NCBI GenBank assembly: GCA_021777755.1
Contig: JAJYDE010000023.1
Span: 1 to 58,973, forward strand
Length of the DNA stretch: 58,973 bases
Direction of reading: 5' to 3'
DNA from: Deltaproteobacteria bacterium
GTDB lineage: Bacteria > Desulfobacterota > Syntrophobacteria > Syntrophobacterales > Syntrophobacteraceae
Position 1 is the stretch's first letter; every line of letters starts with the position of its first letter. Shown in pieces: positions 1 through 58,973 of the stretch. The notes beneath the pieces were generated by a model. The model had not been told where the DNA came from. It ran no database searches and worked only from the letters and a program-made list of their open reading frames with translations. The position numbers were made by a program, and so were the translations under genes.

Positions 1-1573
1 TTTCATGGAGAACCGCGGTCAGCAGTTCGCCGAAAGCATAAGCGTAAACATAGCCGGGAGAGTGAACGAAATGAGGAATATAGGACCACCAGGTCCCGTA
101 GTGCTCCAAAAGCCGCACCGACCCGCCAAACATCTCTGCCTGGGTTTCCATCCATGCCGAGCAGATGAATCGGCTGTCCAACTCGCCGCGCGTCCGCCTC
201 GCATTGTGCACGATCTCTTCGAATCGGCTCATGGCCACCTGCCGGAAAACCGTGGCGAAAATATCTTCTATCCTGGAGCAGATCAGTGCCAATCGCCGCG
301 GCCTTGAGGGGGTCGCATCGAGCAGGCGCCGAAAGACGAGGGTTTCCGCAAAAATCGAGGCGCTTTCAGCCGTGGTGAGGGGAGTGTTGCAATTGAGCAT
401 TCCCTGCCTTCGCGCCAGGTACTGGTGGACGCCGTGCCCCAGTTCGTGGGCCAGAGTCATCACGTCCCGGCGGCTTCCGGTGAAATTAAGAAGAATATAA
501 GGATGGGCGGAGGGAATCACCGGATGGCAGTAGGCCCCGCCGCGCTTCCCCGGGGAGGCGGCGGCATGGATCCATTTTTTTTCAAAGAAAAGCTGGACTA
601 TCTTCCCGGCCCGCGGGGAAAACTCTTCAAAGGAGCCAAGAACGATATCCCGGGCGTTTTCCCATGAAATACCGTCTCCGCTGGACTCCCGCACCGGAGC
701 GTAACGGTCGTAGTCGAAAAGTTCATCGTATCCGAGGAGCTTTTTCTTTAGCAAATAATAGCGCTCGACGAGATCGTACCTTGAGCGAACCGCGCTCAAC
801 AGGGCGCATACCGTGGTATCGCCGATTTCATTTTCGAGATTTCGCCTGCTGAGCCAGTGGGGGTATCCGCGCAGCCGGTCCTCGATCGATTTGTCGAGCA
901 GGACCGTATTAAAGATGTGGGTGAGCGGCATGAGGACACGGCTTAGCCCCTCGCTCAACTCGGCAGCCGAGTTCTTACGTTCCTCCCGGGAAGGACTGTG
1001 GAGGCCGGCGAGCACTTCCGATTGGGTTTTTCCTTTCTCCCCGTAGCTCAATTGACCAAGCATCTTGTCAAAGAGCGCCTCCCACGCGGAAGGCCCCGCG
1101 GAGGACTTTTCAGCCAGGATTTTTTCCTCCGGTTCACTTAACAAGTGCGGCCCGTAGCGGCGCATCGAAGTGAGATAATGGCCATACTTGGAAAGCACCC
1201 CGGAGGATGCTAGCGCCACCGCGGCCGTCTCTTCGAGCCCGGTCCACTCCAGCCGGAAAAACAGCGTGTCGCGCTCAACCCGGCTGTAGAGTTCCTTCAT
1301 CGACTGAAAGAACGCACTCGCGCTCGAATCGAGCGTGCGGGTGGAAAAATCCAAATATGCATACGCCACAAGCTTTTCGATACGCTCGAAAATCTCTTCG
1401 AGCATCCCGACCGCCTGAAGCAGCTCCAGGGGTCCAAGTCCGGCGATCTTGCCCCTGTAGGCGGAAAAATCCGAAATCCGCTCCTTCAGCCGTTCCACAT
1501 CGGCCAAGACCATCGGGTCGGCCGCCCCCGGGTACAGATCGCTCAAATCCCAGATCATCTCTTCGGTTTTCAC
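1..1573 (-). CDS. pepF: Oligoendopeptidase F, M3 family zinc peptidase (C-terminus outside window)
   Basis: A cytoplasmic metallopeptidase that would hydrolyse short peptides. The frame reads without a stop from a GTG at 1573, preceded by AGGAG about five bases upstream, to the left window edge, giving about 524 residues. M3 peptidases of this group run to about 600, so the last part lies outside the window. The zinc signature HELGH is at residues 376-380 (nt 434-448), inside a stretch reading MTLAHELGHGVHQYLARRQG. The N-terminus (MIWDLSDLYPG) is typical of PepF. It starts 33 bases after the stop of the ADP-ribosylglycohydrolase on the same strand, so the two are probably co-transcribed. Confidence 0.93.
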   Translation of the reverse strand, partial: MKTEEMIWDLSDLYPGAADPMVLADVERLKERISDFSAYRGKIAGLGPLELLQAVGMLEEIFERIEKLVAYAYLDFSTRTLDSSASAFFQSMKELYSRVERDTLFFRLEWTGLEETAAVALASSGVLSKYGHYLTSMRRYGPHLLSEPEEKILAEKSSAGPSAWEALFDKMLGQLSYGEKGKTQSEVLAGLHSPSREERKNSAAELSEGLSRVLMPLTHIFNTVLLDKSIEDRLRGYPHWLSRRNLENEIGDTTVCALLSAVRSRYDLVERYYLLKKKLLGYDELFDYDRYAPVRESSGDGISWENARDIVLGSFEEFSPRAGKIVQLFFEKKWIHAAASPGKRGGAYCHPVIPSAHPYILLNFTGSRRDVMTLAHELGHGVHQYLARRQGMLNCNTPLTTAESASIFAETLVFRRLLDATPSRPRRLALICSRIEDIFATVFRQVAMSRFEEIVHNARRTRGELDSRFICSAWMETQAEMFGGSVRLLEHYGTWWSYIPHFVHSPGYVYAYAFGELLTAVLHE

Positions 1574-1606
1574 CCTCGCTCCTCGGGCCGTTGTGTTCCC
1601 GGCCGG

Positions 1607-2428
1607 TCAACTGAAGGACTTCTCCGTGGCTGTGCCCCCTGGTGGATTTTTCCTATGTTCGGCTTTCGAATAAATTTCGAACCTGTCGATGATGCCGAGA
1701 AACTCCTCCGGAAGCCTCAGTCTTACCTCCCGAACGATTTTTTCCGGGATCTTCCGGTAATAGGCATGGGCGATCGCACCGGCGATGCAGGCCAGGGTGT
1801 CGGAGTCCCCCCCCAAAGATACGGCCCTTCGCACCGCGTCTTCGTAATCGGTCGAGTCGAGAAAAGCGATGATCGCTTCAGGCACGCTCTTTTGGCAGGA
1901 AACTTCGAACCCGTAGGCCGGCCTTATCTGATCGGTTGTGCGGCTCAGATCATAGCCGAACCTGCCGGAAATCTCCTCCCGAAGAGTCGGTTTGTCCGTC
2001 CCGGCCGAGGCTAGAAATACGGCCAGCGCGGCCGCCTGCGCCCCTTTTATCCCTTCCGGATGATCATGGGTCACCTCGGCACTTTTTTTGGCTTCCCGCA
2101 ACACTTCTTCCACGCTCTCAAGCGCAAAGCCCAACGGGCTTACCCGCATCGCCGCCCCGTTGCCCCAGCTTCCGTACGGCCTGCAGTGGCTTTCGAAAAG
2201 CCAACGAAGAAAGCTTTGCCCGTAGCCGGCATCCGGGTACCTGCGCCCGAAGGATCGAAAGGATTCCGCGTAGCCCCGTTTTTCCATGAGGGCAAAAGCC
2301 GTGGCAACACTAAGCACCGTATCGTCGGTAAAGCGCGACTCGGCCTGAAAAAGGGGAAACTCCACAGTCTTTATCGGATGACGCTCGTATACCGACCCGA
2401 TGATATCGCCCGCCACCGCTCCAAACAT
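1607..2428 (-). CDS. ADP-ribosylglycohydrolase family protein (DraG/ARH-like)
   Basis: This 273-residue protein belongs to the family that removes ADP-ribose from proteins or small molecules using a pair of Mg ions. It opens with MFGAVAGDIIGSVYE, the usual family start. The metal-ligand motifs SRFTDDTVLS (near residue 30) and GGDSDTLACIAGAIAHAYY (near residue 205) are both intact, so an active enzyme is expected. The start is preceded by AAGGA about ten bases upstream. The substrate cannot be read from sequence, and no ADP-ribosyltransferase partner lies nearby. It is the first gene of a likely two-gene unit with pepF. Confidence 0.9.
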   Translation of the reverse strand: MFGAVAGDIIGSVYERHPIKTVEFPLFQAESRFTDDTVLSVATAFALMEKRGYAESFRSFGRRYPDAGYGQSFLRWLFESHCRPYGSWGNGAAMRVSPLGFALESVEEVLREAKKSAEVTHDHPEGIKGAQAAALAVFLASAGTDKPTLREEISGRFGYDLSRTTDQIRPAYGFEVSCQKSVPEAIIAFLDSTDYEDAVRRAVSLGGDSDTLACIAGAIAHAYYRKIPEKIVREVRLRLPEEFLGIIDRFEIYSKAEHRKNPPGGTATEKSFS

Positions 2429-2574
2429 TTTGACAGCATCCTTGCCCGCCGAGTCTGTTCAGACTTTAAACCGAAGTGCAAATAATGTAAGTTTTGTTCC
2501 CTCCCGGGGAGAGCGCGGCGACATCGTCCGCCCGCAGTCAAATGATTATATTGGCAACAAGGGGAAAGTTCGTA

Positions 2575-3612
2575 ATGAAAAAAAACGATTTCGACCGTGA
2601 ACTTCCCGTCCCCGATCATTTCGCACCGGAAAAGGTGGGCGAGGTCTGGCGAGTGGCATATCAGCAAAGGGCCGCCGAGGCCGCCTTGTGGTCCAGAACC
2701 CACGGCATCCTTCCGGCCTCCTCGGATTCCCGACGCATTGCTCTTCTGCTCGTCGATGTGCAAAACACTTTCTGCATTCCCGGCTTTGAACTCTACGTGG
2801 CCGGCCGTTCGCAAACGGGCGCCGTTGACGACAACATAAGACTCTGCCGGTTCATCTACCGCAACCTCCACCGCATCAGCCTCATCATTGCCACCATGGA
2901 CACCCATCAGGCGATGCAAATCTTCCATTCCATCTTCCTGGTGGACGAAAAGGGGGAACATCCCGGCCCGTTTTCGCTGATAAGCGTCGAAGAGCTCGAA
3001 GAGGGCCGCTGGAAGCCAAACCCCGAAGTGATGCGCCATCTGGGCATTGCCCCCTCGTATGCGGAGCGCCACCTGCTCCACTACGCCGGGGAGCTGAGGC
3101 GCGGGGGCAAGTACGATCTAACGGTCTGGCCCTACCACGCGATGCTGGGAGGCATCGGCCACGCCCTGGTATCGGGTGTCGAAGAGGCGCTTTTTTTTCA
3201 CTCCATGGCCAGATACACCCAGCCAAACTTCAGGATGAAGGGGGCAACCCCCCTGAGCGAACACTACTCCGTGTTCGGCCCGGAAGTGATCGAAGGCCCC
3301 GATGGCCGGCCGGTCGCCCGAAAAGATCAGGCCCTTGTCGAAGAGCTTTTCGACTTTGATGCCGTCATTGTCGCCGGGCAGGCCAAGAGCCACTGCGTCG
3401 CCTGGACAATAGCCGACCTGCTCGAAAATATCGGCGACAAGGGCCGCGCCTTCGCCCGAAAAATCTACCTGCTCGAAGACTGCACCTCGCCGGTGGTGAT
3501 TCCCGGAGTCGTCGACTACACGGAGGCCGCCGACCGGGCCTTCGGCCGCTTTGCCAAGGCCGGCATGCACATCGTGTCCTCAACCGATCCGATGGCTTTG
3601 CGGTCCATTTAA
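2575..3612 (+). CDS. Isochorismatase-fold cysteine hydrolase (nicotinamidase-like)
   Basis: A 345-residue cytoplasmic hydrolase of the isochorismatase/nicotinamidase fold. The general-base Asp is Asp61 in LLLVDVQNTF and the catalytic Cys is Cys274 in AKSHCVAWT. The bridging Lys may lie in the FRMKG segment. The protein is longer than typical members (about 200 residues): there is an extra N-terminal stretch of about 55 residues and a long insert in the middle (VEELEEGRWKPNPEV and following). An in-frame ATG-less extension upstream to 2494 is possible, but the ATG at 2575 has AAGGGGAAAG upstream and is preferred. The substrate is unknown; nicotinamide is only one candidate. Confidence 0.85.
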   Translation: MKKNDFDRELPVPDHFAPEKVGEVWRVAYQQRAAEAALWSRTHGILPASSDSRRIALLLVDVQNTFCIPGFELYVAGRSQTGAVDDNIRLCRFIYRNLHRISLIIATMDTHQAMQIFHSIFLVDEKGEHPGPFSLISVEELEEGRWKPNPEVMRHLGIAPSYAERHLLHYAGELRRGGKYDLTVWPYHAMLGGIGHALVSGVEEALFFHSMARYTQPNFRMKGATPLSEHYSVFGPEVIEGPDGRPVARKDQALVEELFDFDAVIVAGQAKSHCVAWTIADLLENIGDKGRAFARKIYLLEDCTSPVVIPGVVDYTEAADRAFGRFAKAGMHIVSSTDPMALRSI

Positions 3613-3634
3613 ATCATCCGACAAGCCTTTTCAC

Positions 3635-3674
3635 TCGAAAGATTCTTTCAATACCATATAAAAGCTCCTTTCAG
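3635..3674. promoter_or_regulatory. Paired 17-bp palindromic activator sites upstream of a secreted peptide gene
   Basis: Site 1 (3635-3651) reads TCGAAAGATTCTTTCAA. Site 2 (3658-3674) reads ATAAAAGCTCCTTTCAG and is weaker. The sites start 23 bp apart. The same pair, in the same order and spacing, occurs at 7272-7311, 16591-16630 and 23905-23944. Site 2 ends 94 bp before the -24 element at 3768, a distance that fits an upstream activating sequence for a sigma-54 enhancer-binding protein. I infer that the activator is the NtrC-type regulator at 18680-20062. Confidence 0.7.
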
Positions 3675-3767
3675 TTTCGAGTTCATTGCCCCTGGGGCGC
3701 AAGGGCATGAATAGAATTTATTCTGTCATTTCCATTCGATAGAAAATTGACAAAAGTCGTGCCGGAT

Positions 3768-3783
3768 TGGCATTGGTGTTGCT
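3768..3783 (+). promoter_or_regulatory. Sigma-54 promoter (-24/-12)
   Basis: TGGCATTGGTGTTGCT matches the sigma-54 consensus TGGCAC-N5-TTGCW, with the invariant GG and GC exactly ten bases apart. Transcription would start near 3794, about 68 bases before the peptide start codon at 3862. Confidence 0.75.
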
Positions 3784-3861
3784 ATTTTTTGGCGCAACCG
3801 GAGTACAAAACAAACAATGGGAAATCGGGTCTTCGGACTCCCATATCAAAAGGAGAAAGTC

Positions 3862-4062
3862 ATGAAAAGAGCATTCCTAACCCTGGCAACGGTCCTGACG
3901 CTGGTCGGCATTGTCGGCCTGACCCGCGCGATGGCTTCAATCCCCGAGGCGCTCTACTGCGCGCCAAGTTATACCAACTATATCGGCGCACCCGGAAGTT
4001 GTCCGACAATGGCTGCTGTGAGCGCCAACACGCCAAAGGCCATGGGAACTGTCGGATTTTGA
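3862..4062 (+). CDS. Small secreted peptide, GAPGSCPT family (copy 1)
   Basis: This 66-residue protein starts at an ATG preceded by AAAGGAGAAAGTC. Residues 1-25 are a signal peptide (MKRAFLTLATVLTLVGIVGLTRAMA, written here as MKRAFLTLATVL then TLVGIVGLTRAMA). The predicted mature peptide is about 41 residues with two Cys, and its core YTNYIGAPGSCPT is nearly identical to that of the paralogue at 7499-7699. I recognise no characterised family. The conserved C-terminal part follows the pattern ANTP-x3-G-x2-GF. It lies downstream of a sigma-54 promoter and paired activator sites, so it is probably induced by the local two-component system. A role in envelope or metal stress is inference only. 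Confidence 0.75.
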   Translation: MKRAFLTLATVLTLVGIVGLTRAMASIPEALYCAPSYTNYIGAPGSCPTMAAVSANTPKAMGTVGF

Positions 4063-4326
4063 GGACGGCGCCTGAAATGGGGGACCGATTCCACGCGCGG
4101 AGCGCAGTCCTCCATTTTTTGCGGGTGTACGGCAGCCTGAGCAAAGAGGTCACGAAAAGCAAATTTCTTCCCGGAAGAGCCTGGCGGTGGGGATGGAGGC
4201 GGATGACGACCTTCGAGCAGATGTCGGGGAAGTGCCCCGGGATGAAGCAGCTCGTTTTCATCCGGAGGCAGATGTCCTCTTTGGACAGGGAATTTTAGCC
4301 GAACTGCCCGCACAGGGAGGCTGCCA

Positions 4327-4440
4327 ATGAGTCGGCGGGATGATTTTCTTCTCAGTCCCGGCACCGTAATCAACGGGAAATGGGTCATACTGGAATTTCC
4401 GGGCAAAGGCGGAATGGCGGAAATAGTTGTGTATGTCAAG
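4327..4440 (+). pseudogene. N-terminal fragment of a Ser/Thr protein kinase
   Basis: The translation begins MSRRDDFLLSPGTVINGKWV and continues ILEFPGKGGMAEI. This aligns with the start of the intact kinase at 5303-7087 (IIDCKWVILELVGRGGMAEV), that is, the segment leading into the glycine-rich ATP loop. Homology stops after about 35 residues: the VAIK lysine and all later kinase motifs are absent. It is a truncated relic of a second kinase gene. It follows secreted-peptide copy 1, just as the intact kinase lies beside copy 2, suggesting an ancient duplication of a peptide-plus-kinase module. Confidence 0.7.
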
Positions 4441-4685
4441 TTCCGCAAATTCGATCAGACATGCGGGACGCCTGTTTTTTTGAACCACACTAAACGACGG
4501 ACCAGCGGAGGTGAGCCGGAGTCGCGGAGGGTGGCCGGAACGGGGTCCCCCCACGCCCCCTGCAGGCCATGCGCAACTCTCAATGTGGAGGGGGGAAACG
4601 ACCTGGAGGAGACGGGGGCCAATCCTCATATTTTATTGATTCCGAGTGGGGGGTATGCTTATCTTGGACAAAAGGGGAGATACCG

Positions 4686-4844
4686 GTGGGCTGGATCGAA
4701 ACGCTGACAAAAAAGGCTTTCATTGCCGCAGTTCGGGAGGCGGTAAAACCGGATATGGAGAGGCTTGAAGGCAAGATTGACCAGCTGGCGGCTCAAACGG
4801 ATGCGCGTTTCGAGAAATTGACTGATCGCGTAAGGGTTGGCTGA
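4686..4844 (+). CDS. Short coiled-coil ORF, possibly a gene remnant
   Basis: A 52-residue ORF starting at GTG with GGGGAG eight bases upstream. The C-terminal half (PDMERLEGKIDQLAAQ and following) has heptad-like spacing and would form a coiled coil. I do not recognise it. It sits in a decayed region between the kinase fragment and the intact kinase and may be a broken piece of a longer gene continuing in another frame at 4882. Confidence 0.35.
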   Translation: MGWIETLTKKAFIAAVREAVKPDMERLEGKIDQLAAQTDARFEKLTDRVRVG

Positions 4845-4881
4845 GCGAGTTTCCCGACCGGAAGGAACCATTGAAGGAACT

Positions 4882-4992
4882 ATGCGGGCGTATGAAGCAA
4901 ACGTACGTTGGATGTTTGTCGAATTTCAGCCTGATATCGAACGGGAGATTTTTACCCGGCTGCTCGATGACAAAAAGCGGCCTGCCGCTTAG
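4882..4992 (+). CDS. 36-residue ORF, probable remnant
   Basis: MRAYEANVRWMFVEFQ continues to a TAG at 4990. GAAGGAAC lies just before the ATG. The composition looks protein-like (charged, amphipathic) rather than random. It is in a different frame from the coiled-coil ORF that ends 37 bases upstream, so both could be halves of one frameshifted gene. No function can be proposed. Confidence 0.3.
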   Translation: MRAYEANVRWMFVEFQPDIEREIFTRLLDDKKRPAA

Positions 4993-5302
4993 ACTTTACG
5001 CGTCAATTCGTCATCCCGCCGCTTTGGCAAAAAAAAGACGCAAGCGATGGACAGGAAAATGGATATAACAAACCCGAACCAACCCAGCTTGCGGCGCATC
5101 ATCGGCGCCCCATGTTTCAGCAATTCCACCTCATCGCGCTTTCGAGGTTTTGCAGAGCACCTGCCGGCCCCGGACCATGATATCGGGTCCGCCCTTCCGT
5201 TCGGCCGAATTCCGGAACGAGGTCCAATTACCTGGCAAGCTCGGAGAAATCCCGATGATAAAAATGAGCAGCAAGTTTAAAGTCGCGGCGCCGCAAGAGT
5301 GT
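4993..5302. other. Stretch without a recognisable gene
   Basis: About 310 bases between the small remnant ORF and the 3' end of the kinase gene. No ORF with a credible start or recognisable translation is seen on either strand. It is probably decayed sequence continuous with the remnants upstream. Confidence 0.4.
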
Positions 5303-7087
5303 CTAGGGGCTTGGGGTCTCCGAGGGCGCCGACACCGTCCTGAATCCGACATCCCCGGAGGCATCCCAGGGGTTTCGAGGGCGCCCCGTTTTTGAAAGCC
5401 CATTGTCCGTTTGGTTTCCCAAAACGACATAGCCGGCCCCCCCGCCCGACCAGGCCCATTCACCAAATTGGCCGTCCAGACCGCGAATGCCGAACCGATC
5501 CGCCAGCATGTCCAACACGGGAGCGGAAAAATTCGGGCCAAAACCAAGACCTTGCACGGACGGGAGCTTTCGAGACAGTTTGCCCTTGAGAGCCACGTAT
5601 ATCCATTGCCTTACCGACGGCAGGCGGCGTCCGTAATGGCCGGCATAGGCCTCGGCCCCGTAGGCGGTTACCCGGAGCACGGGACATGAGGAATGTTGAG
5701 CGCCGCTTAGTTCAAACCTGCCGTTCCTGTGGAGGATCGGCGCATAGCCCTTCACGACATCGCCGAGGAAAAGCCAGAGGTGGCCTCCGGCGATGACCGC
5801 GTTATCCTTGACGGTGATCTTTGAAAGCGAATCGTTTAGAAATTCGATGAACTGGTAGTTGGTCACCAGGTACTCGTCCATGTAAAATGAGCCGATTCTG
5901 GCAGGATTGCCCCCGGCGCCAGCCGGCATTTCCCCTCCAGGGATCAGGTGCAGCACGGCCCCGTCCCGCCCCGTAATCCGAAACCGGGGAATTTTCCCGC
6001 CGCGAGCGCCGTTTTTCAACGACTCATGTTTTTGTGCGATTGGAGCCTTTCCGGCTCTCAAACCAAGATAGCATTGGACCCCGGCGGGGCTCAAGGCGGC
6101 GGCGAGCCCGATCAGTACGACCAAGGCCGCAATTACAATCAGCGCGGGAACAAATCTTGGGCTCTTTTTGCTTGTTCCCGGCCCCCCGGTTCCCTCCGAC
6201 GATTTCAAAACCCGGGCACACAGTTGTTCAAGGGCCGATTTCATCTCCTCCACGGATTGAAAACGCCCCCCCTTGTCCAGCGCGGTCGCCCTTTTAATCA
6301 CAAGGTCGAGCGCTTTAAAAAATTGACTTTCCGGTTCCTCCAGGCTCGCCTGCTTGAAGGGGATTTGATCGGCCTTGAACTTGCCGGATATCGCTTCATG
6401 GAGGATTTTACCCAGCGAATAGATATCGGCGCGCTCATCGGACCTGCGAAAATCCAGGAAGTGCTCGGGCGACATGTAGGCGGGAGTGCCTCTTATCTCA
6501 ACCGAGCGGGTAATGGGCTCCAAACTGGAGGACCTTGCGATGCCAAAATCGGTGATCCTTGGTTTCTTTCCATCAAAGAGAACGTTTTCCGGCTTCAGGT
6601 CCCGATGGACTATCCCGAGGCGGTGCAAAGCCGCCACACCGTCCAATAGCGGAATAAAGCAATCGCGCACCCATTGCCCGGCCCGTTCCACATCCGGATA
6701 AAACCCTTCAACCGACATCGAGGTTCGAAGCGAGGTCCCGGGCATGAATTCCATCACGATATATTCGATCCGCGCCTCTTTTTGACCATTGGCAATCGAG
6801 GCCGACCCATAATCGAAAACCCTCACCACATTCGGGTGCTGAATTTGCGCCATGACCTTCACTTCCCGCCGAAAACGCTCCAGGCATAGCGCAGCCTCAT
6901 CCTCATCCGCTCCTATCTCCTCGATCAGTTTGTGCGAGATCACCTTTATGGCCACCTGCCGTCCCAGCTTCAACTGGTAGGCCCGATAAACCTCGGCCAT
7001 CCCTCCTCGACCCACGAGTTCGAGGATCACCCATTTGCAGTCGATTATGTCCCCCGCCCGAAAAGTGGTTTGATCAAGATCACTCAT
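5303..7087 (-). CDS. Membrane Ser/Thr protein kinase fused to a formylglycine-generating-enzyme-like domain
   Basis: This 594-residue protein has an N-terminal Hanks-type kinase at residues 17-290: glycine loop GRGGMAEV at 26-33, ATP-binding Lys48, catalytic loop HRDLKPEN at 161-168, DFG at 180-182 and the GTPAYMSPEH activation segment at 200-209. All catalytic residues are present, so it should be active. One transmembrane helix (about 312-332) follows, placing the C-terminal 260 residues outside the cytoplasm. That part resembles the SUMF1/FGE-sulfatase fold (FYMDEYLVTNYQFIEFLN, RRLPSVRQW, and near the end GDVGFRT). An ATG at 7087 is chosen over an in-frame TTG at 7108. It is transcribed away from secreted-peptide copy 2, with which it shares the intergenic region. 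Confidence 0.9.
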   Translation of the reverse strand: MSDLDQTTFRAGDIIDCKWVILELVGRGGMAEVYRAYQLKLGRQVAIKVISHKLIEEIGADEDEAALCLERFRREVKVMAQIQHPNVVRVFDYGSASIANGQKEARIEYIVMEFMPGTSLRTSMSVEGFYPDVERAGQWVRDCFIPLLDGVAALHRLGIVHRDLKPENVLFDGKKPRITDFGIARSSSLEPITRSVEIRGTPAYMSPEHFLDFRRSDERADIYSLGKILHEAISGKFKADQIPFKQASLEEPESQFFKALDLVIKRATALDKGGRFQSVEEMKSALEQLCARVLKSSEGTGGPGTSKKSPRFVPALIVIAALVVLIGLAAALSPAGVQCYLGLRAGKAPIAQKHESLKNGARGGKIPRFRITGRDGAVLHLIPGGEMPAGAGGNPARIGSFYMDEYLVTNYQFIEFLNDSLSKITVKDNAVIAGGHLWLFLGDVVKGYAPILHRNGRFELSGAQHSSCPVLRVTAYGAEAYAGHYGRRLPSVRQWIYVALKGKLSRKLPSVQGLGFGPNFSAPVLDMLADRFGIRGLDGQFGEWAWSGGGAGYVVLGNQTDNGLSKTGRPRNPWDASGDVGFRTVSAPSETPSP

Positions 7088-7271
7088 ACCGCCAATCCAA
7101 TGCGTCAAAAAGTTTTCCAGGAATAATGCCTGTCAGGAACAGGTTTGCGAGTCGTGCTCATAACGTGCTAAAATAGCTGAAAAAACCAAGAGCAAAATGC
7201 TTGCCAAACCATCGAGGCCAGCCTCCAGGGATTCAATTCGCGGAGGCCAGGGAACGTCGTTGTCAATTTGA

Positions 7272-7311
7272 TTGAAAGATTCTTTCAACACCACGCAAAA
7301 GCTCCTTTCAA
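7272..7311. promoter_or_regulatory. Paired 17-bp palindromic activator sites (best copy)
   Basis: Site 1 (7272-7288) is the perfect palindrome TTGAAAGATTCTTTCAA. Site 2 (7295-7311) reads GCAAAAGCTCCTTTCAA. They start 23 bp apart, and site 2 ends 94 bp before the -24 element at 7405. The geometry is identical to that at 3635-3674. Confidence 0.75.
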
Positions 7312-7404
7312 TTTCGAGTCCATTTCCGGGGAGGCCCACGATTAAAAACAGAAATTATCCCGTTATTTCCGAAGCATGCAAAAGCGGCCGAAGTTATACG
7401 GGAT

Positions 7405-7420
7405 TGGCATCGTCGTTGCT
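7405..7420 (+). promoter_or_regulatory. Sigma-54 promoter (-24/-12)
   Basis: TGGCATCGTCGTTGCT has the invariant GG and GC ten bases apart, close to TGGCAC-N5-TTGCW. Transcription would start near 7431, about 68 bases before the peptide ATG at 7499, the same leader length as copy 1. Confidence 0.75.
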
Positions 7421-7498
7421 CTTCAATGAGGCAACCGAAGCACAAACAAAAAGAACTGGAATCGGGTCCTCGGACTCACTTATTAAAAGGAGAAAGTA

Positions 7499-7699
7499 AT
7501 GAAAAGAGCAATCCCAACCCTTGTGATGGTCCTGACGCCAGTCGGCTTTGTCGGCCTGACCGGTGCGATGGCCGCACCCTCCAGGGCACCCTGCCGCGCG
7601 TCGGGCTATACCAACCATATCGGCGCACCCGGAAGCTGTCCGACAATGAGTGTGGTTGGCGCCAACACTCCAACAGTTATCGGAGCCGCGGGGTTCTGA
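7499..7699 (+). CDS. Small secreted peptide, GAPGSCPT family (copy 2)
   Basis: This 66-residue paralogue of the protein at 3862-4062 has the same length. Its signal peptide begins MKRAIPTLVMVLTPVGFVGL and ends TGAMA, and its core is YTNHIGAPGSCPTM. AAAGGAGAAAGTA precedes the ATG. Two Cys are conserved with copy 1 (one near the mature N-terminus, one in SCPT), which would allow a disulfide or metal site in the periplasm. Leader, ribosome site, promoter and activator sites are duplicated together with the coding sequence, and selection appears to have kept both reading frames. Function unknown. Confidence 0.75.
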   Translation: MKRAIPTLVMVLTPVGFVGLTGAMAAPSRAPCRASGYTNHIGAPGSCPTMSVVGANTPTVIGAAGF

Positions 7700-7901
7700 A
7701 CAGGGATTCGGGCAAAAAGCTGCCGAAGCCGATCTCCGGGGGCATGCGGCAGCCTCTCCCGGAAACGACTCCCCCCTCCCATGGCGCCAAATCGCAACCC
7801 GCCATTAGATTGCGAAATTATTAAAGGGTTCCATTTTCTAATCCGATAATATTGGATACCCGGAGGGATTCATCAATGCGCCCACCAAGGGGAGAGAATC
7901 C

Positions 7902-8123
7902 ATGAATTGCTGAGAATTCAAGAAATGGGGAAGAGAGATGGGAGGGGCTAAAGCAAAAGAATTGGGCGTCTGCCCGGCTTATCCCGACCATGGAAAGAAC
8001 CGCGCCCGTATCGCGGGTACGCTTTGTGGCGGCAAAGTGCAAGGGACTTTTGCATCAAAGCTGGTCAACCGCATCGAGTGCGACTTCTACAAGAGCCCGA
8101 ATTACAACAAGTCCGGCGCTTAG
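7902..8123 (+). pseudogene. Two-CW-domain protein interrupted by an in-frame TGA
   Basis: From the ATG at 7902 (AAGGGGAGAG upstream) the frame reads MNC, then TGA at 7911-7913, then EFKKWGREMGGAKAKELG and on to AGTLCGGKVQGTFA and a natural stop. Two-CW family proteins start with MNCWEFKKCGRE, so the TGA replaces the first Trp codon (TGG to TGA). Further expected Cys are changed: Cys to Trp in FKKWG, and Cys to Arg in KNRAR and in VNRIEC. An internal ATG at 7938 could still give a 61-residue product. Loss of several metal-type Cys together with the stop argues for a decaying gene rather than selenocysteine or recoding. Confidence 0.75.
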
Positions 8124-8494
8124 AGATGATGCAACAGCGGCCTTCCCGCGTCCTGCCCGAAATTCCCGCTGGCGGGGGATTTCCGAGAGCTGTGGAAACA
8201 TAAATATCCGTAAGCGGGCTATAAGGTTATGCTAAATAGGAAGGTTTACCCGCGCCAAATCATGCCATATAATAAACGCCGAAAATGAAACCCGAACATG
8301 CCGGGGACGGCCCGGTTGCGGCCATGTTTTCCGTTGCCCCGAAAACCGAGGCCGAACGCGCCCGATCGTATCGGCTGCGGAGTGGTTACCAATGCTCGCG
8401 AAGAAGTTTCGGGATGCGGGCCGGTTTTTGAATCGCAATTGGCATTATACTTGCTTAGCCAACTGTCAAAATCAAGGAACAAGGTGAGGCGCTG
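8124..8494. other. Intergenic region with the cus promoter
   Basis: About 370 bases without a gene. Its one clear signal is the sigma-54 promoter at 8440-8455. An inverted repeat (GTTTTC at 8326-8331 and GAAAAC at 8341-8346) is present, but no copy of the TTGAAAG-type activator palindrome is seen. Confidence 0.5.
8440..8455 (+). promoter_or_regulatory. Sigma-54 promoter of the cusBA operon
   Basis: TGGCATTATACTTGCT fits TGGCAC-N5-TTGCW, with GG and GC ten bases apart. Transcription would begin near 8466, about 29 bases before the cusB ATG. The expected paired palindromes are missing upstream, so the activator may bind a different or degenerate site. Confidence 0.65.
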
Positions 8495-9985
8495 ATGAGA
8501 AAAAATTTTCTTTTCATTATCTTATGCGGCCTGATTGCCGCGGCGGCCTTTGTGGCCGGCCAAATAAGCGAAAAAGCCAACCGGCACCCGAGAACGGCGC
8601 AGATGGCCATGAGTTCCCCAAGCGGCCCCGCGGCCCCGCAACCCTCGGCCAAGAGAAAAATTCTCTATTACAGAGATCCGATGAATCCGGCGATTACATA
8701 CAAACATCCCGGCAAAGCCCCCTGCGGCATGGATCGTGTACCCGTCTACGCAAAATCGACAGGGAGCGCGCAATCCGGGGCGACCGCGGGCGCCTCTTCA
8801 GGGGAAAAGCCCGAAGGCAAGGGCAAAATCCTTTATTGGCGTTCATCCATGGACCCCGGTTTCATTTCGAAAAAGCCGGGCAAGGATTCCATGGGCATGG
8901 ATCTTGTGCCGGTCTACGCAAACCAGCTCAGTTCGGGCGAGGTCACCATCAGCCCCACGGTGGTGCAGGACATCGGCGTTACCACCACCAAGGCCGTAAG
9001 CGCCCCTTTCAACAAAACCATCAGGACTTACGGAACGACCCAGTGGAATGAAAAAACCCTGGCCGCGATAAACACCAAGCTTTCGGGCTGGATCGAAAAG
9101 CTCTATGTCCAGGAGAACGGCCAAGTGGTGCGAAAAGGGCAGCCGCTGTTAAAGATATATTCACCGGAACTTGTGAGCGCCCAGCAGGAATATCTCTCGG
9201 CGCTCGATAACGCCAAAGCGCTCGATAAAGCCAAGGCAAGCCAGGGCGCATCCCTGGACACAATGATTGACGCGGCCGCGAAACTGCCCGAATCGGCCCG
9301 GATGCGCCTGAGGCTCTGGGACATAAGCGGGGGGCAGATAAGGGAGCTTGAAAAAACCCGGCGGGTTCGAAAAACACTGACTCTTTACGCTCCCTTCGAC
9401 GGCATAGTAACCGACCGGAAGGTTATAGAGGGCGATTATATCAAGCCGGGGATGAACCTTATGACGATCGCGGGCCTGAATCCCATCTGGACGATGGGCT
9501 ACATATACGAAGACGAGATCCCGATGGTCAAAAAAGGCATGCCTGCGACGCTCAATTTCGACTCGATACCCGGAAAGACCTTCCATGGCGTGGTCGATTA
9601 CGTCTATCCCTATGTGCAGGGAAAGTCGCGCACCAGCAAGGTTCGAATCGTCCTGGCCAATCCGAACCAAATCCTTTTGCCCGATATGTACGGCACGGTC
9701 AAGATCAACGCGCCCGCCAAAGCCAATTGCGTTCAGATACCCGGGGACGCCGCCATTCGCGCCTCGTCAACCGACAGCGTGGTTTTCATAGCCGAGGGCA
9801 AAGGGCACTTTGCCGGCCGCAAGGTGATCCTCGGGCCAACTGGCGACGACGGCATGGTCGTGGTCAAAGCGGGTCTAAAGCCCGGAGAGCGTGTGGTGAC
9901 TTCGGCACAGTTTCTTCTCGACTCCGAAGCCAGGCTGAGCGAGGCAAGTCAATCCATGCTGAACCACGGAGGCTCCGGCAAATGA
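8495..9985 (+). CDS. cusB: CusB-like RND efflux adaptor with two heavy-metal-binding domains
   Basis: A 496-residue periplasmic adaptor linking the inner-membrane pump to the outer-membrane channel for Cu(I)/Ag(I) export. Residues 1-22 form a membrane anchor or signal segment. Two heavy-metal-binding (HMBD, YHYH-like) modules follow at about 55-86 (ILYYRDPMNP, then CGMDRVPVY) and 110-142 (ILYWRSSMDP, then SMGMDLVPVY). The barrel-sandwich and hairpin adaptor body follows (for example GWIEKLYVQENGQVVRKGQP, and YIYEDEIPMVKKG). Most CusB homologues carry one or no such module, so the tandem pair is unusual. The stop overlaps the cusA start by four bases (ATGA). A sigma-54 promoter lies just upstream. 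Confidence 0.93.
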   Translation: MRKNFLFIILCGLIAAAAFVAGQISEKANRHPRTAQMAMSSPSGPAAPQPSAKRKILYYRDPMNPAITYKHPGKAPCGMDRVPVYAKSTGSAQSGATAGASSGEKPEGKGKILYWRSSMDPGFISKKPGKDSMGMDLVPVYANQLSSGEVTISPTVVQDIGVTTTKAVSAPFNKTIRTYGTTQWNEKTLAAINTKLSGWIEKLYVQENGQVVRKGQPLLKIYSPELVSAQQEYLSALDNAKALDKAKASQGASLDTMIDAAAKLPESARMRLRLWDISGGQIRELEKTRRVRKTLTLYAPFDGIVTDRKVIEGDYIKPGMNLMTIAGLNPIWTMGYIYEDEIPMVKKGMPATLNFDSIPGKTFHGVVDYVYPYVQGKSRTSKVRIVLANPNQILLPDMYGTVKINAPAKANCVQIPGDAAIRASSTDSVVFIAEGKGHFAGRKVILGPTGDDGMVVVKAGLKPGERVVTSAQFLLDSEARLSEASQSMLNHGGSGK

Positions 9986-12900
9986 TTTCTTCCGCAATCG
10001 ACTGGTCCATTAAGAACCGGTTCCTCGTCCTTATTTTGACCGCGATTTTTGTGGCCACGGGCATCTTTGTCGTCTATCACACGCCGCTTGACGCCATTCC
10101 GGATCTTTCCGACACCCAGGTGATCATCTACACCCAGTTTCCGGGCCAAAGTCCTTCGGTGGTCGAAGATCAGGTGACCTATCCCATCTCGACAGAAATG
10201 CTGCATTTGCCCGGGGTCAAGGTGGTGCGCGGTTACTCGTTTTTCGATTTCTCCGAGGTCTACATCATCTTCAAAGGCGGAACGGACCTCTACTGGGCAA
10301 GGGACCGCGTTTTGGAATACTTGAGCTACATCCAGTCGCAGCTTCCCCGGGGCGTCTCGCCCCAACTGGGGCCCGACGCCACGGGCGTTGGCTGGATCTA
10401 CGAGTACGCCCTGGTCGATAAATCCAACAAGATGCCTCTGTGGAAGATGCGATCGCTCCAGGACTGGTATCTGCGCTACGGACTGGAGACGGTAAAGGGG
10501 GTCTCCGAGGTCGCTTCTCTTGGCGGATATGTCAAGCAGTACCAGGTCGAACTCGATCCCAACAAGCTCGCCGACTATCATGTGGGGCTGGAGAAAGTAA
10601 GGAGCGCCATCACAAGTTCGAATAACGACGTGGGCGGGCGCCTGGTGGAATATGGCCAAACCCAATACATGGTGCGCGGGCTGGGCTATCTGCGGCACAG
10701 CGGAGATCTGAAAAAGGTGGTGATCGGAGTGGATCCCAACGGCCAACCGGTATTGCTCGACCAGGTTGGAAACGTCCACATCGGCCCCCAACTGAGGCTC
10801 GGAATGGCCGATCTCAACGGCAAGGGAGACGTGGCGGGGGGCATCGTGGTTATGCGCTTCGGTGAAAACCCCTACAAGGTGATCAAGGCGATCAAGAAAA
10901 AGTTGACCGAGCTGAAGAGGGGACTTCCAAAGGGAGTTGAAATCGTTCCGACTTACGATCGTTCCGCCCTCATAAATCGCAGCGTTTCGTTTCTGCGGGA
11001 AAAACTCATAGAGGAACTGATCACGGTATCGCTTGTCTGCGTTCTTTTCCTGTTTCACTTCAGCAGCGCACTGGTTGCCATCGTCTTTTTGCCCCTGGGA
11101 GTTATGGCGGCCCTTATCTGCATGTATTTCAAGGGCATCAACAGCAATATCATGAGCCTCGGTGGCATCGCCATAGCCATGGGGGCGATGGTCGATTCGG
11201 CCATCATAATGATAGAAAACGCCCACAAGAAGATCGAGCACGGCTACGACAAGGAGCATCATTGGCAGATGATCGCCGAGGCTTCCAAGGAAGTGGGGCC
11301 ATCGCTGTTTTTTTCGCTCCTTGTGATCACGGTTTCCTTTCTGCCCATATTCGCGCTAAACGGTCAATCGGGACGGCTTTTCAAACCCCTGGCCTACACG
11401 AAAACCTTCGCCATGGGCTCGGCGGCTTTTCTGGCCGTGCTGCTCGCCCCGGTGCTCATGGGCTATTTCATTCGCGGCCATATCCGGCCGGAGATGGAAA
11501 ATCCAATCAACCGGTTTCTGGTCAAGGTTTATCACCCGGTTTGCGAGTGGGTCCTGAACCACCGAAAGAGCGTCCTGATTGCCGCGTTCCTCATCTTTAT
11601 CAGCACATTCTACCCGCTGACGCGCCTGGGGAGCGAATTCATGCCCCCGCTCGATGAAGGCGACCTTCTCTACATGCCTTCTATGTTGCCAGGGATTACC
11701 TTCACCGAGTCCAAAGCGCTGCTCGAACAGACCGACCGAATCATCAAGAGCTTTCCCGAGGTGCAAAGCGCATACGGAAAAGCCGGCCGCGCGGACACCG
11801 CAACCGACCCGGCGCCTCTGGAGATGTTCGAGACAGTCGTCCAGCTTCATCAAAATAAGCGTTTTTGGCCCATGGTGAAGGAGCGGCGCTGGTATTCGTC
11901 CTGGGCCCCCGACTGGATGAAGAGGGCCCTTGGCTTCATTTGGCCCGAAGAGCGTCACACCACCATAAAGGAACTGGTGGACCAGCTCAATCAGGCCATC
12001 CAGTTTCCCGGCGTGACCAATGCGTGGACCATGCCCATCAAGACCCGAATCGATATGCTTAGCACCGGGATCAAAACCCCGGTGGGGATCAAGCTGCTGG
12101 GGGCAAATCTCAATACCCTCAGCAATTTGGCCAAACAGGTCGAAGCGGTGGTGCGAAAGATCCCCGGCACGCGGTCGGTCTATGCTCAGCGGGTCATGGG
12201 CGGTTATTACATGGATTACACCATCGACCGGAAGGCAGCCGCGCGCTACGGTCTCAACGTCCAGGACGTGGAGGACGTTATCGAAACCGCCCTGGGCGGC
12301 ATGGATGTGACTCAGACGGTGGAGGGTTTGGAGAGATACCCGGTCAATGTGCGCTACATGCGCAACTACCGGAGCGACATTCCGGCTCTTGAGCGGGTGC
12401 TCGTACCCACGCCCACGGGGACCGCGGTACCGATTTCACTACTTGCCAGCTTCAGAATTCACGAGGGGCCCCCGAATATTCAAACCGAAAACGCCGTAAA
12501 GACCGCGTGGATAACCGTGGACCTAAACACCTCGGATATCGGCGGCTACGTGGCCCGAGCAAGGAAAATCCTGGATGAAAAAGTCCAGCTGCCCCCCATG
12601 TACAACATGGTCTGGAGCGGCCAATACCAATACATGCAGGAGGCGCGCGCAAGGCTGAAGATCGCCATACCACTCACGCTGGTGATCGTCTTGCTGCTCC
12701 TTTATTTCAACGTCAAGTCCTTATCCAAGACCGCCCTGGTAATGCTCGCGGTGCCTTTTTCGCTGGTGGGATCTTTCTGGTTTCTCTATTTCGCTCACTA
12801 TCATCTATCGGTGGCCGTGGCAGTGGGACTGATCGCTTTGGCCGGACTCGACGCCGAAACGGGGGTTGTGATGCTGCTCTACCTCGATCTTGCCCACGAT

Positions 12901-13215
12901 CTGTGGGAAAAATTGGGGCGCATGAATACCTGCGGGGACCTCGAACAGGCCATCTACCATGGGGCGGTAAAGCGCATAAGGCCCAAGATGATGACCGTTG
13001 GCGCCATTCTCGCGGGTCTTACGCCCATTTTGTTCGGCGAGGGCACGGGCGCATCGGTGATGAAGCGAATCGCGGCCCCCATGGTCGGAGGCGTGGCCAC
13101 TTCGCTTCTGCTCGAACTGACCATCTACCCCGTTCTCTACTTTTATCTGAAACGGGGGCACCTGGATCCCTCCTTGAAGCCCACCTCCGAGGAGGAAGCC
13201 CGCGAGACGGCTTAA
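9982..13215 (+). CDS. cusA: CusA-like RND copper/silver efflux pump
   Basis: A 1077-residue proton-driven inner-membrane transporter of the heavy-metal RND family. The start ATG overlaps the cusB stop, and MISSAIDWSIKNRFLVLIL is the usual N-terminus. The three Met that bind Cu(I)/Ag(I) in E. coli CusA are present as Met565 (LLYMPSM), Met615 (APLEMFE) and Met692 (RIDMLSTG), which supports monovalent metal specificity over the Zn/Co type. Twelve transmembrane helices and two large periplasmic loops are evident. The stop codon lies inside the first unit of the tandem repeat array that follows. Confidence 0.95.
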   Translation: MISSAIDWSIKNRFLVLILTAIFVATGIFVVYHTPLDAIPDLSDTQVIIYTQFPGQSPSVVEDQVTYPISTEMLHLPGVKVVRGYSFFDFSEVYIIFKGGTDLYWARDRVLEYLSYIQSQLPRGVSPQLGPDATGVGWIYEYALVDKSNKMPLWKMRSLQDWYLRYGLETVKGVSEVASLGGYVKQYQVELDPNKLADYHVGLEKVRSAITSSNNDVGGRLVEYGQTQYMVRGLGYLRHSGDLKKVVIGVDPNGQPVLLDQVGNVHIGPQLRLGMADLNGKGDVAGGIVVMRFGENPYKVIKAIKKKLTELKRGLPKGVEIVPTYDRSALINRSVSFLREKLIEELITVSLVCVLFLFHFSSALVAIVFLPLGVMAALICMYFKGINSNIMSLGGIAIAMGAMVDSAIIMIENAHKKIEHGYDKEHHWQMIAEASKEVGPSLFFSLLVITVSFLPIFALNGQSGRLFKPLAYTKTFAMGSAAFLAVLLAPVLMGYFIRGHIRPEMENPINRFLVKVYHPVCEWVLNHRKSVLIAAFLIFISTFYPLTRLGSEFMPPLDEGDLLYMPSMLPGITFTESKALLEQTDRIIKSFPEVQSAYGKAGRADTATDPAPLEMFETVVQLHQNKRFWPMVKERRWYSSWAPDWMKRALGFIWPEERHTTIKELVDQLNQAIQFPGVTNAWTMPIKTRIDMLSTGIKTPVGIKLLGANLNTLSNLAKQVEAVVRKIPGTRSVYAQRVMGGYYMDYTIDRKAAARYGLNVQDVEDVIETALGGMDVTQTVEGLERYPVNVRYMRNYRSDIPALERVLVPTPTGTAVPISLLASFRIHEGPPNIQTENAVKTAWITVDLNTSDIGGYVARARKILDEKVQLPPMYNMVWSGQYQYMQEARARLKIAIPLTLVIVLLLLYFNVKSLSKTALVMLAVPFSLVGSFWFLYFAHYHLSVAVAVGLIALAGLDAETGVVMLLYLDLAHDLWEKLGRMNTCGDLEQAIYHGAVKRIRPKMMTVGAILAGLTPILFGEGTGASVMKRIAAPMVGGVATSLLLELTIYPVLYFYLKRGHLDPSLKPTSEEEARETA

Positions 13216-13305
13216 AGGAAAACTCGACGGGTTGATCAAAGCCGGATCATTTTTCATGAACGGCTTCCGGTCAAAGGGGAGGATCGGCTTCAAGCCTTGA
13301 AGGCA

Positions 13306-13668
13306 TCAATGGCCCGATCCTCCCCCGCCAATTTTTATTCCCACCAGCATTTCGAGCCTTGCCAGACTCCGCTCCGGGTCTGTCAGGGCTCGTTCATAGA
13401 AGAGTTCGAATTCCACAGCAGGTTTCCGATCGCATCCACCACGCAAGCGCAGGTTGCCTTGCCGCTCCGGCAGGCCTGGAGCGACACATCTAGCGCCTGT
13501 TTGGCTTCGGGAACCAGCGCGTCCCGATAGAGGGCGATCTTTCGGTCCGCGTTCTGAAATTGGAACAAATCGCCCGCGGGAGCCAAAGCCCTGAATTCCC
13601 AACGTCACATCGGAATAATAGTCTTTTTTGGCGAGCGCGATTTTCCACTTTGCCCCGGAGGACTGAAA
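13306..13668 (-). pseudogene. cusC 3' remnant, unit 1
   Basis: It encodes the recognisable tail of an outer-membrane factor (ALVPEAKQALDVSLQA). About 155 bases corresponding to roughly 14958-15115 of intact cusC are deleted, which breaks the frame. A three-base insertion distinguishes this unit from the other two. Confidence 0.8.
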
Positions 13669-13781
13669 AGCTCGCCCGCGAGACGGCTTAAAGGAAAACT
13701 CGACGGGTTGATCAAAGCCGGATCATTTTTCATCAACGGCTTCCGGTCAAAGGGGAGGATCGGCTTCATGCCTTGAAGGCA

Positions 13782-14141
13782 TCAATGGCCCGATCCTCCT
13801 CGCCAATTTTTCTTCCCACCAGCATTTCGAGCCTTGCCAGACTCTGCTCCGGGTCTGTCAGGGCTCGTTCATAGAAGAGTTCGAATTCCAGCAGGTTTCC
13901 GATCGCATCCACCACGCAAGCGCAGGTTGCCTTGCCGCTCCGGCAGGCCTGGAGCGACACATCGAGCGCCTGTTTGGCTTCGGGAACCAGCGCGTCCAGA
14001 TAGAGGGCGATCTTTCGGTCCGCGTTCTGAAATTGGAACAAATCGCCCGCGGGAGCCAAAGCCCTGAATTCCCAACGTCACATCGGGATAATAGTCTTTT
14101 TTGGCGAGCGCGATTTTCCACTTTGCCCCGGAGGACTGAAA
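13782..14141 (-). pseudogene. cusC 3' remnant, unit 2
   Basis: The same truncated outer-membrane-factor tail with the same internal deletion as unit 1. The reading frame around FELFYERALTDPEQSLARLE is locally preserved. It has no start codon, signal peptide or N-terminal half. Confidence 0.8.
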
Positions 14142-14254
14142 AGCTCGCCCGCGAGACGGCTTAAAGGAAAACTCGACGGGTTGATCAAAGCCGGATCATT
14201 TTTCATGAACGGCTTCCGGTCAAAGGGGAGGATCGGCTTCATGCCTTGAAGGCA

Positions 14255-14614
14255 TCAATGGCCCGATCCTCCTCGCCAATTTTTATTCCCACCAGCATTT
14301 CGAGCCTTGCCAGACTCTACTCCCGGTCTGTCGGGGCTCGTTCATAGAAGAGTTCGAATTCCAGCAGGTTTCCGATCGCATCCACCACGCAAACGCAGGT
14401 TGCCTTGCCGCTCCGGCAGGCCTGGAGCGACACATCGAGGGCCTGTTTGGCTTCGGGAACCAGCGCGTCCCGATAGAGGGCGATCTTTCGGTCCGCGTCC
14501 TGCAATTGGAACAAATCGCCTGCCTGGGCCAAAGCCCTGAATTCCCAACGTCACATCGAGATAATAGTCTTTTTTGACGAGCGCGATTTTCCACTTTGCC
14601 CCGGAGGACTGAAA
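14255..14614 (-). pseudogene. cusC 3' remnant, unit 3
   Basis: The third copy of the truncated tail, adjacent to the intact gene. It shares the internal deletion with the other two, so the deletion predates the amplification. Confidence 0.8.
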
Positions 14615-14703
14615 AGCTCGCCCGCAAGAAGGCTTAGAAGAAAACTCGACGGGTTGATCAAAGCCGGATCATTTTTCATCAACGGCTTCAAGCCTTGAAG
14701 GCA

Positions 14704-16056
14704 TCAATGGCCCGAGCCTCCAGGGAGGCTCACTTTTCTACCCACCAGCATTTCGAGCTTTGCAAGGCTCTGCTCCCGGTCGGTCAGGGCTCGTTTATAG
14801 GAGAGTTCGAATTCGAGCAGGTTTCGGATCGCATCCACCACGTTGGCGTAGCTCGCCTTGCCGGTCTGGTAGGCCTGGAGCGACACATCGAGCGCCTGTT
14901 TGGCTTCGGGAACCAGCGCGTCCCGGTAGAGGGCTATCTTTCGGTCCGCATCCTTGAATTTGTAGTCGGCGAATTTAACATCCGCAACAAGGGTGTTTTC
15001 CCGGTCGGTTCGCTGTCTGCGAAACGCTTTGTAGTCGGCCATCGCCTCCCTTTTTTCGGCCCTGTATTTGCTCCACCAGATGGGGATATTTATCGAGGCA
15101 GTCGCCATCACCGGGTCATTGGGGACAAATTGCCTGCCCGTGTCAAAGCTCTGGATTCCAAGAGTCACATCGGGATAGTAGTCTTTCTTGGCAAGCGCGA
15201 TATTCCACTTTGCCCCGGAGGCCTGAAAATCGATGGCTCTCAGATCCGGATTGGACTCTTTCAGCCACGTCAAAAGCTGGCTGGTGGTAAAAGAGACCTT
15301 TTCCTCCACTATCTTTTCGGGCCAGAAAAGCGGAGCATCGGCAGGCCTGTTGAGCGCGGCGTTGAGTCTTGCGGCCACGGGTTCCGCCTCGTCGTTCAGG
15401 GTTTTAACCCGGTCTTCGAGTTTTCCCAGCTCCACTTGCGCCTGAACCACGTCCGCATAGGAAATGGTCCCCGATGAGTAGCCGGCGCGGGCCACGCTTT
15501 CCAAATACTTCACATAGCCGAGGTTTTCCCTTGTCACGACAATAGCCTGCGCAAGATAATAGTATTCATAGTATGCATCTTTTACCTGGAAAAACAGCTT
15601 GAGCTGTGCGGCATCATAGCGGGCCTTTTCGGCTCGGGCGGCATCGGCGGCGGCGTTGCCCTTGAGTTGGAGCTTTCCGAACCAGGGAAAGGTCTGGGTC
15701 ACAGCGATCCCCTGACCCTGAGGCGCCATGACGCCCTGTTGAACGTAGTAAAAATAGCCGAGTTGAGGGTCGGGCAAGGCGGTGACCTGGGGGATTTTTT
15801 CAAGCGCGGCCACCCATTGGAAAAAGGCGGCTTTAAGGCCGGGGTTGTTGAGGGCGGCATGGATGAGATAGTCATTCAGGCTCGACTTGGAGGAAATCTT
15901 CGGCGCCGTTGACGGCAGTGCCTTCGAAGGCATGACCTCTTTTTCCATAAGGGCCCGATTGTCGATGAGCGCGGCTTCCCTCGGGGGTACCGACGCGCAG
16001 CCCGCAAAAACAATCACCAGGGCCGTGAGGACCAGCCTCGTGCAAATTCTCTTCAT
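14704..16056 (-). CDS. CusC-like outer-membrane efflux lipoprotein (TolC family)
   Basis: A 450-residue outer-membrane channel that would complete the Cus tripartite pump. The start at 16056 (AAGGAG upstream) gives a lipoprotein signal ending in FAGC-ASV, so the mature protein is lipid-anchored at that Cys; a longer frame to 16170 is rejected. The two outer-membrane-efflux repeats are present, the first around LIHAALNNPGLKAAFFQW and the second including DYYPDVTLGIQSFD and the C-terminal KRALTDREQSLAKLEMLVG. It converges with cusA, from which the repeat array separates it, so it needs its own promoter in the 16057-16298 gap. Confidence 0.9.
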   Translation of the reverse strand: MKRICTRLVLTALVIVFAGCASVPPREAALIDNRALMEKEVMPSKALPSTAPKISSKSSLNDYLIHAALNNPGLKAAFFQWVAALEKIPQVTALPDPQLGYFYYVQQGVMAPQGQGIAVTQTFPWFGKLQLKGNAAADAARAEKARYDAAQLKLFFQVKDAYYEYYYLAQAIVVTRENLGYVKYLESVARAGYSSGTISYADVVQAQVELGKLEDRVKTLNDEAEPVAARLNAALNRPADAPLFWPEKIVEEKVSFTTSQLLTWLKESNPDLRAIDFQASGAKWNIALAKKDYYPDVTLGIQSFDTGRQFVPNDPVMATASINIPIWWSKYRAEKREAMADYKAFRRQRTDRENTLVADVKFADYKFKDADRKIALYRDALVPEAKQALDVSLQAYQTGKASYANVVDAIRNLLEFELSYKRALTDREQSLAKLEMLVGRKVSLPGGSGH

Positions 16057-16205
16057 GAATGCTCCTTGTTCCATTAATGCTGTCATGGATTTCGTTATTT
16101 GAAACGTTCTGATTTCTCGATCCCGCCTCGTGAAGACCGGAGAGTCTCTCCAAAAGAGATGAATCCACACCTTATGTCAAAATATTTCATAAGTTTCACC
16201 TCTTA

Positions 16206-16221
16206 TGGTTTTCTATTTGCA
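16206..16221 (+). promoter_or_regulatory. Possible sigma-54 promoter of the YHS-protein gene
   Basis: TGGTTTTCTATTTGCA keeps GG and GC ten bases apart and a good -12 element, but the CA of the -24 box is missing. No convincing activator pair lies upstream, only a half site (TTGAAAC at 16099). Weak call. Confidence 0.35.
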
Positions 16222-16298
16222 TAATCAAGGCCTGCGCGCACAATAAACATGGAAAAAACAACTTTGGACATTTCATTTTACCGAGTCAAGGAGAAAAA

Positions 16299-16565
16299 AT
16301 GGGAACAATCAGGCGCAACACGTTTTTACTGATCGCTCTAGGGGTTCTGAGTTTCGGCTGGAGCATACCGCGGGTTGCCTACGCGGCCCCGCAGACCCTG
16401 TGCCCGGTCCTGGGAAACAAGATCAACAAGGCTATCCATGTGGACTATCAAGGGCAGCGCATCTATTTTTGCTGCCCCGGCTGTGTCGCCAAATTCAAGA
16501 AGGACCCGCAAAAATACTTGAGCAAAATGAAGGCCGAGGGGGTAACCCCGGCAAAGGCGCCCTGA
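16299..16565 (+). CDS. Secreted YHS-domain metal-binding protein
   Basis: An 88-residue protein with a signal peptide (residues 1-30, ending VAYAA) and a single YHS domain: CPVLGNKINKAIHVDYQG followed by IYFCCPGCVAKFKKDP. The Cys pattern (CPV and FCCPGC) is that of YHS proteins linked to copper efflux, so it probably binds Cu in the periplasm. AAGGAGAAAAA precedes the ATG. Its position between cusC and the sensor kinase supports a role in the same metal response. Confidence 0.85.
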   Translation: MGTIRRNTFLLIALGVLSFGWSIPRVAYAAPQTLCPVLGNKINKAIHVDYQGQRIYFCCPGCVAKFKKDPQKYLSKMKAEGVTPAKAP

Positions 16566-16590
16566 GGCCACACTCGGGGCGCAAGCAGAC

Positions 16591-16630
16591 GTGAAAGGTT
16601 TTTTCAACGCTGATTGAAAGTTTTTTTCAA
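16591..16630. promoter_or_regulatory. Paired 17-bp palindromic activator sites upstream of the two-component genes
   Basis: Site 1 (16591-16607) reads GTGAAAGGTTTTTTCAA and site 2 (16614-16630) reads TTGAAAGTTTTTTTCAA. They start 23 bp apart, as at the other three loci, and site 2 ends 81 bp before the -24 element at 16711. The position upstream of the kinase/regulator pair suggests positive autoregulation. Confidence 0.7.
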
Positions 16631-16710
16631 TCACCAAACCCCTTGCCAATCCGAGGCGAGGTCTTTTATCCAGATGGATAAAGGGCCGTTTTTCGCCTCG
16701 GAAAAACACA

Positions 16711-16726
16711 GGGTTGAACTATTGCA
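16711..16726 (+). promoter_or_regulatory. Sigma-54 promoter of the sensor kinase/regulator operon
   Basis: GGGTTGAACTATTGCA has GG and GC ten bases apart and a perfect TTGCA at -12; the -24 box is weak beyond GG. Transcription would start near 16737, about 78 bases before the kinase ATG. Confidence 0.55.
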
Positions 16727-16814
16727 AGGTTTTGAAAGATGTCCTCGATGCGTTAAGGTCTTATAATCAAGAGTTGATTTTTTCATCTCACCACTGACGG
16801 CGAGCGAGCGATAA

Positions 16815-18671
16815 ATGTACCGGTTCAAAGAAAAAATTTCGCACAGGTTTTTTGCCGCCTTCTTCATTGTAGCGGTGATCCCGATTGTGATCATGGGGCT
16901 GGGGTTGTACCGTAGCGCTCAAAAGACGCTTATCGACTCGGCCTACACACACATTCGCACAATTGCCCAGGACCGGGCGAACACGCTTCACTCATGGTAT
17001 GAAGAAAGGCTGGGAGACGTGCGGGTCCTCTCCAGGATGGCGGCAATAGGGGACCTTCTCTCCGGGGGCGGCGCCCCCGGAGAGAAGGCGTCAAAGGAGA
17101 CGCAGGCGGCCGCGGTACACGACCTGTTCGCTCTCAAACGCGCCAAGCCCCTGGCCTACGCCGACATCCATCTCATCACTTTATCGGGCCAGGTGATCGC
17201 TTCCACCGATCCCAAAAGCGAGATGATAGTAACGGGGATGTATCTTGAAGACCTCAAGAACATGGAAGCCGCCAAAGGCCCGGTTCTAAGCCACCTCATG
17301 CAGCACTCCGACCGCGAGTGGTACATCCATCTCACCGTTCCCGTCTATAGCCGGGACGGCAAGATAAAAGGGGCGGTTTTCTCGGTCCTGGACGCTTTGG
17401 GAACGCTTGATCCGATACTTTCGGACAGGACCGGCCTGGGCAAAAGCGGTGAGGCGTACCTGGTGGACAAGGAGGGGAAGATTGTCACGAAGTCGAGATT
17501 TTTAACTCTTGCGGAAACCGCCAACCGCAGGTTCAAAACCCGCGGCATAACCTCGGTCATCGCCCGAATAAACGGCGTGTCGATCTATCGCAACTACACG
17601 GGCCACGAAGCGGTGGGTTGTTACAGATGGCTGCCGCTCTTTCACGCCGGTCTTCTGGTCGAGATGGGCAAAAGCGAAATCCTGGCCCCCGTGCTGGCCA
17701 TCCGGACAGCGGTTTTGACCACGGCGGCCCTGGTGGTTTTGATCTGCTTTCCGGCCGCTTTTCTGCTAAGCGGACAAATCTCCAAGCCCATAATCGAGAT
17801 GGCCGAGGCTTCCCGTGAGATGGCCGGGGGCTCCATCGACCGCAGGATCGACTATTCGCGCCGCGACGAGATAGGAACGCTTTCGGAGAGTTTCAATTCG
17901 ATGGCCGAAGACCTCTCGTCACTGATAGGTTCGCTCAAGCAAAAGGAGATATCTCTTAAAGAGGCCTATGACGAGTTGATGCGGACCCAGGAGCAACTGG
18001 TTCAGTCCGAGAAGATGGCGGCCATCGGGGAACTGGTCGCCGGAGTGGTCCACGAAATGCGAAACCCGCTTTCGTCGGTAAAGCTCAATTTTCAGATAAT
18101 CGGCCGGTCCCTTGGGCGCTCGGCCCCTTTGCACGAGCATTATTGCATCGGCCTTGCCCAGATAGCTCAGCTCGAAAAGATGCTCTCCAGCCTGCTCGAT
18201 TACAGTAAGCCGATCTCGGTTCAAAAGGTCCGGTTTGAACTGGAAACAATCGTATCCGAGAGCCTTGTGCAATTGCAACCCCTTGTAAAAGCGCGGACGA
18301 TCGAAGTCAAAACTGAAGGGGCCATTGCCGAGGTGGCCGGAGATCCGGAACAGATCCGGCAGGTGCTCACAAACGTGATCAAAAACGCGGTCGAGGCCGC
18401 CGGAGAATCCGGCCGGGTCGAGGTGAGGATAAGGGCGGGGGGTGAAAACAGCCACAACAGCTCCCTGGTCGAAGTTATAGATAATGGTCCGGGGATTTCC
18501 GAACAGGATCTCAAGCGCATTTTCCTGCCCTTTTTCACGACCAAAAAGGAGGGAACGGGCCTTGGGCTCTCCATTGTGAAAAAGATAATGGAGGCCCACG
18601 GGTTTCGGGTTCGTGTTTCCAGCCGGGAGGGAACCGGCGCGGTTGTAAGCCTGCATTTCCACTCCGAGTGA
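16815..18671 (+). CDS. Membrane sensor histidine kinase (NtrB/ZraS-like)
   Basis: A 618-residue kinase: a transmembrane helix at about 14-34, a periplasmic Cache-type sensor at about 35-290, a second transmembrane helix at about 295-318, then HAMP (ISKPIIEMAEASREMAGG). A HisKA domain follows with the phospho-acceptor His413 in VVHEMRNPLSS, then an HATPase with VIDNGPGIS and TTKKEGTGLGLSIVKK. It would phosphorylate the regulator that starts nine bases after its stop. Neighbouring Cus and YHS genes make a metal or envelope-stress signal likely, but the sensor domain shows no obvious Cys or His metal cluster, so the ligand is open. Confidence 0.92.
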   Translation: MYRFKEKISHRFFAAFFIVAVIPIVIMGLGLYRSAQKTLIDSAYTHIRTIAQDRANTLHSWYEERLGDVRVLSRMAAIGDLLSGGGAPGEKASKETQAAAVHDLFALKRAKPLAYADIHLITLSGQVIASTDPKSEMIVTGMYLEDLKNMEAAKGPVLSHLMQHSDREWYIHLTVPVYSRDGKIKGAVFSVLDALGTLDPILSDRTGLGKSGEAYLVDKEGKIVTKSRFLTLAETANRRFKTRGITSVIARINGVSIYRNYTGHEAVGCYRWLPLFHAGLLVEMGKSEILAPVLAIRTAVLTTAALVVLICFPAAFLLSGQISKPIIEMAEASREMAGGSIDRRIDYSRRDEIGTLSESFNSMAEDLSSLIGSLKQKEISLKEAYDELMRTQEQLVQSEKMAAIGELVAGVVHEMRNPLSSVKLNFQIIGRSLGRSAPLHEHYCIGLAQIAQLEKMLSSLLDYSKPISVQKVRFELETIVSESLVQLQPLVKARTIEVKTEGAIAEVAGDPEQIRQVLTNVIKNAVEAAGESGRVEVRIRAGGENSHNSSLVEVIDNGPGISEQDLKRIFLPFFTTKKEGTGLGLSIVKKIMEAHGFRVRVSSREGTGAVVSLHFHSE

Positions 18672-18679
18672 AGGAGCTT

Positions 18680-20062
18680 ATGAAAAAGATACTGCTGATC
18701 GACGATGAAGTCTCACTTGTGCGCACCCTCGAACTCTATTTTCGAGGGAAAGGCTACAGCGTTTTTGCCGCCTTCGAGGCCCGCGAGGGGCTCGAGCTTT
18801 GGCGCAAACACGATCCCGACATCGTCCTGCTCGACGTGCAACTGCCGGGCATGGACGGAACCCGTGCCCTTGCCACGGCCAAGGAGGAAGAGCTTTCGGG
18901 CGATGTGGTCATGATAACCGCCTTTCAGGACATGGAAGCAACCCTTTGCGCCATACAGCAGGGAGCTGTGGATTATCTCTACAAGCCGCTCGATCTGGAC
19001 AGCCTCGATGTGTTGCTCGAAAAAATCCTCACCCGACGCAAGGAGCGGGAAAAGATCGAGAGTTTTAGCCATGTGATTTCCGAGAGTTTCAAGCCGAACC
19101 AGATAATCGGAAAAAGCCAGGCCACACTGGAAGTCCTAAAAGACATAGCCAGGGTTTCGAGTTCCCCGGTAACGGTACTGATCCAGGGCGAAACAGGCAC
19201 TGGAAAGGAGTTGGTGGCGAGAACCATTCACCAGCAGTGGGCGCCGGGCGAACCCTTCGTTGCGCTGAACTGCGCGGCGATAGTGAGCAATCTTTTAGAA
19301 AGCGAACTGTTCGGTCATGAGCGCGGCGCCTTCACCGGGGCGGTACAACGAAAGCCGGGGAAGATGGAAACAGCCGCCAACGGAACGGTATTCCTGGACG
19401 AGGTGGGAGAGCTTCCCCTCGAAATACAGGCCAAATTCCTTCGAGTCCTCCAGGAAAAACAGTTCCAGCGGGTTGGAGGCCTAAAGGACATCGACTTCAA
19501 GGCCCGCCTCCTTGTGGCCACCAATCGGGATCTTCATTCCATGTGCCGGGACGGCGGCTTTCGAGAAGACCTCTATTTTCGCCTCAAAGTCTTCGAGATC
19601 CACATCCGGCCGCTAAGAGAACGCAGGGAGGATATCATGCCGCTCGCCGAAAATTTCATCTCCCGAATGAACCGGGAACTCGACAGAAACGTGACCCGCA
19701 TTCCCCTGGAATACATACGGGCACTGGAAGCCTACGAATGGCCGGGCAATGTCCGGGAGCTGGAAAATATGCTCCGAAGGGCGATGATTCTTTCCAAAGG
19801 CGAAGTGCTCGAAATCGACCAATGCCGGCTCGAATCCGGACCGACTGTATCGGCCAAGGCTTGCGAACCCGCGGGGGGCCAGCTCAAGAGCCTGTGCGAC
19901 ATGGAAAAAGAGCACATATTGAAAGTTCTGAGGCACACCGGCGGAAATTATGGTGAAACCTGCAAGATTTTGGGTGTTACAAGACCCACCTTACGAAAGA
20001 AAATCAACGACTACGGCTTGAAAGACCATCTGGAGGCCGATTCGACTTACCAAAGGGAGTAG
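18680..20062 (+). CDS. NtrC-family sigma-54-dependent response regulator
   Basis: A 460-residue activator. The receiver domain (1-120) has phospho-acceptor Asp52 in LLDVQLPGMDG. The AAA+ domain has Walker A GETGTGKE, the sigma-54 contact loop GAFTGA at 216-221 and Walker B VFLDEVGE. The C-terminus is a Fis-type helix-turn-helix (GGNYGETCKILGVTRPTLRK). The ATG at 18680 with AAGGAG is chosen over an in-frame GTG at 18668. It is co-transcribed with the kinase. It is the only sigma-54 activator in the window and the natural candidate to bind the paired palindromes at 3635, 7272, 16591 and 23905. Confidence 0.95.
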   Translation: MKKILLIDDEVSLVRTLELYFRGKGYSVFAAFEAREGLELWRKHDPDIVLLDVQLPGMDGTRALATAKEEELSGDVVMITAFQDMEATLCAIQQGAVDYLYKPLDLDSLDVLLEKILTRRKEREKIESFSHVISESFKPNQIIGKSQATLEVLKDIARVSSSPVTVLIQGETGTGKELVARTIHQQWAPGEPFVALNCAAIVSNLLESELFGHERGAFTGAVQRKPGKMETAANGTVFLDEVGELPLEIQAKFLRVLQEKQFQRVGGLKDIDFKARLLVATNRDLHSMCRDGGFREDLYFRLKVFEIHIRPLRERREDIMPLAENFISRMNRELDRNVTRIPLEYIRALEAYEWPGNVRELENMLRRAMILSKGEVLEIDQCRLESGPTVSAKACEPAGGQLKSLCDMEKEHILKVLRHTGGNYGETCKILGVTRPTLRKKINDYGLKDHLEADSTYQRE

Positions 20063-20079
20063 ATAATAGAAGTTACTTC

Positions 20080-20856
20080 CGGGTTTTTTCGAACGAATCC
20101 GGGTTCCGCCCTATGAGCCGTTCCAGGTCAGCTCTCAATTTGTTGCAGCCGGCCACCTTTTCGATGTAGTGCGCCCTGGCTTGAAAACGGCCCCGTCTGC
20201 TCCCGCCAGATCGGAGAGGCCGCCCCCCGCCCCTGGTAAGCCTTGCGGTAAATATTCAGAAGTCTTCGGGCGTCGGGCAGGGCCTCATTTTTCAACACCT
20301 CCGCCTCCGCACAGGAGTCGACGAGCGCATGGTAGACACCGCTTAGAGCTGTATTCGCCTTTAGAACAGCCTCCCCGGCCTCTTCCTTCTCCCTGTCGAG
20401 CTTGTAGCGGGCGGCGAGGATATTGCCCTGGTTACGTTCGAAAACAGGAAGAGCCATCGATAAACTTACAACCGGCCCGGTATCGTTGCCGAATTGTTCG
20501 GCTCCCGCCCCGAGAGTAAGCTCCGGAACGGCCCTTGCTTTTTCCAGCTCCAAGGCGGCCCTTCGCTTTTCAGCAACTTTTGGCCACCGGGCCACATCGG
20601 GATTATTTGAAATCAATCTGGCAAGCTTTTCAAAGGGCGGGATCTCCGGGATCGGGGAAAGAACCGCCTCGGCCTTTTCAAAGGTCGGGACTCTTTGCCC
20701 CCATTCGGCGGCCAGCAGTCTACGTGCGACATCAAGCCTGCTTCGGGCCTGCCGCCTTCCCGGGCTGGCCCTGGACAAGGCCAGCCCGGCCCTGAGTAAG
20801 CGGCCGCCAAATCCCATTTTGCAAGTCAATCCGCTGGCCGGCATGATCTTATGCAA
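20080..20856 (-). pseudogene. Broken outer-membrane efflux factor (CusC/CzcC-like)
   Basis: The minus strand encodes most of the second outer-membrane-efflux repeat (LELEKARAVPELTLGAGA, then PVFERNQGNILAARYKL). The signal peptide and first repeat are missing. Near 20220 the frame is lost, and the family C-terminus (ARAHYIEKVAGCNKLRADLE, then RLIG) continues in another frame to about 20080. It is 5'-truncated, frameshifted and not functional. An IS66-type remnant abuts its truncated end, suggesting that insertion removed the 5' half. Confidence 0.75.
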
Positions 20857-20893
20857 AAACTTAACGGGGGGTCGTGCGATTAGAGTTGCTAGA

Positions 20894-21072
20894 GCCGAAA
20901 GGCGGCGGTTTTGGGAAAAACACAGCGAGAGAGGGGAATCAAGCGGACTTTCCCGGGCTGATTACTGGCTGCAAAATGGTGTCAACATAAAGAGCTTTCA
21001 CCATTGGAAAAGAAGAACAGGCCCCCTTTGCTCCCAGCCTGTCCTGGTCGAGCCGCCTCTTTCCGGGGCTTT
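20894..21072 (+). pseudogene. IS66-family accessory protein (TnpA) remnant
   Basis: The translation reads RAERRRFWEKHSERGESSGL followed by SRADYWLQNGVNIKSFHHWK. This matches the typical start of IS66 TnpA proteins (R-x-F-W-x-x-H, then SGLS-x-x-x-Y, then S-F-x-x-W). It has no proper start, runs on into unrelated sequence, and has no TnpB or TnpC partner. It is a relic of an insertion sequence. Confidence 0.6.
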
Positions 21073-21150
21073 GTCGCATTCCTACACGCCATCGGCCCCC
21101 GGTTCACAGCTTTGCCTTGTAAATGATCGCTTTCGTAAGGAGTCAGTCAG

Positions 21151-21699
21151 ATGAGTTACCGAGCGGGAAAACCCTTTGTCGCAATGATCGCTCTCACCTT
21201 TGTGCTCGCCCTCGCCGGCGCCGCCCGTGCCAGAGGCATGGTCGGACGCTTTGGCACCAGCCGCGCTTCGGCCCACAACAGCGGGACGCCGGGATCATCC
21301 CACTCGGGCCACCAGACGCACAAAGGCTCCAACCAAGGTTCCAGCAGCTCGCACCAGGTCGGCCGTTACGCTCATTACGCCCCCGATGGCGGAACCGGCG
21401 GCTACGGCCACATGAACAGCGGCGGGAACGGCGGTTTTGAAGGCGGGATGGGCATGTGGAATAGGGCAAACAAGCTGATGAGCTTCAGCCTTGCTTCACC
21501 CGGAGCCCGCACCGATTCGAAAATGTCCCAATGTTTGGGGGGCCGGGCCTTTGCGCCCGGCCCTTATTTGTCGAAGCTCACCAGCCCGCCAATCCACTTT
21601 CCCGCCCGTGAGCTTTGGTCGCCCCTGATGGCGCCCACACCTCACCTTCGGATCATTGCTCCAATTCGGCCATGTCGTGTTCTTTTATGCGGCCGCTGA
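21151..21699 (+). CDS. Secreted Gly/Ser/His-rich protein, C-terminus uncertain
   Basis: An ATG at 21151 with TAAGGAG upstream starts a clear signal peptide (residues 1-27, ending AGAARA). About 75 residues rich in Gly, Ser, His and Asn follow (SSHSGHQTHKGSNQGSSSSH, then GGTGGYGHMNSGGNGG). As written the frame runs to 182 residues through a strong hairpin terminator at 21540 and into the 3' end of the opposite gene, which is unlikely. One base of shift near 21470 would end the protein at about residue 110 (GQTS). The true protein is probably the first 105-110 residues. His-rich composition could bind metal; that is inference. Confidence 0.55.
   Translation: MSYRAGKPFVAMIALTFVLALAGAARARGMVGRFGTSRASAHNSGTPGSSHSGHQTHKGSNQGSSSSHQVGRYAHYAPDGGTGGYGHMNSGGNGGFEGGMGMWNRANKLMSFSLASPGARTDSKMSQCLGGRAFAPGPYLSKLTSPPIHFPARELWSPLMAPTPHLRIIAPIRPCRVLLCGR
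21540..21569 (+). terminator. Rho-independent terminator
   Basis: A perfect 9-bp stem (GGGCCGGGC and GCCCGGCCC) with a six-base loop, followed by TTATTTG. It lies inside the apparent reading frame of the Gly/Ser-rich protein, and is the reason to doubt that protein's C-terminus. Confidence 0.7.
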
Positions 21700-22003
21700 T
21701 CACCTTGGCTCTGGCCATGTGCCCGTCCACTATTTGGGTGATCTTTATCGAACCGACCCGTTTGCGTGAAAAAATTGGCGCTCCGGCTCTTCCGACCCCG
21801 GTTCGGGCATACCTGAACACCGGCAGTTCCTGGCCGACTTTAGCCCCGGTCGCGCTGCCCATGCACAGATAGGCCATGCCGCCCCTTGCGTCCAGTATCT
21901 GCCCGCTCATGAACATCTTGTGCAATATCTGCGCATTTGCCGAACCGGCTAAAGCCGCGCCCAAAACCATCACCAAGGCATAACCGACCAATCTTCTTCC
22001 CAT
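21653..22003 (-). CDS. Small secreted protein with FlgT-C-like domain
   Basis: A 116-residue protein starting at 22003 with GGAGGAAAC upstream; the longer frame to 22063 has no ribosome site. It has a signal peptide (residues 1-24, ending GSANA). The pattern G-x3-G-x5-V-x-R through GSIKITQIVDGHMARAKVIS resembles the C-terminal beta domain seen in FlgT and other secreted proteins. The specific role is unknown. It lies 41 bases after the HD-GYP gene on the same strand and may be co-transcribed with it. Confidence 0.6.
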   Translation of the reverse strand: MGRRLVGYALVMVLGAALAGSANAQILHKMFMSGQILDARGGMAYLCMGSATGAKVGQELPVFRYARTGVGRAGAPIFSRKRVGSIKITQIVDGHMARAKVISGRIKEHDMAELEQ

Positions 22004-22044
22004 GTTTCCTCCAAAAAGAAAAGTAATTGAAAGTTCCGACAATC

Positions 22045-23811
22045 TTATATCACATCTTTGCATTCTTCCATAATCGAGATGATCTCGTCTCGAATTTCGA
22101 AGAAAGCATCGACCACCTCGGGATCGAAGTGTGTTCCCCTTCCGTCCCGAATGATGGCGAGGGCCTTGTCGAGCGGGAAGGCTTCCTTGTAAGGCCGGCT
22201 CGTGGTAAGAGCATCGAACACATCGGCAATAGCCACGATCCGGCCCTCGATCGGGATCTGATTTCCACGCAATCCGCGGGGATACCCCGAGCCGTCCCAG
22301 CGCTCATGGTGGGTAAGAGCGATGACTTCGGCAAGTTTTAGACATTCCGTCCGGGAGCCTTCGAGCATTCGAGCGCCCCACGTCGTGTGCCGCTTCATTA
22401 TCTCCCACTCTTGCGGGTCGAGTTTGCCGGGTTTTAGCAGAATGCGGTCAGGGACTCCTATTTTGCCCACATCGTGCATTGGCGATGCACGCAAAACGGC
22501 CTCGGTTTGTTCCCGGGACAGGCCCAGTTTGCGGGCGACAGCGGCCGCATAGCGGCTCATGCGTTGAAGATGCATACCGGTGTCTTCGTCGCGGCTCTCG
22601 GCGGCCTTCAAGAGCCGATACACCATCTCCCGGGAGGCATCCTCGATCTCCTCGGTCTTTTTCCAAATGGCCCGGGCCATGGTATTGAAGCCTTCTCCCA
22701 GGTCCCTGAACTCGTCGTTGCCAGGGATGGCGACCCTCACCAGGAAGTCTCCGGCCGAGATCCCGCGGGTGGCCTCATGGAGGGTCTCCAAGGCCTCGAG
22801 GATCGGTTTCACAAATATTCCGGAAAGAATCCAGGTAACGAGCAGCGTTGCCGCGATCAGATAAAACAGGAAATGGTCGAATCGGCGCAGCGGGGCCTCG
22901 ACGGGACCACCGGGACTATCCAGACCGATAATGAGGTGGAAATGATCGGCTATGGGAAGAGTGGAGTAGAAAAGTTTCCTGTCCCGAAACGATACCTCTC
23001 CCTGCCCGCCCGAGAGTATGGCGGAGACGAGGGCGCGGGGGTAGGCGCCGCGGAGATTTCCGGCAGCCGCGGCGGACGATTTGCCGCAGCGGTGCAGGTA
23101 GGAGCCTTTCGCATCCACGACGAATAGCTCGCCCGGATCTTTTAATTGAAATATCGTGAACATCTTTTTGAGGTTGAAAAAATCCCGGGACGAAACGTCA
23201 ATGGCGATCCTTAGCCCGGATCGGGCGTCATTTGACAAGACCGGGGCGACGAATCTTAACAGCGGCCCTGATGAAGCCGGCGAGGCCGAGCGGGGTTTTG
23301 AGATAACCGCCACATTGAGGCGGCCTTCGGGATCGGTGCGGTCGCCCGTGCCCCCCGGAGTGGCTTTACCCGCAAGGTTGGCCAGGCGAAGCGTGCCGAT
23401 CCCGTTTTGCCCGCGTTGGATCCGGAGCAGTTCGCCCCCGGAGGGACCAAGAAGGCATATGCGCACGTACCGGGGTGAAACCGCCATCATTTCGCCAAAC
23501 AACACCCCCATCGACCGCAGGCTCTCGGACAATTGAACGGGATCGGCCGCGCCGACGGCCTTCGCCACGCGACGGGCAAAAACCGTGCGGCCAAGAAAAA
23601 GAGCATCCCGATCGACATGCGCCACCTCGTCTAGCACAACCTGTCCGGCCCGACGCAGGGAGCCCGTGTAATCGACCCGCGTCATCATTTCGACGTGGCG
23701 CTTTGCCGCCATGCAGGCAAAAGTTCCGATGGCGGCCACACACGGCAGGCTCACCAGAAGGACAAGGATTGCGGCTTTGTACTTCAATTTGAAGAGCCCT
23801 CTTTTTTTCAT
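22045..23811 (-). CDS. Membrane sensor with HAMP and HD-GYP c-di-GMP phosphodiesterase domain
   Basis: This 588-residue protein starts at an ATG at 23811 (GGAAGGAAGAG upstream). It has a transmembrane helix at about 13-33, a periplasmic Cache-like sensor at about 35-295, a second helix (FYLIAATLLVTWILSGIFV), HAMP, and a complete HD-GYP domain. The HD-GYP domain carries the HD pair at residues 446-447 in MHDVGKIG, then HHERWDGSGYPRGL and ADVFDALTTSRPYKEAF. All metal-ligand and GYP residues are present, so it should cleave cyclic-di-GMP. It is divergent from the Gly/Tyr-rich peptide gene, with the paired activator sites between them. Confidence 0.9.
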   Translation of the reverse strand: MKKRGLFKLKYKAAILVLLVSLPCVAAIGTFACMAAKRHVEMMTRVDYTGSLRRAGQVVLDEVAHVDRDALFLGRTVFARRVAKAVGAADPVQLSESLRSMGVLFGEMMAVSPRYVRICLLGPSGGELLRIQRGQNGIGTLRLANLAGKATPGGTGDRTDPEGRLNVAVISKPRSASPASSGPLLRFVAPVLSNDARSGLRIAIDVSSRDFFNLKKMFTIFQLKDPGELFVVDAKGSYLHRCGKSSAAAAGNLRGAYPRALVSAILSGGQGEVSFRDRKLFYSTLPIADHFHLIIGLDSPGGPVEAPLRRFDHFLFYLIAATLLVTWILSGIFVKPILEALETLHEATRGISAGDFLVRVAIPGNDEFRDLGEGFNTMARAIWKKTEEIEDASREMVYRLLKAAESRDEDTGMHLQRMSRYAAAVARKLGLSREQTEAVLRASPMHDVGKIGVPDRILLKPGKLDPQEWEIMKRHTTWGARMLEGSRTECLKLAEVIALTHHERWDGSGYPRGLRGNQIPIEGRIVAIADVFDALTTSRPYKEAFPLDKALAIIRDGRGTHFDPEVVDAFFEIRDEIISIMEECKDVI

Positions 23812-23859
23812 CTCTTCCTTCCTGTCGGCGCCCGATGGGCGGCGCGGCGCGAACAAGGA

Positions 23860-23875
23860 TGCAAAAAGCAGGCCT
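23860..23875 (-). promoter_or_regulatory. Possible sigma-54 promoter of the HD-GYP gene
   Basis: On the minus strand AGGCCTGCTTTTTGCA has GG and GC ten bases apart and a full TTGCA. It would start transcription near 23848. The paired palindromes at 23905-23944 lie only 30 bp beyond its -24 box, closer than at the other promoters, so shared control of both directions is uncertain. Confidence 0.4.
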
Positions 23876-23904
23876 TTGGCCACCGGTTGGCGGCCGCCGC
23901 CATG

Positions 23905-23944
23905 GTGAAATTTTCTTTCGATATCGGGTGAAAATCATTTTCAA
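23905..23944. promoter_or_regulatory. Paired 17-bp palindromic activator sites upstream of the Gly/Tyr-rich peptide
   Basis: Site 1 (23905-23921) reads GTGAAATTTTCTTTCGA and site 2 (23928-23944) reads GTGAAAATCATTTTCAA. They start 23 bp apart, and site 2 ends 97 bp before the -24 element at 24041. Confidence 0.65.
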
Positions 23945-24040
23945 TTCGGCTGCTTCACGCCGAGGCCGAAACTGACGGCCGATCCGGATAAGCCCTGAGA
24001 TATCGGGTGGATGTCCGGCAGGGGCGCGGGGATGTCTTTG

Positions 24041-24056
24041 GGGCATGAATATTGCT
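24041..24056 (+). promoter_or_regulatory. Sigma-54 promoter (-24/-12)
   Basis: GGGCATGAATATTGCT fits the consensus at GGCA and TTGCT, with GG and GC ten bases apart. Transcription would begin near 24067, about 71 bases before the ATG at 24138. Confidence 0.65.
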
Positions 24057-24137
24057 GTTATTGTGAGCGTCCGGCTTGCAAATGGTTTCGAACAGCAAGG
24101 GCGGCCAATCCTGACTTGTTTCGAAAGGGAAAAAAAG

Positions 24138-24332
24138 ATGAAAAGAAAAATCACTTGGTTATTTACGATGCTGGCTTTGGTCGGCGCCATCGGGCTATCG
24201 GTCTCACAGGCCTCGGAGGTGAAAACGACGAATTCGGTTAAAAGATTGGCATGCGGCGGCGGATACGGCGGATACGGGCACCATGGCGGATACGGCGGAT
24301 ACGGCGGCTATGGCGGATATTATAACGGTTGA
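24138..24332 (+). CDS. Small secreted Gly/Tyr-rich peptide
   Basis: A 64-residue protein with AAAGGGAAAAAAAG before the ATG. The signal peptide (MKRKITWLFTMLALVGAIGL, then SVSQA) resembles those of the two GAPGSCPT peptides. The mature C-terminus is a repeat of GGYGGYG with two His and one Cys. Such Gly/Tyr repeats are found in bacterial surface and stress proteins and can self-associate; the function here is unknown. It shares the promoter architecture of the other two peptides, so it is probably in the same regulon. Confidence 0.75.
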   Translation: MKRKITWLFTMLALVGAIGLSVSQASEVKTTNSVKRLACGGGYGGYGHHGGYGGYGGYGGYYNG

Positions 24333-24407
24333 GGACGGTCAAGCGCCAAGGCGCCTTGAAGTCAACCCGAGGATCAATTGGTGTCCGTCCGGAAACCGGA
24401 GAATTCT

Positions 24408-24432
24408 GAAGGGCTTGGAACACGAGCCCTTC
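24408..24432. terminator. Hairpin, possible weak terminator
   Basis: An 8-bp stem (GAAGGGCT and AGCCCTTC) with a nine-base loop, located after the Gly/Tyr-rich peptide. There is no clear U-tract, so termination is uncertain. Confidence 0.35.
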
Positions 24433-24601
24433 TAAACCGAGGCGGGAGCAAGGGGATTTTTACAAACAAATAGGGTACATACCTTTCCAAATCCCCTCCC
24501 CGCCCCCCTTTTCCAAAGGGAAGAGAGACCATACCCGGTCTTCGAATTGAACGGGTTTCCGGACTGACACCAGCTCCCCGCCACCTGCTACTCGCTCCCG
24601 G

Positions 24602-25585
24602 CTACTCATCGCGGGCCCCTTCGAGGCTTGCCCGGATGAATCGCGCCATCCCCTCCAGGTCCCGGGCATCAAAGCACCGGTATTGACCGTCACCAACAAA
24701 CCAGGTGATCTGCCGTTTGGCGTAGCGCCGGGTCTCGCGCTTCATTTCGAAGACGGCCTCGTCGAGCGAAATCTTTCCCGCAAGGTGCGCGGCCATCTGC
24801 CGGTATCCGATCGACCGCATGGATTTAAGCTCCGGGCCAAACCCGGCCGAGAGAAGAGCTTCCACCTCGGCGGCAAGCCCCTGCTCGATCATCTGCTCGA
24901 CCCTTCGATCGATTCTTTCATAAAGCGCCTCCCGCTCACGGCTCACAAATATTTTCACAGTCGGGAAAAGCTCTTCTTTGAAGCCGTGGCCACTTTGCAA
25001 CACCGACAGGGCGACTCCTCCGACATGAAAAACTTCGAGTGCCCGGATGATGCGCTGCCGGTCGTTTCGGTGGATCTTTGCGGCCGATTGCCGATCGACC
25101 AGCAAAAGCTGTTCGTAGAGATGGTCCAAACCGCGGGAGTTTTCCAGGGCGAGCAACCGCGCCTTTACCTCCGGATCGGAGGGCGGCCCCGGACAAAGGC
25201 CGCGGGTAAGGGCCCTCATGTAGAGGCCGGTCCCCCCCACGACCAGGGGAAGAACGGTTCGGGCTCCAAGCTCTTCGAGCTTCGGACGGGCTATAGCGAG
25301 ATATTTGGCCGCGTCGAAAGGCTCATCGGGTTCGACGATGTCCAGCAGATGATGGGCAACGAGGGCGCGCTCTTCCGGGGTCGGCTTTGCGGTCCCCACG
25401 TCCATGCGCCGATAGAGCTGCATGGAGTCGGCGTTTACAATTTCGGCCGCAAACCGGCCTCTCAAGGCCCGCGCGAGTTGGATGGAAAGCGAAGTCTTAC
25501 CCGAGGCGGTCGGCCCCGCCAGGAGCACTGCGGGAAGGGCCGCTCCTCGCTCAGGTTCTTTTAAAGAGTCGAAAAATCTGTTCAT
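24602..25585 (-). CDS. miaA: tRNA dimethylallyltransferase
   Basis: A 327-residue enzyme that adds the dimethylallyl group to A37 of tRNAs reading UNN codons. Family motifs are all present: the P-loop GPTASGKT (near residue 25), NADSMQLYRRMDVGTAKPT, VGGTGLYMRAL and the C-terminal RRYAKRQITWF. The start overlaps the mutL 3' end by 35 bases, the common mutL-miaA arrangement, so translation is probably coupled. Confidence 0.95.
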   Translation of the reverse strand: MNRFFDSLKEPERGAALPAVLLAGPTASGKTSLSIQLARALRGRFAAEIVNADSMQLYRRMDVGTAKPTPEERALVAHHLLDIVEPDEPFDAAKYLAIARPKLEELGARTVLPLVVGGTGLYMRALTRGLCPGPPSDPEVKARLLALENSRGLDHLYEQLLLVDRQSAAKIHRNDRQRIIRALEVFHVGGVALSVLQSGHGFKEELFPTVKIFVSREREALYERIDRRVEQMIEQGLAAEVEALLSAGFGPELKSMRSIGYRQMAAHLAGKISLDEAVFEMKRETRRYAKRQITWFVGDGQYRCFDARDLEGMARFIRASLEGARDE

Positions 25586-27326
25586 AGGTCAATGTGTGGG
25601 AAATCGGCCGGCCGTGAGGGCAGGTAAAAGGGGTTTCTATGGAATCGAGCCCTTCGAGCAGGCTCCTGATTTCTTCGAGTTCAAGTTTTTGTCCGGCTCG
25701 CACCGATGCGTGACAGGAGGCCGTTTTGGCAAGCCCCAGCATGATTTCCCCCTCGGTTGCCGGGCATTCCTCTTCGGCGTGGCGCAGATAATCCCGAAGG
25801 ATTTCTTCGGGACTAACGGCCGAGAGGCAGGCCGGAGCCGAGTGGATGGCAAAACTCCCCCCCCCGAAAGGCTCGATTTCGAAGCCAAGGGCCGAAAGGG
25901 AGGGCAGAAGCCTTTCAAGAAGCACGGCTTCCCCGGGCATGAGATCGACCACGGCGGGCCGGGTGAGAAGCTGCCCGGCCTTTGTTTTCCTGGCGCTCAA
26001 GCTGTTGAACATGATCCTTTCGTGGGCCGCGTGCTGATCCACGATCACCAGCCCCTCGGAAGATTGGAGCAGGAGGAAAGAGTTTCCAAGTCGGCCGATG
26101 AGGTTCAGCCCGGAAAAGGAGGATTTTTTCTCCCGGGCGGGCATCCCGGGTTCGGGGAAGACCTTCTCCAACGGCTGCGCGGGAGCCTGCGGGCGCACCG
26201 GGGGAGCGGGTTCGAAAAATCCCATCGTACGGCGCGGAAGAGCCGAGGCGATGCCCGAGGGCGCGGAAGAAAACCCCGCGTTCCTTTCCCGCGCAAACAC
26301 CTCGGGCTGCCGGAAGTTTTGCCCCCCGAATTTTGGCCGGATTTTGGACAGGGCCTCCAGGAGCGCGTTTCGAACCGTCGAGCCGACCTCGCCCGGGTCT
26401 CGGAACCGCACCTCCCTTTTGGCCGGATGAACGTTTACGTCCACCCGCTCGGCGGAAAGGCTCACAAAAACAACCGCGACCGGGAATTTCCCTCGGGCGA
26501 TGAAGGCTTCATAGGCTGTTAGAACCGCCCTTTGAAGCAGCCGGTCATAGACGCTTCTGCCATTTACGAACAGAAACAGCCCCTGGCTGTTCGTTCTTTG
26601 AATATCGGGGGGGGCGATAAAACCGGAGACACCGACCCCCGCGGCCTCGAAATCGAACGGGGAAAAATCCCCGGCGATCCGGGGGCCCAGAACCTGCGCG
26701 GCCCGGGGGAGAAGTCCTTCGCATCTGGGATGGTCGCAGACCGTTTTTTCCTGGCTTTTCAACTGCATGTGGATGTGCGGGTTGGAAAGTGAAACACGCA
26801 GGAAATTATCGGTTATGTAGGCCAGTTCGGTCTCCGGTTTTCGAAGGAATTTGCGCCTGGCCGGAAGGCAGTGGAAAAGATCGCGCACAAGGATCCGGGT
26901 GCCGGGCGGAAGGCCCTTTTCCCGCACATCCTTTATGACCCCGGCCTCGACTCGAATGAAGGTGCCGCCAAGCGCCGCGGGCTCGCAGGTGTTCAGCTCG
27001 AATCGGCTTACCGCGGCAATGGAGGGAAGCGCCTCCCCGCGAAACCCGAGCGAGGATATGGCGCCCAGATCCCCGGCCGACCTGATTTTACTGGTGGCGT
27101 GACGCTCAAGCGATAAAAGGGCATCCTCCGAACTCATCCCGCAGCCGTTATCCACGACACAGATTTCCCGGCGCCCGCCGTCCAGAAGACTTACCGCTAT
27201 CCTGGTGCTCCCGGCGTCGATGCTGTTTTCGACCAGCTCCTTGACCACTGCGGCGGGGCGCTCGACGACTTCGCCAGCGGCAATTTGATTGCAGACAATA
27301 TCCGGTAGAATCGCTATCTTACCCAC
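25551..27326 (-). CDS. mutL: DNA mismatch repair protein MutL
   Basis: A 591-residue mismatch-repair ATPase. The GTG start at 27326 has GGAGG just upstream and gives the standard N-terminus (V)GKIAILPDIVCNQIAAGEVV; the longer frame to 27398 is rejected. GHKL motifs are VKELVENSIDAGS, DNGCGM and GFRGEALPSI. The C-terminal dimerisation part ends with TCPHGRPISHTLT. It lacks an obvious DQHAx2Ex4E endonuclease pair in full, although IVDQHAAHERIMFN matches the first motif. Upstream of and overlapping miaA. Confidence 0.95.
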   Translation of the reverse strand: MGKIAILPDIVCNQIAAGEVVERPAAVVKELVENSIDAGSTRIAVSLLDGGRREICVVDNGCGMSSEDALLSLERHATSKIRSAGDLGAISSLGFRGEALPSIAAVSRFELNTCEPAALGGTFIRVEAGVIKDVREKGLPPGTRILVRDLFHCLPARRKFLRKPETELAYITDNFLRVSLSNPHIHMQLKSQEKTVCDHPRCEGLLPRAAQVLGPRIAGDFSPFDFEAAGVGVSGFIAPPDIQRTNSQGLFLFVNGRSVYDRLLQRAVLTAYEAFIARGKFPVAVVFVSLSAERVDVNVHPAKREVRFRDPGEVGSTVRNALLEALSKIRPKFGGQNFRQPEVFARERNAGFSSAPSGIASALPRRTMGFFEPAPPVRPQAPAQPLEKVFPEPGMPAREKKSSFSGLNLIGRLGNSFLLLQSSEGLVIVDQHAAHERIMFNSLSARKTKAGQLLTRPAVVDLMPGEAVLLERLLPSLSALGFEIEPFGGGSFAIHSAPACLSAVSPEEILRDYLRHAEEECPATEGEIMLGLAKTASCHASVRAGQKLELEEIRSLLEGLDSIETPFTCPHGRPISHTLTYEQIFRLFKRT

Positions 27327-27464
27327 CAGTTCCTCCGCAGGCCCAACACTATTGACAGAAAACTCCCGATCCGGTAGTAACAAGACACAGCGTCTCACAA
27401 GTATATCATACCGGAAGGTCCGCCGGATGCCTATCAGGAGTGGTTTTTAAAATCGAGTGATCTT

Positions 27465-28910
27465 ATGGATGCAAATCCCTATCAGCAGCTGGTAAACCTG
27501 CTGTCAAACGTACTGGAAGCCTACACGACGGCTTTTTTCGTCTTCGACGAAAAAAGCCGCAGGCTCCATATCGCAGCCATTCAGAGCCTCAGCAAATTCA
27601 TTCCCCGGGAGGTCTCACTGCCCCTGGAAGGAAGCGGAATCCTTGCCCAGGTGCAAAAAGTGGGTCAAACGATTCACCTCGACAAGCTCCACGAAGCGAC
27701 TTCCTCGATACCTCTCACCCTGCCCTTCTACCGGGAGGGGGAATCGCACATAAAGGGGCTCTACGCGGCCCCCGTGGCCGGAGGCGCGGGCATACTCTAC
27801 GTTGACACCAAATACGGCTGGGGCTTTAACGACAAGCAGCAAAAATGGATCCGGGAGTTCGCCGATCTGCTGGGCGGACTGTTGAAAAACCGGCGGGCCG
27901 ATGATTGCAACCAAAACTGGGGCCGGGTTTTTGATGTTCTGCACCGGCTCGATTCAATGGCCTTCAAGGGGTGCGATCTCGACAACTTCTGCGCGGTTTT
28001 TGCCACCGAGTGGGCCGGCCTTCTGGGCATGGATTACGGCTTTTTGGTGCTAAAGGAGCCGGGGGGGAAAAATTATCATGTCATCGGCGCAACGGCCAAT
28101 ACGCCACGAGGTCTTGCCGCCCAGAGTTTTCCCGCGGCAAAGGGGCTTATAGGCCGGGTGCTGCAGAATTCGAAAAACCTTCTCATTATGCGCATGAACC
28201 CGGCCACAGCCGATCACTACCTGTTTTCCGCGGGCGAAAATCTGCCTCACCAGGGAACGGTCTGGGGCATGCGCGGCCAAACGTCTCTGGGCCATGAACT
28301 GGCCCTGGTTTTTCTCTCCCGCCAACCGGCCGACTGGAACAACGATTCCGAACACGCCGTGGCCCACGCCTTCCACTTCCTCATTCTTTTGCTCGAACAG
28401 GTTTACTGCAAGGAGGAAAACGAGGCGCTGCAATCTTTTGACATTTGTACGGGGCTTTTCCGCCCCTCCGCTTTCGAAGTCAGGGTCGAGGGGCTGTTCC
28501 ACGCCTCCATGCAGTCGAACGCCCCCTTCACCCTGGGGCTCATTCAGTTCGAACCCTGGCAGGTGCTCACAACCAAGCTCCAGCCCCAAAGAATCCGGCA
28601 GCTTCAGCGCGATCTGGCGGCCTCGGTTTGCGAGGCCCTGCCCACCGGAGTCCTGGTCGGGCAACTTACCCAGAACCGATTCGGCCTCCTTTTCGCCGAA
28701 ACCGCGATCCACGAGGCCCAAAGCCAGCTCGCCGCGCTCTCAGATTTTGGCAAGATTGCCCTGAAGGGTCTCAAGGGCGTAAAACTTCACCCCTATATCT
28801 CCACGGCGGGCTTTCCGCAGGATGCGGCAAAACTGGAGGAGCTCTGGCCCCTTGTGAGCAGGCGACTCTTTGCGGCCTTTGGCGTCAGGGGCGAAAAAGC
28901 CGCCTCATAA
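27465..28910 (+). CDS. GAF-domain protein with degenerate GGDEF-like C-terminus
   Basis: A 481-residue cytoplasmic protein. Residues about 1-140 look like a GAF domain (FFVFDEKSRRLHIAAIQSLS). A second GAF-like region spans about 155-310. Residues about 325-470 resemble a diguanylate-cyclase fold: FDICTGLFRPSAFEVRVE matches the D-x-LTGL-x-NR-x-x-F opening. The catalytic GGDEF position reads TQNRF, so no cyclase activity is expected. It could be a c-di-GMP or redox sensor scaffold. It is a single gene between mutL and mreB. Confidence 0.6.
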   Translation: MDANPYQQLVNLLSNVLEAYTTAFFVFDEKSRRLHIAAIQSLSKFIPREVSLPLEGSGILAQVQKVGQTIHLDKLHEATSSIPLTLPFYREGESHIKGLYAAPVAGGAGILYVDTKYGWGFNDKQQKWIREFADLLGGLLKNRRADDCNQNWGRVFDVLHRLDSMAFKGCDLDNFCAVFATEWAGLLGMDYGFLVLKEPGGKNYHVIGATANTPRGLAAQSFPAAKGLIGRVLQNSKNLLIMRMNPATADHYLFSAGENLPHQGTVWGMRGQTSLGHELALVFLSRQPADWNNDSEHAVAHAFHFLILLLEQVYCKEENEALQSFDICTGLFRPSAFEVRVEGLFHASMQSNAPFTLGLIQFEPWQVLTTKLQPQRIRQLQRDLAASVCEALPTGVLVGQLTQNRFGLLFAETAIHEAQSQLAALSDFGKIALKGLKGVKLHPYISTAGFPQDAAKLEELWPLVSRRLFAAFGVRGEKAAS

Positions 28911-28914
28911 ACAG

Positions 28915-28941
28915 TTGACCCGCCGATTCATTGTCTATAGA
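28915..28941 (+). promoter_or_regulatory. Possible sigma-70 promoter of mreB
   Basis: TTGACC at 28915-28920 and TATAGA at 28936-28941 with a 15-base spacer, slightly short. The -10 lies about 97 bases before the mreB ATG. Confidence 0.4.
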
Positions 28942-29037
28942 CTCTTGTAACCGAATGGATCGCCAGGAAGGGGGACCCCCGGCAAGAGGGTCTTCCGGAT
29001 CAAACGGTTGCTCCAAGATAAAATGGAAGGCTCATGT

Positions 29038-30060
29038 ATGTTCGAATGGCTTCTGTCATATTTGTCGCAAGATCTGGCCATGGATCTCGGGACCGCCAAC
29101 ACGCTCATCTACATGCGCGGCAGGGGAATTGTTCTAAATGAACCCTCTGTGGTGGCCATAAACCAGGACACCAACCAGGTCATAGCGGTCGGCCAGGAAG
29201 CCAGACACATGATCGGAAGACACGGCCACCGGATTGTCACCATTCGGCCGCTAAAAGACGGTGTGATCGCCGATTTCGAAGTAACGGCGGTGATGATAAA
29301 GCATTTTTTGTCCAAGGTGTTGAAAAGACGCCAGATCTTTCGGCCCCGGCTTGTGGTGGCGGTTCCCACCGGAATCACCTCGGTTGAAAAAAGGGCTGTG
29401 ATCGAGGCCGCCGAGCAGGCGGGCGCAAAGCACATACACCTCATCGAGGAGCCCATGGCGGCGGCCATCGGAGCCGGTCTTCCAATAGGGGAGCCCCGAG
29501 GCAACATGGTGGTCGATATCGGAGGGGGCACGACCGAGGTGGCCGTAATCTCGATGTTCGCCGTGGCTTACAGCGAGTCTGTGAGGGTGGCCGGAGATGA
29601 GGCAAACGAGGCCGTTTTGCGCTACATCCAGCGGGAGCGTCAAATGATCATAAGCGAGGTCCTGGCCGAATCGATCAAGATGAAAATCGGCTCGGCGGTC
29701 CCTCTTGATCAGCCCGAATCGATCGAAATTACGGGCAAGGAGATTTTATCCGGCATCCCCAGGACCTTTACGGTCACAGACGAGGAAATCCGCCTGGCCA
29801 TAAAGGAGCCCGTCGATACGATAGTCGAATCGGTGAGGCGGGCACTGGAGAAAACCCCGCCCGATCTTGCGGCCGACATTCACGACACGGGATTTTGGCT
29901 TGCGGGCGGCGGAGCGTTGATCAAGGGGCTCGACAAACTTTTGTCCCAAAAAACCCGGCTCAAGGTCAACATCGCCGACGATCCCCTTACCGCGATAGCC
30001 CGGGGGGCCGGCGCGGTGATCGATCAGGTCGACTTCTACAGGAGTGTCTTTATAAACTGA
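29038..30060 (+). CDS. mreB: Rod-shape-determining actin-like protein MreB
   Basis: A 340-residue bacterial actin that guides sidewall peptidoglycan synthesis. The ATG at 29038 (GGAAGG upstream) gives MFEWLLSYLSQDLAMDLGTA. The actin-fold motifs DLGTANTL (phosphate 1), VVDIGGGTTEVAVIS (phosphate 2) and WLAGGGALIKGLD (adenosine) are intact. No mreC, mreD or rodA follows. Instead an unrecognised gene starts at the next base. Confidence 0.96.
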   Translation: MFEWLLSYLSQDLAMDLGTANTLIYMRGRGIVLNEPSVVAINQDTNQVIAVGQEARHMIGRHGHRIVTIRPLKDGVIADFEVTAVMIKHFLSKVLKRRQIFRPRLVVAVPTGITSVEKRAVIEAAEQAGAKHIHLIEEPMAAAIGAGLPIGEPRGNMVVDIGGGTTEVAVISMFAVAYSESVRVAGDEANEAVLRYIQRERQMIISEVLAESIKMKIGSAVPLDQPESIEITGKEILSGIPRTFTVTDEEIRLAIKEPVDTIVESVRRALEKTPPDLAADIHDTGFWLAGGGALIKGLDKLLSQKTRLKVNIADDPLTAIARGAGAVIDQVDFYRSVFIN

Positions 30061-30657
30061 ATGGCCGATATAATCGATCTCACCTCCAGGTTCAAAACGG
30101 GACACAACCTGATTGCGGTCTCACCCCTGGAATTTCGCAAGGGGGAGTGGCTGTCCGGAAGTGCGATCCTTTGCACGCGGGAAGAATCGGAAAAACTTGA
30201 AACCCAGCGCAGGAAATCCACGCCCGACAAGCCTCTGATGACCCTTGTACCCGATCACCAAAGGCTGGACGGAGGCTATCATTACACCTGCCTGTGGCTT
30301 TTCAAGCTTCGCGAGGATGAAAAGCGCATGCGCCGCCTCTATCGGCTGGCGGGCTACATGGAATGCGCCACCGGCGCCCCGTCTCCGGTTTTGCGAACCG
30401 ATCTGGTAAGAAGATTTTTTAAAATCATAAACGAGGAGCGCGAAAAGCTCGACGTCTCCTGGAAGGGACACATCAAAAGCTTCCTGCTGCCGCTAAGAAC
30501 CGAGCACTACGACCCGGCGGTCTTCATGGACGCGGTCGGCGGCGCCCCCACCCTCAAGGAACTCCTTGCCGGGATAGAATACGAAACCGACTCCCAGTTC
30601 GACATTCTTGCCGCAAATTACGTGATCTATGTGCCCGCGGCCTTTCTTGGAAGATGA
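30061..30657 (+). CDS. Uncharacterised 198-residue protein abutting mreB
   Basis: The ATG directly follows the mreB stop with no gap, so the two are translationally coupled. It is a soluble protein with no signal peptide or membrane helix. Features seen: a charged middle (REDEKRMRRLYRLAGYMECA) and FDILAANYVIYVPAAFLGR at the C-terminus. I do not recognise the family. Coupling to mreB suggests a cell-shape or envelope link, which is inference. Confidence 0.7.
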   Translation: MADIIDLTSRFKTGHNLIAVSPLEFRKGEWLSGSAILCTREESEKLETQRRKSTPDKPLMTLVPDHQRLDGGYHYTCLWLFKLREDEKRMRRLYRLAGYMECATGAPSPVLRTDLVRRFFKIINEEREKLDVSWKGHIKSFLLPLRTEHYDPAVFMDAVGGAPTLKELLAGIEYETDSQFDILAANYVIYVPAAFLGR

Positions 30658-30729
30658 AGGCGGCGGGAAACCGCAAAAATAATGCGTCTTGATCGGACTC
30701 GACAGGGGCGGGATCGATTCGGATCGAAG

Positions 30730-31707
30730 CTAGAACCGGATCAAATTGGCCCCGTAGCTCAGTCCTCCGCCGAAGGCGACTGTCATGACAAGGCTTCCCG
30801 GTCCAATCGTCCCCGCCGCCATGGCCTCGTCGAGGGCTATTATGACTGAAGCGCTCGCCGTGTTTCCGTACCGGTCGAGATTTACGAAAAACCTCTCGAA
30901 GGAAACTCCCAGCATGGCCGCCAGTTTTTGAAGAATGTTGACGTTGGCCTGATGGCAGACGAAACAGTCGATTTGCTCAAGCCCTATACCGCTGCGGTCC
31001 GAAAGCCTTCGAATGATTTCCGAACCTCTTTTGAGTGCGAACTCCATGATCGCGCGCCCGTTCATCTTGAGGTAGATCGAGTTCGGATTGGGAAGTCTTG
31101 TGTAGGGGTTTAGCGTACCGCCGCCAAAGACCCCCACCTCGGCGTTCAAGTGGCCGTCGGTTCCAAGGCAGGAGTGCAGCACGCCCCGGTCGCCCTCGCC
31201 TGCTTCAAACAATATGGCCCCCGCGCCGTCGCCGAAATAGGGGGCCGTGCCGAAATCCTTGGGATTTAAAATCTTGGAATACATCTCCGCGGCGATGAAC
31301 AGGATGTTTTCGAATCTTCCCGACCGTATGAGGGCATCGGCCATGCAAATGCCGTAAGTGCTCCCCGAGCAGACCGAATTGATGTCGAAGGCAAAGGCCC
31401 CGAAGACCCCGAGCCCCGCCTGGGCCCTTGCGGCCGTGGGCGGCTGCATGCAATCGGGCGAGGAGGTGGAAAGAACGACTCCCTGCACCTTTTCAGGGGG
31501 CAAATCGGCCTTTGCAAGACATGCGAGCCCGGCACGGATCGCCAGATCGCTCGTGCACGAATGCTCGGGCGCGACCCTTCTTGTCCGCACCCCGGTCTTT
31601 AAGGCTATGAGCGGCCTTGAGCCCTCGGGAAACTGGGTCAACTGCTCGTTTGCGACCACTTTTTCGGGCAAATAGCTGCCCGTGGCCGAAATGACCGTGT
31701 TTTTCAT
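30730..31707 (-). CDS. fabH: 3-oxoacyl-[acyl-carrier-protein] synthase III (KASIII-like)
   Basis: A 325-residue condensing enzyme that starts fatty-acid synthesis by joining an acyl-CoA to malonyl-ACP. The catalytic triad is visible: Cys in INSVCSGSTYG, His in CFVCHQANVNILQ and Asn in RYGNTASAS. The ATG at 31707 is preceded by AAAGGATGG; the frame continues upstream to 32040 without family similarity and is rejected. FabH-like enzymes of secondary metabolism also exist, but the length and motifs fit housekeeping FabH. Confidence 0.9.
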   Translation of the reverse strand: MKNTVISATGSYLPEKVVANEQLTQFPEGSRPLIALKTGVRTRRVAPEHSCTSDLAIRAGLACLAKADLPPEKVQGVVLSTSSPDCMQPPTAARAQAGLGVFGAFAFDINSVCSGSTYGICMADALIRSGRFENILFIAAEMYSKILNPKDFGTAPYFGDGAGAILFEAGEGDRGVLHSCLGTDGHLNAEVGVFGGGTLNPYTRLPNPNSIYLKMNGRAIMEFALKRGSEIIRRLSDRSGIGLEQIDCFVCHQANVNILQKLAAMLGVSFERFFVNLDRYGNTASASVIIALDEAMAAGTIGPGSLVMTVAFGGGLSYGANLIRF

Positions 31708-31972
31708 GGGTTGGCCATCCTTTCGAAAAAGAAAAAATTGACCGGAAGGGCCCTTCGCGCCCCTTGGAAAAATTGCCGCATGGAATCGAAGTCGCTTCAA
31801 ACGGGCTGGATGGGGGAAAAAAGGTGAAAGGGCCCGGTCCTCAACTGGGAGCAAGATATTCAGCGGCCGAAATCCCATCAATGGGGAAAACGGTGTAATT
31901 CGCAGGCTGAAAACCGGAAGCCAAACGCTCGGAGTGGAGCGGTCCGGCAAGGTGGCCGGGCCGCGATCGCCT

Positions 31973-32971
31973 TCAGGAGATCTCGGATTGGATAAAGGAA
32001 CAGGCGTCTTCGGAAAAAGGGAAAAGGCAGCTGGTATCAAGGCTTCCGATAAAGCTTTGAAGCTCGGCCAGCCCCTCCACCCGGGCGAAGCGCTCGATTC
32101 CTTCGAGGATTTCCACCATTACGGCGGGATTTATGAAATTGGCGGTCCCCACCTGGACGGCGCTCGCGCCGACGAGTAAAAACTCCAGGGCGTCGGTGGG
32201 GCTCGCGATCCCCCCGATGCCTATGACCGGGCATTTGACCGCCCTGCTCACCTCGTAGACGCACCGGAGCGCGACAGGTTTTACAGCGGGCCCCGAAAGC
32301 CCTCCGATCAGGTTGGCAAGCCGCGGCCTTCTTGAAAAGACATCGACCGCCATGGCCGCCAGGGTGTTTATGCAGGAGATCATGTCGCTACCCGCCCCTT
32401 CGGCCGCCCTGGCCACCTCGGATATGCTGGTGACATTGGGCGTAAGCTTTGTGACAAGGGGCAGGGTCGTAGCAGCCCTTACCGCCCGCACCACCGCCGC
32501 GGTCATCGCCGGATCGGTCCCGAAGACCATGCCGCCTTTTTTGACGTTGGGGCAACTGACGTTTATCTCGAGAGCCGACATCCCCGGCTCCCCGTCGAGA
32601 CGGGAGGCGAGTTCGCCGTATTCCTCCACCGTGTTTCCGAAGATATTTGCGATCACCGGCACGCCCGATTCCCGCAAAAAGGGGAGCTTGAGGCGCACGA
32701 ACCTTTCGACTCCCACGTTTTCAAGCCCGATGGCGTTCATCATGCCCCCGGGGGTCTCGACGATGCGGGGCGCGGGGTTGCCCGCGCGAGGCAGAAGCGA
32801 TATGCCTTTGACCACAACCGCGCCGAGGCGCCGCAGATCGAAAAAACCGGCGTATTCCTCCCCGTAGCCGAAGGTCCCCGAGGCGCTCATCACCGGATTT
32901 TTTAGCCGAAGAGGTCCTAGTTGAACGGAAAGGTCGGGACAACCGTTTGTTGTGACAGTATTTTGTTCCAT
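31973..32971 (-). CDS. pyrD: Dihydroorotate dehydrogenase B, catalytic subunit
   Basis: A 332-residue FMN enzyme oxidising dihydroorotate to orotate in pyrimidine synthesis. Class 1B signatures are present: LKNPVMSASGTFGYGEEY at the N-terminus, the catalytic Cys in INVSCPNVKKGG, and GIGGIASPTDALEFLLVGAS at the FMN phosphate site. The N-terminus overlaps the pyrK 3' end by 55 bases. Class 1B enzymes need PyrK to pass electrons to NAD. Confidence 0.94.
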   Translation of the reverse strand: MEQNTVTTNGCPDLSVQLGPLRLKNPVMSASGTFGYGEEYAGFFDLRRLGAVVVKGISLLPRAGNPAPRIVETPGGMMNAIGLENVGVERFVRLKLPFLRESGVPVIANIFGNTVEEYGELASRLDGEPGMSALEINVSCPNVKKGGMVFGTDPAMTAAVVRAVRAATTLPLVTKLTPNVTSISEVARAAEGAGSDMISCINTLAAMAVDVFSRRPRLANLIGGLSGPAVKPVALRCVYEVSRAVKCPVIGIGGIASPTDALEFLLVGASAVQVGTANFINPAVMVEILEGIERFARVEGLAELQSFIGSLDTSCLFPFSEDACSFIQSEIS

Positions 32972-33783
32972 TTAATAGATCCTGCGGAAAAGATCGGACC
33001 GTCTTCGCACACGTGAACGAAACGCTCGGCGCCAGGGTCTTCGGGCGTTGCGGCCGGAAGCGCACACCCAAGACAGGCCCCCAGCCCCCACGCAATGAGC
33101 GATTCGAGCGACAGCTGCGCCATGGTCTTGTTTGCCAGCGCCCATTTTGCAACGTTATACTGCATGGCAAGCGGCCCGCATGAATAGATTTCAGAGGGGC
33201 CAAACCCCTCGGCGACAGCCTCTTCGAACATGTGCGTGATACGGCCTTTATAGCCAAAAGTGCCGTCGTCGGTGGCAAAGTCGATGCGAAGCCCCGGCAG
33301 GCAAAGGAGATCTTCGGGTAAAAGCTCCTCGGCGGTTCGCGCGCCGTAGAAAAGGCGCAACTCCCCGGCGCCCTTTTGCCCGCGCTCGGAAATCACCCGG
33401 GCGATAAGCTCCAAAAGAGGCGCCAGGCCGATCCCTCCGGCCAGAAAGGCCAGGGGAGACGAACTTGTCAGCGGAAGTTCGAAGCCGTTTCCAAGGGGTC
33501 CGACCAAACTCAGGCTCGCCCCTGGCAAAAGCCTGGACAAAAGAAGAGTGCCCCGGCCGACCACCCGGTATAAAATTTCGAAATCGCCCTCGGCGGCATC
33601 TACCCGGCTAAAGGAAAAAGGGCGGCGAAGCAAAGGATCTATGCCCTCGCAAACCCTGAGCATTACAAACTGGCCGGGGCGTGCCGCCCCGGAGATATTG
33701 GGCGCATGCAGCCGAAGCCGGAATATCTGCCCCCGAACCAATTGCCGGCTTACTATGCGGGCCTCTTCGATAATTTTTTCCAA
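32917..33783 (-). CDS. pyrK: Dihydroorotate dehydrogenase B, electron-transfer subunit
   Basis: A 288-residue protein with an FAD domain (PLLRRPFSFSRVD), an NAD domain (FLAGGIGLAPLLELI) and a C-terminal [2Fe-2S] region. In the family the cluster is held by four Cys in the pattern C-x4-C-x2-C then a distant C. Here the first ligand position reads Trp (IAWGLGACLGC; the TGG codon is at 33088-33090), leaving three Cys (the last in FVHVCEDG). Either a non-Cys ligand or another residue completes the cluster, or the cluster is altered. It overlaps pyrD and lies upstream of it. Confidence 0.92.
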   Translation of the reverse strand: MEKIIEEARIVSRQLVRGQIFRLRLHAPNISGAARPGQFVMLRVCEGIDPLLRRPFSFSRVDAAEGDFEILYRVVGRGTLLLSRLLPGASLSLVGPLGNGFELPLTSSSPLAFLAGGIGLAPLLELIARVISERGQKGAGELRLFYGARTAEELLPEDLLCLPGLRIDFATDDGTFGYKGRITHMFEEAVAEGFGPSEIYSCGPLAMQYNVAKWALANKTMAQLSLESLIAWGLGACLGCALPAATPEDPGAERFVHVCEDGPIFSAGSIKWNKILSQQTVVPTFPFN

Positions 33784-33804
33784 ATCAGGCTCCAGGAAAA
33801 AGCT

Positions 33805-34566
33805 CTATTTCCAGCCGATGACCGATGCCAGGCGCCCCGTTTCACCTTCGCCCCGGTAGGAAAAATAATCGGCTCTTTCGCACACCGTGCATTTTGCCGC
33901 AACCTCGATGTTTTCCTCGGCAAGCCCGGCGGCCCTCAACTGCCACCGGGAGATCGCCCGGAAATCGAAATGGACGGGCCCCACCCGAAACCGCCAGAAC
34001 TCTTCGGGAATCTCCCGTTCGTAGTTGATAAATTCGGCGCAGCAGGGCCCAAGCGATGGCGAGATCCCGGCAACCGTTTTTCGGGTATTCAGCCCCAGCC
34101 GCTCGAGATGCTTTACGGTCTTGCCCGCGATATTGGCAACGCTTCCCCGCCAACCGCTGTGAATGTTGGCGATGATGCGGCTCTGGGGGTCGGCGAGCAG
34201 GATCGACTGGCAATCGGCTACCTTGATCAAAAGGCCAAGGCCGGTGGAGTTTGTCGCAAGCGCATCCCCCGGGGGTGCGAGGAGCACTCCCCCCCGGTCC
34301 TCAAGGCCTTGCGCCGCGCGTATGAAATTGAGCACGTCCCCGTGGACCTGCGGGGTGCTCACCAGCCACTCCAACCCGAGGCTCATCTTGACTCGCTTAA
34401 GATTTTCCCGCACCGCATCGGGCAGGTCGCCGTTATTCCATGCCACGTTGAGGCTTTGGTAAGGGGGCGCGCTCACCCCGCCGTGCCTCGTAAAAACCCC
34501 GTGAACGAGGCCGGGCAGGCGGGAAAGATTTTCAAAGGTAACTCTTTGCGGCTCTTCGAACTCCAT
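33805..34566 (-). CDS. pgeF: Purine nucleoside phosphorylase/laccase-domain protein (YfiH/LACC1 family)
   Basis: A 253-residue protein of the family that contains the peptidoglycan-editing factor PgeF and purine nucleoside phosphorylases. Motifs: VSTPQVHGDVL, the core NIHSGWRGSVANIAGK and GPCCAEFINYE. His and Cys zinc-site residues are present. An ATG at 34566 with GGAGCG upstream is chosen; an in-frame TTG at 34581 is possible. It ends 21 bases before the pyrK start, so it likely heads a pgeF-pyrK-pyrD unit. Confidence 0.9.
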   Translation of the reverse strand: MEFEEPQRVTFENLSRLPGLVHGVFTRHGGVSAPPYQSLNVAWNNGDLPDAVRENLKRVKMSLGLEWLVSTPQVHGDVLNFIRAAQGLEDRGGVLLAPPGDALATNSTGLGLLIKVADCQSILLADPQSRIIANIHSGWRGSVANIAGKTVKHLERLGLNTRKTVAGISPSLGPCCAEFINYEREIPEEFWRFRVGPVHFDFRAISRWQLRAAGLAEENIEVAAKCTVCERADYFSYRGEGETGRLASVIGWK

Positions 34567-34686
34567 TGCGACACGCTCCAACTGTCTTTTAATCAGAATC
34601 CGCCGCGCAGTAAACAGAAAATATCCCCTTTCGGCTCATGCGCTGTTACAATGGATGCTCATAGTCAACAGCCAAGCGGGGATTTT

Positions 34687-35169
34687 ATGGAAGATATTGT
34701 AAAGGAATGTTCCAAAGTTACGATCGAATACGAGATGAAGGTCACGCCCGGAGACGGGACCGCGCCCGTTACGCAATCCAAGGTTTGCAGCTTCGTCATG
34801 GGAGTCGATGTTCAGTATCGCTCGGTTGAAACCGCGCTCATGAATAAGAGGGCCGGAGAGCGCGTGTTGGTCTATGTCCCGCCCGTGGAGATTTTCGGTG
34901 TGAGCGACCCGGAGCTTGTCCGCGAACTTCCGCGCTCAGACTTTAAGCAGGAGAGGCTAAAACCCGGCCGGATGTATCGCGAGATGAAGCAGGGCTGTCT
35001 TGTGCAGTTTCTCGTAAAGGAACTGCGAGAGGAGACCCTTCTTGCCGACTTCAACGACCCGAGGGCCGGTACGTGGGCCGAGTTTGACATATTGATCAAA
35101 GAGGTCCGCCCGGCCAAAAAAGAGGAAATGCAGCCCGAGTGCGCAAAGATGCCCGAATTTCTTCAATGA
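34687..35169 (+). CDS. FKBP-type peptidyl-prolyl isomerase (SlyD-like)
   Basis: A 160-residue prolyl isomerase/chaperone. The opening IEYEMKVTPGDGTAP and the flap-like FVMGVDVQYRSVETALMNKR, plus the VLVYVPPVEIFGVSDPELV segment, match the SlyD pattern with an insert-in-flap domain. The C-terminal His-rich tail of E. coli SlyD is absent. The ATG at 34687 has GCGGGGA upstream; an in-frame ATG at 34651 is possible. The long frame to 33706 is antisense to pgeF and rejected. Confidence 0.75.
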   Translation: MEDIVKECSKVTIEYEMKVTPGDGTAPVTQSKVCSFVMGVDVQYRSVETALMNKRAGERVLVYVPPVEIFGVSDPELVRELPRSDFKQERLKPGRMYREMKQGCLVQFLVKELREETLLADFNDPRAGTWAEFDILIKEVRPAKKEEMQPECAKMPEFLQ

Positions 35170-35209
35170 TTGACAAAAAGCCCCTCGTGTGGTAGTTGGC
35201 ACAAGCAAT

Positions 35210-35285
35210 GGGCGACTAGCTCAGTGGATAGAGCGTTGGTCTCCGGAACCAAAGGTCGCGGGTTCGACCCCCGCGTCGCCCTCCA
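35210..35285 (+). tRNA. tRNA-Arg (anticodon CCG)
   Basis: All arms fold. The acceptor GGGCGAC pairs with GTCGCCC, and the D stem is GCTC/GAGC. The anticodon stem TTGGT/ACCAA holds the loop CTCCGGA (anticodon CCG), and the T stem GCGGG/CCCGC has loop TTCGACC. CCA is encoded at 35283-35285. It reads the CGG codon. A damaged copy of its 3' half lies 440 bases downstream, marking it as a probable integration site. Confidence 0.95.
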
Positions 35286-35724
35286 TTCAAAATCAACAGG
35301 TCAGAGCAAATCCCGATCTCTTCTCAAGAGCCGTCCCCCACAACCGGCCAGGATTTAGCGCCTGGCGCCGCCTCAACCGAAAGTTGCACGAGCGAAAGAA
35401 CTGTCAAGGTCAAGTTCGTTCCGGCCGCGCCCCCGCGAGGCTCGGGCTCCCTTTCTCCGCCACTCCGTAGCATGCAAAATTCCGAGCAGTCCAACTTTCG
35501 AAAGGTCTTTATCCAGTAGCGGCCAATGTATTCAATAGCCCGAAGGCGAGATCTCAAAATTGTTTCTCTCTTTCTCCCACTCCTTATTGCAGCAAGGGTG
35601 AAATGTCTTTAGATTCAAATCTCATGGCCTTGCCGTCGATTGTCAAAGGAAATGGTGATTTGCTGTAATGGCGCGCATAGCCACATTCATGGAATATAAC
35701 GCAAACACGGGTAAATGATTTACT
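35286..35724. other. Gene-free stretch between tRNA-Arg and its partial copy
   Basis: About 440 bases with no recognisable ORF, bracketed by the intact tRNA 3' end and the degenerate repeat of it. It is probably the residue of an integrated element. Confidence 0.5.
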
Positions 35725-35771
35725 TTGGTCTCCCAAACCAAAGGTCGCTGGTTCGACTCCTCGTCGCCCTC
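35725..35771 (+). repeat. Degenerate direct repeat of the tRNA-Arg 3' half (att-like)
   Basis: These 47 bases match 35236-35283 of tRNA-Arg from TTGGTCTCC through GTCGCCCTC with a handful of changes. The D arm and acceptor 5' strand are missing, and the T stem no longer pairs well. A 3' tRNA fragment in direct orientation is the usual footprint of tyrosine-recombinase integration. Confidence 0.75.
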
Positions 35772-35772
35772 T

Positions 35773-36000
35773 TTAAGAAATCAAGGACTTGGACGGATTC
35801 GTCGAGTCCCTTTCGTTTTTCTGGTTGCGGATGGTTGCGGGTCGTACGGAGCATCGATGTCGGTCGGCTCTCTTCGGGTCAAGCTCCTGCCACTGAAGCC
35901 CGAACGGCTCCCCGATACGCAGCGCGTTTAAAGATGGAGGGAAAAAGCTGGTGGCCGCCATGTTGGCGACAAGGATGAGTGTTCGCGGGCGGGGAGGGTC
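35773..36000 (-). pseudogene. Tyrosine recombinase (integrase) fragment
   Basis: The minus-strand translation includes NALRIGEPFGLQWQELDPKR, matching box I of phage-type integrases (LR-I-G-E-x-x-GL-x-W-x-D/E-x-D) with its catalytic Arg. The frame then runs to a stop two bases from the tRNA repeat. Boxes with the H-x-x-R and Tyr are missing. An integrase reading toward and abutting an att site is the expected layout, so I read it as a relic of an integrative element. Confidence 0.55.
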
Positions 36001-36763
36001 GATCGGGTGAAGCGATGAGCGATCGGGAATTTCTCGCGCACGAGTAAATTTCAAAGCTATTTTTCCGGCATGAAAAACACTGTATTCGCAAGTCAATTTT
36101 GCCGAGCATCACCGTCATTGCCGGTACGCTACGCATTTGCCGCGGAGGGGGCTGGGGGTAAAGTCGGTTTCAAAAGGCAAGACGCATCTGTAATCGGTGC
36201 CACCCTTTTATCTTGCTCCGGGGGTCAATTTCGAGTCCGCGGTCGCAACCGCAAAAGTGCACGAGCCAAATCCGTATCCGCTTCTGGCATTATCAATCCC
36301 GGATCTCCGACAATCACGTCGGATGCCTGCCCCACGCGTGAAAGAGTAATTTTCAAGTAAACGTTTCTTCTTTTCGATTTTTTATTGATTTTTGTATGAT
36401 TTATATTATTATTGCTTCATCTTTTTAATAGCTTTTGACATATACATCAATAATATTTGCAATTAAGATCATGCACTTTACTGGTTGATAATAATTATTA
36501 GTTGTCAATCGGTTCATTACGTATAATCATAAAATATATTAATAACGATCCAAGAAACATGATCGGCTTATGAAAGTTTTGATAAATCACCGGTTGAAAC
36601 GAGCATTGCGGGCGGGCGGGGTCTTTTTCAAGGGGCAGGATTCAAAGCTAATCAACATTGTCGCATTAGTGGCGGAAGATGGCGTTTGGTCTTATTGATT
36701 CGCTTCGCGTAATCGAGTCTGCGGAGCTATGATTGGAGATAACCGTCGCCAGGGCAGAAGTTG
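36001..36763. other. AT-rich intergenic region before the polysaccharide locus
   Basis: About 760 bases without a convincing gene. From about 36360 to 36560 the composition switches sharply to AT-rich sequence, unlike the GC-rich surroundings. It probably holds the promoter of the + strand polysaccharide operon and may mark a junction of acquired DNA. Confidence 0.5.
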
Positions 36764-37495
36764 ATGCTAATAATCAATGCGGACGACTATGGTTTTAACG
36801 AGCGATGTACGGACCGGATCCTCGATTGTTATCTGAATGGCAGAATCACAAGCACTTCGGCGATGGTATTCATGAGAGACAGCATCAGGGCGGCGGAAAC
36901 GGCCCGCATGCATGGGCTGCACGTCGGGCTTCACCTCAACTTTACGAACGCTCTCGAAAATACAGCCGGATATCCGGATTTATCTTCCCATCAAAACAGG
37001 ATTATCGACTTTTTTGCCAAAAATAGATTTACACGAATGCTTTATAATCCGGCGATAAAAAAGAGTCTTTCGTATTCGTTCAAATCCCAATACGACGAGT
37101 TTTTAAATCGATATTTGAAACCTCCGACTCATATAGACGGCCATCATCACATCCATCTGTGTACAAACATGCTGATCGATCCTTTATATCCGAATGGAAT
37201 AAAATTGCGACCCAGCCTGCATTGTGAAGAAGGCAGATTAACCATATTCAAAAATCTGTATCGCACTCTGATCGACCGGGTGATCCGTAATCGTTATAAA
37301 TCGGTAGAATCACTGTTCAAGCTGGATCTTCATTCCATAGACGCTCTTCTTCCAGATATAGTCGATTCATCCATGTCGAGCGACATCGAATTGATGACTC
37401 ACCCCGGAATTCGCAAAGAATATGAATACCTCAAGAGCGACCGCTATGAAGGGATGATCTCTCAAGGCAGGCTGGGCTCATATGCTTCGCTTTAA
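36764..37495 (+). CDS. YdjC/ChbG-family carbohydrate deacetylase
   Basis: A 243-residue enzyme predicted to remove N-acetyl groups from sugars using a metal. The metal-binding and catalytic motifs are intact: INADDYGFNE (Asp pair), HVGLHLNF, HIDGHHHIH and ELMTHPG near the C-terminus. The ATG at 36764 has AGGGCAGAAG upstream. It is the first gene of the locus and overlaps the next one by 14 bases. It may deacetylate a lipid-linked or polymer sugar. Confidence 0.88.
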   Translation: MLIINADDYGFNERCTDRILDCYLNGRITSTSAMVFMRDSIRAAETARMHGLHVGLHLNFTNALENTAGYPDLSSHQNRIIDFFAKNRFTRMLYNPAIKKSLSYSFKSQYDEFLNRYLKPPTHIDGHHHIHLCTNMLIDPLYPNGIKLRPSLHCEEGRLTIFKNLYRTLIDRVIRNRYKSVESLFKLDLHSIDALLPDIVDSSMSSDIELMTHPGIRKEYEYLKSDRYEGMISQGRLGSYASL

Positions 37496-38933
37496 GACGG
37501 GCCGGACGCCATCGGGTACCGCGGCCAGGATTTTTGCAGGTTTGATATTCATCATCTTTGCGGGCGGACTCACCAAAAGAGCTCTCCCCGAGATGTTCGC
37601 CTCCCGGCCGGCAAAGGATGCCGGGATTCCCGGTGCGGCCCGAATCGAAGTGATACTGCCTGCGACCGGGGTTGCCCCGTGCAGCCTGAACGTCTTTTCG
37701 ACTCCCCTGGCGTGGTTTGATGGCGCCGTATACACGGTGAGCGTTGAAGAGCCTTCGGGGCCGGACAACGGGATAGACCTTCGCACCTTCGTTTGGAAGG
37801 GTGTAAGACAAAAGAGCGGAAAATGGCTCTGGACGAAAAAGCTGATTGAAAACCGGACGCTTCATGACCGCTACCACACCGGCCCCTCGATAGGAATCGA
37901 CCGTTACGGTTATATCCACGTCGCCTACAACATGCACAACATGCCCTGGCAGTATGCGGTCTCGAAGCGGCCCGGAGACATTTCAAGTTTCGAATTTCGG
38001 GGGGAGCGGCTGAACATGGAGGAACTCGAACTTGTGGAGTGGAAGAACCTGACCCCTTTTGCCCGTTTCGGCACTTCCGCCATCCCCGGAACCCAAATCA
38101 CCTATCCGGCGTTTTTTAACGACAGATATGAAAACTTGTATGTGACCTACAGATTCGCCACCCATCCCGGGCTGAAATGGAAAAAGAGGGGGTTTGCAGG
38201 CGCCATCGCCCGCTACGATCCGGATAAAAGGAGTTGGAGGGCGCTCGGGGGGCGGGTGAGCGTCTCATCCGGGCAGGCCCTTTTACCCGAGGGCTTGGAG
38301 TCGTCCGATATTGCCGCCTTCGCCTACAGGGACGGCTGGTCGGTCTATCTGCTCCGCCTGTTTTTTGATGTCGAAAATCACATGCATATCAGCTGGTTAT
38401 GGAGAAAGGGCGGAGCTGGCAAGGATTGCTCCGACCCGTGCTACCTCTGCTCGAAGGACTCGGGCCGCACCTATATTGGAGCCGACGCAACAGAATGGCT
38501 GCCGCCCATGCACCCCGGCCAGGCCGGTGTGGCGCAAGGAGCGGTTGCCGGGAAAAAATTCTACGCCCCCGCACAGGTAACCGCCGATGCGGTTGGCAGA
38601 CCTCTGATGCTCTTAAACCCCATGGGGCTTCCTCGAATTCTGGTGCGCCCGGATAAGGAGGGCATCTGGGCCGTGGCCGAAAACTCCCCCCGGGGCGCGA
38701 GTGCCATCTATATTGACGACGCGGGCACGAAGTGGGCTTTTGCCACCGGGATTACCGTCTTCAGGAAAAATGTCCAAACGGGCTTCAAGTGGCAAACGGT
38801 CTACTCCGAGCCTTCCGGGCGGTTCGGGTATCCCAAAATCCTTCCCCTGCCCCGAAAAAAGCGAATTCTCGTCTACGCGCAGAGCCTTGATGGTTCGCAG
38901 ATCAAAATCTTCAGCATAAGGACCGGATACTGA
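37482..38933 (+). CDS. BNR-repeat protein, possible polysaccharide lyase or binding protein
   Basis: A 483-residue protein with an N-terminal signal or anchor helix (IFAGLIFIIFAGGLTK). Its body of repeated beta-sheet segments includes HTGPSIGIDRYGYIHVAYNM and GTQITYPAFFNDRYENLYVT. Such spacing resembles the BNR_4 beta-propeller family, some members of which are lyases on uronic-acid polysaccharides. It would act outside the cytoplasm, possibly trimming the exported polymer. Function by fold only. Confidence 0.6.
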   Translation: MLRFKTGRTPSGTAARIFAGLIFIIFAGGLTKRALPEMFASRPAKDAGIPGAARIEVILPATGVAPCSLNVFSTPLAWFDGAVYTVSVEEPSGPDNGIDLRTFVWKGVRQKSGKWLWTKKLIENRTLHDRYHTGPSIGIDRYGYIHVAYNMHNMPWQYAVSKRPGDISSFEFRGERLNMEELELVEWKNLTPFARFGTSAIPGTQITYPAFFNDRYENLYVTYRFATHPGLKWKKRGFAGAIARYDPDKRSWRALGGRVSVSSGQALLPEGLESSDIAAFAYRDGWSVYLLRLFFDVENHMHISWLWRKGGAGKDCSDPCYLCSKDSGRTYIGADATEWLPPMHPGQAGVAQGAVAGKKFYAPAQVTADAVGRPLMLLNPMGLPRILVRPDKEGIWAVAENSPRGASAIYIDDAGTKWAFATGITVFRKNVQTGFKWQTVYSEPSGRFGYPKILPLPRKKRILVYAQSLDGSQIKIFSIRTGY

Positions 38934-38934
38934 T

Positions 38935-40236
38935 TTGGGCGAGACGACGGACGGGGTGGAAATCAGCGGGCCGGGCGGGCCGCGGGGCGGTGCGAACCGA
39001 AATCCTTTCCATGTCGTTCCGTTCCTTCTGGTTATCGTCTTTACGACCGTTTCGTTCAAAGCGCCCTCCGACGGCACGCTAAGCGCCGTGCAATCCTTAT
39101 CCGATCCGGTGAGGCAATGCACGCTTGGCGCAGCCTATCTTCTGGCCCTCGCACTCATTCTGTTAAAACCGCACCGGTTTATCGCGGTCCTTGGAAGAAA
39201 CAAGATATATCTTTTGTCCGTTGTCTATGTGCTTGCGTCCGCGTTGTGGTCGAAATACCCGGGAACTGTTTTTGTAGCCTTTGTCCATCACGTGGGGTTC
39301 ACCTCGGCGGTTCTGTGCGCAATCCATTTTTTCGATGATGATTTTTGCGGATTTCTTTCAATGCTTCTGGCCGTGTCGCTGCCGATGGTATGGGGATCGA
39401 TTGCGCTCGCGCTGTTTTTTCCGGGACGCGGAGTGTGCTCAAACGGCCGCTGGGCGGGAGTGGGAGATCATCCCAACGAACTTGGATTCATATGTCTGAT
39501 CTCGGTTTGGTCGGCTGCAAGCGGCATATGTTTTTTAAAGTCCCGGATCATGAAATCAGCGGCTCTTTTGACACTGGGCGCCTCCGCGGTCTGCCTTTAT
39601 TTTTGCGCCAGTGTGACCTCCATGATTTGTTCCCTGTTCGTAATCGCATCATTTATGCTGCTGATCGACAGGAGACTCGAAAAACCGGAGCATCTCATGA
39701 TGAAGCTTGCCGCGCCCGCGTGGGGAGCTGCGTTCGCACTGTTTTTGGCCTGGGTCCTCCAGCCCGCGCTGATGGGCCGGGGCTACCTTTTCAACCTGAT
39801 GGGCAGGCAGTCCGATCTTTCCGGGCGAACCGAGCTTTGGGCAACAGGCCTAGGGGCCCTTGCCCGAAAGCCGTTTTTGGGCTGGAGCTTCGATTCCATG
39901 GCCTCGGTGCTCTCCAAGCAAATCATCTCCTACGCCCAGTTCCACGACGGATACTTGAACCTTGCCGTGTCCGGAGGATTGCTTGGAGTAATCCTTTTCG
40001 CCCTGGTGCTTTTCAAGCATGCACGCTCCTCGATCCGCCTTTTGGACCATGAGTACGGGGCAAGCGCCTCTTTGGCCGTTTTGGTCGGCGCCATCATCAT
40101 TCACAATATCTCCGAGGCATCCATCATGCGCGTAACCCATCCTCTCTGGCTCCTGTTTCTTCTTTGCTATTTTTACATCGACCGGCTCGACCACGGCCGG
40201 GAAAAGACCGCGGATCTCGACGGGCCGCTCGGATGA
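38935..40236 (+). CDS. O-antigen ligase/polymerase-like membrane protein (Wzy/WaaL type)
   Basis: A 433-residue integral membrane protein with about ten to twelve hydrophobic helices and a large periplasmic loop (about residues 280-345). The motif SGRTELWATGLGALARKPFLGW is typical of the Wzy/WaaL superfamily, as are HDGYLNLAVSGGLLGV residues. The start is a TTG at 38935 right after the previous stop; a GTG at 38956 is an alternative. It probably polymerises repeat units delivered by the flippase encoded next. Confidence 0.82.
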   Translation: MGETTDGVEISGPGGPRGGANRNPFHVVPFLLVIVFTTVSFKAPSDGTLSAVQSLSDPVRQCTLGAAYLLALALILLKPHRFIAVLGRNKIYLLSVVYVLASALWSKYPGTVFVAFVHHVGFTSAVLCAIHFFDDDFCGFLSMLLAVSLPMVWGSIALALFFPGRGVCSNGRWAGVGDHPNELGFICLISVWSAASGICFLKSRIMKSAALLTLGASAVCLYFCASVTSMICSLFVIASFMLLIDRRLEKPEHLMMKLAAPAWGAAFALFLAWVLQPALMGRGYLFNLMGRQSDLSGRTELWATGLGALARKPFLGWSFDSMASVLSKQIISYAQFHDGYLNLAVSGGLLGVILFALVLFKHARSSIRLLDHEYGASASLAVLVGAIIIHNISEASIMRVTHPLWLLFLLCYFYIDRLDHGREKTADLDGPLG

Positions 40237-41555
40237 GGAATAGATCGTTTCCGCTCGCATCCCTGTACGCACCGCTTCTAGTCAAGATACTTCCGATATC
40301 GGAATTGTTGGAGGGAACGGCCGGGAAAATCGGGCTCGCGGCCATTGACCAATCCATGCTGAGCATTACCAATTTTGCGATGAATATTATGATTATCCGA
40401 TGTGTAAGCAAAACCGACTATGGTCTTTATGTATGCGGCTATTCATTGATATTGCTTGCCAACAGCATTCAAAACGCGGTTATCAATATACAAATGTCTA
40501 TTATCGCCCCCAAACTGGGCGGCGTCCAAAGGGCGGCTTTTTGCTCCCGGCTGGCCGCGGGCCAGTACGCGATGTGGCTGCCGATAAGCGGTGCGGGAGC
40601 GCTGGGCGCGTGGGCCCTTTTTCGAATCGGGGTACTCAGTTCCCACCAGATGATCATGGCGGTTGTTATAAGCGCGGCCGTTCCGGCCATCTTCATAAGG
40701 GAGTTCTATCGCAGTCTGCTGCTCTTGGATTTCAGGCCGTTGAGAGTTCTTTTTTCCGACCTGGTCTACATCGTGATCGCCTTTAGCGCATTTTTACTGT
40801 TTGAACACGCTTTCCCCGCGAAAATGGACATTTTGACTTTCGTTGCAATGGGCGCGGCATCGATGATGATCGGCGGGGCGGGGCTGAGGGGGCTTTTGCG
40901 GACCGGGCGCGAGACGGCCCGCGGCACCCGGACGCAGGCATCCTTCGGCCGGTGCTGGGAGAACGGAAAGTGGGCACTGTTGGCGGTAGTGGTCACCTGG
41001 ATTCAAAGGCAGAGCTACGTCTATATGCTCTTGTTTTTCAAGGGCGCAGAAAATACCGCCGAAGTAAATGCCGCAAGGCTTATGCTCATGCCTGTCGGGC
41101 TTGTGCTGATCTCCTACGGCCGGCTCTTCATGCCTCAATGGGCCAAAGACCGATCGGCGGGCGCAGGCGAAGAAGTTTTTCTCTCGGCAAAAAAGATTCT
41201 AAAGTATTTGATTTCGGGAATATCGGTATACACCGCGCTCCTTATCATCTGCAAAGACGAGCTCATCCCGCGGCTTTTCGGGCGGGCCTACCTCGGCTCA
41301 TCGCATTTCATCCTCCTCTGGGGCCTCATATTCATAGCCCAGGCGGTGAGATCGAATTTTTCGCTCGTATTGCAGGTTTTCGAAAAATTTCGCTACCTGA
41401 GCATGAGCAACTTTTTCGTTATGACGGCCACGGTGGTGGCAAGCGCTATTTTGATAAGCCTCTACAGTGATATTGGAAGCCTTTTTGCGATACTTTCAGG
41501 GGAAGTATTGCTTTCCCTTGCTCTGTGGTTTGCCCTGAAGGGAGTGCGATCGTGA
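40233..41555 (+). CDS. Polysaccharide flippase (Wzx-type, MATE/MOP superfamily)
   Basis: A 440-residue membrane protein with about twelve helices. It starts at an ATG overlapping the previous stop by four bases (ATGA). The N-terminal NFAMNIMIIRCVSKTDYGLY is typical of Wzx-type exporters (helix, then a conserved G-x-Y). It would flip undecaprenyl-linked repeat units to the periplasm for the adjacent polymerase. Confidence 0.85.
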   Translation: MRNRSFPLASLYAPLLVKILPISELLEGTAGKIGLAAIDQSMLSITNFAMNIMIIRCVSKTDYGLYVCGYSLILLANSIQNAVINIQMSIIAPKLGGVQRAAFCSRLAAGQYAMWLPISGAGALGAWALFRIGVLSSHQMIMAVVISAAVPAIFIREFYRSLLLLDFRPLRVLFSDLVYIVIAFSAFLLFEHAFPAKMDILTFVAMGAASMMIGGAGLRGLLRTGRETARGTRTQASFGRCWENGKWALLAVVVTWIQRQSYVYMLLFFKGAENTAEVNAARLMLMPVGLVLISYGRLFMPQWAKDRSAGAGEEVFLSAKKILKYLISGISVYTALLIICKDELIPRLFGRAYLGSSHFILLWGLIFIAQAVRSNFSLVLQVFEKFRYLSMSNFFVMTATVVASAILISLYSDIGSLFAILSGEVLLSLALWFALKGVRS

Positions 41556-42457
41556 GAGGGGACATAACGGTATGCGTGGCGACCTACAAACGGCCCGAGG
41601 GGCTGGAGAGGCTTCTTGCAAGCCTTATGGAGCAGGAAACGGAGGGGCTGGTTTACCGCATCGTGGTGGTCGATAACGATGCGGGCGGCTCGGCCCGCGA
41701 GGTGGTCCGGAGTTTTCAGTCCCCTGGGGGAGTCGAAATCAGCTACGACATCGAACCGGTGCGGGGAATTGCCCGGGCAAGAAACAGGTGCCTTCGGCTT
41801 GCGAAGGGCGATTTCGCAGCCTTTGTCGATGATGACGAGAAGGTGTGCGGGAGCTGGCTGAAAGAACTCTACGAGTGCCTGATTAAAAACGACGCCGATG
41901 CGGTGTTGGGGCCCGTAGCCCCCGCTCTTCCGGCCGGGTGTCCGCTCTGGATAAGGAAGGGAGGGTTTTTCAAACGCCCCGAATACCCGGATAACGCGCC
42001 TGTCGTCCGGGGCCGCACGTGCAATGCATTGGTCAAAAAGAAGTGGCTCGATCTTTTCGAGTTTCCCTTCGACCCGGGGTTGGGGCTTACCGGAGATGAC
42101 GACTCGGATTTTTTCGACCGCATCCGGGGTCTTGGCGCCCGGTTCCACTGGGCCCAAAACGCTCGCGTCACCGAATTTGTCGAAAAGGAGCGGCTCGCCG
42201 TGAAATGGTTGCTCCTCAGGGCTTTCAGGGGCGGGCAGGGCTTTGCGGCCAGAAACAGACCGCAAAAATTGGCGGGCAGGCTCTATCATTACGGGTATCG
42301 TTCATGCCTGTGCCTGATATCCCTTGCCATCTCCTGCTGCACGCTTCCCTTCGCGTTGCACGTATCCGTTGCGTGGCTCAGGCGGGCTTCGAGCAACCTG
42401 GGGCAGGTGAGCGTGCTTTTCCCGTACCGCTATGAGGAATACCGGAGACGCTCATGA
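41552..42457 (+). CDS. Glycosyltransferase family 2
   Basis: A 301-residue GT-A glycosyltransferase. VCVATYKRPEGLERLLASL opens the nucleotide-binding fold, with VVVDNDAGGSA next and the metal-binding Asp cluster in FAAFVDDDEKV. A GDDDSDFFDR segment follows near the acceptor site. A hydrophobic patch near the C-terminus (CLCLISLAISCCTLPFALHV) suggests membrane association. The GTG start overlaps the flippase stop by four bases. Confidence 0.88.
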   Translation: MRGDITVCVATYKRPEGLERLLASLMEQETEGLVYRIVVVDNDAGGSAREVVRSFQSPGGVEISYDIEPVRGIARARNRCLRLAKGDFAAFVDDDEKVCGSWLKELYECLIKNDADAVLGPVAPALPAGCPLWIRKGGFFKRPEYPDNAPVVRGRTCNALVKKKWLDLFEFPFDPGLGLTGDDDSDFFDRIRGLGARFHWAQNARVTEFVEKERLAVKWLLLRAFRGGQGFAARNRPQKLAGRLYHYGYRSCLCLISLAISCCTLPFALHVSVAWLRRASSNLGQVSVLFPYRYEEYRRRS

Positions 42458-43083
42458 AAGGAGCCGGGAGCAATTTCAAAGCCGTCTTTATAAATGCGCT
42501 GAGGCGGCTGCGCTATTTTAAATATTACAAAAAATTTCCACGCTGTGGCCAAAACGTATTGCTGTGTCGAAACGGATTCATTTTACGGCCCGAACAGATG
42601 TCTGTCGGCAATAATGTCTACATATCCGGCGGATTTTACATCTCGGCCCATGAGCTTATAATTGGAAATGACGTTTTGATAGGTCCAAACATTGTAATCG
42701 AATGCAGCGACCATATCACGGATCGGGTCGGCATACCCATGGTTCGATACAGAAATTGCAAACGCCACGGCGGAGTGGTTATTGAAGATGACGTATGGAT
42801 CGGGGCGAATGTAACCGTTCTAAGGAATACCAGGATTTGCGAAGGGGCCATTGTGGGTGCATGTTCTCTTGTGAACAAGGATATTCCTCCTTACACCATT
42901 GCTTTCGGCACACCCGCAAAAGTATTCAGGCGACGATTTGATAATGAGTCGCTTAAAAAACATCTTGATATGGTCAAGTCCAAATATACCCATGACCAGG
43001 TGCTAAACCATTTTGCCGCTTCCGGGATTGTTCTTGGCGATGAAAAACGTGTTGTTACTCCATCCGCCGCTTTTATTCTATAA
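42454..43083 (+). CDS. Left-handed beta-helix acyltransferase (WbbJ/maltose-acetyltransferase-like)
   Basis: A 209-residue hexapeptide-repeat protein. Repeats run from about residue 50 (MSVGNNVYISGGFYISAHEL) to DDVWIGANVTVLRNTRICEG, with the family end IAFGTPAKVFRRR. It would O- or N-acetylate a sugar of the repeat unit. The ATG overlaps the preceding stop by four bases, and the 3' end overlaps the next glycosyltransferase by 44 bases. Composition is less GC-rich than in neighbours. Confidence 0.87.
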   Translation: MKGAGSNFKAVFINALRRLRYFKYYKKFPRCGQNVLLCRNGFILRPEQMSVGNNVYISGGFYISAHELIIGNDVLIGPNIVIECSDHITDRVGIPMVRYRNCKRHGGVVIEDDVWIGANVTVLRNTRICEGAIVGACSLVNKDIPPYTIAFGTPAKVFRRRFDNESLKKHLDMVKSKYTHDQVLNHFAASGIVLGDEKRVVTPSAAFIL

Positions 43084-44107
43084 GGTCAGGATTTACAATT
43101 CACTTCACCGTGAACTGGCGAAGCGGGGTTATACCTTGTATGTATGGGCTACCCATATTCAGGAGGGCAGCGATCCAGCACTATTCCAATATATAAACAG
43201 GCCGATGACGGCAAAAAATCTGATTGCAATTACTCGACAATACAAAATATCGATTTTCATTAATATTATGTCGAAAACCACTACAACCTTGTTGTTTTAT
43301 TGTTTCAGTATTTTATATGCTAAAATCACAAATATAAACAATATATATTACGGGCACGGATTGGATTTATCCATGCGCAATAATTTTCTTAAGAAATGGT
43401 TGCAAAACGCTTTTCATCTGGCTTTCGATAGAATTCTATTATATTCCGAGGAACAATGTAAGTATTTATGGAGAATGCACGCGAAAAAAATATTTATAGC
43501 ACAAAATACATTGATATTGAATGGATATACCCGCTTTGACGGAACTTCGATAAAAGATATCAAGAATAAATACGGTATATGTGAAGACAGCCTCGTACTT
43601 TTTTCGGGAAGAATAAGCAAAAGGAAAAATTTTCATCTTCTTTTGGAGATATTCCAAAGCGACTTTGCCGGATCGGCCGAAGTCGGATTCGTGGTGGTGG
43701 GGCCTGGGTTGCCCGAACGATATGAGTCCGTGATCGGGAAGTATAACAATTTTCACTATTTGGGTCCCGTCTATGATGTTGAAAAGATGAATGAAATTTT
43801 TCATATGAGCGACCTTTTCTGTGTCCCCGGAAGCCTGGGGCTGGGAATTGTGGAGGCGATGTACTGGGGACTGCCGGTGCTGACCCTGGACGCCTTGCAC
43901 GGCCCTGAAGCTATGTATCTTAGAAACGGACACAACGGCTTCATTTTGAAAAACATCGATGAAATAGCCAAAATGATCTCGTATCTGTTCGAAAACAGAA
44001 AACTGCTGAATTTTCTTGGAGAAAATGCCAGGGCGACGATTGAAAGCGAGGCGGGCATCGAAAAGATGTTCGGTGGATTCTACCAAGTGCTCGCCAGTCT
44101 TCAATAA
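43040..44107 (+). CDS. Glycosyltransferase family 4 (GT-B fold)
   Basis: A 355-residue enzyme. The ATG at 43040 gives MKNVLLLHPPLLFYKVRIYN; the longer frame is inside the previous gene. Donor-binding signatures are LVLFSGRISKRKNFHLLLEI and GLGIVEAMYWGLPVLTLDA (the E-x7-E-like region). The first two-thirds are distinctly AT-rich compared with the rest of the locus, a sign of a separate origin. Confidence 0.85.
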   Translation: MKNVLLLHPPLLFYKVRIYNSLHRELAKRGYTLYVWATHIQEGSDPALFQYINRPMTAKNLIAITRQYKISIFINIMSKTTTTLLFYCFSILYAKITNINNIYYGHGLDLSMRNNFLKKWLQNAFHLAFDRILLYSEEQCKYLWRMHAKKIFIAQNTLILNGYTRFDGTSIKDIKNKYGICEDSLVLFSGRISKRKNFHLLLEIFQSDFAGSAEVGFVVVGPGLPERYESVIGKYNNFHYLGPVYDVEKMNEIFHMSDLFCVPGSLGLGIVEAMYWGLPVLTLDALHGPEAMYLRNGHNGFILKNIDEIAKMISYLFENRKLLNFLGENARATIESEAGIEKMFGGFYQVLASLQ

Positions 44108-44126
44108 TGCCGGATCGGGTGAACTG

Positions 44127-46265
44127 ATGCGACAAATCACTCAAAAACTTGGTTCCGGGGTCATGCGGATTCTGGAGGCGCCCTTCCCGGTCTCGAATCC
44201 GGGCCAGGTAACGGTTCGAAATCTCTACTCGGTGATATCCGCGGGCAGCGAGGGGGCCACGGTCAAAGCGGCCCGGGCCGGATTTGCGGCGAAGGCGGCC
44301 GCCAGGCCCGAGGAGGTGAAACAGGCCATCGAGTCTGTGAAGACCCGGGGGATAGGGCAAACCTGCCGGGCCGTGATGAAAAAGCTCGGGGCACATTCAC
44401 CTCTGGGATACTCGTGTGTGGGTGAGGTGATCGAGGTGGGCCGAGAGGTAAGCGAGTTTAAAGTCGGAGATTTTGCCGCCTGCGGCGGCAAGACCGCTTG
44501 TCATGCCGAGATCGTCAGCGTTGGGGCCAATCTTTGCGTCAAGGTGGACCGGCAGGCCGATCTCAAGCAGAGCGCCTATAATACCCTCGGGGCCATTGCG
44601 ATGCAGGGGGTGAGGCAGGCCGATCTTCGGTTGGGGGAAAGCTGCGCGGTGATCGGGCTGGGCCTGGTTGGCCAACTCACCTGCATTCTGCTTAGAGCCG
44701 CCGGCGTGCGGGTGGTTGGAGTCGATATCGACGATTTCGCCGTCTCGCTCGCAGCAAGGCATTCGGCCGACCTGGCGCTTAACCGGCACGAGGCCGCCGC
44801 CGAGTGGCGGATTATGGATTTTTCCGGTGGATACGGCTGCGATGCGGTCATTATTGCCGCCTCCTCGACTTCCCTCGATCCGATCAACTTCGCGGGGGCC
44901 ATCAGCCGCAAGAAGGCCACCATCGTGGTTGTGGGCTCGGTTCCGACCGGATTTTCCCGCGAGCCGCATTTCTACAATAAGGAACTGACGTTGAAAATGT
45001 CGTGTTCCTACGGGCCGGGCAGATATGATCCGGTCTACGAGCAAAAGGGGCGCGACTACCCGCAGGCCTACGTGCGGTGGACCGAAAAACGAAACATGGA
45101 GGCTTTCCAGGACCTCATCGCCCGTCGAGTAATCGATGTGGGATGTCTTACCACCCACACCTTCGGGCTGGAGGAGGCGCCTGCGGCCTACCGGATGATC
45201 GTGGAGAGATCCGAACCCTATCTTGGCATCCTGATAGAATACGACGCGGGAAGGCAGCTTTGCCGAAAACCGGTCATCGTGTCCACAAAAGAGGTCCGGA
45301 GCGGAAAAGTCAACATCGGCTTTATCGGCGCGGGTTCCTACGCCTGTGGACAGCTGCTTCCCCATATCCCCGCGGGGCCGGATGTGGTGCTAAAGACGGT
45401 TATGACAAACACGGGGGCGAGCGGGCGCGGCGTGGCCGACCGGTTCGGCTTCCAATATTGCACCGGCGAGGTGGAGGATATTCTTGAAAATCCGGAAATA
45501 AACACAGTTTTTATAGCCACCCGCCATGACACTCACGGCCGGTATGTTTTGGAGTCGTTAAGGGCGGGAAAGAATGTGTTTGTGGAAAAACCCCTGTGTC
45601 TTGACGTCCGGGAGTTGGAGGAGATACGAGAGATCTGTTCTGACGCCTGTCAATCCATGCTGGTGGTGGGTTTCAACCGCCGGTTCGCCCCCCTTACCGG
45701 CGAGCTTACCCGGCTGATGGGAACGGGCAAAATGTCGATGACCTACCGGGTGAACGCGGGAGCCGTGGCGCCAGGTTCCTGGCTCCTGGACCCCGAGACG
45801 GGGGGTGGAAGAATCCTTGGCGAAGTCTGCCATTTCATGGACTATTTCAACTTCCTGTGCGGTTCCTATCCGGTTCGGGTTCATGCCGAAGCGTTCGAAG
45901 AGACAAGCTGTAACAATGATACCGTGGCGATTTCGATCAAATATGCAAACGGCTCGCTGGGCGCCGTACAGTATTTTGCAAATGGATCGAAATCTTTGGC
46001 CAAGGAACGGGTGGAGGTTTACCGCGGGGGACTCACGGCCGTACTCGACGACTTTCGCGATCTGAGGGTCTACGGGGGCCAAAAGACTTTTCACCGGCGT
46101 CTCTTCAGCCAGGACAAGGGGCAGAAAATCCAGGTCCACTCGTTTATCGAAGCGATCAGAGGGGGGCTGCCGCCGCCAATACCGCTTCAGAGCATCTTCC
46201 GGGCAACAGAGTCCACGTTCAAGGTTTTGGATTCCATCAGAACCGCCAGGGCGATGGAGATATGA
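44127..46265 (+). CDS. Bi-domain oxidoreductase (medium-chain dehydrogenase fused to Gfo/Idh/MocA)
   Basis: A 712-residue fusion. The N-terminal half (about 1-375) is alcohol-dehydrogenase-like with GYSCVGEVIEVGREV and the Rossmann turn AVIGLGLVGQLTCI. The C-terminal half (about 395-710) is a Gfo/Idh/MocA oxidoreductase with NIGFIGAGSYACGQLLPHI and FVEKPLCLD. This fusion is found in other surface-polysaccharide loci, where a sugar-nucleotide modification is likely. The ATG at 44127 follows 19 bases after the previous stop, and its 3' end overlaps the next gene (ATGA). Confidence 0.88.
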   Translation: MRQITQKLGSGVMRILEAPFPVSNPGQVTVRNLYSVISAGSEGATVKAARAGFAAKAAARPEEVKQAIESVKTRGIGQTCRAVMKKLGAHSPLGYSCVGEVIEVGREVSEFKVGDFAACGGKTACHAEIVSVGANLCVKVDRQADLKQSAYNTLGAIAMQGVRQADLRLGESCAVIGLGLVGQLTCILLRAAGVRVVGVDIDDFAVSLAARHSADLALNRHEAAAEWRIMDFSGGYGCDAVIIAASSTSLDPINFAGAISRKKATIVVVGSVPTGFSREPHFYNKELTLKMSCSYGPGRYDPVYEQKGRDYPQAYVRWTEKRNMEAFQDLIARRVIDVGCLTTHTFGLEEAPAAYRMIVERSEPYLGILIEYDAGRQLCRKPVIVSTKEVRSGKVNIGFIGAGSYACGQLLPHIPAGPDVVLKTVMTNTGASGRGVADRFGFQYCTGEVEDILENPEINTVFIATRHDTHGRYVLESLRAGKNVFVEKPLCLDVRELEEIREICSDACQSMLVVGFNRRFAPLTGELTRLMGTGKMSMTYRVNAGAVAPGSWLLDPETGGGRILGEVCHFMDYFNFLCGSYPVRVHAEAFEETSCNNDTVAISIKYANGSLGAVQYFANGSKSLAKERVEVYRGGLTAVLDDFRDLRVYGGQKTFHRRLFSQDKGQKIQVHSFIEAIRGGLPPPIPLQSIFRATESTFKVLDSIRTARAMEI

Positions 46266-47401
46266 AGGCGCGGGCGAGGGAGGCTTTAAGCCGCCTCGAT
46301 GCTTACTGCAAGCGGGTCGATTACCGCGGCTTCGACCTCTACGACGGTCTTAACTCCGGGGTCTTTAAAAAATCCCCGGCAAATCGCTCGCCCATGCTTC
46401 GGTTGGCCTGGATCCAGCTCTTCAAGCGCTCGCCGTTTAATCTCAGGCCGATTGCCGGAGTCCCCCGGGGAGTAAACCCCAAGGGGCTGGCCCTGTTTGC
46501 CTCCGGCCTAATTCGCGCGGGCAGGCTCTCCGAGGCCGCGCGACTGCTCGAACGTTTGAAACGCATGGTCTGTACGGGCTACGAGGGATATTGTTGGGGA
46601 TATGATTTTCCCTGGCAGTCCAGGGCCTTTTATGTGCCGCTCGGAACACCCAACATAGTGACCACGGTGTTCGTGGCCAACGCTTTCCTGGACCATTTTT
46701 GCGCAACCGGCGACTCTTGCTCCCTGGAGTTTGGACGCGGGGCTTGCGAGTTCATCTTGTCCCACCTGGTGGTATTTGAAAGAGGGGCCGCGCTTAGTTT
46801 TGGCTACATACCGGGCCGGCAGGTGATCGTACACAACGCCAACCTGCTTGGCGCAGCCCTTCTGGGAAGAGTTTTCGGTCTTGTTGGCGACAAACGATAT
46901 TTCGAAAAATCGGGGAAGGCGATCTTCCATGCCGTTGGCGCCTTGAACCGGGAGTGGCTCTGGCCATACGGCGAGCTTTCCCACCATGGCTTCATAGACA
47001 ATTTCCACACGGGGTTCAACCTGGTCTCCCTTGCCGACTGGTCCCGAAGCACCGGAGACAACCGCTGGGAAGCCGAGCTTTCAAGGGCCTACCGCGCTTA
47101 CCTGGATTTTTTCTGGCGCCCTGACGGTCGTCCCGGGTATTACCACGACAGGCTCTATCCGCTGGATATCCACTGTTCGGCTCAAGGGATAATCACCTTG
47201 TCAAAGCTTGCGGGCTACGACGAGCGCAGTGAAAAACTGCTTTCGAAAGCTGTGGCCTGGGTCCTTTCCAATATGCAGGACGAGACCGGGTATTTTTATT
47301 ACCAAAAGCACAAAAACCATACGAACAGGATTTCCTATATGCGCTGGGCGCAGGCCTGGATGTTTTACGCCTTGTCAACCTACCTCATGGAACCGGGATG
47401 A
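46262..47401 (+). CDS. Predicted alpha/alpha-toroid protein of polysaccharide loci
   Basis: A 379-residue soluble protein with repeated helical pairs (FASGLIRAGRLSEAARLLER, FVANAFLDHF, SYMRWAQAWMFYALS). These suggest an (alpha/alpha)6 barrel as in glycoside hydrolases and lyases. No signal peptide is visible, so it would act in the cytoplasm. I do not recognise a characterised function. It overlaps the bi-domain oxidoreductase and the next gene by four bases each, so the three were probably assembled as a unit. Confidence 0.6.
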   Translation: MKARAREALSRLDAYCKRVDYRGFDLYDGLNSGVFKKSPANRSPMLRLAWIQLFKRSPFNLRPIAGVPRGVNPKGLALFASGLIRAGRLSEAARLLERLKRMVCTGYEGYCWGYDFPWQSRAFYVPLGTPNIVTTVFVANAFLDHFCATGDSCSLEFGRGACEFILSHLVVFERGAALSFGYIPGRQVIVHNANLLGAALLGRVFGLVGDKRYFEKSGKAIFHAVGALNREWLWPYGELSHHGFIDNFHTGFNLVSLADWSRSTGDNRWEAELSRAYRAYLDFFWRPDGRPGYYHDRLYPLDIHCSAQGIITLSKLAGYDERSEKLLSKAVAWVLSNMQDETGYFYYQKHKNHTNRISYMRWAQAWMFYALSTYLMEPG

Positions 47402-48462
47402 AAATCTGGATCGATCTATCCAACTCGCCCCATGTGCATTTTTTTGCCGGGATGATCGCCGAACTTCAAAAGCACCATTCGGTGCTCATTACCTGCCGGC
47501 CCCTTGCCAACACCATCGCGTTGCTCGATCGAACGGGATTGCGATACCACGTCGTGGGCAGGCATTACGGGCGCCGCACGAGCGGAAAGCTTGCCGGCTT
47601 CTGTATCCAGACCGCCCGGCTCTGCCGTTTCCTAAGGGGCCGAGGCATCGAGGTGGCCGTTTCCCACAGCTCTTTTTACGCCCCGCTTGTGGCGCACCTC
47701 ACAGGAATTCCGAGCATTTACATGAATGATAACGAGCACGCGCAGGGAAACCGGCCGGCATTTCTTTTCGCCCGCAAAATCCTTGTCCCCGAGTTCCTGG
47801 CCCCGGAAAAACTCGTGCGGCAGTGGGCCAGAGCGGACAAGGTGGCCGTCTATCCCGGCGTTAAAGAGGGGGTCTACCTGTGGAGATATAAACCGGTCGA
47901 GTCCAAAGGGAGCCGGGTTTTAAAGCGCGGCCGCCGCCCGAACGTCTTCATCCGTCCCGAGCCTTCGAGCGCCCAGTACTACAAAGGCGGCCTCAATTTC
48001 ATGGACGATCTGCTCGGCGACCTCATGGAGCGGTTCAACCTGACGGTTTTGCCTCGAAACGAACTACAGCGCGCCTATTACCTCCAGCCCAAATTTGCAG
48101 CTCTTAAAGTGGCCGAAAAGCCGCTGGAGCTTCCCGAGATCATGGAAAATTGCGACCTGTTTCTGGGGGCCGGGGGGACCATGACCCGTGAAGCCGCCGT
48201 CCTCGGAGTTCCAACCGTTTCGATCTATCAGGACGAGCTTTTGGACGTTGACAAATATCTCATCGCCAGGGGCGCCATGATTCATATGAAAAACCCGGTG
48301 GCCGAGGAACTCGGCGAGTATCTTCACAAAAGCCGAAGAAGGAGTGCGGATTCTGAATTGCTCGGGAAGGGCAAACAGGCCTTCGATCTCATAATGGACA
48401 CCATCTTGTCGCGCGCTCGAAACGGTTTGCGGATGCAAGCCGGCCAATCGGGCGCCCCATGA
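47398..48462 (+). CDS. DUF354-family glycosyltransferase-like protein
   Basis: A 354-residue protein. MKIWIDLSNSPHVHFFAGMI matches the DUF354 opening (W-I-D-x-x-N-x-P-H-V). A GT-B-type C-terminal donor site is suggested by LFLGAGGTMTREAAVLGVPT. The family is linked to UDP-sugar chemistry next to WecB-type epimerases, as here. It overlaps wecB by four bases. Confidence 0.8.
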   Translation: MKIWIDLSNSPHVHFFAGMIAELQKHHSVLITCRPLANTIALLDRTGLRYHVVGRHYGRRTSGKLAGFCIQTARLCRFLRGRGIEVAVSHSSFYAPLVAHLTGIPSIYMNDNEHAQGNRPAFLFARKILVPEFLAPEKLVRQWARADKVAVYPGVKEGVYLWRYKPVESKGSRVLKRGRRPNVFIRPEPSSAQYYKGGLNFMDDLLGDLMERFNLTVLPRNELQRAYYLQPKFAALKVAEKPLELPEIMENCDLFLGAGGTMTREAAVLGVPTVSIYQDELLDVDKYLIARGAMIHMKNPVAEELGEYLHKSRRRSADSELLGKGKQAFDLIMDTILSRARNGLRMQAGQSGAP

Positions 48463-49550
48463 TCAGGGTGCTTCTAATTGCGGGCGCGCGGCCCAATTTC
48501 ATGAAAATCGCCCCCCTGTACCGGGAGGCTGCAAGGCGCCCCCGCGTCGAATGCAAGCTTGTCCACACGGGCCAACACTATGATTATCAGATGTCGCAGA
48601 CCTTTTTCGAGGAACTGGGAACGCCCCGACCCCACTATTTTCTGGCTGCCGGTTCGGGCTCCCACGCGGTGCAGACCGCAAAAATCATGATCGGCTTTGA
48701 AGAAGTCTGTGAGAAAGAAAAACCGGATCTGACGATGGTTGTAGGCGATGTCAATTCCACTCTGGCCTGCACCATTGTCGCCAAGAAATTGCAAATCGAA
48801 GTGGCACACGTCGAAGCCGGCCTTCGAAGTCTGGACCTCTCCATGCCCGAAGAGATCAACCGCATGGTCACGGACTCCATTACCGATCACTTTTTTGTCA
48901 CCGAACCCAGCGGAGTTTCAAACCTTTTGCGGGAGGGAAAACCAAAAGAGCGGATTCACTTCGTTGGCCAGGTGATGATCGATAATCTCTTTCATCAACT
49001 AAAGGCTATTGAAAACGGCTTTGACCCGGGTCCGGCCCTTTCCCGCCTGAAAAATGAAAGCCGCGATTACGCATTCCTCACTTTGCACCGGCCCTCCAAT
49101 GTGGACCGAAAAGAAAAGCTGATCGAGATCTTCGATGCCCTGAACGCGATTGGCGAAAAACGGCGCATTTTTTTCCCGGTTCACCCTCGAACCAGAGGGC
49201 AACTCGATCAATTCCGGATATCGGTTTCGCCAAACATAGTCCAGCTTCCCCCGCTCGGTTTCAAAGAAGCGCTCTATCTGTGGAAGGACGCCTCTATCGT
49301 CATGACCGACAGCGGTGGCCTGCAGGAGGAGACAACAGGCCTGGGGGTCCCTTGCATAACGCTTCGGGAAAATACCGAGAGACCCGTGACCATCGACATG
49401 GGAACCAACATCCTGGGGGGGACCACGAGGGCCAGGATTCTCGAAGCCTACAGGCTCTCGACTCTTAAGCCCAAGGTCCGATCATGCCCTCCGAAATGGG
49501 ACGGCAGGGCATCTGAAAGAATCTGGCAAATTCTTCTCGCAAGGAGTTGA
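48459..49550 (+). CDS. wecB: UDP-N-acetylglucosamine 2-epimerase (non-hydrolysing)
   Basis: A 363-residue enzyme interconverting UDP-GlcNAc and UDP-ManNAc. Motifs are intact: AGARPNFMKIAPLYREA at the N-terminus, HTGQHYDYQMSQTFFEEL, the catalytic-region HVEAGLRSLDLSMPEEINR and DSGGLQEETTGLGVPC. It feeds ManNAc-derived sugars to the locus. Start at 48459 (ATG overlapping the previous stop). Confidence 0.94.
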   Translation: MIRVLLIAGARPNFMKIAPLYREAARRPRVECKLVHTGQHYDYQMSQTFFEELGTPRPHYFLAAGSGSHAVQTAKIMIGFEEVCEKEKPDLTMVVGDVNSTLACTIVAKKLQIEVAHVEAGLRSLDLSMPEEINRMVTDSITDHFFVTEPSGVSNLLREGKPKERIHFVGQVMIDNLFHQLKAIENGFDPGPALSRLKNESRDYAFLTLHRPSNVDRKEKLIEIFDALNAIGEKRRIFFPVHPRTRGQLDQFRISVSPNIVQLPPLGFKEALYLWKDASIVMTDSGGLQEETTGLGVPCITLRENTERPVTIDMGTNILGGTTRARILEAYRLSTLKPKVRSCPPKWDGRASERIWQILLARS

Positions 49551-49562
49551 GGAGCTGAACAA

Positions 49563-50687
49563 ATGATTAAAGCCGCACTCATAGGTCTGGGGAAGATGGG
49601 CATCTCTCATTGCTCCATCCTGGGGGCACACCCGGATGTGGATTTATGCGCGGTGTGCGATACATCCCGATTCAATCTGGCGGCCTTCGAGAAGTATTCA
49701 CCTTTTCAATGCTTTGACGACTACAGGGAGATGATCCAGACCTGCGGGCCGGACTGCGTCCTTATCGCCACCCCCACCAGATTTCATGCCCAACCGGCCC
49801 TCTTCGCCATTGAGCGCGGAATCCACCTGTTTGTCGAAAAGCCTCTTTGTGTGGACTACGGTGACGCCCTCGAATTGACAACCAGGGCCGAAGCCCGCGG
49901 TGTGGTCAATCAGGTGGGGTTTCACAACCGATTCATCGGCTCTTTCCGCGCGGCGAAGCGACTCCTTGAGCTCGGAGCGCTCGGAGAGGTTTATCATTTT
50001 GTCGGAGAAGCCTTCGGGCCGGTGGTTCTAAGGGCCAGGGCAAAGACCTGGCGATCGAGCAAAACCGAGGGCGGGGGATGTCTTTATGACTATGCCTCGC
50101 ACGTTATCGATCTGCTCTGTTCCTTTTTCGGCGAACCCTCGGGGGTAACCGGCACGACCTTCAAGAAAATTTTTTCCACCGGTGTGGAAGATGCGATCTA
50201 TTCGACTCTTCTCTACGATTGCGGGCTGAGCGGTCAGCTATCGGTCAACTGGAGCGAGCCGACCCATCGCAAGATGTCCACCCGGGTCACGGTCTGGGGC
50301 AAGGAAGGCAAGCTCGATGTCAATTCCCAGGAGCTGAAAATTTATCTTCGAAGGGACCGGCCCGACCTCGCTCTGGAGGCAGGCTGGAACTTTCGATACA
50401 TGACCGATCTGGTCGAACCCGTTACGTTCCATTTGCGGGGCGAGGAATACACGGCGCAGCTCGATTATTTTATCAACCGTGTCAAAGGAGGCCGGCCGCA
50501 GGCAAACATGAACGGCTTTTCAAGCGCCTTGGCAACCAATCGAGTGATCGAGCGACTGCTGGGCGACCGGTCATCGGCGGGAAACCGCGGCCAAGGCCTC
50601 GGCGCTGCCCCCTCAAGGCGGAATTTCACATCATGGTTCGCAAATCTACCGAGGTTTCAACTTTTCCGCAATGAGCGCTGGAAGTGA
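49563..50687 (+). CDS. Gfo/Idh/MocA-family oxidoreductase
   Basis: A 374-residue NAD(P)-dependent oxidoreductase. ALIGLGKMGISHCSILG forms the Rossmann turn and FVEKPLCVDYGDALEL carries the EKP catalytic-region motif. It probably oxidises or modifies a sugar nucleotide derived from the WecB product, by analogy with other polysaccharide loci. It follows wecB by 12 bases. The C-terminal tail after about residue 340 is low-complexity and poorly conserved in appearance. Confidence 0.88.
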   Translation: MIKAALIGLGKMGISHCSILGAHPDVDLCAVCDTSRFNLAAFEKYSPFQCFDDYREMIQTCGPDCVLIATPTRFHAQPALFAIERGIHLFVEKPLCVDYGDALELTTRAEARGVVNQVGFHNRFIGSFRAAKRLLELGALGEVYHFVGEAFGPVVLRARAKTWRSSKTEGGGCLYDYASHVIDLLCSFFGEPSGVTGTTFKKIFSTGVEDAIYSTLLYDCGLSGQLSVNWSEPTHRKMSTRVTVWGKEGKLDVNSQELKIYLRRDRPDLALEAGWNFRYMTDLVEPVTFHLRGEEYTAQLDYFINRVKGGRPQANMNGFSSALATNRVIERLLGDRSSAGNRGQGLGAAPSRRNFTSWFANLPRFQLFRNERWK

Positions 50688-50697
50688 GGATCGTGAG

Positions 50698-51555
50698 ATG
50701 GATAAAATCTTGTTTGGCGACAATCAGTTTTTCGGCATCAATCACCTTTCGGAAGAAAGGGCCGCCCTTCAGTCCATCCGATTCAAAAACCCGGAAGCAA
50801 TCATCAAGGTGCTCGACTGGGCGTATGCATTAAACATTAAGACGTTCATGTGCACCACCCATGAAAGAATCGGCCGCATTTGCTCGCATCTCAGAGCGAA
50901 CCCGGACAAATACCGGGATTTGAAGATCTTTCCGTGCATGCCCTATGCGCATAAGTACGCCAACATGTTAACCGAGCTTGGCGTTTTTGAGACCATGAAG
51001 CGCTTCATGCCCGGAAGCCTCATCGGCGCGGTGGTTAAAGGGGGCGCCGTGCTGGCCAAATCCGATTTCGTATCGATGATGAAACTCCTGGTCGATGCGG
51101 AAATGAGGATGTTCGAAGGAATCAGGACCCCGGTCGTGTTTCTCCAGAATGTGGTCACGGATCTTCTTTTGGGGATGAAGATGAAGGATTTCTTCGTGGC
51201 TTTTTACGAATACATTCAGGACAGATACGGCGCGGAGGCGGGCTTTATCACCATGAACCCGCCTCTTCTACTCGATACGCTGGAAGAATCGGGCATCCGA
51301 AACCCGATTGTATGCTTTTCGATGAACAAGAAAGGCTTTCGGATGCCGGATGTGGCGGCCTGCGAGAAAGCTCTGAGGGAAAGGGAGTTCAGACCCGTTG
51401 CGATGCAGGTTCTCGCCGCCGGGGCCCTCGGGCCTCGCGAGGCGATCGAATATGTCTGCCGGTTTCGAAATATCCGGTCCATACTGTTTGGCGCTTCGAG
51501 CTACGAGCATATACGGGAAACCAAAGAAATGATCGAAAGATACACCTCGACATAA
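50698..51555 (+). CDS. Predicted TIM-barrel (aldo/keto-reductase-like) protein
   Basis: A 285-residue protein starting at an ATG at 50698. MDKILFGDNQFFGINHLSEE and the C-terminal RNIRSILFGASSYEHIRETK are reminiscent of aldo/keto reductases. The usual catalytic Asp-Tyr-Lys-His set cannot be confirmed by eye. It may act on the same sugar as the preceding oxidoreductase. Function is not established. Confidence 0.55.
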   Translation: MDKILFGDNQFFGINHLSEERAALQSIRFKNPEAIIKVLDWAYALNIKTFMCTTHERIGRICSHLRANPDKYRDLKIFPCMPYAHKYANMLTELGVFETMKRFMPGSLIGAVVKGGAVLAKSDFVSMMKLLVDAEMRMFEGIRTPVVFLQNVVTDLLLGMKMKDFFVAFYEYIQDRYGAEAGFITMNPPLLLDTLEESGIRNPIVCFSMNKKGFRMPDVAACEKALREREFRPVAMQVLAAGALGPREAIEYVCRFRNIRSILFGASSYEHIRETKEMIERYTST

Positions 51556-51574
51556 AACCTTACCGGATCAGTCC

Positions 51575-52969
51575 ATGTTCCAGCAGCAGGTGTTCATTCT
51601 CAATATCATCCTTATGGGGGCGGACGCGGTGTGTGTTATCTGCGCCGGCTACGGCGCCTATTATCTGAGAGCTTATCAGTCCTTCCCCCGGTGGTCGATG
51701 AATGATTACTCCCTGTCGGTCTCCATTCTTTTCATAATGTTTGTAAACAACATGCTGACGGGAAGAGCCGGGCTCTATTCGGACAAACGAACAACTTCCT
51801 ACTGGAAACTTGCAGCTTCACTTTCGACAACCGTCGCCATGGATTTCGCAACCCTTTCCGCTTCTCTTTTCGTCTTCCACCAACGCCTCTATTCACGAGC
51901 ATTTCTGCTCTATTTTGCCTTTTTGAGCCTGCTGTTTCTCCTGGCGGAGAGGATTCTTGCGGACCTTTACGTCAACCTGGTCTCCGGCAAGGGGTTCAAT
52001 GCCCTGAGACTGCTCGTTGTCGGCGACCAGGCGCGCGGGAAATATGTTTTCGATGCGCTTGCACTCCAGCTCAGCCTGGGCCATCAGGTGGTGAGGCATT
52101 TGGCGGTGCAGGCAAATGGCAACAATTCCGATCGAGTGCTCCGGGAGCTTCCGGGGGTCCTGAAGGAAGAACGGATAGACGAGGTCGTATTCGCAATCCC
52201 ACCCGACAAGAGCATAAATTTAAAAGCCTGCATAGAACTGTGTTGCCGGATGGGTATCCCCGCGCGCGTTCTGCCCGCCCTCTGGGGTGACGGATCGATC
52301 GACATGAAAGTCGACCAGTGCCAGGGAATACCCTTTCTGACGATAAATTCCGGCAGATTTGATGCCGCGGGTCTCGTATACAAGCGGATGCTCGATCTGG
52401 TGGGCAGCCTTGCGGGCCTTGTGGTATTGGCCCTCCTTTTTCCCTTCATCGCCGCGGCCGTCAAGCTCGATTCGCCCGGACCGGTGTTTTTCAAACAGGA
52501 TCGGGTGGGCAAAAACGGAAGGATTTTCAAGCTTTACAAATTTCGCTCCATGCACACCGACGCCGAAGAACGAAAACGGGACCTCATGGCCCAAAACGAG
52601 CTGAGCGGTCCCATCTTCAAGCTCAGCAACGATCCCCGAATCACCCGGGTGGGCCGAATCCTTCGCAGGACCTCACTTGATGAATTGCCCCAATTACTAA
52701 ACGTGCTTACGGGTAAAATGAGCCTTGTGGGAACCCGGCCCCCGACGCCGGGCGAGGTTGAAGAATATGATCTGCGCCACTTCAAGCGGATTTCGGCCAA
52801 ACCGGGACTTACCGGCTTGTGGCAGGTTTCGGGCCGCAACAAGATAACGGAATTTGACGACGTGGTCAGGTTGGACTGCGACTACATCGAAAACTGGCGC
52901 TTCGGGACCGACCTCAAAATCCTCGCCAAGACCTGCTGGGTTGTCATATGCAGAAAAGGGGCGGTGTAG
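51575..52969 (+). CDS. Undecaprenyl-phosphate sugar phosphotransferase (WbaP-type initiating enzyme)
   Basis: A 464-residue membrane protein. About four N-terminal helices, then a CoA-binding-like domain with LRLLVVGDQARGKYVFDAL. The C-terminal bacterial sugar-transferase domain carries RMLDLVGSLAGLVVLALLFP, FFKQDRVGKNGRIFKLYKFR, RTSLDELPQLLNVL and KPGLTGLWQVSGRN. It starts repeat-unit synthesis by loading a sugar-1-phosphate onto undecaprenyl phosphate. It is the last gene of the locus. Confidence 0.92.
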   Translation: MFQQQVFILNIILMGADAVCVICAGYGAYYLRAYQSFPRWSMNDYSLSVSILFIMFVNNMLTGRAGLYSDKRTTSYWKLAASLSTTVAMDFATLSASLFVFHQRLYSRAFLLYFAFLSLLFLLAERILADLYVNLVSGKGFNALRLLVVGDQARGKYVFDALALQLSLGHQVVRHLAVQANGNNSDRVLRELPGVLKEERIDEVVFAIPPDKSINLKACIELCCRMGIPARVLPALWGDGSIDMKVDQCQGIPFLTINSGRFDAAGLVYKRMLDLVGSLAGLVVLALLFPFIAAAVKLDSPGPVFFKQDRVGKNGRIFKLYKFRSMHTDAEERKRDLMAQNELSGPIFKLSNDPRITRVGRILRRTSLDELPQLLNVLTGKMSLVGTRPPTPGEVEEYDLRHFKRISAKPGLTGLWQVSGRNKITEFDDVVRLDCDYIENWRFGTDLKILAKTCWVVICRKGAV

Positions 52970-53010
52970 GCGGACCGGCTCCCCGTCGGGTTAGAGGCGC
53001 CGCCCCGAGC

Positions 53011-53391
53011 TCACCAACCCCGCCTTCTTCCGCAAACCCCGAGTCCGATGAGTCCCACAAGCCCCGAGCCGATAAGAATTGCCGGTGCGGGAAGGGGGTC
53101 TGAATCCTTGCAATCCCCGGCCGAGAAAAACCTGCCTGAAACTCCGCGGCCTTTGCCGGAAAGAGATCGCGCCGCCGCATGAAAGCGCCCGCGGGGAAAG
53201 GCCGGAGGGCCCGCGCCCGGCTCCAGCGCGGAAGTCGGCCGGTTCATCATGGCTTCCGGAAGGGCTGAGGGAAGGGGGTTTGTCGTTTCAACCCCGCCGG
53301 CCACGCATGCCCGCCGGTAGCCCCGCGCCCCCCCGAGGATCACAAGGGTCACAATGAATAGAACCGCTTGCAGCTCTTTTTTCTTATGCAT
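53011..53391 (-). CDS. Secreted protein with PEP-CTERM-like C-terminal sorting signal
   Basis: A 126-residue protein. The N-terminal ELQAVLFIVTLVILGG is a signal or anchor helix. The C-terminus has PLPAPAILIGSGLVGLIGLG followed by CGRRRGW, which is a proline motif, a transmembrane helix and a basic tail. This is the layout of PEP-CTERM (exosortase) substrates, though the exact PEP is not present. No exosortase is visible here. The middle is Pro/Gly/Arg-rich. Start at 53391 assumed; 53451 is possible. Confidence 0.5.
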   Translation of the reverse strand: MHKKKELQAVLFIVTLVILGGARGYRRACVAGGVETTNPLPSALPEAMMNRPTSALEPGAGPPAFPRGRFHAAARSLSGKGRGVSGRFFSAGDCKDSDPLPAPAILIGSGLVGLIGLGVCGRRRGW

Positions 53392-53420
53392 TCGCACCCA
53401 TCCCCTGTTTAAGAGAGACG

Positions 53421-53444
53421 GGGCGGGGAACAACCCCGCCCTTT
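53421..53444. terminator. Strong GC hairpin
   Basis: An 8-bp stem (GGGCGGGG and CCCCGCCC) with loop AACAA, followed on the + strand by TTT. It lies 30 bases upstream of the minus-strand secreted protein, so it could terminate transcription leaving the polysaccharide locus. Confidence 0.4.
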
Positions 53445-53633
53445 CCAGCAAGAGGCTTTGCGCCCGCCTTCCGGTTGAATTGTGAACGCCTTGTGGTATT
53501 TGTATGATTGTTTAATAGCAGGCATGGAAAACGTGTTCAAGGGGTATTTCGAGGGGTATGAATGGGTTCGATATCTTACCATGACTTGAATATAGAAAAA
53601 CCATTACGACATCTTGCGCATAATTTGAATTTT

Positions 53634-53661
53634 TTGATTATATTAAAATCGACGTTACTAT
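53634..53661 (+). promoter_or_regulatory. Possible sigma-70 promoter of the LuxR-type regulator
   Basis: TTGATT at 53634-53639 and TACTAT at 53656-53661 with a 16-base spacer, in an AT-rich stretch about 65 bases before the regulator ATG. Confidence 0.35.
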
Positions 53662-53724
53662 AAGAGTAAATAACAATATCTATGAAGCATCAATGGTTTC
53701 CGGTTGAAAACCAGTGGAGAAAAC

Positions 53725-54765
53725 ATGATGGAAACCCCGAACATCCTGGTTTTGACAGAAGAGCGGGCCATCTGCGACGCGTTGTCTCAGATCCGCTGTC
53801 GCCTTTGGGTAAACGACAGCCCCCGGGGGAGCATGGTTGAGCCCTCGGGCCGCTACCTGCTCGATCACGAACGGCATCAAAGGCCTGCTCCATCGGACAA
53901 TTTCGGGGAGAGCGGCTATGAAGTGTTGATAATCGATTTGCAGGGGCTGGATAAATCGGGGGTGGAGCAGATCGAGAAGGTGATTTCGCGGTCTCCGAAG
54001 GCAAGAATCATTGGAATCGGCCATCGCGGGAAACAGCTGTGCGAGCTCGGTTTCTTTCGATGTTTTCAAAAACCGGTGGCACCCGAAGTCATAGCTTGCG
54101 CGGTTCGCGACGCTCTTGAGATCCGGGCCATGGAACAAGTCATAAGCGCCATGGCCAAAGAACTGGACAGGCGCGGCAAGGAATTGGAGGCTCAAAGACG
54201 CCGGATGGAAAATCTCGATCGGCATCTGCTGCGCAGCAATGAGGCTCTTTCCGTTTTAGCCGAAAATATACGAAAAGAACGCGAGGAGTTGGAGAGGCGG
54301 GTGGGGCTCAATTTGCACTCCATCATCATTCCATCGGTTGAAAAGCTCAAAAGGATCAAAGCCCTCGAGCCCTATTGGTGCGAACTGGATTTAATCATCT
54401 CGCAGATAGAGGACTTCACCTCGGGCTTTATAACGGATGCCAAATATGTCTGCAAACTGAGTCCAACCGAACTCAGGGTGGCCTCGTTGATAAGAAACGG
54501 ACTCAATACCCGGGAAATTGCGAATAGACTCCACATCTGCCTTGACACCATCAGGTGCCATCGGAAAAAAATCCGAAAGAAACTGGGCATAAACAGGGCC
54601 GGCTATAGCCTTCAAAATTTTCTGACCAGTAAGACTGGCGGCTCGGGCAACTGCTCATCGCTCCTTGGCGGCGATGAGCATCCGTTTCTTCCGGCCGATG
54701 CCGGCGCAGAGGATTTTGCGAACGCGGAGGGCGCCTCCAATTTCCCTTTTATACCGCCGAAATGA
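53725..54765 (+). CDS. LuxR-type DNA-binding regulator with degenerate receiver domain
   Basis: A 346-residue protein. Residues about 1-125 look like a receiver domain (NILVLTEERAICDALSQI, then YEVLIIDLQGLDKSG), but the phosphorylation pocket is poor: the expected acidic pair after strand 1 is missing. A coiled-coil linker follows (KELDRRGKELEAQRRRMENL). The LuxR helix-turn-helix is at about 250-315 (LSPTELRVASLIRNGLNTRE, then TIRCHRKKIRKKLGI). It may regulate the polysaccharide locus upstream; inference from position. ATG at 53725 with AGTGGAG upstream. Confidence 0.8.
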   Translation: MMETPNILVLTEERAICDALSQIRCRLWVNDSPRGSMVEPSGRYLLDHERHQRPAPSDNFGESGYEVLIIDLQGLDKSGVEQIEKVISRSPKARIIGIGHRGKQLCELGFFRCFQKPVAPEVIACAVRDALEIRAMEQVISAMAKELDRRGKELEAQRRRMENLDRHLLRSNEALSVLAENIRKEREELERRVGLNLHSIIIPSVEKLKRIKALEPYWCELDLIISQIEDFTSGFITDAKYVCKLSPTELRVASLIRNGLNTREIANRLHICLDTIRCHRKKIRKKLGINRAGYSLQNFLTSKTGGSGNCSSLLGGDEHPFLPADAGAEDFANAEGASNFPFIPPK

Positions 54766-54938
54766 ACCTGGTCTCAAATCGTTTTTTCCGCCCTCGGGCG
54801 CCCGCGGCCCAATCTTCACTCATGTATTTCACTGCGCGATTATGATAGAGTAGCGGGTCGAAAAGCCGGTATAAGGCGTGAACCGGGCTCGGCCCGGCGC
54901 ACGGAGAACTTTCCCCAATCAGCACAACAGGAAATCTA

Positions 54939-55511
54939 ATGGAACATATTGGCCGCTATTCCTTCCGGGAATATCTTAAGGTGGTCGAGGGATTTCACGG
55001 CAGTCAGGCCCCTGGCCTCATTCTTGGCGGGATCATGGTCGATTACGCCCTTAGCCGAATAGAGCCGGGGATCCTGTTTGATTCCATCTGCGAAACGGCG
55101 GCCTGCCTGCCCGACGCCATCCAGCTCCTTACGCCCTGCACGATCGGAAACGGCTGGCTGAAGGTGATCGACCTCGGACTTTTCGCCCTGAGCCTCTACG
55201 ACAAGCACCGGGGTGAAGGGCTGAGGGTTTTCGTCGATCCGGCAAAGCTGCGTGACTGGAACGAAATCTCGGACTGGCTCTACAAGCTCAAGTCCAAAAA
55301 AGAGCAGGACAAGGATCGGCTCCTGGCGCAAATGGAACAGGCCGGAAGGTCCGTTTTGAGCCTGCGCCCGATCAAGATAAAGCCCCAATACCTGGGCAGG
55401 ACGGGCAAGGGCGCGATAGCGGACTGCCCGCAGTGCGGGGAGCCTTATCCGATAAGAGACGGGGCTCTGTGCCTCGCCTGCCAGGGCAAATCGCCTTACA
55501 TGGGAAAATAA
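54939..55511 (+). CDS. FmdE-family protein with C-terminal zinc ribbon
   Basis: A 190-residue protein. The N-terminal FHGSQAPGLILGGIMVDYAL matches the FmdE (formylmethanofuran dehydrogenase subunit E-like) fold. The classic His and Cys of HGH-x-CPG are replaced (Ser and Ala), a variant I believe occurs in a subgroup of the family. LTPCTIGNGWLKVIDLGLFA follows. The C-terminus has a four-Cys ribbon (ADCPQCGEPYP, then LCLACQG). No dehydrogenase genes are adjacent. It starts an apparent pair with the GPP34 gene. Confidence 0.85.
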   Translation: MEHIGRYSFREYLKVVEGFHGSQAPGLILGGIMVDYALSRIEPGILFDSICETAACLPDAIQLLTPCTIGNGWLKVIDLGLFALSLYDKHRGEGLRVFVDPAKLRDWNEISDWLYKLKSKKEQDKDRLLAQMEQAGRSVLSLRPIKIKPQYLGRTGKGAIADCPQCGEPYPIRDGALCLACQGKSPYMGK

Positions 55512-55616
55512 GGAGCGCGCAGGCGATAGTCGGAGGTGCAACCCGGAACATCTCGGGTTCCGGAGTGGAAAAAACGGTGTGGAACTTATGGAAACCGTAG
55601 AACAGGAGTGGACCCC

Positions 55617-56264
55617 TTGCTCAGTTTCGCCGAAGAGATGCTGCTTCTTGCCCTCGATGACCAGGGAAGCATAAAACAACTTTCCGCCGTTTCCCTGGAC
55701 TACGCGCTGGCCGGTGCGCTCCTTATGGAACTTGCCATGCTCGATCGGATCGATACGGATGTCGATTGCCTTTTCGTCGTCGATGCGACCCCCACGGGCG
55801 ACAGCTTCCTCGACGGGGTTCTTGGAGAAATCCAAAACGATCCCGGGCGTCGGCCCGTCATGCATTGGCTGGATCATTTCGCCAAGCGGGGCGCACAGAT
55901 TCAGGAACAGGTCTTGAAACGACTGATCGAAAGGCAAATCTTAAAGAAGCAGGATCGAAAGATTCTCTGGGTGTTTGCCGTTCGGCGCTATCCGATCATC
56001 GACAACACCGAACCCAAAGAGGTAAAGACCCGGCTGAGGGAATTGATCCAGGCAGAGGAGATCCCCGATCCTCATGACGCGGCTTTGGTAAGCCTTGCCA
56101 ACGCCTGCGGCCTTTTTTTCGACATCTTTACCCCGGCCGAACTCGATTCGTTCCGCACACGGATCGAAACCCTGGCCCGGTTGGATCTGGTCGGAAGAGA
56201 AATCACCCGGGCCATCGGCACAATCGAAAAAGCCCTCTTCATGACGGCGATTCCTCCGGTTTGA
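55617..56264 (+). CDS. GPP34 (Golgi phosphoprotein 3-like) family protein
   Basis: A 215-residue soluble helical protein. LLSFAEEMLLLALDDQGSI and the central helical region GALLMELAMLDRID are typical of GPP34 domains. Bacterial homologues are of unknown function; eukaryotic GOLPH3 binds phosphoinositides. The start is uncertain: a TTG at 55617 has AGGAG seven bases upstream, with a GTG at 55536 as alternative. It is followed at once by a REP-type repeat module. Confidence 0.75.
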   Translation: MLSFAEEMLLLALDDQGSIKQLSAVSLDYALAGALLMELAMLDRIDTDVDCLFVVDATPTGDSFLDGVLGEIQNDPGRRPVMHWLDHFAKRGAQIQEQVLKRLIERQILKKQDRKILWVFAVRRYPIIDNTEPKEVKTRLRELIQAEEIPDPHDAALVSLANACGLFFDIFTPAELDSFRTRIETLARLDLVGREITRAIGTIEKALFMTAIPPV

Positions 56265-56633
56265 GCCGCCAGCCGGCAAGATGTCTTGACTCATGGTTTA
56301 CGATCTGCGACCCCTTGCGGGGTCGGCTTCTTTTTGTTCGCCTTTTTCCGGGGGTGTCGGCCTTGCGGCCTCAACCCCCGGCTAATGGCTTCGATCCCTC
56401 CGGGATCGGGGGCGTCGGCCTTAAAATGCTTCAAACCCCGGCTGATGTCTTTGATCCCTCCGGGATCGGGGGCTTGGCTCTAAAATTCGTGTTGAATCAT
56501 CCGGGATCGGGGGCTTGGCTCTAAAATTCGTGTTGAATCATCCGGGATCGGGGGCGTCGCTCTTAAAGGGCGGCACCGATTCCTGTCATTTCGCGAGGAA
56601 ATTGTCGAATTCCTCAAAAAGACGGGGATTGAG
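56265..56633. repeat. REP-type repeat module with 41-bp tandem palindromic repeats (copy 1)
   Basis: Order of elements: a short match to the 3' end of the IS200-like transposase gene; a GACCCC-TTGC-GGGGTC hairpin; a long hairpin at 56348-56381 starting CCGGGGGT; then copies of CCGGGATCGGGGGC at 56400, 56460, 56501 and 56542. The last three are 41 bp apart. The module ends with another fragment of the transposase 3' coding sequence (around 56585-56633). It closely matches the module after the intact transposase at 58660. Confidence 0.85.
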
Positions 56634-56991
56634 TCATGGTCACCCGATGATGCAGGTCGAATCGCGATTCCGGGGCAGACCTCGGTCTGAAAGACTTCGG
56701 GTCTTGCTCCACCGGGTTCCATCGTGGCAAATTGTGAGCGCGATCGCCGTATGGAGCCGCGCCCGGTTTTCCGCCTCGCAAGTACTCTGCGCCCGCCCTG
56801 CCTATTCCTGCGATTCCGCCCACCCACCCGAGACCCTCAGGGCATGACGAAACGACGAAAAGCGCAGGCAGCGATCGCGAGCGGTTTTCCGGTTGCCGCG
56901 TCGGGGAGTTTTTTTGATCTCCATTTTACTTTCTTTTCGACGTTTTCAAAAAGGGGACGCACCGCGCGGCTCCTGGAGCCCCGGGGTAATC
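56634..56991. other. Gene-free stretch
   Basis: No recognisable gene between the repeat module and the hemerythrin 3' end. A few overlapping low-complexity ORFs lack starts or family features. Confidence 0.4.
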
Positions 56992-57546
56992 CTAAAGAGC
57001 CAAGTAAACGGAACCAAGCTCATCCATCAGCCGATGGAAAGCTTCGTGCTTTCCAACGCCTATCTTTTCCTTTTCCAGAGTTTCAAAATCTTCCAGCAGT
57101 CGTGACTGTTGCTCCTCCGGGAGATTTCTGTCGCCCATTACGAAGAGCACATCGTTTTCTTTCATAATATGGCTCCGCAGAAGTTCGATGTAGCCCCTGG
57201 CAGCCCCGGCGAACGCATCCTTGCCGTCACGACCCTTCTTTAGCTCTTCCAGCGCCTCACGCATCGCCCGGATATATTTGCGACCCTGGTCATGATCGCT
57301 CAACATGACACCGATAGGGCCGCCCTGCCTTGGAATTCCGACCTTTTCCAGGGCGGGAAAAAGGAAATCCTCCTCCTTGCCATGGTGGCACTTGTCCGCA
57401 AAGACTTGCAGGAATTCGACGATTTGATCGAGGTGATCCAGGTTGGCCTCTTTTCCCGAACCCATCTGTTCTGTTATCCGCTCCAATATTTGTAGCATGG
57501 TGAGGATACCATCGTGCTCGGCCCTTAGTTGATCGGTTGCCTTCAT
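56992..57546 (-). CDS. Hemerythrin-domain protein
   Basis: A 184-residue four-helix protein of the hemerythrin HHE family, with a non-haem di-iron site that may bind oxygen or nitric oxide. Iron-ligand candidates are His in LRAEHDGI, the HHGKEED cluster, His in LSDHDQGR and His/Glu in RSHIMKEND. The ATG at 57546 has AGGAGC upstream; the frame extends further without support. Single gene. Confidence 0.9.
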   Translation of the reverse strand: MKATDQLRAEHDGILTMLQILERITEQMGSGKEANLDHLDQIVEFLQVFADKCHHGKEEDFLFPALEKVGIPRQGGPIGVMLSDHDQGRKYIRAMREALEELKKGRDGKDAFAGAARGYIELLRSHIMKENDVLFVMGDRNLPEEQQSRLLEDFETLEKEKIGVGKHEAFHRLMDELGSVYLAL

Positions 57547-57785
57547 CGGTTTGCTCCTGAATCCTGAATAATGAAATTGTGTGACCTTCGGCAAAATTAA
57601 TATAAGCATTCATGTTCAACCGCCCAAGCTTGCCTTGAACCGGGATGTGCTTGCCGGGGTTCCACGCCCGCATGACGTCGCGCTTGAATCGGCATAAATA
57701 GCCTGGCTGCGGCATCAAACAGCCAACCGATCGAAAGGGGCTGTCGGCATGCCTGGCGCGGAGAACGTCCTCGACTCAAAAATGG

Positions 57786-57832
57786 TTAATTCAACAATAT
57801 TTAATCCAAGGGGGGCAATATTGTTGAATTAA
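57786..57832. repeat. Perfect 16-bp inverted repeat
   Basis: TTAATTCAACAATATT (57786-57801) and its exact complement AATATTGTTGAATTAA (57817-57832) are separated by 15 bases with a G-run. AT-rich arms in a GC-rich genome and the perfect pairing suggest a protein-binding site, a terminator-like element, or the end of a small mobile element. Confidence 0.8.
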
Positions 57833-58093
57833 GAAATTCCGAGGTTTTCCAGTCGGTCTGAACGCCACATGGTTTAAGGCTACTTTGTGGCTTTTGGCTG
57901 CGAAGGACGACGGGATTTCGCCCGGCAATCCCTCCGTGCCATGACAGTCACCTCCTTGAAACTTTCCTGGATAAAAAAGAAGCCCTTGGCAGCGATACTT
58001 GTGGGAGACTATTTCATAGAGCGGCAAGAGCTGCAAGGGTATTTGCGCAACAGGGTATTCGCGCAATTTCGACAGTTGAACGATGACCGGGCA

Positions 58094-58195
58094 GGAGCCC
58101 GCAGGGCTCCCGGCCATTAGCCGGTGGTTTAGCCCGCGTGGCGATACCACCGGAAAGCAAGGCGCATATCTTGCTTCTTGCACCCCGAAGGGGTG
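58094..58195. repeat. Hairpins flanking the transposase start
   Basis: GGAGCCC-GCA-GGGCTCC at 58094-58110 and CACCCC-GAA-GGGGTG at 58181-58195. Short GC-rich hairpins just upstream are expected at the 5' end of IS200-like/REP-associated elements, where the transposase recognises folded single-stranded DNA. Confidence 0.6.
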
Positions 58196-58212
58196 TGAGC
58201 AGGGGCATTCTA

Positions 58213-58659
58213 ATGTCATCCACCCATCTCAGTCTTAATTATCATCTGGTCTTCGGGACGAAAAACCGGACTGCGTCAATCGACCTTTCATGGCGTACCC
58301 GGCTTCATGAGTACATCGGAGGGACGGTTCGCGGGTTGGGAGGCTATCCGGAGGCCATAGGCGGCGTTGCCGATCATGTTCACTTGTTGCTGGCGCTCAA
58401 ATCCACACACTGTCTGGCGGACGTTGTCCGCGAATTGAAGAAGGCGTCATCGGCGTGGGTACACGAAGAAATCGGAGAGCGCACCTTCAGGTGGCAGGAT
58501 GGATATGCGGCTTTCACCGTGAGCACCACGGTTCGCGTTGCTGTGCGCAATTACATCGCCAACCAGGAGGAGCATCACCGGTTGAAGTCATTCCGCGAGG
58601 AAATTGTCGGATTCCTGGGAAAGGCGGGGATCGAGTATGATCAGAGATTTCTTGATTGA
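58213..58659 (+). mobile_element. IS200-like transposase, REP-associated (RAYT type)
   Basis: A 148-residue HUH-type single-strand transposase. The HUH motif is in GGVADHVHLLLALKS and the nucleophile Tyr probably in AVRNYIANQEEHH. Length and sequence fit the Y1 transposase family (TnpA). It lies between hairpins and followed by an array of REP-like palindromes, which fits a REP-associated transposase rather than a free IS. Fragments of its 3' end recur at about 56585 and about 58934. Confidence 0.9.
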
Positions 58660-58664
58660 TGGGT

Positions 58665-58973
58665 TTTGATCTGCGACCCCTTGCGGGGTCGTTTTCTTTA
58701 TTATTCGTTTTATTCCGGGGGTGTCGGCCTTGCGGCCTCAACCCCCGGCTAATGGCTTCGATCCCTCCGGGATCGGGGGCTTGGCTTTAAAAATGGCGTT
58801 GAATCATCCGGGATCGGGGGCTTGGCTTTAACCTTCGTGTTGAATCATCCGGGATCGGGGGCTTTCCTTTAAAAATGGCGTTGAATCATCCGGGATCGGG
58901 GGCGTCGCTCTTAAAGGGTGGAACCGATTCCTGTCATTTCGCGTGGAAATTGTCGGATTCCCGGGAAAGGCGG
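58665..58973. repeat. REP-type repeat module with 41-bp tandem repeats (copy 2, runs off window)
   Basis: Hairpins at 58674-58690 (GACCCC/GGGGTC) and 58715-58748, then copies of CCGGGATCGGGGGC at 58767, 58808, 58849 and 58890, exactly 41 bp apart. The module ends with a fragment matching the transposase 3' coding sequence at the window edge. The arrangement is the same as at 56265-56633. Confidence 0.85.

Follow-up and report, generated by a model that had tools for sequence, protein, structure and literature searches.

Two paralogous genes encode small peptides, copies A and B, that are best explained as envelope components of a sigma-54-controlled stress regulon of the copper/silver type in which they would have a metal-related role, a joint reading that is judged somewhat better than an even bet. 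Taken alone, membership of the peptides in the regulon is very probable, and metal binding by them stands at an even chance. The window, that is, the whole stretch of 58,973 nt that was analyzed, is an entire contig of a 4.2-Mb Syntrophobacteraceae genome in 103 contigs; its open reading frames, their conservation, the promoters, the distribution of the operator, and the gene neighborhood were obtained by computation. The peptides are probably new metal-stress envelope proteins, because they are apparently switched on by the sensor system of neighboring copper/silver-pump genes, and they form a family that is real, selected, and restricted to one lineage; its setting is of a familiar type, but the arrangement is new. 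The initial annotation, which had proposed a selected role in the envelope such as metal binding, redox, or a surface signal, is partly supported overall; sigma-54 promoters, a shared operator, a sensor/regulator pair, and a pump were absent from it, and these elements make the metal option specific.

Copy A (positions 3862 to 4062) and copy B (7499 to 7699) lie on the plus strand, and an ORF check, pairwise comparison, and a ten-member alignment confirmed the paralogous 66-residue products described earlier. These are 62% identical and have in common a signal peptide, the core YTNxIGAPGSCPT, and a run of ten identical residues, IGAPGSCPTM; both ORFs are preceded by the ribosome-binding site AAGGAGAAAG. 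The signal peptide, as read from the sequence, is of the Sec type and ends in AMA. The mature part would then be some 41 residues long and contain two Cys (two to three Cys and one to two Met); neither Met/His clusters nor a YHS domain were found in it. The second Cys (C47) is invariant in the ten aligned members, and the first shifts by one residue or becomes CC, so that the earlier claim that two Cys are kept holds for one of them. At the DNA level, the loci form an ungapped 300-nt repeat of 75% identity, 225 nt of it upstream DNA, and the similarity reaches the stop codons and then drops. No further convincing copy was found in the own 4.2-Mb genome. The AlphaFold model of copy A has a mean pLDDT of 54 and is confident only at the signal-peptide helix (residues 2 to 25), so that it is uninformative for the mature part.

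The decay said to surround the two genes is visible in part: copy A is followed by a fragment of a Ser/Thr kinase gene (4327 to 4485, plus strand, recognized by comparison), corresponding to some 33−53 residues of the N-terminus, and three tandem partial copies of the 3′ part of an outer membrane factor (OMF) gene occupy 13342 to 14614 (minus strand), in the interval that separates cusA from the full OMF gene; however, the kinase gene at 5306−7108 and the pump genes are open. A fragment of the kinase gene also occurs in G007 (genomes of the genus carry G numbers, the own genome being G000). An ADP-ribosylglycohydrolase-family gene lies upstream of copy A (1607 to 2428, minus strand).

A search of 97 genomes, own included, returned convincing relatives in three other species, all of the own Syntrophobacteraceae genus, with E values of 1e-3 to 1e-23, and the A/B pair is therefore more than chance; homologues, which the initial annotation had left to a search, thus exist outside this locus. 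They comprise two members in G001, on contig C246 and, in divergent form, on C230 (E 3e-5), two in G007, on C273 and C1 (the latter at E 0.0014 with this query), and four in G005. At an E limit of 1, 61 of the 97 genomes gave a match, values of 0.007 or worse being treated as chance, and a weak match in G010 (L041) corresponded to no relative at that locus. The four G005 members and one G007 member are 98 aa long and contain two copies of YC-x3-YTxxIGAPGSxG. The divergent G001:C230 member (L035) was excluded from the profile A4. Among the GTDB species genomes, a pattern scan confirmed seven loci, six of them in G001, G005, and G007 (titled Deltaproteobacteria or Syntrophobacteraceae MAGs); the seventh (L059), a weak match in an Opitutaceae MAG (E 3e-4 over 31 residues), is the sole one outside the genus, and distant relatives may have escaped because one short pattern was used.

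The statement that the peptides have no known family was borne out, as Pfam and NCBIfam gave no family for them (a lone Pfam match at E 0.38 was taken as chance); in the same databases, no ZraP/CpxP-like family was matched at E 1, nor was CusF. Against PDB sequences the best match had an E of 0.54, also taken as chance. No paper was found for the motifs GAPGSCPT, AGSCPDM, and IGAPGSEG, and the peptides were not named among the papers listed on sigma-54 and copper (Geobacter included), Desulfovibrio regulators, ZraP, small copper peptides, or Syntrophobacteraceae in mine drainage. Origins on mobile elements were rejected: one 98-aa query had no match among plasmids and one 69-aa query none among phages, profile A4 confirmed 0 of 51 pattern matches on viral contigs, and PHROGs gave merely E 0.02−0.04 for three of four peptides.

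Both genes follow a sigma-54 promoter found by pattern match, TTGGCATTGGTGTTGCT for copy A (3767 to 3783) and TTGGCATCGTCGTTGCT for copy B (7404 to 7420), and in both the element TTGGCATN5TTGCT begins 95 nt upstream of the ATG. A third site, TTGGCATTATACTTGCT (8439 to 8455; all three on the plus strand), lies 5′ of the cusB-like gene and has counterparts before cusB in G005, G008, and G010. These three are the matches of TGGCAYN5TTGCW in the window, where 0.14 were expected. The bare pattern TTGGCAYN5TTGCW in the whole own genome gave 9 matches versus 4 for controls, which weighs against the regulon reading. When TTGGCAYN5TTGC had to be followed by AGGAG at 45−75 nt, 29 matches versus 1 control were obtained in the 11 genomes of the genus, and 15 of them precede exported peptides, seven GAPGS-type and eight of a second, MCFAGSCPDM type. 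The remaining 14 precede two other small exported proteins, four acyl-CoA-synthetase-like genes (a label read from the sequence), and, in eight cases, other or no clear genes. RpoN is encoded in 11/11 genomes. Acyl-CoA-synthetase-like genes with TTGGCAYN5TTGC promoters are L060, L062, L063, and L064 (in G004, G000, G001, and G005), and in G008 a 90-aa exported Met/Cys/Gly-rich protein (L066, 1583 to 1852, plus strand) follows a sigma-54-like site.

Upstream of the peptide promoters of A, B, G001, and G007 lies an operator-like palindrome, TTGAAAN5TTTCAA, which in both window copies starts 132 nt before the −24 element. Pattern search located it as TCGAAAGATTCTTTCAA for copy A (3635 to 3651, one mismatch), as TTGAAAGATTCTTTCAA for copy B (7272 to 7288), and twice before the sensor kinase gene (16591 to 16630; the first, 16591−16607, with one mismatch and the second, 16614−16630, exact), so that the window holds it in four places (six strand matches) versus 0.08 expected. 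In the 11 genomes, a tighter form, TTGAAAGNTTNTTTCAA, has 11 exact sites, nine on contigs that bear the kinase, and 0 controls, and the looser form 37 sites versus 4 controls, although the operator and enhancer patterns were partly drawn from promoters later found with them. Fifteen of the 37 looser sites are on kinase contigs, which make up about 1.4% of the sequence (summed from rounded lengths, leaving out the G002 kinase contig of 7,236 bases, which has no site); the binomial probability, 1e-18, assumes independent sites though the species share ancestry.

Among the sites inspected, the palindrome precedes peptides in G000 (copy A with the one mismatch), G001, and G007, the kinase in G000, G005, and G010, and a Met/Cys/His-rich protein in G006 and G007. 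It also stands in the YHS/OMF gap of G007 and G008, before CusB-like genes in G001 (65% identity over 82 aa), G003 (40%), and G009 (39%), and near one in G004. Two observations count against the regulon: the cusB gene of the window is preceded by a sigma-54 site, yet no palindrome was seen before it, and 22 of the 37 looser palindromes lie off the kinase contigs. One off-contig palindrome, TTGAAAGACTATTTCAA, recurs in five genomes (G000:C67:49191, G001:C124:19335, G005:C74, G007:C150, and G010:C18) and adjoins an lspA-like gene (label read from the sequence) in the two that were inspected; those of G001:C49 and G005:C77 have no evident metal gene nearby.

The genes that follow copy B outline a Cus-type efflux locus. 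On the plus strand, domain searches identified a CusB-like adaptor with a heavy-metal-binding domain, HMBD (8495 to 9985), directly followed by a CusA-type heavy-metal RND pump (9982 to 13215). The pump scores 1149 bits with TIGR00914 of the CusA/CzcA family (cut-off 701) and is nearest to E. coli CusA in the E. coli comparison (1138 bits versus 489 for ZneA); its Met residues 567, 615, and 692 align within three motifs that we take to be the CusA methionine triad. Then come an outer membrane efflux protein (OEP domain; 14704 to 16170, minus strand) and, again on the plus strand, an 88-aa exported protein with a Pfam YHS domain (16299 to 16565), a sensor histidine kinase with dCache, HAMP, HisKA, and HATPase domains (16815 to 18671), and an NtrC-type response regulator with receiver, sigma-54 activation, and Fis helix−turn−helix domains (18668 to 20062). 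Divergent from copy B is a Ser/Thr kinase with an FGE-sulfatase-like domain (5306 to 7108, minus strand; domain search), an orthologue of which is divergent from the G001 peptide. A 61-aa protein with two CW domains is encoded between copy B and cusB (7938 to 8123, plus strand; NCBIfam 36.6 against a cut-off of 35).

Orthologues were listed at identities of at least 45% for the kinase, regulator, and activator and at least 35% for the Ser/Thr kinase. The sensor part of the kinase is present in 11/11 genomes of the genus with the regulator adjoining in each (split over two contigs in G007 and cut by the contig end in G006). The kinase is accompanied by CusB (62−63%), CusA (75%), and OMF (63−74%) orthologues in G005 and G008 and, in the part of G010 that was covered, by an OMF (81%) and the N-terminal 63 residues of CusB (67%). 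Directly 5′ of it is an exported YHS-type protein in G000, G005, G007, G008, and G010 (Pfam on the window copy) and a Met/Cys/His-rich exported protein in G006. All three species with a window-type peptide (G000, G001, and G007) have it inside this block. In G001, the divergent Ser/Thr kinase lies on one side of it and the sensor kinase on the other; in G007, the Met/Cys/His-rich gene and the YHS-kinase genes take these places; in G000, it precedes cusBA, and the kinase/regulator pair is 9 kb from copy B. Downstream of the GAPGSCPT peptide, G001 and G007 encode another small exported Cys peptide (L034, 7856−7647, and L036, 1959−1753, both minus strand); the two are 61% identical and match no Pfam family. 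Against the preferred reading, AtoS/AtoC are the best-scoring matches of the kinase and regulator, ahead of ZraS (166 bits, cut-off 479) and ZraR (350 bits, cut-off 760), and all are below cut-off.

In the mechanism that these elements suggest, the membrane kinase with its dCache domain, for which copper or silver would be the signal, activates the NtrC-type regulator, which would bind the palindromes about 130 nt upstream of the sigma-54 promoters; this pairing of regulator and operator, like the signal itself, is what we infer from the arrangement of the sites and genes. The activated regulator would turn on the peptides plus its own operon and, in sister species, also the CusB-type pump genes and the small exported YHS and Met/Cys/His-rich proteins. 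After predicted export, the mature peptides would most probably use Cys and Met to bind a soft metal in the periplasm, Cu(I)/Ag(I) or one like them, and would buffer it or hand it to the Cus pump. The two to three Cys and one to two Met per peptide are modest for a metal buffer, which counts against the metal role.

A different control region was recognized in G005 and G007, which together encode 16 exported Cys peptides of the two families on several contigs (L119−L124 and L038−L040). The 98-aa peptides and the MCFAGSCPDM family share another enhancer, GATATTTMACGAAWAAATRTANNATATTTCC, which, with up to three mismatches, has 13 sites in the 11 genomes and 0 controls; all 13 end 162−186 nt before such a peptide and cover 13 of the 16, and three of them (G005:C104, G007:C66, and G007:C262) were absent from the derivation of the pattern. 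Two sigma-54 enhancers at least thus precede peptides of this kind. A sigma-54 activator that lacks a receiver was seen in three copies, each divergent from a peptide; it has a GAF-like sensor by reading, although Pfam finds no sensor domain. RND-pump-like genes (22−24% identity to the window's CusA) are on the same contigs (L119, L120, L122, and L123). Because most G005/G007 relatives have this different enhancer and other gene neighbors, they weigh against the metal regulon. Possibly, though we lean against it, the GAPGS and MCFAGSCPDM peptides would form a previously unrecognized class of exported Cys peptides that has its own sigma-54 control, a genus-specific secretome that traps metals or signals outside, of which the window pair is a branch captured by the Cus regulator. 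The G005/G007 regulon, found so far only before peptides, offers a clean entry to learning their function.

That the peptides are proteins under selection follows from comparison between species rather than between the two copies. By the Nei−Gojobori method, dN/dS of A versus B is 0.53, whereas copy A gives 0.30 and 0.26 and copy B 0.18 and 0.16 against G001 and G007, respectively; G001 versus G007 gives 0.10 and the five 98-aa copies 0.10−0.24 among themselves. Purifying selection is thus clear for the family and for copy B and weaker for copy A, and the earlier description of the peptides as selected holds between species (0.10−0.30) and weakly between the copies. The second family ranges from 0.25 to 0.85, and its constraint is therefore weaker. 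It is hardly credible that no functional protein is made and that A and B are chance ORFs or a conserved RNA or promoter region: amino-acid changes between A and B are not below those of shuffled substitutions (P 0.16), and the promoter is conserved as well, but in the five other pairs among A, B, G001, and G007 they are fewer (P 0.0053 to none of 4000 shuffles), with a third-position excess of up to 28 of 48. Rfam has no match at the peptide loci, its sole match being a tRNA at 35 kb, and on this, with the codon-level conservation between species, a spurious ORF or RNA was rejected.

The remaining alternatives concern the task of the peptides. They might belong to the same regulon with another job, as accessories of the sensor kinase, for feedback or in envelope stress, that handle no bulk metal themselves, which we consider unlikely, though not strongly so. 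In G001 and G007 the peptide precedes the kinase, and this position, the common operator, and the few metal-ligand residues would fit such a task; ZraP is called a chaperone and repressor of ZraSR in a reference title within PMC7657598. However, the kinase is found in 11/11 genomes and the window-type peptide in only three species, so the sensor works without it, and other small secreted Cys proteins (YHS, Met/Cys/His-rich) fill the same slot elsewhere. A pheromone-like signaling or interaction peptide, cut from multicopy and sometimes two-repeat precursors, is improbable: the 98-aa forms do have two repeats, the 16 scattered G005/G007 copies come with an enhancer of their own, and a sigma-54 activator gene diverges from a peptide gene, but no processing or transport gene was recognized beside the peptides, the window copies carry the operator of a metal-efflux locus, and the core is kept between species, unlike many strain-specific signals. 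Least expected among these tasks, and very improbable, is a thiol/redox or otherwise envelope-protective peptide induced by the same stress. Its Cys are mostly paired and a thioredoxin-like gene (as read from the sequence) closely follows the divergent member L035 in G001, yet the position of the first Cys is not conserved and L035 has neither the GAPGS core nor a strict sigma-54 site. Of the envelope roles proposed earlier, the general outline gains from the Cus-type efflux, the YHS protein, and the two-component system nearby, while redox and a surface signal drew no positive evidence.

If the metal-stress regulon is correct, an unrecognized, lineage-restricted family of envelope peptides joins bacterial copper/silver handling, and Cus-type pump genes come under a sigma-54 NtrC-type two-component system; with a defined operator and promoter, the regulon is directly testable. 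The nearest working analogue would be ZraP−ZraSR (HydHG), in which, according to excerpts of PMC7657598, a small exported protein is likewise linked to a metal-related sigma-54 NtrC-type two-component system and ZraR acts as a sigma-54-dependent regulator on zraP and its own genes. The autoregulation of that operon, given in the same excerpts, resembles the operator before the kinase gene here. In both systems a membrane kinase and an NtrC-type regulator lie beside the peptide gene (an adjacent block in G001 and G007, at 9 kb in the window), with a predicted sigma-54 promoter at the peptides and a putative operator common to them and the regulator operon. A simple ZraP analogy is not favored, because zraP was strongly down under copper in a sulfate reducer, as stated in an excerpt of PMC8836040. 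The peptides have no sequence relation to ZraP and no Pfam family, the kinase has a dCache domain and falls below the ZraS cut-off, the regulator scores higher to AtoC, and the system is coupled to a Cus-type pump.

With CusF and CusCBA−CusRS, the locus shares a CusBA-type pump, an HMBD adaptor, an OMF, and small exported partner proteins, but the peptides are outside the CusF family by sequence, and control is by a sigma-54/NtrC-type pair, whereas E. coli CusR is an OmpR-type sigma-70 activator. Closest in position are the YHS and Met/Cys/His-rich exported proteins of the genus, which take the slot before the kinase in sister species, the Met/Cys/His-rich ones with the same operator. Although the GAPGSCPT peptides differ from them in having no YHS domain and no Met/His clusters, the three kinds of protein in this slot can be compared as alternative solutions.
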